From: Seleniivibrio woodruffii
GTDB taxonomy: Bacteria > Chrysiogenota > Deferribacteres > Deferribacterales > Geovibrionaceae
Direction of reading: 5' to 3'
Assembly: GCF_029267515.1 (NCBI RefSeq)
Contig: NZ_JAJUIS010000015.1
Location: 1 to 40,630, forward strand
DNA length: 40,630 nucleotides
Shown: positions 1 through 40,630 of the stretch, one piece after another
Layout: each line of letters begins with the position of its first letter
Position numbering within the stretch: position 1 is the stretch's first letter
Made by a program: the position numbers and the translations under genes
Notes under the pieces: model-generated
Databases searched by the model: none
What the model was told of the DNA's origin: nothing
The model's input: only the letters and a program-made list of their open reading frames with translations

Positions 1-54
1 AAACGAATACAGGGTTATCGTACCCAGTCCCTTAACAAAGTATCTTCTGTTCAT
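1..54 (-). CDS. Tat-exported protein, 5' fragment
   Basis: Only the first 18 codons are inside the window; the rest lies beyond position 1. They begin MNRRYFVKGLGT, a twin-arginine (Tat) export signal with the RRxFxK core, so the mature protein is probably a folded, cofactor-bearing periplasmic enzyme. The ATG at 54 is preceded by a good ribosome binding site (AAAGGAG at about 62-68 on the minus strand). It lies 18 bp downstream of the split-Soret-type cytochrome gene on the same strand, so the two are probably co-transcribed and may be redox partners. The product family cannot be named from this fragment. Confidence 0.7.
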   Translation of the reverse strand, partial: MNRRYFVKGLGTITLYSF

Positions 55-72
55 GGTTTAGCTCCTTTAGAA

Positions 73-903
73 TTATTTTTTTACAAATCCGGGAGCTTTG
101 GGGATGTTTTTGCCGTGGCAGTCCGCGCAGTTGTACTGGGCAGGCATAAGGGCTTTCTGCGGTCCGAACCATGTAACTTCTTCATGATAGTTGCCGTCAA
201 CCCAGTCGTTAAGGGTCATAACCAGCTTATAAGCGACGGAAGCCGAGACCCTTGCGCACCTGTCCTTGCGTTCGGGGCTGCTTGTTGCAAATTTTGACGC
301 TTTCTCCCACCTTCCCACAGAAACATGGCAGAGGGTCGAATCGCTCACCGTATGCACAATGCTGTCCTTGTTGGCTTTGGGTTCTTTGGGAACGTAGATG
401 GGCATATTTGCGTGACTGTACCAGTCCATAGTATTGATAGCCATAAGAACTGACGTTTCATCCTTAGTAGGAGGACCTATTATGAGACTGCATACCATAG
501 CAGCGCCGTTGAGCGAACCGCAGAGTGTTCCCCACCCGCCGAGACCGCCTTCAAATATCACGAACGTTTCATCGGGAAAAGATTTATAAGGCTCCCCCAC
601 CTTTTCAGCAAGCTGGCTGAAAATGGACATTACGACTGTTCCGCCGCAGCCCAGTTCATACCATCCGTTGTATGCGAGTTCAGCCGTTGCAACCGGATCG
701 AGTTTGACATAAGGCCACGGCCACTGTCTCATCAACGGTTCTTCACCGCTTTGGGTCTCCTCTTTTTTACTTCCGGGTTCTGTGGGGCAGGGTTCGGCAG
801 TATCTGCGGATGCGATGCGTGTTCCCGCACTGCCGACGGCTATACCGACACTCAAAACGGCTGCCTTTGCCAGAATGTCTCTGCGAGTAATCTTCTCTTC
901 CAT
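73..903 (-). CDS. Split-Soret-type c cytochrome, C_GCAxxG_C_C family, Tat-exported
   Basis: A 276-residue protein. The N-terminus has a Tat signal (TRRDIL followed by a hydrophobic stretch ending near residue 30), so it should act in the periplasm. Residues about 78-145 match the C_GCAxxG_C_C pattern: ELGCGG, then GGWGTLCGSLNGAAMVCSL. The C-terminus carries one haem c site, CADCH (residues 259-263). This combination is that of split-Soret cytochromes c known from Desulfovibrio, which are periplasmic electron-transfer proteins. I see only one CxxCH here, whereas the characterised protein is described as binding two haems per monomer, so stoichiometry may differ. The start is fixed by GGAGG six bases upstream. 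A gene for a second Tat protein follows 18 bp downstream. Family assignment is fairly secure; the electron donor and acceptor are unknown. Confidence 0.75.
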   Translation of the reverse strand: MEEKITRRDILAKAAVLSVGIAVGSAGTRIASADTAEPCPTEPGSKKEETQSGEEPLMRQWPWPYVKLDPVATAELAYNGWYELGCGGTVVMSIFSQLAEKVGEPYKSFPDETFVIFEGGLGGWGTLCGSLNGAAMVCSLIIGPPTKDETSVLMAINTMDWYSHANMPIYVPKEPKANKDSIVHTVSDSTLCHVSVGRWEKASKFATSSPERKDRCARVSASVAYKLVMTLNDWVDGNYHEEVTWFGPQKALMPAQYNCADCHGKNIPKAPGFVKK

Positions 904-1356
904 ACTAGACCTCCGAATAATACGTTATATATTTTTTTATATAACGATAGGCGCGTAAAAAAAAGTACGGCTCTGTAAGACGGATAATGCCGCACCGATA
1001 CGCACCGTTATCAGATTTATATATACGTTTAAATTCTTCGTCAACTCTATCTAATGCACTCCTAACTAAACGAAAACCGATTTTTTTCATAGTTTGCCGC
1101 AACATTATGTGCCATTTCATTTTTATCTTTTGTTAATAATTTTTAAAATAACGAATGAATAACAGTTCTTACATGAAACAATAGCGGGCATATGATATTT
1201 ACAGTCTTCTGCGATAATGTATAATTATTTATATGAATACTTGAATATATTATAAACAACTGTCAGCACGTAATAAGATAAAATATGTCGTTATTTATTC
1301 GAAAAGAAACAGACAAACCTGCATGGCGGGCTTTTGCCATAAAAAGAAAAGGAAGA
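904..1356. other. AT-rich intergenic region (453 bp)
   Basis: This separates the cytochrome gene from the sensor-kinase gene, both on the minus strand, so it should hold the cytochrome promoter. The clearest structure is the 9-bp inverted repeat at 923-946. A minus-strand reading frame at 905-1120 could encode 71 residues, but its stop overlaps the cytochrome leader, it has no good ribosome binding site and I do not recognise it. A short ATGGC/GCCAT stem at 1323-1340 follows the kinase stop but lacks a T-tract. Confidence 0.6.
923..946. promoter_or_regulatory. Inverted repeat upstream of cytochrome gene
   Basis: A perfect 9-bp inverted repeat, CGTTATATA (923-931) and TATATAACG (938-946), separated by six T residues. 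It lies 20 bp upstream of the cytochrome start codon. It could be an operator for a dimeric regulator or an mRNA leader hairpin; the sequence does not decide between them. Confidence 0.4.
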
Positions 1357-2961
1357 TCAGTTGAGAGGAATACGGACGGTAAACTCTGTGCCCACTCCTT
1401 CGGTGCTTTTGAACTCTATTGTGCCCTTATACCTGTTGACGGCTATGTCGTATACCAGTGCCAGACCGTGCCCCGTTCCTCTGCCTATAGCCTTTGTAGT
1501 GAATCCTGGGTCGAATACCCTTTTATAGTCCTGCTTTTTGATACCTATCCCTGTGTCAGCAACTTTCAGTTCGAAAAACTCTCTGGTGTATCTTGTTGAC
1601 ACGGTTATCCTGCCCTTCGTGCCGTCCGCTTCACTTTTTTTCCTCACGGCATAGGCTGCATTCACCAGCAGGTTGAGCACCATCTGTCCTATCTCATCCG
1701 CATAGCAACGCAGAACTCCGTGCTGTTTTGCGAGGTTAAGCTCCATCTCGCAGTATGGTTCCCATTTGTCGCTGGTGAGAAGTACGCAGTTTTTCACAAG
1801 AGTGTCTATGAAAACGTGCTCCTTCTCTATGTTGTCCTTCTGGGTTATGGATGCAAGCGCATTAAGAATGGCGGTGAGTTCGTTCAGATATTTCTCCGCC
1901 TCAATGACGTGAGGAAGAAGCTCGTTCGCCGCGATTGAACCGCAGCGGTTCGGGCACTCCTTCAACGCCTGAATTGCAGATTTCAGAGTTGCGGTTATGT
2001 CTGCGGAGGCGGCACCCATTCTTATCGGCAGCCCCAGCGCTATCTCGCCTATGGACTCAAGATGCTGAACGTGTCCCAGCCTTCTCTCAAGCATTTTTTC
2101 ACGTGTTATATCGAACATAATGACAAATCTGTGCCGCTGACTCTGGAGCCATACCTCAATGCTGAAAACCCTTATGGGCATTGTGCCGCCGGAGGTTTCC
2201 ATGAGTTTTTCCTCGTTGCTTCCGGCCTTTTCGGCAAGTTCGAACAGTCCCATGGGGTTGATACCTGTGTCATCATAAAATACAGGTTCCTGAGCACCCT
2301 CATCACCGCTGATAAACGGCAGCATCTCTCTTGCCTTCCTGTTGAACTCTTCAACGGTGCCTGTTTCCATGTTAAGTACCAGAGCGGCTCCCGCTATACC
2401 TTCCAGAAGGGTGCTGCGGAATGATTCGCTCTCAGCAAGCCTTATCCCGGCAGCCTGTCCGGCACTTTCGCCGCTGAAAGTACGGAAACCTTTCACCGCG
2501 TACTCTTTATACTCGCTCATGAATCCAAGCTCGATGTGATCGAAATAGCGCTTCATAAACGAGCGGCAAAGACGACAGTCCTCCTCGCATGAGGTATTAA
2601 GCTGGATAAGATCCTCGTATGACTGGCGGATATATTTAAAGATACCGAAAAATATCACAACGTCGAGATTTCGTCGCAGAAACAGCCTTGCCTGCGTTAT
2701 GCCGAAAAGCGCATATGGGTCGCTGCTGAAATCTGCGTGGGGATGCAGCTCCGGCACACCGAAATATGCCACGGGAGTATCCGCCACAGGGCGGTTGAGC
2801 TGGCGCAGAGCATTAACCAGCCATTTATCCGTGTCAGGCAGATAAACGTCATAACCCTGTTCTTTCAGATAGGACATGACCCGCTTTACAAGCCACGATT
2901 CTCCGGTCTGCACCATCTTTTTCAGCATTTGCGCCATGTCTGGATTCAAAGGTTGTCTCAT
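1357..2961 (-). CDS. Orphan sensor histidine kinase-like protein with degenerate H-box
   Basis: A 534-residue soluble protein. The N-terminal 180 residues form an unrecognised domain with a cysteine cluster (CEEDCRLC). A PAS-like region follows at about 185-290 (LLEGIAGAALVLNMETGTVEEFN). The C-terminus is a complete HATPase_c domain: N-box NLLVNAAYAV, G1 DTGIGI, F-box VFDPGFTTK and G2 GRGTGHGLALV. The dimerisation segment reads LESIGEIALGLPIRMG, where relatives have LExIGxLAxGIAHxxNN; Ile313 occupies the phospho-accepting histidine position. ATP binding should be intact, but classical autophosphorylation at the usual site should not occur. No response regulator is adjacent. Possible roles are a phosphatase, a pseudokinase sensor or half of a heterodimer. 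The start lacks a strong ribosome binding site, and the transglutaminase-like gene diverges upstream. Confidence 0.8.
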   Translation of the reverse strand: MRQPLNPDMAQMLKKMVQTGESWLVKRVMSYLKEQGYDVYLPDTDKWLVNALRQLNRPVADTPVAYFGVPELHPHADFSSDPYALFGITQARLFLRRNLDVVIFFGIFKYIRQSYEDLIQLNTSCEEDCRLCRSFMKRYFDHIELGFMSEYKEYAVKGFRTFSGESAGQAAGIRLAESESFRSTLLEGIAGAALVLNMETGTVEEFNRKAREMLPFISGDEGAQEPVFYDDTGINPMGLFELAEKAGSNEEKLMETSGGTMPIRVFSIEVWLQSQRHRFVIMFDITREKMLERRLGHVQHLESIGEIALGLPIRMGAASADITATLKSAIQALKECPNRCGSIAANELLPHVIEAEKYLNELTAILNALASITQKDNIEKEHVFIDTLVKNCVLLTSDKWEPYCEMELNLAKQHGVLRCYADEIGQMVLNLLVNAAYAVRKKSEADGTKGRITVSTRYTREFFELKVADTGIGIKKQDYKRVFDPGFTTKAIGRGTGHGLALVYDIAVNRYKGTIEFKSTEGVGTEFTVRIPLN

Positions 2962-3018
2962 ACAGAACTTATACCACGTTTAGACTTCTTTTTCATGTAT
3001 ATAGCAGAAAAAAAGATA

Positions 3019-3034
3019 TCACAGGAATGTCACA
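3019..3034. promoter_or_regulatory. TCACA direct repeat upstream of transglutaminase-like gene
   Basis: Two TCACA pentamers (3019-3023 and 3030-3034) are spaced by 6 bp, giving an 11-bp period close to one helical turn. They sit 10 bp upstream of the -35 element of the plus-strand promoter, where an activator could bind. It is not the CRP palindrome, because both halves point the same way. Significance is uncertain. Confidence 0.25.
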
Positions 3035-3044
3035 CTTATTGCAT

Positions 3045-3073
3045 TTGTAAAATAAAACAGACTGATTTATAAT
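3045..3073 (+). promoter_or_regulatory. Sigma-70 type promoter for transglutaminase-like gene
   Basis: TTGTAA (3045-3050) and TATAAT (3068-3073) are separated by 17 bp, and the -10 is a perfect consensus match. It ends 22 bp before the ATG at 3096, with GGAG at 3087-3090 as ribosome binding site. Confidence 0.7.
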
Positions 3074-3095
3074 ATGCGCCGCATACGGAGAAAAT

Positions 3096-4064
3096 ATGAA
3101 AACAGAAAAATTCATTACGTCTTTTTTCATGCTCAATATTATTTTAGCCGTCATTCTGGTATATTCCATGAAATCCGACGGCATCATCTCAGTTTTTGAG
3201 GATATCTTTTATTCGAAAAAGGTCTCAGCAGGATACATGACATTTTCGCCCGAACTTCTCGGCAGTTCTTTTAAAAGGGACTCGGAAACGGACAGAAATG
3301 AAGGCTATAACCGCATTTTCACCGAAACTAACATTCAAAGACGCTATCTTACCGGAATATCCGCCGTTCCGCCTGTTGAACGCGCCGGACTGATCGTTAA
3401 GATAATGGGAAAATCAGGCGACGGCATGTGTCTCGACGGCAAGGATATAGTTGAAAAAATAGATATGACTGAGCACCGCAAGGGATGCTCCAAGGATTTT
3501 GCAGAAGTTTTTTCCGTTCTGGCAAACTACACCGGACTCGAAACCCGCATGGTTAAAAACGACAGGCACTACGGCGTTGAGATTTTCGACGGTAAAAAAT
3601 GGTTTTTCATCGACCCCTATTACGCAATAATCCCGTTTGACGATAATTCCCACCCGCTGTCATTCACAAATATGGCGGACAGGATATCAAAAAAAAGGCA
3701 CGTCAGGCTTGAATGTGTGGGCGGAAACGACCACTGTTTTGCCGGAAAACCGACGGAAAGCCACCCTTATTTCGCGGAAAGATCCGACTTCGCATCAGTA
3801 TATGTGCTAATGGGCAACAACATCTTCGGTATTCTGAAAAAAGAGACTATCACACCTTTAAAGCCTAAATTCGTATACACCTTCGCACCCTATCGCGAGG
3901 TGAAACCCCACTGGGCACATCTCATAACCGATACGGAAAACACGACCCATCTGCGCAAGATAGTGGTCAGCTTTATGATGCTCTGGATATGCCTGTTTCT
4001 GGCAACTGACATAGTTTTTCCTGTATATTTCATCTACTCGAAACTGAACCAGAGAAAGAAGTAG
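3096..4064 (+). CDS. Membrane-anchored transglutaminase-like cysteine protein
   Basis: A 322-residue protein with a transmembrane segment at each end (about residues 8-24 and 288-312) and a basic tail, so the central domain probably faces the periplasm. That domain carries an apparent transglutaminase/cysteine-protease triad: Cys131 in HRKGCSKDF, His158 in DRHYGVEIF and Asp173 in WFFIDPYYA. The order and spacing fit the transglutaminase-core superfamily. Bacterial members are usually peptidases or amidases rather than true cross-linkers, and the substrate cannot be inferred. It is monocistronic, read divergently from the kinase-like gene, with its own promoter and ribosome binding site. It meets xth convergently. 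Fold assignment is good; function is unknown. Confidence 0.65.
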   Translation: MKTEKFITSFFMLNIILAVILVYSMKSDGIISVFEDIFYSKKVSAGYMTFSPELLGSSFKRDSETDRNEGYNRIFTETNIQRRYLTGISAVPPVERAGLIVKIMGKSGDGMCLDGKDIVEKIDMTEHRKGCSKDFAEVFSVLANYTGLETRMVKNDRHYGVEIFDGKKWFFIDPYYAIIPFDDNSHPLSFTNMADRISKKRHVRLECVGGNDHCFAGKPTESHPYFAERSDFASVYVLMGNNIFGILKKETITPLKPKFVYTFAPYREVKPHWAHLITDTENTTHLRKIVVSFMMLWICLFLATDIVFPVYFIYSKLNQRKK

Positions 4065-4276
4065 AACGGGAAACACTGATGACGTAAAAATAGCGTCACT
4101 GCAAACTGATGTGAAGCAGTCTCCCAAGTCAATTAAATGATGGCACCACTGTATCTTTGCGCGGAAGTTCGCTTCGTAGTGTTACTCCTCGCGAAGACGT
4201 GGAATATGCGTAGGCTGTTACGGGATACGCTCAGGTAATAGCGCGCACCTCAAAGTTATTTCCCTGTGCACGAAGT
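4065..4276. other. Convergent intergenic region with repeat-like fragment
   Basis: This lies between the ends of the transglutaminase-like gene (plus) and xth (minus). It contains a TGACG/CGTCA hairpin (4080-4098) without a T-tract. It also has stretches resembling the dispersed repeats often found in bacterial intergenic regions, such as GTGAAGCAGTCTCCC at 4111-4125. No gene or convincing intrinsic terminator is visible. Confidence 0.35.
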
Positions 4277-5074
4277 CTATTTAAACTCCGCCCACACAGG
4301 CGCATGGTCGGAAGGTTTTTCCATGCCTCTGACATCGTAATCTATTCCGGCGGCAACACATCTTGATGCAAGCCCTTCTGTTGCAAGAATATGATCTATG
4401 CGCAGTCCGCGTTTCGGTTCCGCCTCGAAACCTTTGCTTCTGTAATCAAACCAGCTGAAAAATTCTTTGCTATCAGGGTAAAGCCCTCTGTAAACGTCTT
4501 TCAGACCGCAACCGCACATCTTTTCGAACCATTCCCGCTCCTCCGGCAGAAAGCTGGTCTTGCCCTCTTTCAGCCATCTTTTCGCGTTCTGCTCGCCTAT
4601 GCCTATATCAAAATCCGTTGGAGCCACGTTCATGTCGCCCACGAGAACGACATCAGCACCTTGGGCGCAGCAGCTCTTCAGATAGTTTGACATATCAGTG
4701 TAAAACTTTGCTTTTGCAGGAAATTTTACCGCATGGTCTCGGCTCTCCCCCTGCGGGAAATAGCCGTTTACGAAGATAAGATTATCATATGCACACATGA
4801 GCATACGTTTCTGCGCGTCGTCCCCATCCGACGGAAAGTTCTTCTGTACCTTTACAGGCTTAACTTTCGACATAACGGCAACACCGTAATGGGTCTTCTG
4901 TCCGGTGAACTCGACGTGGTACCCCATGGCGTTTATCTCCGCCACGGGAAATTCATGGTCCTGAACCTTGGTTTCCTGTAAACCTATTATATCAGGGGAA
5001 TGTCTGTCGATTAGTTTCTGAATTTGATGAAGTCTTGTCCGTATACTATTGACATTAAAGCTAACTATTTTCAT
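4277..5074 (-). CDS. xth: Exodeoxyribonuclease III / AP endonuclease
   Basis: A 265-residue protein of usual family length. It matches the exonuclease III class of the EEP superfamily: MKIVSFNVNSIRTR with the metal-binding Asn, LQETKV with the metal-binding Glu, GDMNVAPTDFD, and the C-terminal SDHAPVWAEF with the catalytic Asp-His. It cleaves DNA 5' to abasic sites and removes 3' blocking groups in base-excision repair in the cytoplasm. It starts two bases after the pseH stop and is the last gene of the long minus-strand sugar operon, with no visible internal promoter. It therefore probably rides on that transcript although it has no functional link to it. Confidence 0.93.
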   Translation of the reverse strand: MKIVSFNVNSIRTRLHQIQKLIDRHSPDIIGLQETKVQDHEFPVAEINAMGYHVEFTGQKTHYGVAVMSKVKPVKVQKNFPSDGDDAQKRMLMCAYDNLIFVNGYFPQGESRDHAVKFPAKAKFYTDMSNYLKSCCAQGADVVLVGDMNVAPTDFDIGIGEQNAKRWLKEGKTSFLPEEREWFEKMCGCGLKDVYRGLYPDSKEFFSWFDYRSKGFEAEPKRGLRIDHILATEGLASRCVAAGIDYDVRGMEKPSDHAPVWAEFK

Positions 5075-5076
5075 GA

Positions 5077-5541
5077 TTACTTTTTCAGCTCCATTATTTT
5101 TACTCTTCTTCCGTTGACTGTTTTCTCTGAAATGTCAGCAAAACCATACTTTACATAAAGTTTGTGCGCACGCTCGTTATCTGCGAAAACTTCCGAGGTC
5201 ACAGTATCCACCCGCAGGCAGTCAAAGGCGTATAATAAAAGTACATCCATCAGAATTTTTCCCGCCCCTTTCACGTCAGGCGCTGCATAAATACCCATCA
5301 CAGCATTTTTCTCTTTTATATCAGTGAAATATATACAGCCCAAAGGTTCTCCGTCCTGCCTGACAAGAAAATACACCCTGTCGGTTGCATTCCTAAGAGA
5401 TTCAATGAAGGCAAGATGAGAGGATTCTTCTATGATATCAGTAGAATACATATTAAATCTTATCCTGTCATCGTTACGCCACGCAAGTACGGTCATCTTG
5501 TCCGCATGGGTGAGCTCCGTAAAATTTATCAGTTCTGTCAT
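5077..5541 (-). CDS. pseH: PseH-type GNAT acetyltransferase
   Basis: A 154-residue GNAT-fold protein. In the Pse pathway PseH transfers acetyl from acetyl-CoA to the 4-amino group of UDP-4-amino-4,6-dideoxy-N-acetyl-beta-L-altrosamine. The N-terminus (FTELTHADKMTVLAWRNDDRIRFNMYS) has the WRN(D/H) signature seen in PseH proteins. APDVKGAGKILMD is the acetyl-CoA loop, and the C-terminal NERAHKLYVKYGF is the usual last GNAT motif. Its start overlaps the preceding stop (TAATG), so translation is coupled to the PIG-L gene. In this operon it is separated from the other core Pse genes by four tailoring genes, so it could acylate a modified sugar; the standard PseH step is the simplest reading because it completes the pathway. 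Confidence 0.82.
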   Translation of the reverse strand: MTELINFTELTHADKMTVLAWRNDDRIRFNMYSTDIIEESSHLAFIESLRNATDRVYFLVRQDGEPLGCIYFTDIKEKNAVMGIYAAPDVKGAGKILMDVLLLYAFDCLRVDTVTSEVFADNERAHKLYVKYGFADISEKTVNGRRVKIMELKK

Positions 5542-6221
5542 TACTTTATAACTCTGACAGTTTTAAATACCTCGGCGTATGCAAGCCCTGTGCGCATACC
5601 ATGCCAACGTGCGTTAAGCTCTATACCCTCAACACTTCTGGGATGCGGAAAATCCCTTATTTCAGATCCATAAAGCGCCATTGCCTCTTTCTTTTTGGAT
5701 ATTGAGCCGGATATGTCAAAATATATGTCCGGCGAAAAGGTCAGCGGGTAGTTCCACTCGGTTGAGGAAAGAACCTCGAAAGAGTATATCTCTTTCACGG
5801 TCTCATTCTCCATAGGTCTGCAAGCCGTCAGTACTGCGTTGTAGGTCACTCTGTGGTCTATGTTCAGGTCGTTTGCATAGTGGGTGAACACTATATCCGG
5901 CTTAATTTCCTCTTTAACTGTCAGAACAGCTTTAACAACATCAAGAAGATCAACACTGTCGAACCTGTTGTCCGGCAGCCCTGCCGTAAAGACTTTATTA
6001 ATACCTATAAGGTTGTTAGCCAGCTTCATCTCGTTATTGAGAGCTGCGATCTCATCCCCTCTGGCGGAAACGTCCCTGCTGTCGCCGCGGCTGGTCTTGC
6101 CCTCTCCGAGAATAAGCGTGTAGGCCTCGCACCCCTCTTCTATCATGCGCGCCACTGTACCGAAACAGCCCAGAACCTCGTCGTCGGGATGGGCGGCAAC
6201 TATCAGTATTTTCTTTGTCAT
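5541..6221 (-). CDS. PIG-L (LmbE-like) sugar N-deacetylase
   Basis: A 226-residue protein. The start is set at 6221, because MTKKILIVAAHPDDE is preceded by GGAG, and because ATG overlaps the previous gene's TAA by one base. The AHPDDE motif (residues 10-15) and the later DLNIDHR motif are the zinc-ligand and catalytic signatures of the PIG-L/LmbE family, which removes N-acyl groups from amino sugars. In this operon the likely substrate is an N-acetyl group on a pseudaminic-acid precursor, nucleotide sugar or glycan. Together with the ATP-grasp enzyme upstream it could replace acetyl by another acyl group. Family is certain; substrate is inferred from neighbours. Confidence 0.85.
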   Translation of the reverse strand: MTKKILIVAAHPDDEVLGCFGTVARMIEEGCEAYTLILGEGKTSRGDSRDVSARGDEIAALNNEMKLANNLIGINKVFTAGLPDNRFDSVDLLDVVKAVLTVKEEIKPDIVFTHYANDLNIDHRVTYNAVLTACRPMENETVKEIYSFEVLSSTEWNYPLTFSPDIYFDISGSISKKKEAMALYGSEIRDFPHPRSVEGIELNARWHGMRTGLAYAEVFKTVRVIK

Positions 6222-6937
6222 TATGCATCTCCGTACCTGTACGGTTCTTTTCTTGGAATAGACGGGCACGTTTTCACGTCTTCCGGTCGGTAAAGCGCGC
6301 CTGCACTGTCTATGAAAAAGCCTTCGTCCGTGCAGAAAGCAGTCAGCGGATTCTCTCTGATATACACGGCGGAGGTGTCCAGTCCTATCTTAGCATCATC
6401 CACATAAACATGGAAGAATCCCGTATGCCCGAATATTATCTTTTTTCCTCTTATTCTGTTCATATTGCTCAGGAAATCGTATCTGTTGTGAATGTATTTT
6501 TCCGTGGGAATATTTTCCGGTGCAGTATCGTAACAGTCCGCAGGAAGCCCGCTGTGGCTTATGAAATACTTTCCGGTCTCATAAAAGTTCATCAGGTTGT
6601 CAAAATATGCCCTGTAAGGCTGATATAATAGCTCGTTTACGGTATCCAACGTCATTTTAAGGTCAATAAACGTGCTTTTTAAACCGTATTTCAGCAGTTT
6701 ATCGGCGCATGAGCCGTCTTTCAGATAGGAAAGATAGTAATATTCGTGATTCCCCATGAGAAACACTGAGTTTTTCATAGTCACGAGCATATCAAGCACA
6801 GCCTTAGAGTCTTCGCCCTTGTTTATGCAGTCTCCTATGAAAACATACTGCGGGCTTTTATCAATAACGGCAATATTTCTCAGCAGAGATTCCAGTTTTG
6901 ATATCTCGCCGTGGACGTCGCCGATAACAAATATCAT
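6221..6937 (-). CDS. PPP-type metallophosphoesterase
   Basis: A 238-residue protein. The start is placed at 6937, where ATG overlaps the SDR stop (ATGA). Calcineurin-like metal motifs appear in order: GDVHG (6-10), GDCINKG, GNHEYYY, HSG and GHT. The second motif has Asn where family members usually have Asp (GDxxDRG). Relatives hydrolyse phosphoprotein, nucleotide or small-molecule phosphate esters. In a sugar operon it may remove phosphate from a sugar intermediate or proofread a nucleotide product, but that is only context. It is translationally coupled to the genes on both sides. Confidence 0.75.
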   Translation of the reverse strand: MIFVIGDVHGEISKLESLLRNIAVIDKSPQYVFIGDCINKGEDSKAVLDMLVTMKNSVFLMGNHEYYYLSYLKDGSCADKLLKYGLKSTFIDLKMTLDTVNELLYQPYRAYFDNLMNFYETGKYFISHSGLPADCYDTAPENIPTEKYIHNRYDFLSNMNRIRGKKIIFGHTGFFHVYVDDAKIGLDTSAVYIRENPLTAFCTDEGFFIDSAGALYRPEDVKTCPSIPRKEPYRYGDA

Positions 6938-7758
6938 ACTATCTCTCTGATATATTTTGAAAGTCTGTCGTAATACCTCATAAGAGGTCGGCATCCGGAA
7001 TCCAGCCTGCTGCTGGTGAGATAGAACTTTGAATAACTGCCGATATGTCTTATTTCAGATTCCGATTTCAGAAACTTTTTAATGAAAACGGCAGTCGCTA
7101 AAGGGTCTGTATCCTCTCCGTAGGAAAGATTAAATATCTCAAAACGCTTTTCAAAGGTGTATGAATGAATGAAAGCTATCAGCATATGCAGAAGGTCGTC
7201 GATGTGTATCGTGCACCAATAGCCCATGTCTGTGAAATCCGGTTCAAACGTTTCACCCTTGGCTATCTTTCTGACAGCGTTATGGATATAACCGTCCATC
7301 CTTTCGCCGCCGTAAACTCCCGGTATTCGCAGAACAGCGGTCGGCAGATTATGAAAACACAGCATATGCTCCGCGTACAGCTTTGAAAGCCCGTATCCGT
7401 GCATAGGGGCTATAAGCCCGTTCTCGTCCGTTGCACCAGAATTTTCCGGAGAATATACTGTCATACTGCTGAAATATATTATTCTTACGTCACGTTTTTT
7501 AAGCTCTGAAAGGAGGATGTCAAGCCCGGCTACGTTTGTAAGGAACGGTTCCTTAGTGATATCAGCCGTTCTGTCGTAACTCTTTACCGCAGCGAGGATT
7601 ATACATAAACTGACGTCTCTGCCGTTCAGATATTCAGCCACAGATATCCGGCTGAGGATATTCATATCTCCGCTTGAAAGATATATGAACTCCGGCAGCA
7701 CCTTACGCATATGGCGACCGATGTATCCGCTTCCGCCCACCACAAGGGTTTCACCCAT
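6934..7758 (-). CDS. NAD-dependent epimerase/dehydratase (extended SDR)
   Basis: A 274-residue extended short-chain dehydrogenase/reductase. The nucleotide-binding glycine motif is GGSGYIGR near the N-terminus. The catalytic set includes a Ser-rich strand (IIYFSSMTVYS) and the YxxxK pair in YGLSK. A substrate-side motif RIPGVYGG follows. Such enzymes oxidise, epimerise, reduce or dehydrate nucleotide sugars. It overlaps the ATP-grasp gene by 8 bp and the phosphoesterase by 4 bp. Since pseB already supplies the dehydratase of the core pathway, this second SDR probably acts in a branch or tailoring step. The exact reaction cannot be read from sequence. Confidence 0.8.
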   Translation of the reverse strand: MGETLVVGGSGYIGRHMRKVLPEFIYLSSGDMNILSRISVAEYLNGRDVSLCIILAAVKSYDRTADITKEPFLTNVAGLDILLSELKKRDVRIIYFSSMTVYSPENSGATDENGLIAPMHGYGLSKLYAEHMLCFHNLPTAVLRIPGVYGGERMDGYIHNAVRKIAKGETFEPDFTDMGYWCTIHIDDLLHMLIAFIHSYTFEKRFEIFNLSYGEDTDPLATAVFIKKFLKSESEIRHIGSYSKFYLTSSRLDSGCRPLMRYYDRLSKYIREIV

Positions 7759-8683
7759 AAAAAACGTTCTCCCAGCGCCTAATCAGTTCAACGCTTTTGA
7801 ATTCATCAAGATACGGAGCATTATTATCATCATAGTGCTCAATGTTGAGGTCTATCTCGTTTATTCCGGCGGCTGTGCTTAGAACCAGAGTAGTTGAATA
7901 TCTGGGGTTTATCTCGAATATATGCAGTTTTCCGCCGTCCTCTTTGAGTTGTACGTTGAAAGAACCGCATGGGGTGAAGTTCTCAACGACTTTTCTGCAA
8001 AGCGTCTCTATGCCTTTATGATGTGCACAGGCGGCGTGCTTCGTTACGCCCTGTTTCAGATAAACTATTTTAGGCACGACGGAAATCAGTCTGTTAACGC
8101 TATTGGTCACCACGCTCACGGTGTATTCCTGCCCGTCGATGTAAGGCTGCACAAGCACCTCTTCTTTAGTGTAGTTTTCCAGCACGAAATAGGCATCGAA
8201 CGCCTCCCGACTGCATATTCTCATGGCTCCTCGGCTGCCTCTGCCCGTTTTCGGTTTCAGAAACAGGGGGAAACCATATGAACCGTCGTATCTGTCTGCG
8301 GTTTCCGTTGGGATAACTGAAATTCCGCACTCAGCAAGTGCTTTCATCAACGCCAGCTTGTCGAGGCACAGGCTCACGAACTCAGGAGAAGGCGAAAGCA
8401 CCCTTACTCCACATTCTGCGGCTACCCTGTGCGCAATAAGAATCTCCTCATCTATCAGAGGTATATAATAATCCACGCCTTCATTTTTTATAATGTCCGT
8501 CATGGTCTTCTCAAATGACGGGTCAACAACTTTCGGAACTATGCGGATATCACTTTCGGGATAGAGTTTTTTCACCAGCTCACTGCTGTCCGTCAGGATA
8601 ACGTCATATTTTTCAGACAGCACGTCCGTAAGATATGGAAAAAGCGAGCCGCCCGCGCCGGAGATAAGCAGTTTTTTTCTCAT
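7751..8683 (-). CDS. ATP-grasp ligase (CarB-like) in nonulosonate operon
   Basis: A 310-residue ATP-grasp enzyme. I prefer the start MRKKLLISGAGG at 8683: it has GGGAG six bases upstream and forms an ATGA overlap with the pseI stop, whereas the in-frame ATG at 8704 has a poorer ribosome binding site. An N-terminal Rossmann-like domain (LLISGAGGSLFPYL) is followed by the ATP-grasp fold: FPLFLKPKTGRGSRG (nucleotide loop), VLVQPYIDGQEYTV, and FEINPRYS with the metal-binding Glu-Asn. The family joins a carboxylate to an amine, or makes carbamoyl/acyl-phosphate intermediates. Beside a PIG-L deacetylase, a plausible role is attaching an acid such as an amino acid to a freed amino group of the sugar. 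Fold is confident; reaction is hypothetical. Confidence 0.82.
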   Translation of the reverse strand: MRKKLLISGAGGSLFPYLTDVLSEKYDVILTDSSELVKKLYPESDIRIVPKVVDPSFEKTMTDIIKNEGVDYYIPLIDEEILIAHRVAAECGVRVLSPSPEFVSLCLDKLALMKALAECGISVIPTETADRYDGSYGFPLFLKPKTGRGSRGAMRICSREAFDAYFVLENYTKEEVLVQPYIDGQEYTVSVVTNSVNRLISVVPKIVYLKQGVTKHAACAHHKGIETLCRKVVENFTPCGSFNVQLKEDGGKLHIFEINPRYSTTLVLSTAAGINEIDLNIEHYDDNNAPYLDEFKSVELIRRWENVFYG

Positions 8684-9708
8684 ACCATCTCCCACGTTAT
8701 CCATTCGTCCGCTTTTATGTCCCTTTTCGCCCTTCTGCCTGTCACAATATCCTTAAACTGCGGCAGAATACCGTATCCTGGGCGCTTTATCACTATATCG
8801 TCTCCGGTGATGACACTTCCTTCGGCAATGTCCTTTGCGGCTATTATACTGCGGCGGAGGCTGAAATTTTCCTTCTCCTCGTCACGCGCGCCGTTCTTCA
8901 TGCCGTCGCCGAAAGCCTGTTCAACGTCCCGTATCTTCTCCACCATGGCTTTCAGTTCGTCCGGTTCCATGGCAAACGGATGATCCGGACCCTGCATAAC
9001 GCGGCTCAGGGTGAAATGCTTCTCTATTATCTTCGCGCCCATTGCAACCGCAGCGACTGGGATATGATCGCCCATGGTGTGATCGGAATAGCCCGTTACA
9101 CAGCCGAAGGAACGAGCCATGGTGTCCATTGCGCGCAGGTTAGAAAGATGCGCAGGTGCCGGATACAGCGACGTGCACTGGAGCAGTGCAAAGTTACCGT
9201 TTCCAGCTTTCCGGCAGGCGTTTACAGCGTTCTCTATGTCGCCCATGGTCGCAAGTCCTGTGGAGAGTATCACTCCCAGTCCGGTCTTCGCCATATAATC
9301 GACAAGGGTAACGTCCGTCATATCGAAGGAGGCAACCTTTAAAACTCCGCAGCCCAGAGCCTTCATCTCGTCCACCGATTCCCTGTCACACGGGGAGGTG
9401 AAGAAATCGATTCCCTTGCTGTCGCAGTATCTTTTCAGCTTCGAGTGCCAGCTCCGGTCTATCTCAAGTTCCTTTATAAGCTCGTGGATATTTTTGTCAT
9501 ATTTCAAGTGGAGGGGGGTATACACGGAATAGTGGTCTTTCGCGCGGAAGGTCTGGAACTTCACAGCGTCGCATCCGGCCTCTTTCGCTCTGTCTATCAT
9601 CTCAAGGGCGATGCTGTAGTCGCCGTTGTGGTTGCTACCTATCTCCGCGATCACATACACGGGGAAGCCTTCGCCTATCTTTCTTCCGTTTATCTCAAAA
9701 ACGTTCAT
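8680..9708 (-). CDS. pseI: NeuB-family nonulosonic acid synthase, probably pseudaminic acid synthase
   Basis: A 342-residue NeuB-family enzyme. It condenses a 6-carbon sugar with phosphoenolpyruvate to give the 9-carbon acid. The TIM-barrel region shows IAEIGSNHNGD, AVKFQTF, CTSLYPAP, GYSDHTMGD and EKHFTLSR. The C-terminal part (about 285-342: LRRSIIAAKDIAEGSVI onward) is an SAF/antifreeze-like domain. Neighbours pseB, C, F, G and H point to pseudaminic acid. However, SNHNGD, AVKFQTF and GPDH look closer to sialic/legionaminic synthases than to classical PseI, so a stereoisomeric or modified product remains possible. It lies two bases after pseG and overlaps the ATP-grasp start. Confidence 0.85.
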   Translation of the reverse strand: MNVFEINGRKIGEGFPVYVIAEIGSNHNGDYSIALEMIDRAKEAGCDAVKFQTFRAKDHYSVYTPLHLKYDKNIHELIKELEIDRSWHSKLKRYCDSKGIDFFTSPCDRESVDEMKALGCGVLKVASFDMTDVTLVDYMAKTGLGVILSTGLATMGDIENAVNACRKAGNGNFALLQCTSLYPAPAHLSNLRAMDTMARSFGCVTGYSDHTMGDHIPVAAVAMGAKIIEKHFTLSRVMQGPDHPFAMEPDELKAMVEKIRDVEQAFGDGMKNGARDEEKENFSLRRSIIAAKDIAEGSVITGDDIVIKRPGYGILPQFKDIVTGRRAKRDIKADEWITWEMV

Positions 9709-9710
9709 AT

Positions 9711-10643
9711 TCAGCTCTCCGCAACGTTTCGGGTTATTTTTTCGTATCTGTTTCTGTGTGCTGAAAGACGCCTTACAAGGTCGGGCAGGATATCCATCTC
9801 CTCTTTTTCAACACATAAAAAATCTTTGTTCCTCAGATAATTATATATCTCATGCTGATTCTCCGCAACTTTTACGGCGATGAACGGCAGTCCCATAAAA
9901 ACAGCCTCGTTCGCGGTCACACTGGCGGTTATCACGCCGAAATCAGCCGCAGCCATCAGTTTGCCTACGCTTTCCGAATCGACGTGGAGACTTATGCCTC
10001 TCTTTCCCGCAGCATATTCCAGCAGATCATTAAGCCTGCCGTTTGCAGTCGTTGTAACCACGTCGGCGGTGAGTTCCGGCACCTTCAATATCTGCTCCAG
10101 CACAGGGATATTCATATTGTACGAGTCCGCGCCGCCCATGGCGACGAAAACCCTGCCTTTTATACGCTTATAGCCCGCCGACCGCGCCTCTCTCAGCTCG
10201 CGGCGCACCAGAACATGCTTCATGCCGCATCTCAGTTCGCAGCCGTCCGGCACAAGCCCTTTATACCTTTCAGGGTCGGCGGACATGTTCGGGCTTAAAA
10301 GCACGTCGCAGAAATGTTTTTCATAGTAATCGTCCAGACAGATAAGTCTTACGTCCGTAAGTTCCTTTATCCGCTTTTCGTAATCGTAACCGATGTCGTA
10401 ATTATCTATGACAAGGGTCTCTGCGCCATGTTTTTTTATGAGCTGTGCAAGCTCCTCCGCACTGCCGTCTGACAGCAGCTCGAAAGGATAACCCGATTCA
10501 GCTATCTTATGGTTTATGCTGCCTTCCAGTTCCCGCACGGCAAACAGCACGTCGCCGAACTGCTCCGCCAGCACAAGGTCGCGCATGATATGCCCGATAC
10601 CCTTTTTATAAGACGAATCCGCCCTTATGACAACCTTAGCCAT
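9711..10643 (-). CDS. pseG: UDP-2,4-diacetamido-2,4,6-trideoxy-beta-L-altropyranose hydrolase
   Basis: A 310-residue GT-B-like protein. PseG releases UDP from UDP-2,4-diacetamido-2,4,6-trideoxy-L-altrose, giving the free sugar that the NeuB-family enzyme condenses with PEP. The N-terminus, VVIRADSSYKKGIGHIMRDLVLA, carries the GxGHxxR motif with the catalytic His typical of PseG. The C-terminal half has the UDP-binding GT-B features, including VFVAMGGADSYN and ANEAVFMGLPFIAVKVAENQHE. It overlaps pseF by 8 bp and is followed two bases later by pseI. Length is slightly below the usual PseG size and all motifs are present. Confidence 0.88.
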   Translation of the reverse strand: MAKVVIRADSSYKKGIGHIMRDLVLAEQFGDVLFAVRELEGSINHKIAESGYPFELLSDGSAEELAQLIKKHGAETLVIDNYDIGYDYEKRIKELTDVRLICLDDYYEKHFCDVLLSPNMSADPERYKGLVPDGCELRCGMKHVLVRRELREARSAGYKRIKGRVFVAMGGADSYNMNIPVLEQILKVPELTADVVTTTANGRLNDLLEYAAGKRGISLHVDSESVGKLMAAADFGVITASVTANEAVFMGLPFIAVKVAENQHEIYNYLRNKDFLCVEKEEMDILPDLVRRLSAHRNRYEKITRNVAES

Positions 10644-11343
10644 CGGCTCTCTTTATAGCCTCGAACATGAGTTCAGCCCGCTTCCAGTCCTCCGGCGTGT
10701 CGATGTCCTGCACCAGATAGCGGGGTATCACAACGGGAATGCTGACTTTGCTGAACATAACGGCAGCAGGATACTGTTTCTGTCTGCTTCTGCATGTCCA
10801 GTAAAACTGCCCCGCGTCCTGATACGCCTCCTCCAGATCCTGACTGCGCACGGCGTAGCACTCAGGAAAAAACATCTCTGCCCTGCCACTTCCGTCAATC
10901 TTAAAGGTTCTCTGCACTGGAAACGGCATGGTGGCGCATGAAAAGGCGTTCACAGCATCGCTGTCTTTCAGCAGTTCATAGCCTTTTCGGATGTATTCAG
11001 CGCGGACAAAGGGCGCTGTGGCGTATATCGTGCAGATGAAATCGTAATTTTCGCCCTGCTTTTCAAAATATTCAGCGGCGTGCTCAACAACGGCGGCGGT
11101 TCCGGTGAAATCGTCCGCAAGCTCTTTCGGGCGGACAAACGGCACCTCAGCACCGTACTGGCGCGCAACGGATGCAATCTCTTCATCGTCTGTGGACACA
11201 ACAACGCGGGCAAAAAGTCCGCTGTCGACAGCAGCCTGAATTGAATAGGCTATCAGCGGCTTTCCGTAAAAGTCCCTGATATTTTTACGGGGTATGCGTT
11301 TGCTGCCTCCCCGTGCGGGTATCACCGCAAGCGCTCTATCCAC
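10636..11343 (-). CDS. pseF: Pseudaminic acid cytidylyltransferase
   Basis: A 235-residue nucleotidyltransferase. It activates the nonulosonic acid with CTP to give the CMP-sugar donor. The N-terminus AVIPARGGSKRIPRKNI is the CTP-binding signature of CMP-nonulosonate synthetases. VVVSTDDEEIA, FICTIYATAPFV and RSQDLEEAYQDAGQFYW are the PseF-like motifs. It is cytoplasmic. It overlaps pseC upstream and pseG downstream by 8 bp each, so synthesis is tightly coupled. The motif set and neighbours support PseF over NeuA or LegF. Confidence 0.9.
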   Translation of the reverse strand: MDRALAVIPARGGSKRIPRKNIRDFYGKPLIAYSIQAAVDSGLFARVVVSTDDEEIASVARQYGAEVPFVRPKELADDFTGTAAVVEHAAEYFEKQGENYDFICTIYATAPFVRAEYIRKGYELLKDSDAVNAFSCATMPFPVQRTFKIDGSGRAEMFFPECYAVRSQDLEEAYQDAGQFYWTCRSRQKQYPAAVMFSKVSIPVVIPRYLVQDIDTPEDWKRAELMFEAIKRADG

Positions 11344-12499
11344 AGATAAGCTCCTTTAAGGATTCGATAACCATATCCTGCTCTGCATCTGTCAGCGACG
11401 GGTACATGGGAAGCGAGAAACATTTTTCATAATATTCATCCATAACCGGAGTATACTCTTCACCGTATCCAAGTGCTTTGTAATACGGCTGTTTATTTAT
11501 AGGTATATAGTGAAGCTGGAGTCCTATGCCCCGCTCGCGCATTTTCATAAAAAACTCCGCTCTGGTCAGTGCGCATTTTTCAAAATCTGCCATAGCGACG
11601 TAAAGGTGATAGGACGAGCTTCCGTTATATGTATACAAAGGGCGAACCGAACCGTCTGCGAAAGCTGCATCATACCGCTGTGCAAGCTCCCTGCGCCTTT
11701 TTAAGAAACCGCCGAGTCTCTTGATTTGTGATATGCCAAGAGCACATTGTATGTCTGTTATGCGGTAGTTGTATCCGAGTTCCTGCATCTCGTAATACCA
11801 TGGGTTTCTGTTGCCCCTGATATCGTAAGCCATGCCGTCGTTGACGAACCCGTCGCGAACGATGCCGTGGGTGCGCAGCATGGAAACTTTATCGGATATC
11901 TCTTTCGAATTGGTGGTCACAGCCCCGCCTTCGCCAGTGGTAAAATGTTTGACAGGATGGAACGAAAGTATTGAGCAGTCGGAGCCGGCGCAGCTTCCGG
12001 CTTTGGATCCACCGTCAGAAGCGCCTATCGAGTGGGCGCAGTCTTCCAATATTTTGATATTATAAGTTTCTCTTAGATATCGCAGTTTCGACTGGCTGAC
12101 TGGATTGCCTGAAAAGTGCACAGCATATAATGCTTTGATACTTCCGTCTTTCTTTATCATCTCTTCGCAAAGGTCAAGGTCTATATTTCCGTACGGTGTT
12201 ATGTCGCAGAATACAGGCTCGCCGCCAGCATAAAGAATTGAATTTGCCGTTGCAGCGAATGAGTTCGGCGTGGTGATAACCCTGTCCTTTTCGGACAGAA
12301 GCGCAAGGGACGCAAGGTGCAGGGCAGCCGTGCCGCTGCTCACGACAACAGAATACGCCGCTCCGGTGAGAGAGCACAGAACCTTTTCAAATTCAGCTAT
12401 CTTGGGTCCCGTTGTGAGCCAGTCCGAGCGCAGAACCTCTGCAACGGACTCTATATCGTCATTGTCAACGCTTTGCCTTCCGTATGGTATGAATGACAT
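11336..12499 (-). CDS. pseC: UDP-4-amino-4,6-dideoxy-N-acetyl-beta-L-altrosamine transaminase
   Basis: A 387-residue DegT/DnrJ/EryC1/StrS-type PLP aminotransferase. It converts the 4-keto product of PseB to the 4-amino sugar using glutamate. Family motifs are clear: IPYGRQSVDNDDI, the cofactor pocket VVVSSGTAALHLA, ILEDCAHSIGA, and the PLP lysine in SFHPVKHFTTGEGG (near residue 183). PWYYEMQELGYNYRITDIQCALG is characteristic of PseC. It starts one base upstream of the pseB stop codon's first base, i.e. the genes abut, and overlaps pseF by 8 bp. Length and motifs are normal. Confidence 0.93.
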   Translation of the reverse strand: MSFIPYGRQSVDNDDIESVAEVLRSDWLTTGPKIAEFEKVLCSLTGAAYSVVVSSGTAALHLASLALLSEKDRVITTPNSFAATANSILYAGGEPVFCDITPYGNIDLDLCEEMIKKDGSIKALYAVHFSGNPVSQSKLRYLRETYNIKILEDCAHSIGASDGGSKAGSCAGSDCSILSFHPVKHFTTGEGGAVTTNSKEISDKVSMLRTHGIVRDGFVNDGMAYDIRGNRNPWYYEMQELGYNYRITDIQCALGISQIKRLGGFLKRRRELAQRYDAAFADGSVRPLYTYNGSSSYHLYVAMADFEKCALTRAEFFMKMRERGIGLQLHYIPINKQPYYKALGYGEEYTPVMDEYYEKCFSLPMYPSLTDAEQDMVIESLKELICG

Positions 12500-13510
<1,011 letters not shown>

Positions 13511-13515
13511 TTAAA

Positions 13516-13544
13516 ATAGTAGCCCATGGAACCCGAATATACAA
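13516..13544 (-). promoter_or_regulatory. Candidate sigma-70 promoter for pse operon
   Basis: On the minus strand, TTGTAT (13539-13544) and TACTAT (13516-13521) are 17 bp apart, just upstream of pseB and downstream of the preceding terminator. The match is moderate (3/6 and 4/6), so position and spacing carry most of the support. Confidence 0.35.
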
Positions 13545-13570
13545 TTGAATTGTCTGACCCTTTAAACAAC

Positions 13571-13600
13571 AAAGGGCGGTCACTGCCATGACCGCCCTTT
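13571..13600 (-). terminator. Strong hairpin between DUF2292 gene and pseB
   Basis: A perfect 12-bp inverted repeat, AAAGGGCGGTCA (13571-13582) and TGACCGCCCTTT (13589-13600), with a 6-nt loop. It lies 24 bp after the stop of the small DUF2292-type gene. The following T-run on the minus strand is interrupted, so termination may be partial and allow some fliC readthrough into pseB. Confidence 0.6.
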
Positions 13601-13623
13601 CGGGTAACTCTTCCCTGTTTATT

Positions 13624-13797
13624 TTACAGTTTTACGGATTCCGTTTTGCGGATGATGGTTACCCTTCCCGCTTCGAATTTCACTTCAACGGAACCGTAGA
13701 AATTTGTCTGAAACATCTCTTTAAGCATATCGTTAAGCTGTTCCATCTGCGATTTATTGTTATTATTGTCTTTTTTCTGTACAGTCATTGCAGCCAT
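13624..13797 (-). CDS. Small DUF2292 (YezD)-like protein
   Basis: A 57-residue protein. The start ATGGCTGCAATG at 13797 is preferred, because GGAGG lies 8 bases upstream; an in-frame ATG 15 bases earlier would overlap that site. The N-terminal half is polar with an Asn run. The C-terminal YGSVEVKFEAGRVTIIRKTESVKL-like stretch (about residues 34-57) matches the DUF2292/YezD pattern of a small beta-rich domain (YGSxxIxxxxGxVxxIxxTEKxR). Function of that family is not established. Here it sits 42 bp downstream of flagellin and upstream of pseB, so it may be co-transcribed with fliC. A link to flagellin or its glycosylation is only positional. Confidence 0.65.
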   Translation of the reverse strand: MAAMTVQKKDNNNNKSQMEQLNDMLKEMFQTNFYGSVEVKFEAGRVTIIRKTESVKL

Positions 13798-13839
13798 AGT
13801 ATTTTCCTCCAAAAACTACATTTTATAAGGCGCCCCAGC

Positions 13840-16242
13840 TTATTGAAGAAGCTGCATTGCCATCTGAGGTACCTGATTTGCCTGAGCAAGCATTGAAACG
13901 CCCGCCTGAGCCAGCATCTGATACCTTGTAAATGTAGACATCTCTTCAGCCATATCGAGGTCGCGAATTCTTGATTCGGCAGTTGTCATGTTCTCTTCCG
14001 CCGTGTCAAGGTTTGCGATTGTGTGTTCAAGTCTGTTGACCTGCGCACCGATTGTGGCTCTTACGCTTACTACCTGAGCGATAGCGGCGTCGATATCCGG
14101 AATCGCAGCCTGTGCGAGATCCTGAGATACCATAGTGATGTTGTCCAGACCGAGACCTGTGACATCGAGCTGAGGAATACTTACGGCAAGTGTCTGTCCT
14201 GCGTTTGCACCTATCTGAAGGTCTGTGGAGTTATCCACTATGTGCAGATAGAAGTTTTCTTTCGCAGCAGCGGCGTTTGTTGTGAAGTCAACCTGTTCCT
14301 TTGTGGTATTCCATGATTCGTCAACACCCGCTCTGGAATCGAGAACTATCTCAACACCGTCTATTATGCCGTATACTCTGTCGTTTCCTGTTTCGTCCGT
14401 ACCGACAAGCTCACCTGTGTGTGCGTTATAAACTGTCACTTTGGTGGTGTTGTTGGTAGCTGCCTGTATCTGGTTGAGACCGAGACCGTTGATAAGGTCT
14501 TCGTCACCGGAGAATGCAAGCTGTCCCTGTTCGCCTGTAAGTGCTGTCTGGATGATGAAAGTACCTTCAACCGCTTTGATGCCGCCCTTCTGGTTTGCCA
14601 GAGAAACATAGTCTACAAGGTGGCTGTTAACGTTGTTGTTGTCGGAACCCATACCCAGACCGCTTACGATTGCATCTGAGAGCTTCTGCTCAAAGTCGGC
14701 GATGGTGTCGTCCGCTTCCAGATAAATTGTTGCGGATGTGCCGTTACCCCAGATTGTAAGCTCCTGTTTGTTTGAAAACAGGTTGTTTCCGTCGGAATCA
14801 GTGAACACTGAAAGATCTTTGAGCTTGGTGGTTGTGGCTGCCGCTTCACCTGCTCCGTTAACTTTCAGGCTGAGATCGCCGGTAGTGGTTTTACCTGTGG
14901 GGTCGGGAGTACCTTCGTTGCTGTCTTCCTTGAAGTTGATTGTCATGTTTCCAAGGTCGATGTTGCCTGTCTCTGTGTTTATGCTCGCATAGTAAACTGT
15001 CACGCCGTTTGTATCGACAAAGTTGTCTTCGTTGTTATGAACGGTGAGAGATTCAGGGTCAAGGAACTTCAGGGTGGGACCTGTCTGCCCCTGAGGACCG
15101 CCTGAAACTGTTATCGTACCGCCGCCTGATGTTGCAACGCTGCCTGCGGGGGCAGTGTGCTCTCCTGTGAAGCTGAGCAGAACTTTATCGCCGTCCTGTA
15201 TGGAACCGCTGACGCCGAGATCCAGAGTAAGATTGAAAGCAAGCGTTCCGTTAGCAGAATCCAGAAGACCTGTAGTGTTGCTCGCAGTGATGGTTACAAC
15301 TGAACCTGTGGCACTGATGTTGATTGTTTCCCACTCGCTGACAGTACCTGTCAGGGCGTTGATATATCTTATCTGCGCTTTATAGCTTGCTGTGGTTCCT
15401 GTGGCGATATCGTCTTCGAACATCACTTCGATATAGCCGGAGGATGTTGCTGTAGATGCTGCGTCGGAGCCTACGGACGATATGGAAAATCCGGAACCTG
15501 TCTGCATGTATGCACCTGTCAGAGACACTGATGCACTTGTTGTTGTTGCTGCGTCAATATCGCCGACTGAAACGGTGTAATAGCTTGTTCCTGTTGATGC
15601 AAGCTGGCTTGCATTGGTTACGGAGGCTATGTTTGTGTCGTTTGTTCCGTCAACAACCTCAGTTGCGATCGCGTCTGAGTTCAGGGTCATGATGTCTGTT
15701 TTGAAAATCTGGTTTGTCCCGGGTTTGGTCTCAAGGTTGATTTTGTAGTTGCCTTCAGCAACTTCGTCTCTGATGATAGCTTCGATATTGCTGGAGCTTG
15801 ATGACCAAAGTGCCGTTCCGTCGCCGTTCAGAAGTTTTTTGGTGTTGAACTCTGTTGCTGTGGAGATTCTGTCGATCTCGTCTTTAAGCTGTTCAACCTC
15901 TTTCTGAATTTCGATACGGTCGTTTGATGTGTACACACCGTTGGACGCCTGCACCGCCAGCTCACGCATCCTTTGGAGCATGGAGCTGACTTCTTCAAGT
16001 GCGCCTTCAGCCGTCTGCAACATAGAGATACCGTCCTGTGCGTTCATAGATGCACGCTGAAGTCCGGTGATTTGACCTCTTAATTTCTCAGATATTGCAA
16101 GACCTGATGCGTCGTCTGCTGCGTGGTTGATACGAAGACCTGATGAGAGTCTTTCGATTGATGTTGCCAGAGCTGTCTGGTTTCCGCTCAAGTGTCTTTG
16201 TGAGTTCAAAGACATGATGTTTTGATAGACTGTAAGTGCCAT
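13840..16242 (-). CDS. fliC: Flagellin with very large central insert
   Basis: An 800-residue flagellin. The start is MALTVYQNIMSLN at 16242, with AAGGAGG upstream; longer in-frame starts have no such site. Residues 1 to about 165 form the conserved N-terminal D0/D1 region (SLNSQRHLSGNQTALATSIERLSSGLRIN, AADDASGLAISEKLRGQI). The last ~100 residues form the C-terminal D1/D0 region (NLDTAEENMTTAESRIRD, ending QVPQMAMQLLQ). Between them lies an insert of roughly 530 residues, rich in Thr, Ser, Gly and Asn and poor in charge, far larger than in a typical 280-500-residue flagellin. This part would be exposed on the filament. The adjacent pse operon suggests O-glycosylation of its Ser/Thr residues. 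A sigma-28 promoter precedes it. Confidence 0.95.
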   Translation of the reverse strand: MALTVYQNIMSLNSQRHLSGNQTALATSIERLSSGLRINHAADDASGLAISEKLRGQITGLQRASMNAQDGISMLQTAEGALEEVSSMLQRMRELAVQASNGVYTSNDRIEIQKEVEQLKDEIDRISTATEFNTKKLLNGDGTALWSSSSSNIEAIIRDEVAEGNYKINLETKPGTNQIFKTDIMTLNSDAIATEVVDGTNDTNIASVTNASQLASTGTSYYTVSVGDIDAATTTSASVSLTGAYMQTGSGFSISSVGSDAASTATSSGYIEVMFEDDIATGTTASYKAQIRYINALTGTVSEWETINISATGSVVTITASNTTGLLDSANGTLAFNLTLDLGVSGSIQDGDKVLLSFTGEHTAPAGSVATSGGGTITVSGGPQGQTGPTLKFLDPESLTVHNNEDNFVDTNGVTVYYASINTETGNIDLGNMTINFKEDSNEGTPDPTGKTTTGDLSLKVNGAGEAAATTTKLKDLSVFTDSDGNNLFSNKQELTIWGNGTSATIYLEADDTIADFEQKLSDAIVSGLGMGSDNNNVNSHLVDYVSLANQKGGIKAVEGTFIIQTALTGEQGQLAFSGDEDLINGLGLNQIQAATNNTTKVTVYNAHTGELVGTDETGNDRVYGIIDGVEIVLDSRAGVDESWNTTKEQVDFTTNAAAAKENFYLHIVDNSTDLQIGANAGQTLAVSIPQLDVTGLGLDNITMVSQDLAQAAIPDIDAAIAQVVSVRATIGAQVNRLEHTIANLDTAEENMTTAESRIRDLDMAEEMSTFTRYQMLAQAGVSMLAQANQVPQMAMQLLQ

Positions 16243-16273
16243 TCTATCCTCCTTGATTGTTTCAATAGAGGTC

Positions 16274-16291
16274 ATGCGCATCCTTGCGCAT
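16274..16291 (-). promoter_or_regulatory. Hairpin at expected 5' end of fliC mRNA
   Basis: A perfect 7-bp inverted repeat, ATGCGCA (16274-16280) and TGCGCAT (16285-16291), with a 4-nt loop. It begins about six bases after the -10 of the sigma-28 promoter, so it should be at the extreme 5' end of the transcript, well upstream of the ribosome binding site. It could protect the flagellin mRNA from 5'-end-dependent decay. Confidence 0.5.
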
Positions 16292-16296
16292 TTTTC

Positions 16297-16324
16297 TCAT
16301 CGGCACAATTTGATGAGTTCTTTA
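16297..16324 (-). promoter_or_regulatory. Sigma-28 (FliA) promoter for fliC
   Basis: On the minus strand TAAA (16321-16324) is followed by a 16-bp spacer and GCCGATGA (16297-16304), against the flagellar consensus TAAA-N15-GCCGATAA. The -10 half matches 7 of 8 positions, and location about 55 bp upstream of the flagellin start fits. The spacer is one base longer than consensus. Confidence 0.8.
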
Positions 16325-16390
16325 GAGGAAAAATAAAAAAAAATTTAAATTATTTCATAACACACTGAATTTAAAGAATAAAAAATTTAC

Positions 16391-16422
16391 AAAAAAAGCC
16401 CCTCCAAATACGGAGAGGCTTT
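16391..16422 (-). terminator. Intrinsic terminator after rseP
   Basis: On the minus strand, AAGCCTCTCC and GGAGGGGCTT pair around a 6-nt loop (one mismatched pair) and are followed by a run of T residues. It lies about 28 bp after the rseP stop and ends the pyrH-to-rseP operon before the fliC promoter. Confidence 0.85.
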
Positions 16423-16449
16423 GTTATATATGATAAAGCGGCTTATTTA

Positions 16450-17505
16450 TTACTTAAAGAGCCGCATTATGTCGTTGTAAAACGCAAAAAACATAACGAA
16501 CATCAGAAGCGCCATACCCGCAAGGTTGGCAACCTCGCGCACGCGTATACTCACCGCACGTCTGGTTATCGCCTCGATAAGCAGGAAAAATATGTGCCCG
16601 CCGTCAAGCACGGGTATCGGCAGGAGGTTAAGTATGCCAAGGTTTATGCTGATAAGAGCCATAAAGCCGAAAAATGCAACCAGCCCCGTCTCTGCCGACT
16701 CCTTAGCCATCTGCACTATCATTATGGGTCCGCCCAGTGAATCCGCAGGCACGACCTTCTGAAACAGCTTAACCACACCTGTAACCATGAGCACGCTTAC
16801 ATTATATGTCTGGGTCACGCCCTGAGAAACTGCCTTTGGGAATGAAAGACTCACAACCTCGCTCTTTTCCCCTCGCATAACACCTATGCGCCCCACCTTG
16901 ATCTCTTCACCGAATAGATTCTTATCTGTAACAGTTTTCGGTGTTACGGAGACTTCAAAGGTGCGCCCGCCTCTCTCTATACCGAGGACAACAGGCTTTC
17001 CTCCCTTTTCCTGAACGTATCCGCTCATTTCGTCCCAGTATTTCATGCTGCGCCCGTCAACAGAGATTATCATATCACCCTTCGCAAGCCCGGCCTGCTC
17101 AGCCGCAGAACCGTCCGAAACGCCGCCGACCTCTGCAAGAAATCTTGGGGTGCCGTGCATGAAGATTGCAGAATATATGATTATCGCAAGTACGAAGTTG
17201 AAGAAAGGTCCGGCAAATACTATCAGAAAGCGCTGAAAAACGGTCTTGTTGTTAAACGCTCTGTGTGCCTTTTCTGGGTCAACCTCAGAGTCCGGCTGTT
17301 CGCCGTACATCTTGACATATCCGCCGAGGGGTATTGCAGAGAGCGCATACTCTGTTTCGCCCTTCTGCCATTTGAAAAGCACAGGACCGAAACCTATTGA
17401 AAAACGCTCAACAAGCACTCCGGTATATTTTGCCAGAATGAAGTGACCAAGCTCATGTATGAAGATTAGAACACCCAGAAGGATGATCGCTGAAATTATA
17501 CCCAT
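16450..17505 (-). CDS. rseP: Site-2 zinc metalloprotease RseP
   Basis: A 351-residue inner-membrane intramembrane protease. The zinc motif HELGH is at residues 17-21 in the first membrane helix. The second catalytic motif, NLLPIPVLDGGH, is near the C-terminus in another helix. Between them is a single PDZ domain (about 115-200, VGGVSDGSAAEQAGLAKGDMIISVDG), whereas the E. coli protein has two. It cleaves anti-sigma factors or remnant signal peptides within the membrane. ATG overlaps the dxr stop by one base (TAATG). It ends the operon at the terminator at 16391-16422. Location after dxr and cdsA is the usual one. Confidence 0.93.
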   Translation of the reverse strand: MGIISAIILLGVLIFIHELGHFILAKYTGVLVERFSIGFGPVLFKWQKGETEYALSAIPLGGYVKMYGEQPDSEVDPEKAHRAFNNKTVFQRFLIVFAGPFFNFVLAIIIYSAIFMHGTPRFLAEVGGVSDGSAAEQAGLAKGDMIISVDGRSMKYWDEMSGYVQEKGGKPVVLGIERGGRTFEVSVTPKTVTDKNLFGEEIKVGRIGVMRGEKSEVVSLSFPKAVSQGVTQTYNVSVLMVTGVVKLFQKVVPADSLGGPIMIVQMAKESAETGLVAFFGFMALISINLGILNLLPIPVLDGGHIFFLLIEAITRRAVSIRVREVANLAGMALLMFVMFFAFYNDIMRLFK

Positions 17506-18632
17506 TATCTGTAAAACCTCTTAATAATCTTTTCCGACGCCTCCCTCGCCATCATATCGGCGGCGAGAACGTCCGCTATTTCGGCAGGTTCGGCAGGCAC
17601 GCATACATCCAGCACAGCCGAAATTACTTTTGCAATGTCGCTGTACTCAATCTGTCCGCCGATGAACTCCGCCACTGCAACTTCGTTAGCAGCATTCATT
17701 ACTATCATAGGAGCATTACTGTCCTTTTTCAAGACCTCCACTGCTATTCCGAGACATGGATATTTACCCATATCCGGTTCCAGAAAGGTCAGACAGCCCA
17801 CCGATGCCAGATTCAGAGGTTTCACCCCCGACTCCATCCTTTCAGGATATGCCATTGCATAGGCAATGGGCGTGCGCATGTCCGGTTCCCCCATCTGGGC
17901 TATGATGCTCCCGTCGCGGAATGACACAAAAGAGTGAACAACCGACTGGGGATGTATCACAACACTGAGCATGGAAGGGTCTATATCAAAGAGGTATCTC
18001 GCCTCAATAAGTTCAAGTCCTTTATTCATCATTGTGGCACTGTCCACTGTTATCTTGCTGCCCATGGACCAGTTCGGGTGCCTGAGCGCCTGCTCTACGG
18101 TTACATATTCCAGAGCATCCGCAGGAGTATTGCGAAACGCGCCGCCGCTTGCTGTCAGCGTCACGCGCTCAAGAAATCTTTTGTCCTGCCCCTCAAGACA
18201 CTGAAAAATTGCAGAGTGTTCGGAATCAACAGGCAGTATTCTTGCTCCGGTCTTTTTCGCCGTATCGAACAGTATCCTGCCGGACGCCACGATAGATTCT
18301 TTGTTTGCAAGAGCAAGGGTTATGCCCCTTTTAACCGTTTCATATGCGTAAACTGTGCCCGCAGCGCCTACGGCAGCCAGAAGCACCATGTCAAGCCCTT
18401 CGCTGTCCATGATTTTCAGTATCTCGCTTTCTCCGCACAGAACGCCTTCGCAGGAAAGCCCTGTGGAGCAGAGATACTTCGCGCCGCAAAGCTCGCCCTG
18501 CTGTTTCAGAAGCTCAAGGTTGCCGTTGCAGCTCAGAAAAACAACGTCAAATCTGCCTGGGTTGCGGCCGATAACATCTAAAGCCTGCCTTCCGATGGAA
18601 CCTGTGGAGCCGATTATGCCGATTCTTTTCAT
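17505..18632 (-). CDS. dxr: 1-deoxy-D-xylulose 5-phosphate reductoisomerase
   Basis: A 375-residue cytoplasmic enzyme that makes 2-C-methyl-D-erythritol 4-phosphate, the committed step of the non-mevalonate isoprenoid pathway. Motifs are the NADPH loop GIIGSTGSIGRQALDV, LANKESIVASG, PVDSEHSAIFQCLEG (metal site), LTASGGAF, and NWSMGSKITVDSATMMNKGLELIEA. Length is normal. It follows cdsA after three bases and is coupled to rseP. It feeds the isoprenoid supply used by uppS in the same operon. Confidence 0.96.
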   Translation of the reverse strand: MKRIGIIGSTGSIGRQALDVIGRNPGRFDVVFLSCNGNLELLKQQGELCGAKYLCSTGLSCEGVLCGESEILKIMDSEGLDMVLLAAVGAAGTVYAYETVKRGITLALANKESIVASGRILFDTAKKTGARILPVDSEHSAIFQCLEGQDKRFLERVTLTASGGAFRNTPADALEYVTVEQALRHPNWSMGSKITVDSATMMNKGLELIEARYLFDIDPSMLSVVIHPQSVVHSFVSFRDGSIIAQMGEPDMRTPIAYAMAYPERMESGVKPLNLASVGCLTFLEPDMGKYPCLGIAVEVLKKDSNAPMIVMNAANEVAVAEFIGGQIEYSDIAKVISAVLDVCVPAEPAEIADVLAADMMAREASEKIIKRFYR

Positions 18633-18635
18633 GGA

Positions 18636-19436
18636 TTACACTAGATATATAAGATAAAGATACAGGACTGGCGCGCCGAACAGAAGTGAATCAACCCTGT
18701 CCAGTATGCCGCCGTGTCCGGGGATAAGACTACCCGAATCTTTTACGTTCGCTTTCCGCTTGAACATTGACTCAGCCAGATCTCCTATGATGCCCGCAGT
18801 AACCACCAGAATGCTGACGATAACACCGTGCACCGGTTTGAAATCCAGCAGAAGCCAGCTATAAGCAACGCCGAGAGCAACACCGCCGATATACGCGGCT
18901 ATGACGCCCTCGATACTCTTTTTAGGGCTTATCTTTTCATAGAGTTTGCGCCTGCCGAATCGGCATCCCACAAAATACGCGCTGGTGTCGCTCATCCAGA
19001 TGAGAACTATCAGAAAGAAGATATATGCCCCGTGGGCGTCCATCTTCCTTAACAATATTATGAAAGAAAACATCAGGGGCGCATACAGAACCGTGGTCAG
19101 CGTTCCGCCGATGCTGTCGAAGGTATCCTTGAGCGCGTCCTCGGAAAACAGCTTCATGGTCATTGCAAGGAGAGCCGTAATAAGCAGCGCACCGGAAAAG
19201 AAGCGCACGTCCGCCGTATATATGCCGTAGGGCAGTGAAACAGCACCGATATACGCAGGTATACGCAGCACTTTAACGTTCCCTGCCTCAAGAATGTCGA
19301 TGAACTCGCGTGTGGAAAGGAGTATTATAACAAGTACTGCGAGAAAGAAGACTATGTTGTCAAACTGATAGATAAATGCAACTATAGGCGGTATGGCAAC
19401 CAGTGATGTCAGTATTCTTTTTTGTCTGTCGCTCAC
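18636..19436 (-). CDS. cdsA: Phosphatidate cytidylyltransferase
   Basis: A 266-residue multi-spanning membrane enzyme that makes CDP-diacylglycerol, the precursor of membrane phospholipids. The family signature appears near the C-terminus: DLAESMFKRKANVKDSGSLIPGHGGILDRVDSLLF. Several hydrophobic helices fill the rest, and WMSDTSAYFVGCRFGRRKL is also conserved. The start is GTG, directly adjoining the uppS stop. Length is normal. It lies in the common uppS-cdsA-dxr-rseP order. Confidence 0.95.
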   Translation of the reverse strand: MSDRQKRILTSLVAIPPIVAFIYQFDNIVFFLAVLVIILLSTREFIDILEAGNVKVLRIPAYIGAVSLPYGIYTADVRFFSGALLITALLAMTMKLFSEDALKDTFDSIGGTLTTVLYAPLMFSFIILLRKMDAHGAYIFFLIVLIWMSDTSAYFVGCRFGRRKLYEKISPKKSIEGVIAAYIGGVALGVAYSWLLLDFKPVHGVIVSILVVTAGIIGDLAESMFKRKANVKDSGSLIPGHGGILDRVDSLLFGAPVLYLYLIYLV

Positions 19437-20162
19437 TCAGTTACCCACCTGTTCATCAGTCATACCGAACCGCCTCACCCTGCCGGAAAAATCGGCGATG
19501 GCGCGGTCAAGCTCTGCTTTGTCAAAGTCCGGCCACAGACATTCCGTAAAGAAAAATTCGCTGTATGCCGCGCGCCAAAGCATAAAGTTGCTTATGCGCT
19601 TTTCGCCGCTGGTGCGGATAACAAGGTCAACGTCCGGTATATCCGCGTTATAGAGACAGGAAGCCATAAGCTCCTGTGTGATGTCTTCCGGTTTTATCTT
19701 CCCTTCCGCAACCATCTGCGCCATCATCTTTGCAGCGTCCACAAGCTCGTTGCGTCCGCCGTAGCTGAGGGCGATGTTCAGCACCATCCCTGTGTTTTCA
19801 CCAAGGATGGAAGCGGCGCTCTGGGTTATCTCCTTGGTTTTCGGAGGCAGAAGGTCAAGCCTGCCGGAGAATACAAGTTTGATGTTGTTCTCCTGCATCT
19901 TGTCCAGTTCCTTTTCCAGATATTTCTGCAAAAGATCCATGAGAAAGCCCACCTCCTCTTTGGGTCGGAGCCAGTTCTCCATGGAAAACGTATAGAGCGT
20001 GAGATAAGAAACGCCGATATCTGAACAATACCTTACGATATCTGTGACAACCTCCGCGCCGCGCTTATGTCCGAAAACTCTTGGCAGCCCTCTGGACTTT
20101 GCCCAGCGCCCGTTTCCGTCCATGATTATGGCAAGGTGTCTCGGTATTATTATATCAGCCAC
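19437..20162 (-). CDS. uppS: Isoprenyl transferase (undecaprenyl diphosphate synthase)
   Basis: A 241-residue cis-prenyltransferase that makes the lipid carrier precursor for peptidoglycan and other envelope glycans. It shows the Upp signature HLAIIMDGNGRWAKSRGLPRVFGHKRGAE with the catalytic Asp, YLTLYTFSMENWLRP, and the C-terminal DVDLVIRTSGEKRISNFMLWRAAYSEFFF. The start is GTG and overlaps the frr stop by one base (TAGTG). Length is normal for bacterial UppS. Confidence 0.96.
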   Translation of the reverse strand: MADIIIPRHLAIIMDGNGRWAKSRGLPRVFGHKRGAEVVTDIVRYCSDIGVSYLTLYTFSMENWLRPKEEVGFLMDLLQKYLEKELDKMQENNIKLVFSGRLDLLPPKTKEITQSAASILGENTGMVLNIALSYGGRNELVDAAKMMAQMVAEGKIKPEDITQELMASCLYNADIPDVDLVIRTSGEKRISNFMLWRAAYSEFFFTECLWPDFDKAELDRAIADFSGRVRRFGMTDEQVGN

Positions 20163-20719
20163 TAGATCTCCATGATCTCTTTTTCTTTCTCGCCTGTGAT
20201 AACGTCTATTTTTTTTATGAAATCATCTGTAGCAACCTGAATCTGCTCGATAAATTTCTTGCCGTCGTCTTCGGATATTTCCTTATCTTTTTCCATCTTT
20301 TTGATTCTGTCGTTTGCGTCGCGTCTAAGGTTGCGAACGGCGACCTTAGTATCCTCTGCAACCTTCTTAACGTGTTTAACGAGGTCTTTTCTGCGCTCCT
20401 CAGTAAGCTGAGGAACGGGTATGCGGATTATCTTGCCGTCGTTTGAAGGGTTAAAGCCCATGTTTGCGTTCTGGATAGCCTTTTCGATGGGGCTTATCAT
20501 TGAAGTGTCCCAGGGGGAAACGGTTATCATTCTGGGTTCCGGTGCGCTCAGTGTCGCAACGCCGGAAAGGGGCGTGGGAGAACCGTAATAGTCGATTTTT
20601 ATGTTGTCGAACATCGAGATTGAAGCTCTGCCCGTGCGTATCGTTTTCAGTTCATCTTTATAATGCTGGATGGTCTTGTCCATCTTGTCTTTCATATCTT
20701 TTACAACTGCTGCACCCAT
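20162..20719 (-). CDS. frr: Ribosome recycling factor
   Basis: A 185-residue protein that, with EF-G, splits post-termination ribosomes. The start is set at MGAAVVKDMKDKMDK (20719), where GGAGGG lies about eight bases upstream; the longer in-frame form would run into pyrH. Motifs include LKTIRTGRASISMFDNIKIDYYGSPTPL and the C-terminal helical IRIPVPQLTEERRKDLVKHVKKVAEDTKVAVRNLRRDAND. Length is exactly that of the family. It begins four bases after pyrH ends. Confidence 0.96.
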   Translation of the reverse strand: MGAAVVKDMKDKMDKTIQHYKDELKTIRTGRASISMFDNIKIDYYGSPTPLSGVATLSAPEPRMITVSPWDTSMISPIEKAIQNANMGFNPSNDGKIIRIPVPQLTEERRKDLVKHVKKVAEDTKVAVRNLRRDANDRIKKMEKDKEISEDDGKKFIEQIQVATDDFIKKIDVITGEKEKEIMEI

Positions 20720-20723
20720 TGAA

Positions 20724-21446
20724 TTATCCCTCCACGATTGTTCCGATTTTCTCGCCCGTGACAACCTTTTTCATGTTGCCCTTGCCGTAGATATCGAAAA
20801 CTATTATCGGTATTTTATTGTCCATACACATTGTTATAGCTGTTGAATCCATAACCTGAAGTCCTTTGTTGAGAACGTCCATATAAGGAATGGTGTCGAA
20901 TTTTACGGCATTTTTATCCTTTTTTGGATCCGCGGTATAAACGCCGTCAACCTTTGTGGCTTTCAGAATAACCTGCGCGTTTATCTCCGTTCCTCTCAGA
21001 GTCGCCGCCGTGTCCGTTGTGAAATAGGGGTTTCCTGTTCCAGCAGCGAAAATCACTACTCTGCTCTTTTCAAGGTGCCGCATTGCGCGCCTTCTGATGA
21101 AGGGCTCCGCTATCTGGCGCATTTCTATAGCCGTCTGAACGCGGGTGGGAACACCCACTTTTTCCAGTCCGTCCTGAAGAGCAAGAGAGTTTATAACGGT
21201 TGCAAGCATACCCATATAGTCAGCCGTAACCCTGTCCATATTGCGGGCTGTGCCCTGTATGCCCCTGAAAATATTTCCGCCGCCGACAACAACGCCCACG
21301 CTGACGCCCATATCGACAACCTCTTTGATCTCGTTAACGATGAAATTAGCGGTTTTAAAGTCGATGCCGTACTCTCCGTCACCCATGAGAGCCTCGCCGC
21401 TAAGTTTCAAAAGAATAGTTTTGTACTTGACTTGCACGGTTTCCAC
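20724..21446 (-). CDS. pyrH: UMP kinase
   Basis: A 240-residue amino-acid-kinase-fold enzyme that phosphorylates UMP to UDP. Motifs are [40 protein letters not shown], and [23 protein letters not shown]. Two GTG starts are possible: at 21446, with AAGGA about ten bases upstream, or at 21437, with AAGGTGG about five bases upstream; the second removes only three residues. In many bacteria rpsB-tsf precede pyrH; here lepA-lepB do. A good sigma-70-type promoter lies just upstream. Confidence 0.95.
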
Positions 21447-21464
21447 CTTGTTCTGTATTCCTTA

Positions 21465-21493
21465 ATTATTACATATTATAACGTTTTAATCAA
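21465..21493 (-). promoter_or_regulatory. Sigma-70 type promoter for pyrH operon
   Basis: On the minus strand TTGATT (21488-21493), a 17-bp spacer and AATAAT (21465-21470). Matches are 4/6 and 5/6. It lies in the lepB-pyrH gap, about 18 bp upstream of the pyrH start, and would make pyrH to rseP an operon separable from lepA-lepB. Confidence 0.6.
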
Positions 21494-21513
21494 TTCCTGT
21501 ATTGCCCGCCGCA

Positions 21514-22197
21514 CTATTTGATGGGTTTGAAGAATCTGTCGAATCTATCGTATGCAGGGTTCATAAAACGGAACATACTCAGCGGGAATTTTGACCAGAC
21601 TGAACTGTATTCAGGATCTTTCAGCGACCAGTAGATAAGTACCGCATGACCTTTTATGGAGCTTTCGTCAACGAAGCCCCAGAAACGGCTGTCATAGCTG
21701 TTGTCTCTGTTGTCGCCCATCATGAAGTATTTGCCCTGAGGCACCGTGAACTGAGGAAAGTTATCCTTTGCGGAAAGCTCTCCCGGCATAGACACTATGC
21801 CGTTAACCTGTTTGTAAGGTTCGGGCTGTGCAACGCCGTTCACATATATTGTTTTGTCTTTCAGTTCAATCTTATCACCGGGAGTGCCTATGACCCGTTT
21901 GATGAAATCCTTTGAAGGGTCGAGCGGGTACTCGAACACCACGACGTCGCCCCTTTCAGGCGCGGAAAAAATGTATGCCAGCCTGTTCAGAAGGATGAAA
22001 TCGCCTTTCAGAAGAGTTCCCACCATCGATTCGGAAGGTATCTGATATGTCTGGAGCAGAAGTCCCTTGATGACCATGGCGATGACCACAGCCACCACAA
22101 GGGAGTCGAAGAAAGTGTCTTTTTTGGCTTGCGGTTCAGTTGATTTATCTGTCTCTGTCGCAGGATTTTTTGTATCGTTCATATCGTTTTTACTCAT
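21514..22197 (-). CDS. lepB: Signal peptidase I
   Basis: A 227-residue inner-membrane serine protease that removes signal peptides from Sec and Tat exported proteins. A polar N-terminus is followed by one membrane segment (about 32-48). The catalytic Ser57 is in [13 protein letters not shown], and the general-base Lys100 in [28 protein letters not shown] is the conserved C-terminal box. ATG overlaps the lepA stop (ATGA), so the two are translationally coupled, the classical lepA-lepB pair. Confidence 0.95.
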
Positions 22198-23999
22198 TTC
22201 CCGTCACCTAATTTAAGCACTGCAAGAAACGCCTCCTGCGGAATCTCCACATTTCCGACGTTCTTCATGCGCTTTTTACCCGCTTTCTGTTTTTCAAGCA
22301 GTTTTCTTTTTCTTGTTATGTCGCCGCCGTAGCATTTTGCCGTAACGTTCTTGCGGAACGCCTTAACTGTAGTCCTCGCCAGAATTTTGTTACCGACAGC
22401 CGCCTGAATGGCGATATCGAACATCTGTCTGTGGATAACGTCTTTCAGCTTGTCCGCAAGGTCTCTGCCTTTATAAAACGCCTGATCCTTATGCACTATA
22501 ATTGAGAGGGCATCCACCTTGTCTTTGTTCAGAAGAATATCAAGTTTTACAAGCTCGCCTCTGGCGTAACCATCCATCTCATAGTCGAAGGACGCGTAGC
22601 CCCTTGAAACTGATTTCAGCTTGTCGTAAAAATCCATCACAACCTCAGCCAGCGGCAGGGTGTATTCAAGAATAGCTCTCGTCTTACTGATGAATTTTAT
22701 GTTCCTCTGGGTGCCGCGCCGTGATATCAGAAGCTGAATCACGCCGCCGATGTACTCTTCGGGAAGAATTACTGTCGCCGCTATTACTGGTTCCTCTATG
22801 AAATCTATCTCAGTGGGGTCGGGCATACCAGCCGGATTGTCAATTTCAATGACTTCACCGTTTCTCTTGGTGATCCGGTAAACCACTGTAGGTGCAGTAC
22901 TTACAAGATCAAGGTCGAACTCTCTTTCCAGACGCTCCTGAATTATCTCCATATGCAGGAGACCGAGGAAACCGATACGGAATCCAAAGCCGAGTGCCGC
23001 GGATGATTCCGCCTCGTACGTTATGGAGCTGTCGTTCAGAGAGAGTTTTTCCAGTGCGTCCCGCAGGTCTTCATAGTCGCCCGATTCAACGGGATACATA
23101 CCGCAGAAAACGACAGGTTTCACCTTTTTGAAACCGGGGAACGGAATTTCCGTGGGTTTTCTGGGGTTTGTAACTGTATCGCCGATATCTATCTCGCGTA
23201 TATCCTTGATTGAGGCGGTCATAAAGCCCACCTCGCCCGCACGGATAACGTCGCTTTTCGCAGGCTTAGGAGTGAAATAGCCAACAGCGTCAACAATGCG
23301 TTCCGCCTTGCTGGACATAAACTGTATCTTGTCGCCCGCTTTCAGCTCGCCGTCTATAACGCGCAGCAGAACCACAACACCGAGATACGAATCGTACCAT
23401 GAATCAACTATCATCGCCTTGAGAGGCTTTGCAACGTCACCCACCGGAGCGGGTATCTTTTTAACGATTGCCTCCAGTATCTCTTTGGTGCCGATGTTCT
23501 CCTTAGCGCTGGCAAGCACTGCATCTGCGGCGTCGATACCTATGATATCCTCAATTTCGGCTTTCACCTTGTCAGGATCGGCGCTGGGGAGGTCGATTTT
23601 ATTCAGAACGGGGATAAGGTCGAGTTCCTGATCCACCGCCATATATGCGTTCGCTATGGTCTGCGCCTCAACACCCTGTGCGGCATCCACAACAAGCAGC
23701 GCGCCTTCACAGGCGGCAAGGCTTCTGGACACCTCATAGGTGAAGTCAACGTGACCGGGTGTGTCGATAAGATTAAGGACATAGCTGTTTCCGTCATCCG
23801 CTTTATAGTTCAGTCGGATTGTCTGCGCCTTAACGGTGATTCCGCGCTCCCTCTCTATGTCCATGCTGTCCAGTATCTGATCGCGCATCTGGCGTTTGTC
23901 CACTGCGGCGGTAAATTCGATAAGCCTGTCCGCAATGGTGGACTTTCCGTGGTCAATGTGAGCTATGATACTGAAATTTCTGATATTTTCGTTTCCCAT
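22194..23999 (-). CDS. lepA: Elongation factor 4 (LepA)
   Basis: A 601-residue translational GTPase that binds ribosomes and is linked to back-translocation or ribosome biogenesis. The G domain has [10 protein letters not shown] (P-loop), [12 protein letters not shown] (switch I), DTPGHVDF and LNKIDLP. Later EF-G-like domains are followed by the LepA-specific C-terminal domain with [26 protein letters not shown]. Length is normal. It is the first gene of the lepA-lepB pair; its leader contains a 14-bp palindrome. Confidence 0.97.
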
Positions 24000-24022
24000 G
24001 TAACCTCTTGAATAAGTGCGGC

Positions 24023-24036
24023 GCGGATATATCCGC
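24023..24036. promoter_or_regulatory. Palindrome in lepA leader
   Basis: GCGGATATATCCGC is a perfect 14-bp palindrome 23 bp upstream of the lepA start. It could be an operator or, less likely without a loop, a short RNA hairpin. It may also be chance. Confidence 0.3.
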
Positions 24037-24073
24037 CGTTTGAAAACATACGGGTTAAAAATACCTTATCCCC

Positions 24074-24102
24074 AGTATAAAAGACAAGCAAAAAAATAAG
24101 AA
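24074..24102 (-). promoter_or_regulatory. Candidate sigma-70 promoter for lepA-lepB
   Basis: On the minus strand TTCTTA (24097-24102), 17 bp, TATACT (24074-24079). The -10 matches 5/6, the -35 only 3/6. It lies in the only gap upstream of lepA. Confidence 0.35.
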
Positions 24103-24144
24103 AAAGGATTAATAGGTGAAACGGCTGTATTAAGCGGTCTCCCT

Positions 24145-25332
24145 CTATTTCACGAGTGAGTTGACGGAGAACAGGGGTTCCATGATAGAAATTACGATGA
24201 AACCGACGATCAGACCGATGAACATGATGAAGACAGGTTCTATGACTGAAACAAATTTTGTGGTGAACTGCTCAGTTTTTCTGCTGTAATAAATATTTAC
24301 GCGCTCAAGGAGGTCGGGGAGATTACCGCTCTTCTCACCTGTTGCGGCGGCGGCAACAAACAGCTCTGTAAAGAGTCCGCTCTGGCTGACACTGTCTGAA
24401 AATTTCTTACCCGCGGCAACGCTCTCTGCGATATCCATGACAGCCTGACCCACATAGATGTTGGCTATACCGGGCGCAGTATTACGCAGAGCCTCCACAA
24501 GGGGCAGACCTTCGCGAAGCTGGAAACTCAGAACGTGGGACAGCCTTGAGGCTGTGACGTCCTTAACTATGTTCAGCCTGTAAAGCCTTTGGTCTATATA
24601 CATGCGGAATTTTCCCTTTATAGCATAAAATCTTGTGAACACAGAAACGCATACCATAAAAAACAGGAATATCAGCAGTCCGTAATGCTGTAAAAGGTTG
24701 GACATGAACAGAAGGAACTTGGTTGACGCGGGGATGTCCGCACCTGCGCTTTCGAAGATGCTCTGGAGCTTAGGCACAACGAACGCCAGCATGAAACCAA
24801 CGACGCCAAGACCCATAGTAAGAACAACTGTGGGGTATATCATTGCGCCCGTGAGTTTTTCTCCGGCCTTTTTCCTGTCCTCCTCAAACCTGGAAATGTC
24901 CATGAGGACGGAAGCCAGCCTGCCCACTTTTTCAGACGTTCTGACAAGGTGGACGTAAAGCTCGCCGAACATTTTTTTGTGCGCGTCCATTGCATCGGAA
25001 AATTTCTTTCCGCCGGACACCTTTTCGCACATATCCGTCAGCGCCGCCTTCATTTTTCTGTCGTTAACTGACTGCGCCGTTACAGACAATGCTTTTGTAA
25101 GCTGTATGCCGCTTGAAAGAAGTATGGAAAGCTGGAAAAACACGTCCGCCAGCGGTTTCTTTCTGAAAGATATGGAGAATTTTGATTGTTTGTCAGTGGC
25201 TTCCTTAATGCCTGAGATGAGAAGACCTTCGCCCATGAGCTTTGACAGAGCAGTATTTTTGCCCGAAGCCTCAAGCCTGCCTTTAACCTTTTTTCCCTGT
25301 TTGTCTATCCCTTCGTAAGAGAAAACAGGCAT
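24145..25332 (-). CDS. gspF: Type II secretion inner-membrane platform protein GspF
   Basis: A 395-residue polytopic membrane protein that anchors the GspE ATPase and the pseudopilus base. It has the T2SSF family layout: an N-terminal cytoplasmic region (MPVFSYEGIDKQGKKVKGRLEASG), then two copies of the T2SSF domain, each ending in membrane helices, with the second near FVSVIEPVFIMFIGLIVGFIVISIMEPLF at the C-terminus. Length is normal. ATG overlaps the gspE stop by one base. It is the last gene of the minus-strand secretion operon; I see no clear terminator after it. Confidence 0.95.
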   Translation of the reverse strand: MPVFSYEGIDKQGKKVKGRLEASGKNTALSKLMGEGLLISGIKEATDKQSKFSISFRKKPLADVFFQLSILLSSGIQLTKALSVTAQSVNDRKMKAALTDMCEKVSGGKKFSDAMDAHKKMFGELYVHLVRTSEKVGRLASVLMDISRFEEDRKKAGEKLTGAMIYPTVVLTMGLGVVGFMLAFVVPKLQSIFESAGADIPASTKFLLFMSNLLQHYGLLIFLFFMVCVSVFTRFYAIKGKFRMYIDQRLYRLNIVKDVTASRLSHVLSFQLREGLPLVEALRNTAPGIANIYVGQAVMDIAESVAAGKKFSDSVSQSGLFTELFVAAAATGEKSGNLPDLLERVNIYYSRKTEQFTTKFVSVIEPVFIMFIGLIVGFIVISIMEPLFSVNSLVK

Positions 25333-26777
25333 TACTTGGCACCTATAACGGCGATTATCTCACCCGCACAGGTGACGCCTTCTGAAACAAGATCATAACC
25401 ATGGAATACGAACGGTTTATATCCGCTCTTAACCGCCTCTTTTGCTATTTCCGAAGCGTCCGCTTTGGCGTTTATAAGTCTGCGGATGCCATCGCTGATG
25501 GTTACCATCTCGAAAACACCAACCCTGCCTGCAAAACCTGTGTGCATACACTCGTCGCAGCCGACGGGTTCGTATATGTGCTTGGGCAGTTTCCCTGCCG
25601 GTTCAAAGAACTCTTTAACGTATTTTTCAGGCTCCACCTCTTTTTTGCAGTGGGGGCAGAGCTTTCTCACCAGACGCTGACCGATTACCGTAACCAGCGC
25701 GGAGGAGAGAAGGAAAGGTTCAACGTCCATGTCCAGCATACGCGCAACAGCTGTTGGCGCGTTGTTGGTGTGCAGAGTTGAAAGCACAAGGTGACCTGTC
25801 AGAGCCGCCTGAACGGCTGCGGACGCAGTTTCCTTGTCCCTGATCTCACCGATGAGGATAACGTCGGGATCCTGTCTGAGAAACGCTCTTACAGCCGATG
25901 CAAAGGTGATGTCCACAGTACGGTTCACCTGCACCTGCGTAATCTTCTCCATATGGTATTCCACCGGATCCTCTATGGTCATAATGTTTGTGTCGTCGCT
26001 TATCATCTCCGACAGTGCAGAGTAAAGGGTTGTGGTCTTACCTGAACCCGTGGGACCAGTAACCAGAATGATTCCGTTCGGTCTCTTAATGGCTTTTCTG
26101 AAATCCGGCAGCATAGATTCCGGCATACCCGTTTTTTCCAGAGTTACCATCGTTTTTGATTTTTCCAGAATCCTCAGTACGGCTTTTTCGCCCGTAACGG
26201 AGGGAACGGTTGAAACCCTTATATCCACATCTCGGTTACCGATGCGGATGTTGATACGTCCGTCCTGCGCCTTTCTGGTTTCGGCAACGTCAAGGTCGGA
26301 CATAACTTTTATACGCGCGATGACAGATTCCTGAAGGTTTTTGGGAAATTCGCGGATGGTGGCAAGTTTTCCGTCGATGCGGAAACGCACTGCGAATCTG
26401 CCTGTAAGTCCCTCAAAGTGAATATCACTCGCGCCGGATTTAACGGCTTTGATAACCGTGCTGTTCACAAGTCTTATGATTGGCGCATCATCGTATGAAG
26501 CGGCAAGGATGTCGTCAGCCCCTTCAATATCCTGAATATCCCCCTGAAACTCGTCGGTGCGGGAAGATTCCAGCGCCTCAAGAACGGCAAATATCCTTTG
26601 TTTGTCTGCTTCTTCCGTTTCCAGTTTCTCGCCTGTGACAAACAGCAGATGCCTTGCCTTGGCAAGTCCCGCCGCGCCGCTGTAAAGCATTACGGCGCTG
26701 TCGCCCAGCCGCTCCGGCGCAAAATCAGTGCGGTCAGGATATTTCAGATAAAATTCAACCAGTTTTGCGTAATCCAT
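25332..26777 (-). CDS. gspE: Type II secretion ATPase GspE
   Basis: A 481-residue hexameric ATPase that powers pseudopilus assembly at the cytoplasmic face. It has Walker A GPTGSGKTTTLYSAL (about residue 240-255), the Asp box, Walker B DPDVILIGEIRD, and the His box STLHTNNAPTAVARM. A tetracysteine zinc module lies in the C-terminal domain: CPHC followed by CDEC about 37 residues later. The N-terminal GspE/PilB-like domain is short. Start and stop overlap with gspD and gspF by one base. Confidence 0.96.
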   Translation of the reverse strand: MDYAKLVEFYLKYPDRTDFAPERLGDSAVMLYSGAAGLAKARHLLFVTGEKLETEEADKQRIFAVLEALESSRTDEFQGDIQDIEGADDILAASYDDAPIIRLVNSTVIKAVKSGASDIHFEGLTGRFAVRFRIDGKLATIREFPKNLQESVIARIKVMSDLDVAETRKAQDGRINIRIGNRDVDIRVSTVPSVTGEKAVLRILEKSKTMVTLEKTGMPESMLPDFRKAIKRPNGIILVTGPTGSGKTTTLYSALSEMISDDTNIMTIEDPVEYHMEKITQVQVNRTVDITFASAVRAFLRQDPDVILIGEIRDKETASAAVQAALTGHLVLSTLHTNNAPTAVARMLDMDVEPFLLSSALVTVIGQRLVRKLCPHCKKEVEPEKYVKEFFEPAGKLPKHIYEPVGCDECMHTGFAGRVGVFEMVTISDGIRRLINAKADASEIAKEAVKSGYKPFVFHGYDLVSEGVTCAGEIIAVIGAK

Positions 26778-28609
26778 TACTTGAACTCGTTCCTGATTTT
26801 TTCATCGATCTGCTTTTTAAAGTCCAGCGATTCCTGATGCTTGCTCTCGGTGAGTTTTTCCGCCTCTTCATGAGTGTTTATGATATGAGCGGATATGAAC
26901 ACCATCATATTTGTTTTTTCGTAGTTTGTGCTTCTGTTTTTAAACAGCCATCCGATAACGGGAATCTTGGACAAACCGGGTATGGCGGAGTCGCTTCTGT
27001 CGCTGTCGTCTTTCAGCAAACCAGAAATGACAACCATAGAACCGTTTCTCAGCTTGATTCTTGTTTTGGTGGAGCGCGTAAGAGTTGTGGGAGAGGTAGA
27101 GTCTGCGGAGCCTTCCGCAACCTTCTTGACTTCCTGCTCTATTTTCAGCGTAACCGAGTCGTCGGAGCTTATCTGGGGAACTATTTTCAGCTTAACGCCC
27201 ACGTCGTTGTATTCATATGACTGAACGGGGTTGTTGTTCGAGTCGTATTTTGTGCTTGTAAGGAAGGGTCTGTTCTCACCAACAAAAACTTCCGCCTCTT
27301 CGTTGTCCAGAGTAAGTATCTGGGGGTTTGAAAGGATGTTGATGCCGCTTGCGGTCTTGACGAAGTTAACGAGAAGTCCGATGCTGGGGAAGTTAAGCCC
27401 TTCGTATGAAACCACGTCGCCCAGCACGCCGAGGTTGAAGCCTGTGCTCAGTGAAGAGGCGTTGCCGTTTGCGAAGTTCATAAGGTTATTGTCGCTGCCG
27501 ACATAGCCGATTGTTCCGGCGGTATTGCCGTTACCAACCGTACCCTGCCATTCCACGCCGAATTTGTTTCCGTTGTCCAGAGTGGTCTCAAGGATAAGCG
27601 CTTCAACGTATACCTGACGTCTGGGCACATCCAGTTTCTTGATGAGTTCGTCTATCTTGCCGTAAAGCTCCTGATCACCGAAAACGATGATGGAGTTTGT
27701 AGCCTTGTCAAAAGATACGGATGATTTCACCTTTGCGGCGGTCTTGCCGTCCGTTCCCGCCTGCGCTATGGTGCCCGTAAGGGTGTTGAGTACTTTGTCA
27801 ACGTCCTCCGCGTTGGCGTTTTTAAGATAGAAAACTCTGGGTGCATTGAAGCTGCCCGGGCTTTTGGTATCAAGCTGGGCAACGATAGTATTTATTCTTT
27901 CGAAATCGCCGTCAAGCGAGGCGACGAGTATTATATTGGCATAATCGTCCGCAACAATAACCGGATCTGTTGCGATAAGGCTCTTTTTCTCCATATCTGC
28001 AAAGAGCTTGGTCATTTTATCCGCAACGTTGCTTGCGGAAGCGTTCTCAATTTTTATGGAGCGGATGGTGAAGTTTTGCGCTCTCTGATCGAGCTTATCC
28101 ACAAAGGAGCGTATTTTAACTATTCTGGAAACGCGGTCTCTTACGACGATTGCGTTGATGCTTTTAATAACTTCCGCATATCCGCCTTTGGACTTCATTT
28201 TGTTCAGTGCGTTTACAAGCACTCTCGCGTCAAAGTTTTTCGGGTGGATAACGGTTGTTATGAGCGCGTTCGCTTCGCCCGTGCCGGATGAGTCGTCGGC
28301 ATCCATGAAATCAGCCTGTTTGACGATCTCATAGTAGTTGCCCCTGTCCACAAGCTCAAATCCGTTAGCGCGCAGAGTGGAGGCAAAAATGTCTATAACG
28401 TCGGATGAACGTATCTGCGTGGCGGAATCGATGCTGACCTTTCCTTTAAGAGCGTTTTTGTCATAGACAAAATTCTTCTTGGTGAATTCCGAAACGAACG
28501 TAACAAAGTCCGTAAGCTCCATATCACTGAAATTCACATTAAATCCCGCATTCGCCGTACCAACGGCAAAAAGCAGTATAATCAATACAAACTTTCTGAT
28601 CAGGTTCAT
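26777..28609 (-). CDS. gspD: Type II secretion outer-membrane secretin GspD
   Basis: A 610-residue protein that forms the outer-membrane channel. A signal peptide of about 21 residues ends at VGTANA. It is followed by the N0 domain (FNVNFSDMELTDFVTFVSEFT), N1-N3 repeats (for example TTVIHPKNFDARVLVNALNK and VFYLKNANAEDVDKVLNTL), and the C-terminal secretin domain (LIQ-type strand VYVEALILETTLDNG, then GSMVVISGLLKDD and IPVIGWLFKNRS). No separate pilotin gene is visible. ATGA overlap with gspC. Length is slightly below the usual 650-700 residues, with all domains recognisable. Confidence 0.95.
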   Translation of the reverse strand: MNLIRKFVLIILLFAVGTANAGFNVNFSDMELTDFVTFVSEFTKKNFVYDKNALKGKVSIDSATQIRSSDVIDIFASTLRANGFELVDRGNYYEIVKQADFMDADDSSGTGEANALITTVIHPKNFDARVLVNALNKMKSKGGYAEVIKSINAIVVRDRVSRIVKIRSFVDKLDQRAQNFTIRSIKIENASASNVADKMTKLFADMEKKSLIATDPVIVADDYANIILVASLDGDFERINTIVAQLDTKSPGSFNAPRVFYLKNANAEDVDKVLNTLTGTIAQAGTDGKTAAKVKSSVSFDKATNSIIVFGDQELYGKIDELIKKLDVPRRQVYVEALILETTLDNGNKFGVEWQGTVGNGNTAGTIGYVGSDNNLMNFANGNASSLSTGFNLGVLGDVVSYEGLNFPSIGLLVNFVKTASGINILSNPQILTLDNEEAEVFVGENRPFLTSTKYDSNNNPVQSYEYNDVGVKLKIVPQISSDDSVTLKIEQEVKKVAEGSADSTSPTTLTRSTKTRIKLRNGSMVVISGLLKDDSDRSDSAIPGLSKIPVIGWLFKNRSTNYEKTNMMVFISAHIINTHEEAEKLTESKHQESLDFKKQIDEKIRNEFK

Positions 28610-29475
28610 CCTTTTATCTCCACATATATGGTCTTTTTCTGCTGTGCTCTTTCTATATCAAGCGTAAGGGCGCTCAGATTTTCTGCATTTGCGAGGGTGT
28701 CGAAGAAAATGGTGGGGTTTTTAAGATCTTTTCCGTTAAGCCTTATGATAACGTCGCCGGAGATAAGCCCCATCTCAACCAAAGCCGAATCCGGCTTCAT
28801 TCTTGAAAGGCGGTAGCCGACAAATTTTCCGTCACGGTCGTATGGGTTTATAGCCACAGACTTCATGACGGAGTTTATATTTGAAAGTTTTTCTATAACT
28901 GTTCGTCTGGGCATTGTCTTTCTGTCCACGCCTCCGGGAACAGAGGAGGCTGCGGCGGAAGGACCGTTCTGATTCTGTCCCGCCATGGGGTCTTTTATGT
29001 CGAGGGAGAGCTTGCTGCGCGCTCCGTTCTGTTCAATCTCAACCTCTGTTTCTCCGGCGGAGACCAGAAGAATACCCTCTTTTTCAAACCCCTGTCTGAG
29101 AACAAGGTTTTTGCCGTCCGGTTTTTTAAGGATGGCAAAGGATTCACCTGTGCCTTTCAGAACGCCTACAAGTTTAAGACCTCCGGCGTCCTGTGCCGGA
29201 GCAGCCTGCGGTGTTCCGTCAGGGTTAAAGGAGGGTTCGAAGCCAACAGCGTCAAGTGTACCTTTAACAGACAGGGTTTCCGCTTTAAAGATGTTCTTCT
29301 GCACTATAAACTCTGTGCTGGGTTCGCTGCTGACGTTCAGACGCGCGCCTCTGCCCTCTGCGCCGAGGGAGATGTTCGCAGTGGAGCGGTACTGTAAAAA
29401 GCCTGTTACTGCCCAGGCAATAAATACTCCTGCCGCGACAGGATAAGCAATGTAGTTATAATTAATTTTCATCAT
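28606..29475 (-). CDS. gspC: Type II secretion protein GspC
   Basis: A 289-residue inner-membrane protein that links the platform to the secretin. It has one N-terminal membrane helix (about 8-27), a homology region at about 50-150 (FIVQKNIFKAETL, KLVGVLKGTGESFAILKKPDG), and a C-terminal PDZ domain (about 200-289: GYRLSRMKPDSALVEMGLISGDVIIRLNGKDL). Family proteins use the homology region to contact GspD and the PDZ domain for substrates. It follows the CPBP protease gene by 28 bp. The start is MM with a weak ribosome binding site. Confidence 0.9.
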   Translation of the reverse strand: MMKINYNYIAYPVAAGVFIAWAVTGFLQYRSTANISLGAEGRGARLNVSSEPSTEFIVQKNIFKAETLSVKGTLDAVGFEPSFNPDGTPQAAPAQDAGGLKLVGVLKGTGESFAILKKPDGKNLVLRQGFEKEGILLVSAGETEVEIEQNGARSKLSLDIKDPMAGQNQNGPSAAASSVPGGVDRKTMPRRTVIEKLSNINSVMKSVAINPYDRDGKFVGYRLSRMKPDSALVEMGLISGDVIIRLNGKDLKNPTIFFDTLANAENLSALTLDIERAQQKKTIYVEIKG

Positions 29476-29503
29476 TCCGCTTTTTTCCGCATAGGTTCAT
29501 GTG

Positions 29504-29959
29504 TCAGACAACCGCTGCATTGAGATTATATATACTATGGAGCAAGATTGCAAAGGAAACTCTTCCGGTTCTGTCATATAAAAAGCCTATTACAAGCGAT
29601 GGTGCGAAAACCATAAGCCCGTGTTCAACTCCCCAGCCGGCAATGTGAACGCCCGCAAACAACGCCGAGGCAAGAACGTTAGCCCCAGACACACCAAAAA
29701 CAATTGATGTTACTCGTCTTTTCAACCAATTCTGAACAAGCCCCCGAAAGAATAACTCTTCTGCAACCGGTGCAAAAATAAAAAAAACCAGCAGCATATA
29801 CGGCGACGGCATGACAAATCTGCCGCCTGTTATCAGACGCAGACCGATCCAGAAAAAACCTAAAAAAATAAAAAACAAAAGCAGGGCAACGTCTGTCCTT
29901 GTTAAAGGGGGAACCGGAACAATACCGGCATCAGCCCCGCCGTCTTTAATATATGTCAT
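29504..29959 (-). CDS. CPBP-family glutamic intramembrane protease heading the T2SS operon
   Basis: A short 151-residue membrane protein, about five hydrophobic helices. It has all three CPBP motifs: EExxxR (Glu67, Glu68, Arg72 in APVAEELFFRG), FxxxH (Phe101, His105) and HxxxN (His141, Asn145 in LLHSIYN). CPBP proteins are glutamate-dependent intramembrane proteases. Small members of this size serve as sorting enzymes that cut C-terminal membrane anchors of secreted proteins in some bacteria (MYXO-CTERM type systems). Being first in the gspC-D-E-F operon makes a role in processing type II substrates attractive, but no substrate is identified here. No clear ribosome binding site precedes the ATG; the transcript may be leaderless. 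Confidence 0.82.
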   Translation of the reverse strand: MTYIKDGGADAGIVPVPPLTRTDVALLLFFIFLGFFWIGLRLITGGRFVMPSPYMLLVFFIFAPVAEELFFRGLVQNWLKRRVTSIVFGVSGANVLASALFAGVHIAGWGVEHGLMVFAPSLVIGFLYDRTGRVSFAILLHSIYNLNAAVV

Positions 29960-29964
29960 GACAA

Positions 29965-29994
29965 ATCATCTATTGAATCTGGGTGGTTTGTCAA
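29965..29994 (-). promoter_or_regulatory. Candidate promoter for CPBP-gspCDEF operon
   Basis: On the minus strand TTGACA (29989-29994, perfect) is followed by 18 bp and GATGAT (29965-29970, 4/6). Transcription would begin at or next to the ATG at 29959, implying a leaderless message, consistent with the absence of a ribosome binding site. Confidence 0.4.
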
Positions 29995-30001
29995 ATATAA
30001 T
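29973..30001 (+). promoter_or_regulatory. Sigma-70 type promoter for gspG-N operon
   Basis: TTGAAT (29973-29978), 17-bp spacer, TATAAT (29996-30001, perfect). It ends 37 bp before the gspG ATG. It physically overlaps the divergent minus-strand promoter. Confidence 0.72.
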
Positions 30002-30038
30002 AACACCGAAGATAAAACCGATTTGATTGAGGTGCAGA

Positions 30039-30473
30039 ATGAAAAACAGCAAGGGCTTTACTATCATTGAGATACTGGTGGTGCTTGTCATCCTCGGTAT
30101 TCTGGGGACGCTTCTGGTGCCGAAACTGCTCGACAAACCCGATGAAGCAAGAATCACAAAAGCCAAACTCGACATGAAAGCCATCGAGGCGGCGCTCAAA
30201 ATATACAAGCTGGAAAACAGCATCTATCCCTCCACTGAGCAGGGGATTGAGGCTCTGGTGAAAGAGACCACAATCGATCCGGTGCCCACCAGCTTTAAAA
30301 AAGGCGGATATATCGAAGAGGTTCCGAAAGATCCGTGGGGCGGTGACTACGTTTACAGAAGCCCCGGCGACGAAGACCGCGACTATGAAATAATCTGCTA
30401 CGGAGCAGACAGGAAAGAGGGCGGCGAAGGCGTTAACGCGGACATAAAGAGCTTTAATGACAAACAGGAATAA
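30039..30473 (+). CDS. gspG: Major pseudopilin GspG
   Basis: A 144-residue protein and the main subunit of the type II pseudopilus. The start is the ATG at 30039 with GAGG upstream; an in-frame TTG 12 bases earlier is inside that site. A short basic leader ending in Gly is followed by the prepilin core [16 protein letters not shown], with Glu at position 5 of the mature chain. [11 protein letters not shown] and the [13 protein letters not shown] calcium-site region mark it as GspG. Processing needs a prepilin peptidase (GspO) not found in this window. It overlaps gspH by 17 bp. Confidence 0.96.
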
Positions 30474-30882
30474 CACCCGCGGCTTCACTCTGGTGGAGCT
30501 TCTGGTTGTAATGGTTATAATGGGACTCGGATTCATCTCCCTGTCGCCCTCTCTGGCGGAAAAGACCGTTAAGGGCGGCGGGGACGAATCCTTTTTCAAC
30601 GAACTGATTCAGTCGCAGTTGAAGGCTGCGAAAGACCTTAACCGACAAGTGTTCATAAAAGGCACCGTAGGCACCGAAGACCTGCTGCTCTCGGACGGTA
30701 AAACGATCACAATTCCCCTCGGCAAAGTTGACAGCGTTAAAATCAACGACAAAGACGTAAATGGTGTTGAATACTACATATATTTCTATCCGGACGGAAT
30801 CTTCGATGATTTTGAAATGGAAATTTCCGACGGAAAAGTTGTTCAGTCATACCCCATGCTTGCAACGGTGGTGGTTAAATGA
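30457..30882 (+). CDS. gspH: Minor pseudopilin GspH
   Basis: A 141-residue prepilin-like protein. The leader MTNRNNTRG precedes the helix [24 protein letters not shown] with the conserved Glu5. The C-terminal domain is a beta-rich GspH/FimT-type fold. It forms part of the pseudopilus in the inner membrane and periplasm. Assignment to GspH rather than another minor pseudopilin rests mainly on its place between gspG and gspI. Its start lies inside the end of gspG and its stop overlaps gspI (ATGA). Confidence 0.82.
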
Positions 30883-31217
30883 ACGGCAAAGGTTTTACCC
30901 TGATAGAGATTCTGATAGCTCTTGCCATACTTTCGCTGAGTATGCTTGGCATATACCGACTGACCTTCGTCTCTCTGAACGCTTCGGAATACTCCGTGCG
31001 CAAAGCGTATGTCAACGAAGCCGGATATCTGCGCGTTCTGGAGCAGATGAACTATCCGGGCAGAAATTTCAACGAAACCAAAAACATGCCTGACGGCACA
31101 AAAATAAAATTCACAACCGAAACAGGCGCGGCACTTTATTCCGGAGTGGATGAGATAAAACTCACCTGCGAGGCGAAGGACGCAAAATCGGTGTACTACT
31201 ACTATGAAGCGCAGTAA
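30879..31217 (+). CDS. gspI: Minor pseudopilin GspI
   Basis: A 112-residue pseudopilin. A short leader MNGKG is followed by FTLIEILIALAILSLSMLGIY, the prepilin helix with Glu5. The remaining small domain contains the aromatic and Cys-bearing strands expected of GspI, part of the tip complex with GspJ and GspK. It overlaps gspH by 4 bp and gspJ by 14 bp. Length is normal. Order in the operon is the standard H-I-J-K. Confidence 0.88.
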   Translation: MNGKGFTLIEILIALAILSLSMLGIYRLTFVSLNASEYSVRKAYVNEAGYLRVLEQMNYPGRNFNETKNMPDGTKIKFTTETGAALYSGVDEIKLTCEAKDAKSVYYYYEAQ

Positions 31218-31830
31218 GAGCGGTTTCACGCTGATAGAAATGCTTATCGCCCTTGTAATCTCCTCATTCGTGGTGATGGGGGTCTATTCGCTGTTCAACT
31301 CAGTTCTGGCATCTAAAGAGGCTGCGGAAAAGAGCAACAGGGCAAACACCCTTCTTATATCATCGCGAAAGCTCTTTAAACCGGACCTGCTCCAGCTTTA
31401 TCAGGATTCGCTCACTATAAATAATGCCGGAAAGAATGCAGTTCTGAAATTCACCAGCCTGAACACTATAAAACTAGACCGTGCAATGCCGGTTGACATA
31501 ACATATTATGTTGACGATGACGGATGGCTCATCCGCAAAGAGGAACAGACCGATATCGGGTATGAATGGGAGCTGAGACTTCTGCCGGAAGTCACTGAAT
31601 TTACAGTTTATTCCCACAACGGTTACCGTTTCACCGAGGACTATGACAGCACCGACACAATAATTCAGGTGTCGTTCAAATATAAGGACATTCCCGTTGA
31701 GTTTGTTGCGGGCTGCGGCTTTACATCAAAAGGACTTACAGAAGCTGCACAGTCGGCATCAGACGGCACCTCGACAACCGATTCGTCCTCATCATCAACG
31801 GACACCCCGGCTGATATGGCGGAAAACTAA
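31204..31830 (+). CDS. gspJ: Minor pseudopilin GspJ
   Basis: A 208-residue pseudopilin of the tip complex. The leader MKRSKSG precedes FTLIEMLIALVISSFVVMGVYSLF. A beta-rich domain follows, and the C-terminus ends in an unusual Ser/Thr/Asp-rich tail (about residues 180-208), probably disordered. It overlaps gspI at its start, and its TAA overlaps the gspK ATG by one base. Assignment is by prepilin motif, length and position. Confidence 0.88.
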   Translation: MKRSKSGFTLIEMLIALVISSFVVMGVYSLFNSVLASKEAAEKSNRANTLLISSRKLFKPDLLQLYQDSLTINNAGKNAVLKFTSLNTIKLDRAMPVDITYYVDDDGWLIRKEEQTDIGYEWELRLLPEVTEFTVYSHNGYRFTEDYDSTDTIIQVSFKYKDIPVEFVAGCGFTSKGLTEAAQSASDGTSTTDSSSSSTDTPADMAEN

Positions 31831-32750
31831 TGAGAAACAATAAAGGTTCCGTACTTATCTTCGTGCTGATATTCATAGCCTTCGGAGCATCCGCAGCTAT
31901 TTACGTCTATGAAAAAAGCATGGAGAACTTTACGAACGTTTCCGACGACTTTTACGAAAACCAGTCCCATATCTATGCCATGTCCGCTGTGACAGCCGTA
32001 AAACAGCTTCTTGAGGATGACGACAACTCATACGACTCACGCGAGGAGGACTGGGCAATTATACCGCTGACAGAGGTACCCTACGGAACGGTATCAATCT
32101 CTGTTACACCGGTTAACGCAAAAATTCCTCTTAACGATCTGATTGAAAGCAAGGCATACGACGCCGAAAGGTTCCGCACGGCCTGCGAAGAAGTTGTGGA
32201 CGAGGAACAGATTGAAGGGCTGGACTGCGCGGAGATACTCGACTATATCGATGCGGACAGCGATACATCTGTCAGCGGAAATGAAAACGGCGGATATGAA
32301 TACTCCGGTATGGAGTTCAAAACCAAAAACGGACCTCTTGAAACCATAAGCGAACTGAGGATACTTTCGAAAGATCCCGACAACTATAACAAGCTGGTAA
32401 AATATTTTACATCTCAGGACGACGGCAACGCAATTAATCTCAACTTCGCATCGGAAGGCACCATAAAAATGTTCCTTCCGGAGCTGGAAGACTACGCAGA
32501 GCAGATCGCAGACTATACAAAGACCGACGAACTGAAAGACGTTTCGAACATACAGAAAGAATTCGGCGTTCCCTCGGACGTATATATGAAGGTGCTGCCC
32601 TACATCACCGTAAAAAGCACTTTATTTTATGTCAGGGTTGAGATAACCTTAAACGACGTTCCCCGTTTCTATCACGCTCTGGTGAGCAAAGAGGGCACCA
32701 ACACAGCGGTGATAAGATTTATGGCAGGTTTAGATGGAGACTACTACTAA
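31830..32750 (+). CDS. gspK: Tip pseudopilin GspK
   Basis: A 306-residue large minor pseudopilin that caps the pseudopilus. The N-terminal leader MRNNKG is followed by a hydrophobic helix SVLIFVLIFIAFGASAAIYVY. As in other GspK proteins, the usual Glu5 is absent. The helical insertion domain and the mixed fold are indicated by NAKIPLNDLIESKAYD, DYIDADSDTSVSGNENGGYE and KNGPLETISELRIL, which are typical of the GspK family. It overlaps gspL by 17 bp. Length is in the family range. Confidence 0.9.
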   Translation: MRNNKGSVLIFVLIFIAFGASAAIYVYEKSMENFTNVSDDFYENQSHIYAMSAVTAVKQLLEDDDNSYDSREEDWAIIPLTEVPYGTVSISVTPVNAKIPLNDLIESKAYDAERFRTACEEVVDEEQIEGLDCAEILDYIDADSDTSVSGNENGGYEYSGMEFKTKNGPLETISELRILSKDPDNYNKLVKYFTSQDDGNAINLNFASEGTIKMFLPELEDYAEQIADYTKTDELKDVSNIQKEFGVPSDVYMKVLPYITVKSTLFYVRVEITLNDVPRFYHALVSKEGTNTAVIRFMAGLDGDYY

Positions 32751-33720
32751 CACAATCCTTCTGACGGGCGGTTCCGATTTTTTTATTCTGACAGACGCCG
32801 CGAAAACTCCTGTGGATCAGGCGGCTGTACTCTCTATGAAATCAGGGTACAACCTGATAATTGACGACACCTCCTTTTTTTATACGGGAATGGAGTTTCC
32901 TCAGGCGCCAAAGAGAAAAACGGATATGTTTATCCGCAACTATCTGGCGTCACAGTTTCCCGCAGAGCTGACGTCCGTCTTCGCATACATGAAAAAGGGG
33001 GACAACTTCCTTATATGTATGCTGAAACCCGACCTTACGGAGAACAGGAACATGATGTCCGTTCTGAACAAAGCGGGCAGGGTCACAAGCCCTATGGCAA
33101 TACGCTACGGCACAACCGACACATTCGTGCACACCTATGCCGACACATCCATCCAGTCCGAGGACGGCATAATAACCCATATCGAAAAACAGGGGCAGAA
33201 TTCACCGAAACCCACTCAGGTTCCGGCATCCTCCGCCCTTACGATACCGTTCGTTAAAGCGCCGAAAGCGGCTCTCGGCGAATATAAATTCCACATAATA
33301 GCTCTGGCGGCAATCTACGCCCTGTTTGTTCTGGGTCTCTGGTTCAGATACGCGTATCAGGACAACAAGGTACAGCGTGCGGAAGGGATGCTTAACCGCA
33401 TCTATCAGCAGGCGCATGTTGCCGACACTTCCGCCCCATACGGTCAGCTTAAATTCAAAGCTGAAAAAGCGGGCGGCGGAGCATCTTTTGAAACGCTCGC
33501 CATACTGGAACAGATAAGCCGTGCACAATCCGAAAGGATAACGGCAAACTCCATAGACATTAAAAACAGAAGCGTGGTGTATGAAGGCGTCACATCTGAC
33601 TACGCCTTTATTGAAGACTTCCGTAAACAGCTTAAAAAAGAGACAGGCAAGGAGATTAACCTCCTCGACACCAAAAAGCAGGACGGAAACATTACCTTCA
33701 CATTGAGGTTTCAGCAGTGA
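32734..33720 (+). CDS. gspL: Type II secretion assembly protein GspL
   Basis: A 328-residue bitopic membrane protein. Its cytoplasmic N-terminal domain (about 1-190) should bind GspE. One membrane helix lies at about 192-213 (FHIIALAAIYALFVLGLWF), and a periplasmic ferredoxin-like domain (about 250-328) should dimerise with GspM. The sequence is divergent and shorter than the ~400 residues of proteobacterial GspL; identification rests on topology, length of the C-terminal domain and its position between gspK and gspM. Overlaps both neighbours. Confidence 0.75.
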   Translation: METTTNTILLTGGSDFFILTDAAKTPVDQAAVLSMKSGYNLIIDDTSFFYTGMEFPQAPKRKTDMFIRNYLASQFPAELTSVFAYMKKGDNFLICMLKPDLTENRNMMSVLNKAGRVTSPMAIRYGTTDTFVHTYADTSIQSEDGIITHIEKQGQNSPKPTQVPASSALTIPFVKAPKAALGEYKFHIIALAAIYALFVLGLWFRYAYQDNKVQRAEGMLNRIYQQAHVADTSAPYGQLKFKAEKAGGGASFETLAILEQISRAQSERITANSIDIKNRSVVYEGVTSDYAFIEDFRKQLKKETGKEINLLDTKKQDGNITFTLRFQQ

Positions 33721-34172
33721 ACAGAGATAAATTAACCATCACGGCACTGGTATGCGGGGTGCTTTTCCTCGTATTCTACTGGACATATTCGGGGTTCAGC
33801 TCCGCTACGGCAAAGGCTGAAACCGCATACTCAGACACAATCGAAAAAACCGGAAAGGCTCTGGACTACTACATGCAGACGCTTAAAGCGCCTGTTCAGA
33901 GTCCGAAAGTTGAGGAAGGACTGCTGAGTTTTATTGAAACCAGCGCAGAGGCTCTGGGACTTTCAAACCGTCTGGGCGATATGAAGCCCATAAACGTTCA
34001 GGGGGGCGAATCGGTCTCTTTCCGCGTTGACAGCGTCACTGGTGACGAGGCTGTCAGCTTCATACGCATACTTGAAGGAAGATCCAACATAAAACTGAAC
34101 AGCGTTAAGATAAGTAAAAGATTTGATAACGAAAAACGCCTTAATCTTGTGATACAGGCCGAGAAATCATGA
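33717..34172 (+). CDS. gspM: Type II secretion assembly protein GspM
   Basis: A 151-residue inner-membrane protein: a short cytoplasmic start, one membrane helix (about 7-26) and a periplasmic ferredoxin-like domain with a coiled region at about 30-60. The pattern GGESVSFRVDSVTGDEAVSFIRILEG is similar to GspM C-terminal domains. It would stabilise GspL. ATGA-type overlaps join it to gspL and gspN. Sequence conservation in the family is low, so the call depends on topology and place. Confidence 0.75.
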   Translation: MNRDKLTITALVCGVLFLVFYWTYSGFSSATAKAETAYSDTIEKTGKALDYYMQTLKAPVQSPKVEEGLLSFIETSAEALGLSNRLGDMKPINVQGGESVSFRVDSVTGDEAVSFIRILEGRSNIKLNSVKISKRFDNEKRLNLVIQAEKS

Positions 34173-34909
34173 ACAAAATCCTGATATCGTTCGGCATTTT
34201 TATTCTGGCATTTACAGCGGCACTCTGGGCTTTTTTTCCTTTCGGGTCATATATCGAAAATACGGCGTCTAAGTCCGCTAAAAACATGGGATTTCGTCTA
34301 AAATATGCCGGTGTTGAATCGGGCATGTTCTCCACCGAGCTGACAGGTGTGACAATCAACGAGAACGAGATAGGCGATTTCACTTTTCACCATACCCCTC
34401 TGACACTTTTCACCGGCAATATGAGCATTGACGTTAAGGGTATCTATACGGCACAGGCTAAGATTTCCGACTCGGATATGGAATTTGACGTTACAACCAG
34501 CGGCAGTGCTCTGGACTTCATCAAAGAACCGGTCAGCCTGCACGGCAACGTAAATGTTAAAGGCAATATAGACATCAAATCCGACACTTCGAAAATAAGC
34601 GTAAATGCCGACAAAATGCTTATGAAAACACCGCTGGGGGAGATGCCTTTCGAAAACATCTCTACAGACGTTGAAACAAAAGGCAAGATTATCACCATCA
34701 ATCATCTGCGATCGTCCGACAAAAACGAACTGGATATGAAAGGCAGCATAAGGCTGAACAGACTGAATATCGTCAACTCGGACGTTGACCTCAGCGGAAC
34801 AATAAAATTCGCCGGACAAAAACAGAACATCAGTATCAGAGGGGAAGTTCGCAATCTTCATCCTGTCATGGGCGACAACGGCTCACAAACCAATGAGGAT
34901 GAAGAGTAA
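34169..34909 (+). CDS. gspN: Type II secretion protein GspN
   Basis: A 246-residue protein. One N-terminal membrane helix (about 6-25, ISFGIFILAFTAALWAFFPFG) is followed by a long beta-rich periplasmic region with AsmA-like character (KNMGFRLKYAGVESGMFSTELTGVTI, MDMKGSIRLNRLNIVNSDVDLSGTI). That is the layout of T2SSN proteins, an optional component of the apparatus whose role is poorly defined. It is the last gene of the gspG-N operon, 31 bp from the convergent rhuM gene, with no clear intrinsic terminator between. Confidence 0.8.
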   Translation: MNKILISFGIFILAFTAALWAFFPFGSYIENTASKSAKNMGFRLKYAGVESGMFSTELTGVTINENEIGDFTFHHTPLTLFTGNMSIDVKGIYTAQAKISDSDMEFDVTTSGSALDFIKEPVSLHGNVNVKGNIDIKSDTSKISVNADKMLMKTPLGEMPFENISTDVETKGKIITINHLRSSDKNELDMKGSIRLNRLNIVNSDVDLSGTIKFAGQKQNISIRGEVRNLHPVMGDNGSQTNEDEE

Positions 34910-34940
34910 AGAGCATTACACTTGATAGCTCATGGCATTG

Positions 34941-35954
34941 TCAGTTGTTTTTCTGTGCTATTCTCTTCTGGATGGTTTCAAGCTCCCGTATATCTTTTGC
35001 ATCTTCTTCCAGAGCTTCAGCTATCCTCCGCTTTTTATCAAAGTCATCAAAGCAACCATGAGCTATGGTTTTCATTTGTTCATTTCCGATGGAGCCGGAG
35101 CCTTTCAAGACAGGTTTATCATTGAACTCCAGCATCTTATCAACATTGTTCCGCCAATAGTCGAGAGTCAGCTTTTGTCTGTCCTTAACTCTGAGCTCAG
35201 CCTGTTCCAGAAAAATCACCACAAGTCTGTTGAGTGAGTCTATTTCATCAGAAGAAAGGTAGTTTTTTGCTATTATCACATCACTTTTGTGAACTCTGCT
35301 CCCTTTCCATGAAGTAAGATTCATATCCGGTTTATCAGAATCGGCTCTTTTAATAATTATCTCCGCAGCTGTGTACCCCGTGACAGCATAAAGCAGCTTA
35401 TTCTGAACTTCTGCAAAGAAAATATTTGTTGCCACCTTGTTGTCCTTATAATCAATACTCAAGGCAAAAAGATCACGAACTTTTTGATAAAATCTTTTTT
35501 CAGAAGCACGGATATCTCTGATGCGGTCAAGCAGCTCATCAAAGTAATCCCAACCGCCCGGATTTTTAAGCCTTGCGTCATCCATAACAAAGCCTTTGAC
35601 GATAAATTCTTTAAGCTGCCTTGTTGCCCACATACGGAAACGCGTGGCGATAATACTTTTAACCCTATAACCGACAGATATAATTACATCAAGATTGTAA
35701 TGGGGTACAGTTCTTTTCACCTGTCTGTCGCCTTCAATACGAACTACCGAGAAATACTCGGTAGTTGCCGGAGCTTCCAGTTCGCCCTCTTCGTATATAT
35801 TTTTTAAATGAAGAGAGATATTATCTTTCGAGCACCCGAAAAGATTTGCCATATCTATCTGAGTGAGCCATATGGTTTCGTCTTTAAGAAGAACATCCAG
35901 TTTGATATTACCGTCATCTGTCTCGTAAATAATTATTTCGCCTCTATTGTTCAT
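34941..35954 (-). CDS. RhuM-family protein
   Basis: A 337-residue cytoplasmic protein of the RhuM (virulence-associated, originally Salmonella) family. Its N-terminal half has the recognisable core: IYETDDGNIKLDVLLKDETIWLTQIDMANLFGCSKDNISLHLKNI, then TEYFSVVRIEGDRQVKRTVPHYNLDVIISVGYRVKS, then FRMWATRQLKEFIVKGFVMDDARLKNPG. The C-terminal half is helical, ending in a charged, probably coiled segment. The biochemical function is not known. Such genes occur scattered in accessory regions of many bacteria. It looks more AT-rich than its neighbours by eye, suggesting horizontal acquisition. It is transcribed alone from its own promoter. Confidence 0.85.
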   Translation of the reverse strand: MNNRGEIIIYETDDGNIKLDVLLKDETIWLTQIDMANLFGCSKDNISLHLKNIYEEGELEAPATTEYFSVVRIEGDRQVKRTVPHYNLDVIISVGYRVKSIIATRFRMWATRQLKEFIVKGFVMDDARLKNPGGWDYFDELLDRIRDIRASEKRFYQKVRDLFALSIDYKDNKVATNIFFAEVQNKLLYAVTGYTAAEIIIKRADSDKPDMNLTSWKGSRVHKSDVIIAKNYLSSDEIDSLNRLVVIFLEQAELRVKDRQKLTLDYWRNNVDKMLEFNDKPVLKGSGSIGNEQMKTIAHGCFDDFDKKRRIAEALEEDAKDIRELETIQKRIAQKNN

Positions 35955-35988
35955 TCCGTATCCTTTTCAACTGCCGCAATAATAACGT

Positions 35989-36017
35989 ATTCTACACAAT
36001 ATTATTTACAGACGCAA
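35989..36017 (-). promoter_or_regulatory. Sigma-70 type promoter for rhuM-family gene
   Basis: On the minus strand TTGCGT (36012-36017), 17-bp spacer, TAGAAT (35989-35994, 5/6). It lies 35 bp upstream of the ATG, with AAAGGAT as ribosome binding site. Confidence 0.6.
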
Positions 36018-36051
36018 TTTGTGAATGGTTCGATCAGTATTTACATCCTTC

Positions 36052-37101
36052 TTATTTAAACAGTTTCAGATATTCGCCGTAACCTTCCTTTTCAAGATTT
36101 TCTTTCGGGATGAAACGGAGTGACGCGGAGTTTATGCAATAGCGCATACCGCCTTTGTCTTGGGGTCCGTCGTCAAAAACGTGTCCAAGATGCGAATCGC
36201 CGTATTTGCTTCGCACTTCGGTACGTTTGGAGAACAGTCTGAAATCCTCTTTCTCCGTTACCATGGACTTATCTATTGGTTTTGTGAAGCTGGGCCAGCC
36301 TGTACCGGAATCAAACTTATCCTTTGAGCTGAACAGCGGCTCACCTGTGGCGATATCAACGTATATGCCCTCTTTGTGATTGTCCCAGTATTCGTTGCTG
36401 AAAGGACGCTCAGTGGCTTCTTTCTGTGTCACGTTGTACTGAAGCTGCGACAGCTTCTTTTTAAGCTCGTCTTCCGACGGTTTTTTATATTTCTGATTCA
36501 CTTTCTTCTCCTGTTTTCCCCATGTGCGTTCGATGTACCCCGCCCTTCCGGAACCGACCTTATACCTGTCATAGTGGTCTTTATTGGTCTGGAAATAGTT
36601 CTGGTGGTAGTTCTCTGCCGCGTAGAACTTCTTTGCCGGCAGGATGGCTGTTGCTATAGGCATTTTGAATTTTCCGGATTTACCCAGCGCCTCTTTTGAT
36701 TTTTCAGCAACCGCCTTCTGCTGAGGAGTTGTATAGAACACTGCTGTGAGATACTGAGTGCCCCGGTCTGCAAACTGCCCGCCGTCGTCCGTTGGGTCGA
36801 TGTTCTTCCAGAATATGTCAAGAAGCCTTTCATATTTGACTTTTGCAGGGTCGTAAATTACACGCACAGCTTCATAATGCCCTGTCCTGCCTGTGGAAAC
36901 CTGTTCATATGTGGGGTTTTCTGTTTTGCCTCCGGTATATCCGGCGGAAACGTCCTTAACGCCGTCCAGAAACGAAAACGGAGGCTCCATACACCAGAAA
37001 CAGCCGCCTGCGAATATGGCAGTCTCATACTTCGCCGCCTGTGCCGCAGGGGCAATGCTGAACATCAGAAGCATCGGGATTATGTATTTTGAGTATCTCA
37101 T
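36052..37101 (-). CDS. msrAB: Periplasmic methionine sulfoxide reductase MsrA-MsrB fusion
   Basis: A 349-residue bifunctional enzyme that reduces both S- and R-methionine sulfoxide in proteins. The start is the ATG at 37101, with GAGG five bases upstream; a GTG two codons earlier is less likely. A signal peptide ends near AAQAA (residue 22), so it is exported. MsrA (about 25-195) has the catalytic GCFWCM. MsrB (about 210-345) has [17 protein letters not shown] and the catalytic Cys in RYCIN. The zinc-binding CxxC pairs found in many MsrB proteins are absent ([13 protein letters not shown] and [13 protein letters not shown] instead), a known subtype. It probably repairs oxidised envelope proteins. 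Confidence 0.94.
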
Positions 37102-37189
37102 ACGCACCTCATATTAAATAAGATGGTTTTGAAATGAAAAAGTCCAATATTTTTTTAAGCCGATGATTTTACGAATAATCCGGTCTGAT

Positions 37190-37216
37190 AAAAAAAGGGG
37201 CGCTCAGTTGCGCCCC
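37190..37216 (-). terminator. Intrinsic terminator after the lipoprotein gene
   Basis: On the minus strand GGGGCGC and GCGCCCC form a perfect 7-bp stem around a 6-nt loop, followed by seven T residues. It starts 14 bp after the stop codon at 37231. Confidence 0.92.
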
Positions 37217-37230
37217 CCGGAAAATTACCG

Positions 37231-40230
37231 TTATCCGCCGCGAACGCACCTGGCATAATAAAGATAAGTTTTAGGATACATATTCGTACTTCCGTAACTG
37301 AAGTCAGAAATCAACGCATAAGTGGTCAAAAACTTATAAGTGGTGGATGACCAGTAATGGTTAACCGCAGTCAGGGTAAATGCCGGATTTATCGAAGGGT
37401 TACGGGTGCTTCTGTCAACGATGGACGAGAGCTCCCGCTGGTTCGGCAGTCTCCAGTCGGTATACCCGCCCAGAGATTTATCCTCGCAATAGGTTATAGC
37501 GTCTTCCCATGTGATCGCCGAACTCACCTCATCATCCTGCCACATAAGCCCGGTACGGTTATCGGTAACAATATTATTCGTGTCATCCCTCGCAAAGTCT
37601 GCGGCAGGATAGGCGTTTCCGCGAACACATCTGACATAGGAGTCCACATTATCCGCAGAGACAGCTCCGGAATCAAAAGAGATATACCACTCGTTACCGG
37701 CAAAAAACGCATGTGCCGTTGACGACCAGTAGCCGGCATAAGGAGAAACAGAAGTGAATACCGAATTTATTGCAGGAGCGAATCGCCCGAAGTCAACTAT
37801 TGATTCAAGCTCTTCTATAGTCGGCAAACGCCAATCCGTATAACCGCCCAGCGACAGGTTGTCGCATGTCGTACCGGCAGTGGTCCAATCCATAGCTGTC
37901 CCCACCTCATTATCCTGCCACATGAGACCGTTCAGACCATCCGTAACTGTGCCTGTTGCGGAATCTCTTGAAAAGGAAGGAGCAACACCCATCCCGTACG
38001 CACCGTCGTCATTCGCCGAATAGCTTATAGTCTGCCCTGTTTTGGCAAGTATCCACGGATAATGCACGGTCAGGTCAAACGCGAGTGTGCTTACTCCGCC
38101 ATCTCTTCCATCCCGAACTGTTATTGTAATATCTTCATATGTGCCAAGCACAGCCGTACCGGAAACAGTTCCTGTGGATGAATTTATACTCATCCATACC
38201 GGATTGCCCGATATACTGTATTCCAGAGTGTCGCCATCGGCATCACTGGCTGTGGGGGTGAAGCTGAGTTCCTCACCGTTCTTAACCGTTGCCGGTGTTC
38301 CGCTTATATCAGGCGCATGGTTCTGCACAGCTATGTCAAACGGCGCAAGGGATACGTTTGCGGTACCGTCGGAAACACTGATAACTATATTGCTCCACGT
38401 ACCCGTCTGTGTGGGCGTACCCGTAAGCGCACCTGTAGTTTCGCTGAACGTTGCCCAGTCCGGTTTGTTCTCGATGCTGAAAGTAAGCGTATCGCCGTTC
38501 GCATCATCTGCATCAGGTTCAAAACTGTATGCCGTATTGACATAAAGGGACACTGTCGGCGTACCCAGTATGGTCGGAGCAAAGTTGGGGTCTTCAACAG
38601 CTATACTGAACTCAGTAAGGGATGTTGTCGCTACTCCGTCTGAAACGCTTATGACAATATTTGTAAACGTTCCTGCTGTGGTCGTTCCGCTGAGCGCACC
38701 GGTGGATGTATTGAAACTTGCCCAGCTTGGTTTGTTGGCTATGCTGTAGGTCAGCGTGTCGCCGTCAGCATCGCTTCCTGACGGTGTAAAGCTGTAGTTT
38801 GCGCCCGTCTGTGCCGATGCTGTCGGTGTTCCGCTTATGGAGGGCGCCCGGTTTGTAACCGTTATAGTAAATGCCGGAAGGCTCGCTGTATCCATACCGT
38901 CTGAAACCGTTATCACGATATTTTCGAACGTTCCGACCTCAGCTGTTCCTGTCAGCGCACCCGTTGACTGGTTGAACGTAGCCCAGTCAGGCTTTCCTGC
39001 TATGCTGAAAGTTAACGTGTCATTGTCCGCATCCGCACCCGTCGGCGTAAAACTGTATAGAGCGTTGCGATAAACTGCCGTTATCGGTGTCCCGTCTACG
39101 GTTGGCGGAGTGTTCGGAGGAACAACCTCTGCCACCGTTATAGTGAACGGTGCGAGGCTAACCGTATCCGTGCCGTCACTGACACTTATGGTTATGCCTG
39201 TGTATATGCCTGTTACTGCAGTGCCCGTCAGTGCGCCTGTCGCCGTGTCAAAACTTGCCCAGTCAGGTTTTCCTGTTATGCTGAACGTAAGCGCATCGTC
39301 GTCCGCATCATCGGCCGTGGGGATAAAGCTGTAGCCTGCACCTTCAGCTATGGTATATGTCGGAACACCTGCAATTGTCGGTGCAGTGTTGGTCGGTGTC
39401 TCTTCGCCGCCGCCCGGCGTTGTCTGGCATACGTCGTTGCTCTTCACAATCTCGCATACCGCGCCGAGACCGTTCATCTCATCAGAAGGCGTATAACACG
39501 TCATCTGATAGCTGGCAAGCGCGGCGTTCGCATAGCTCATGCCGTATACCTCAGCCAGCTTCTGCGTCATTGCAGCCGTGAGAGCCTCACCGGTCCACGA
39601 ACCGCCTATCTCCATATAAATGTTATCATTCGCTGTCAGACCGCCGAAAATAAACACCTTCAGCCCCTGTACCCCCGAAATGAAATCGGATATTCCGTCG
39701 GCAGCGTAGCAGTCGGTCGTCCATCCATCTCCGGTGCGCTCGGACGTGCCCATATAAACGCTGTTCAGATTTTGCGCGTCGGTGCCGAAGCCGGTCGGAT
39801 GTCCTTTGCCCTGTTTCAGAACCACGCCAAGGTTGTATGAGGTCGCTCTCTCGGAGCGGTATTCAGCAGTCCTGCTTCTGGGATATCTCGCCGCCAGTTC
39901 CGAAGGCGTACCCACAAGAACAATATCCGCATATCTGCCGCTGTTGTCTGATACATATACAACGGACTTGCCGCCGCTCTCCGTGTATGACAGCTTAACA
40001 CCGCTGACCGGCTGACCGTCATCGCTGAGAGCGACTATCTCATATACAATTCCAAGCAGGACACTTGTAATAGCGGTTTTTCCCGCACTGTCCGTTACTG
40101 CGGAAACTTCAATTCCTTTGTATACTATCTCAGAGTTGGGAGTCTCGCTTGATGATGAACTTATGTTCTGATTGAAACAACCGAAAAGCATAAATACCAA
40201 TGCTATAATAACCATATAAATCAATCGCAT
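37231..40230 (-). CDS. Large lipoprotein with five Ig-like modules and two Lcl (DUF1566) domains
   Basis: A 999-residue surface or periplasmic lipoprotein. The start MRLIYMVIIALVFM at 40230 has GGAGG upstream; an in-frame ATG 33 bases earlier has none. The signal peptide ends in a lipobox, LFGC, and a Ser-rich linker follows. An unrecognised N-terminal region (about 30-280) includes several Cys and begins with a carboxypeptidase-regulatory-like strand set. Five tandem He_PIG/cadherin-like modules (about 282-723, ~88 residues each) repeat the pattern YSFxPxxxDADxDTLTFSI and VSDG. Two Lcl C-terminal-type domains close it (about 745-999), each with GLMWQD, GGYTDWRLP and YWSST, ending RCVRG. Lcl domains occur in secreted adhesins. 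Its role is probably adhesion or matrix binding; a promoter and terminator bracket it as a single gene. Confidence 0.85.
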   Translation of the reverse strand: MRLIYMVIIALVFMLFGCFNQNISSSSSETPNSEIVYKGIEVSAVTDSAGKTAITSVLLGIVYEIVALSDDGQPVSGVKLSYTESGGKSVVYVSDNSGRYADIVLVGTPSELAARYPRSRTAEYRSERATSYNLGVVLKQGKGHPTGFGTDAQNLNSVYMGTSERTGDGWTTDCYAADGISDFISGVQGLKVFIFGGLTANDNIYMEIGGSWTGEALTAAMTQKLAEVYGMSYANAALASYQMTCYTPSDEMNGLGAVCEIVKSNDVCQTTPGGGEETPTNTAPTIAGVPTYTIAEGAGYSFIPTADDADDDALTFSITGKPDWASFDTATGALTGTAVTGIYTGITISVSDGTDTVSLAPFTITVAEVVPPNTPPTVDGTPITAVYRNALYSFTPTGADADNDTLTFSIAGKPDWATFNQSTGALTGTAEVGTFENIVITVSDGMDTASLPAFTITVTNRAPSISGTPTASAQTGANYSFTPSGSDADGDTLTYSIANKPSWASFNTSTGALSGTTTAGTFTNIVISVSDGVATTSLTEFSIAVEDPNFAPTILGTPTVSLYVNTAYSFEPDADDANGDTLTFSIENKPDWATFSETTGALTGTPTQTGTWSNIVISVSDGTANVSLAPFDIAVQNHAPDISGTPATVKNGEELSFTPTASDADGDTLEYSISGNPVWMSINSSTGTVSGTAVLGTYEDITITVRDGRDGGVSTLAFDLTVHYPWILAKTGQTISYSANDDGAYGMGVAPSFSRDSATGTVTDGLNGLMWQDNEVGTAMDWTTAGTTCDNLSLGGYTDWRLPTIEELESIVDFGRFAPAINSVFTSVSPYAGYWSSTAHAFFAGNEWYISFDSGAVSADNVDSYVRCVRGNAYPAADFARDDTNNIVTDNRTGLMWQDDEVSSAITWEDAITYCEDKSLGGYTDWRLPNQRELSSIVDRSTRNPSINPAFTLTAVNHYWSSTTYKFLTTYALISDFSYGSTNMYPKTYLYYARCVRGG
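38062..39386 (-). repeat. Five tandem coding repeats (~265 bp each) in the lipoprotein gene
   Basis: Module boundaries fall near 39386-39110, 39109-38852, 38851-38588, 38587-38322 and 38321-38062, each beginning with a PxIxGTP-like codon run. The protein copies are similar but not identical, so recombination between them could change copy number. Confidence 0.75.
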
Positions 40231-40263
40231 GTTCTGTCCTCCGGCAAAATAATTTAAATCCAA

Positions 40264-40452
40264 ACTAATTATTATTTAATCATCTATATTCAAATATGTC
40301 AATCTAACCAATATGTGATTTTTCACGTAAAAAACCACTAACTGTTTCATACAGAGGTTCCATGCGCATCCATGTCGTATATCAAATGATGGAACTGCTT
40401 CACTCCTTTTGAGGTTGCAGAGACCGGAATAGAGAAAAATCTTCGCAATAGG
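40264..40452. other. Non-coding upstream region of the lipoprotein gene
   Basis: No gene is visible between the lipoprotein start and the repeat region. The first 40 bases are AT-rich and hold the promoter listed separately. The rest (about 40330-40452) includes fragments such as ACTGCTTCAC that also occur in reverse complement in the 4065-4276 gap, so it may be a decayed dispersed repeat. Confidence 0.4.
40274..40302 (-). promoter_or_regulatory. Promoter of the lipoprotein gene
   Basis: On the minus strand TTGACA (40297-40302, perfect), 17-bp spacer, TTAAAT (40274-40279, 4/6), with TG one base upstream of the -10 (extended -10). It lies about 44 bp upstream of the start codon. Confidence 0.62.
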
Positions 40453-40490
40453 CGGCTTTATGCCGGGCGAGCGTTGGAAAAAAATGACAC
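40453..40490. repeat. Direct repeat copy 1 (38 bp)
   Basis: Thirty-eight bases identical to 40593-40630, exactly 140 bp apart. The unit contains a CGGC/GCCG mini-hairpin and seven A residues. Confidence 0.85.
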
Positions 40491-40505
40491 GGACGTCATT
40501 TTTTT
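40478..40505. terminator. Hairpin flanked by A7 and T7, bidirectional terminator-like
   Basis: An 11-bp perfect inverted repeat (40478-40488 and 40495-40505) around a 6-nt loop. The GC part of the stem is only GAC/GTC, with A7 on one side and T7 on the other. It could end transcripts on either strand, but the stem is weak. Confidence 0.4.
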
Positions 40506-40517
40506 CGTAACTTATAA

Positions 40518-40535
40518 GGACACGCGGATGTGTCC
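40518..40535. repeat. Short inverted repeat
   Basis: GGACAC and GTGTCC pair around a 6-nt loop. It lies between the two copies of the 38-bp direct repeat, so the 140-bp unit carries several small hairpins. Confidence 0.45.
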
Positions 40536-40592
40536 CACGGAGCTGGAATTATCCGGTTTACTGAATAATTTCGGCGGAGTGTGAGCGAGATA

Positions 40593-40630
40593 CGGCTTTA
40601 TGCCGGGCGAGCGTTGGAAAAAAATGACAC
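40593..40630. repeat. Direct repeat copy 2 (38 bp), cut by window end
   Basis: Identical to 40453-40490 up to the last base of the window, so the repeat may continue beyond it and may be part of a tandem array with a 140-bp period. Confidence 0.8.

Follow-up and report, generated by a model that had tools for sequence, protein, structure and literature searches.

A MrtJ-type intramembrane protease gene heads the gspC-F type II secretion operon in Deferribacteres

This analysis bears on how CPBP-family sortase-like proteases cooperate with the type II secretion system (T2SS) in bringing lipid-anchored enzymes to the cell surface. In Vibrio cholerae, the trypsin-like serine protease VesB bears a GlyGly-CTERM tail made of a Gly-rich motif, a helix and basic residues, which is cut by the intramembrane protease RssP (rhombosortase), and VesB is a T2SS export substrate (PMC6219818); RssP, however, is a rhomboid serine protease unrelated to the CPBP enzymes, and its target motif has no invariant Cys. 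An analysis published by Haft in 2011 gave no indication of rhombosortase being a marker for any T2SS subclass (PMC3237569). In Myxococcus xanthus, the CPBP protease MrtX serves the Cys-containing, tripartite MYXO-CTERM tail, and its clients are exported to the surface by the T2SS (PMC11980579). Lipidation of that Cys has been proposed, with Lgt as the candidate enzyme (PMC11980579). The T2SS component GspN is needed for export of lipoproteins in A. baumannii and K. pneumoniae, and in Acinetobacter soluble T2SS substrates do not need GspN whereas lipoproteins do (PMC12802150). The third relevant system pairs the protease MrtJ (NF033192) with the JDVT-CTERM tail (NF033191), both named by D. Haft and cited in a 2025 mBio paper (PMC11980579), which describes the MrtJ neighbourhood of beta- and gamma-proteobacteria as a two-gene pair, the protease and a single JDVT-CTERM target.

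Here we describe an mrtJ gene in a different setting, within a window of 40,630 nucleotides (the whole stretch of DNA analysed) from Seleniivibrio woodruffii. We propose, with a probability of about 0.77, that MrtJ would cut its client's tail at the inner membrane, the tail Cys probably having been lipidated first, and that the T2SS would then carry the anchored protein to the surface. Because enzyme and tail both belong to known families, the locus adds no new sorting system; what appears new, as far as checked, is the fixed position that mrtJ holds, across a class, as first gene of the gspC-F operon. We found no description of this arrangement in the literature; priority is uncertain and an earlier mention is possible.

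The mrtJ gene and its gsp locus

The initial annotation had recognised an intact CPBP protease of 151 residues with EExxxR/FxxxH/HxxxN motifs, lying 28 bp upstream of gspC as the first gene of its operon, and closer inspection bears this out. The open reading frame is intact from its ATG start and encodes 151 residues with the motifs EELFFR (E67, E68, R72), FAGVH (F101, H105) and HSIYN (H141, N145), the EExxxR, FxxxH and HxxxN signatures of CPBP intramembrane proteases. All seven of these residues are unchanged in 30/30 MrtJ orthologues, indicating that the motifs are not due to chance. The protein matched the Pfam Rce1-like family with 68.6 bits (cut-off 22.4) and the MrtJ model over positions 1-94 of 98; NF033192 is an equivalog model with a curated cut-off, and a match above it places the enzyme in a family already known. 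The remaining myxosortase models scored far under their own cut-offs (MrtX, 32 bits against 180; MrtC, 51.5 against 195; MrtP, 50.5 against 250). The MrtS/Synerg-CTERM system shares the CPBP type of protease and a Cys-containing tail, and the GspN- and GspC-like genes here weakly match Synergistota T2SS models, but the window protein reached 50 bits against the MrtS cut-off of 130. It was also the sole CPBP match in its own 2.83 Mb genome. A search by sequence returned no MrtJ relative with a solved structure (best E 0.32), and AlphaFold2 run with two sequences only gave a poor model (pLDDT 47.5). On the strength of family match and motifs, we identify the gene as mrtJ, encoding the glutamic-type intramembrane protease (CPBP/Rce1-like) of the JDVT-CTERM system; the gene thereby gains a probable function and named clients, where annotation might have stopped at a generic CPBP protease. 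The locus comprises the following features:

24145..25332, minus strand: gspF-like inner membrane protein; the frame abuts gspE, and the GspF identity comes from position and sequence
25332..26777, minus strand: gspE, ATPase (T2SSE PF00437, 9e-133)
26777..28609, minus strand: gspD, secretin (TIGR02517, 442 bits against a cut-off of 351; Secretin PF00263)
28606..29475, minus strand: gspC (GspC_delta NF041515, 7.5e-28, below its cut-off), with a C-terminal PDZ-like region
29504..29959, minus strand: mrtJ (NF033192, 83.3 bits against a cut-off of 75; PF02517, 5.8e-19), catalytic residues invariant in 30 orthologues
29960..30038, no strand: spacer separating the divergent mrtJ and gspG, with promoter-like sites on each strand
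30027..30473, plus strand: gspG, major pseudopilin (T2SSG PF08334, 1.8e-34), divergent from mrtJ
30457..31830, plus strand: minor pseudopilin genes gspH, gspI and gspJ (over cut-off for the TIGR02532 prepilin domain; family matches weak)
31830..34172, plus strand: gspK (T2SSK PF21687; NF037980, 5.6e-29, below cut-off), gspL-like and gspM-like genes (GspL, only 0.027; GspM by position)
34169..34909, plus strand: gspN-like (NF041619, 7.8e-7, and TIGR04411, 1.8e-5, both below cut-off)

These coordinates and the divergent gspG agree in placing mrtJ first in its direction of transcription. The gap to the downstream gspC spans 29476-29503 (28 bp), and gspC, gspD, gspE and gspF follow in one direction with ends overlapping or abutting, an order matched in two relatives' loci (L006 and L007). 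Two promoter-like pairs fall within 29965-30001, TTGACA-18-GATGAT on the minus strand and TTGAAT-17-TATAAT on the plus strand, and a further site at 29525-29554 is located within the 3' end of mrtJ; all are consensus matches only, and the last could be a source of transcription of gspC alone. The gspG frame opens with TTG at 30027 and has an ATG at 30039. The cluster (gspC-D-E-F with gspG-N) includes a true GspD by TIGR02517, while the GspL, GspM and GspN assignments are weak. Residues ~214-288 of GspC match the PDZ regions of HtrA/DegP, and this PDZ-like region, together with the GspN-like gene, would fit an anchored T2SS client.

Linkage of mrtJ to gspC across the class

The initial annotation had proposed that the CPBP-gspC linkage be followed in relatives, where it proved to be conserved. 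Strong MrtJ matches (E <= 2e-16) were present in 35/51 genomes of the phylum, 25 of them over the cut-off, and gspC lay immediately beside mrtJ on the same strand in 28/30 loci read, with a divergent gspG opposite in most. For the class as a whole, 31/35 MrtJ genes adjoin gspC, 30 of them read directly (the 28 loci plus those of G040 and G015) and one, in G042, placed by coordinates. The linkage spans five families and two orders and reaches members with only ~24% GspC identity to the window; one linked family, f9, belongs to the same class as the window and to a different order. Among named relatives, a Deferribacteraceae MAG and a Seleniivibrio MAG come closest to the locus. All four exceptions fall in a single family, f6, three with mrtJ in another context and the fourth (G033) with mrtJ on a short contig that carries no gsp genes close by; since f6 keeps MrtJ and tails apart from the operon, linkage is not required. 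MrtJ was not found in the three genomes of family f10, which lies outside the class. One relative's mrtJ (L007, in the draft assembly G027) carries an apparent frameshift around residues 30-41 and the genome keeps a tail-bearing trypsin, so that a sequencing error is likely.

This arrangement differs from the classical MrtJ/JDVT-CTERM pair, which it otherwise resembles in a protease and a tail that both exceed their cut-offs and in a tail with an invariant Cys, a helix and an Arg cluster. In the Deferribacteres, mrtJ heads gspC-F and one to five clients are encoded elsewhere, and in the loci read no client lay near mrtJ. The annotated mrtJ of a Sulfurovum plasmid, in contrast, directly follows the gene for a protein ending GGGGGCTYNPNLKKFDAMFFVILMLSLLYPWRRKIIR, a classical protease-target pair as in proteobacteria. 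The operon linkage also sets MrtJ apart from rhombosortase, for which no mark of a T2SS subclass was seen (PMC3237569), and from MrtX, which has about seven helices, many clients and a three-gene cluster and is not described as a T2SS operon gene.

We considered whether MrtJ might process tails while its place in the T2SS operon reflects inherited gene order, the clients staying in the inner membrane or leaving by another route. T2SS gene order is generally conserved, and distances in the MrtJ and GspC trees were correlated (r = 0.75, a value reached by 0 of 5,000 permutations), as expected of a gene inherited with its operon, although shared ancestry alone would also yield this. Family f6, with mrtJ apart from the gsp genes, and the Sulfurovum unit of MrtJ and target without T2SS genes point the same way. 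However, the linkage holds over five families and two orders down to the most divergent GspC proteins, and every MrtJ-positive genome retains at least part of a T2SS secretin. In one genome (G010), a true T2SS secretin, MrtJ and tails are all absent, whereas its genus mate G011 has all three; moreover, the T2SS is used by VesB and TraA, the nearest analogues that have been characterised. Inherited order without a role in export is thus an unlikely account, and we continue to favour processing by MrtJ coupled to export by the T2SS.

JDVT-CTERM tails, clients and the proposed pathway

The initial annotation had suggested a sortase-like enzyme for T2SS substrates acting on a sorting tail not yet described. 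A CPBP enzyme tied to a T2SS and a tripartite tail are both present, but the tail is JDVT-CTERM and the enzyme MrtJ, so the claim of novelty falls away. It had also proposed a scan of the genome for tripartite C-termini, which yielded one clear JDVT-CTERM member and no large family; the two outcomes that it had named as contrary, an absence of such C-termini and of the gspC adjacency in relatives, were not what we observed. Exactly one match to NF033191 exceeded the cut-off in the genome (31.4 bits vs 27), covering the C-terminal 34 residues of a trypsin-like protease that is 332 residues long and encoded on a different contig from mrtJ (G000:C5, L004:6531-7529, minus strand). Adjacency of client and mrtJ, the usual two-gene neighbourhood though no absolute requirement, is therefore absent, and mrtJ adjoins gspC instead. 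The client combines a signal peptide-like N-terminus (MITRLKILIIAGFVFISFLPASATD) with a trypsin domain (PF00089, 2.4e-61) bearing the serine-protease motifs TAAHC, DIALL and GDSGGP, followed by a Gly/Asp/Ser/Thr-rich linker and the tail GGGGGGGCSASKDGSPIALILMFTAGGIYLIRRRRA. This tail consists of a Gly-rich motif with an invariant Cys, a hydrophobic helix and an Arg cluster (RRRR) at the extreme C-terminus, and it scored 14.6 bits against the MYXO-CTERM cut-off of 20. In layout the client closely resembles VesB, from which it differs in having the Cys typical of MYXO- and JDVT-CTERM tails and in that its protease would be of the CPBP type and not a rhomboid.

A profile built from relatives' tails revealed no second credible tail in this genome, its other matches being helix-like stretches inside ordinary membrane proteins, which speaks against many clients. 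We also rejected a second NF033191 match on contig C13 (11 bits), which, on the same strand, overlaps a gene for a sigma-54-type regulator and is no tail. Rhombosortase was dismissed as a substitute for MrtJ, as none of the 51 genomes of the phylum had a TIGR03902 match over cut-off (best in this genome, 28.3 vs 84 bits). Collectively, these searches make the trypsin-like protease the probable main, possibly only, MrtJ client in this genome.

Tail-bearing proteins of relatives include trypsins, subtilases with Ig domains, LRR proteins and HYDIN/VesB-type Ig proteins, and their tails share an invariant GG-Cys, followed in nearly all by Ser, GGC(S). In two relatives (G021, L043/L056, G021:C14:34240-34732; G023, L044/L059, G023:C1:2366859-2367277), a trypsin and a subtilase gene, both tailed, are convergent with tail ends ~200-280 bp apart. 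In a third (L109, G025:C8:112500-120500), a plus-strand frame at 1048-4218 encodes 1057 residues with an interior JDVT-type tail, GGGGCSAADGSTDMLLILMLAGLFAALFRKK; after it come a signal peptide-like stretch, KKLAVAALITLTAATAGA, and what is probably an outer-membrane beta-barrel with YRF at its end. This layout matches that of Myxococcus MXAN_5598 (PMC11980579), and the frame may be a tail protein fused to a barrel.

Using the relatives' profile (E <= 1e-3), we detected tails in 28/35 MrtJ-positive and 0/16 MrtJ-negative genomes (Fisher 3e-8, a figure that counts related genomes as independent and so overstates their independence); the profiles were built mostly from MrtJ-positive genomes, which makes the 28/35 partly circular. 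The published NF033191 model, which is independent of these profiles, alone found tails in 18/35 vs 1/16 (p about 0.002). Seven MrtJ-positive genomes lacked a tail at E <= 1e-3, of which G040, G042 and G045 had weak matches, G016 and G046 are incomplete, G015 has a broken mrtJ and G005 is unexplained. A counter-case, G003 of another class, has no MrtJ and encodes a subtilase with a JDVT-like tail. That tail reads GGCGAGSSSD...RPRRNP (L047/L089, G003:C1:1726185-1726283, minus strand).

Two genomes serve as natural controls. In G014, the divergent gspG/gspC locus has ~120 bp between the genes, mrtJ is cleanly missing and no tail was found. In the single-contig genome G015, a frameshift splits mrtJ and no tail matched, a possible natural loss of the sorting pathway with the T2SS kept. 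At this locus (L103, G015:C1:884000-887500, about 800-1240), gspC is intact right behind the split mrtJ. Four other apparently MrtJ-negative genomes are not clean controls: in G009 and G012, both apparently T2SS-positive, contigs end at the expected mrtJ site, and by their positions G047 and G048 probably represent contig ends as well.

These genomes bear on whether the CPBP protein could instead be a T2SS accessory factor, directed at an assembly component or acting as an immunity-like protease, with another enzyme cutting the JDVT tail. Its association with gspC is stable in most genomes, even in G005, G016 and G046, which have no clear tail. However, the window protein exceeds the MrtJ equivalog cut-off, tails and MrtJ co-occur, and the genome holds neither a rhombosortase over cut-off nor a second CPBP protein that could do the cutting. 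In G014 and G015, furthermore, mrtJ is missing or broken although the T2SS operon otherwise looks intact, and these are just the genomes that have no tails, suggesting that the T2SS itself does not need MrtJ, and we judge an accessory role quite improbable. Chance adjacency of an ordinary CPBP protease and gspC can be dismissed, for although such proteases are common (11/14 control genomes), none in the control genomes exceeded the MrtJ cut-off and gspC directly adjoins mrtJ in 28/30 relatives' loci, mostly with a divergent gspG.

Returning to tail processing coupled to T2SS export, we infer from sequence that the client is cleaved, lipidated and exported, in four steps. Sec would export the client, with the C-terminal helix and RRRR holding it in the inner membrane and GG-Cys on the periplasmic side, as its sequence and the GlyGly- and MYXO-CTERM precedents suggest. 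A general enzyme would then lipidate the invariant Cys, the least certain step, for which Lgt is the published candidate in a related system. MrtJ, which has the catalytic residues E67/E68, H105, H141 and N145, would cleave beside the Cys. Finally, the adjoining T2SS, with its PDZ-containing GspC and GspN-like protein, would move the anchored client to the cell surface, a step suggested by the genetic linkage and by VesB and TraA. A protease at the head of gspC-F would match tail removal to export capacity.

These parts differ in strength: it is highly likely that MrtJ processes the client's JDVT-CTERM tail and likely that the client leaves through the T2SS of the mrtJ locus, while the odds on lipidation of its Cys are about even. 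The encoding of MrtJ beside the T2SS across one class points to a single pathway of cutting and export, and the precedents of VesB with rhombosortase and the T2SS (PMC6219818), of TraA with MrtX and the T2SS (PMC11980579) and of GspN for lipoproteins (PMC12802150) lend support. A more far-reaching proposal, on which we are evenly divided, is that in the Deferribacteres a C-terminal sorting protease has settled permanently into the T2SS locus and that MrtJ, the PDZ-bearing GspC and the GspN-like protein constitute a dedicated pathway of cutting, lipid anchoring and export for surface proteins; if true, it would be the first genetic lock of tail processing to T2SS export. In the Seleniivibrio genome the problem comes down to a single protease, a single clear client and a single T2SS encoded beside that protease, and with the natural controls, a relative that has the operon but neither mrtJ nor tails and another with a broken mrtJ and no tails, the coupling becomes directly testable in a small system.

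Genes flanking the gsp cluster

Directly after the gsp cluster, the window carries a RhuM-family gene (34941-35954, minus strand; PF13310, 2.8e-108), which is not at the matching place in L006 and L007 and is therefore probably a recent insertion. A fused MsrA-MsrB methionine sulfoxide reductase with a signal peptide-like start follows (36052-37107, minus strand), and this fusion adjoins the gsp cluster in L006 and L007 too. Beyond it, a 1010-residue frame (37231-40263, minus strand) contains five Ig-like He_PIG repeats and two Lcl_C domains; its likely start is internal, at MRLIYMVIIALVFMLFGC, a lipobox, and the product is probably a surface lipoprotein without a C-terminal tail.
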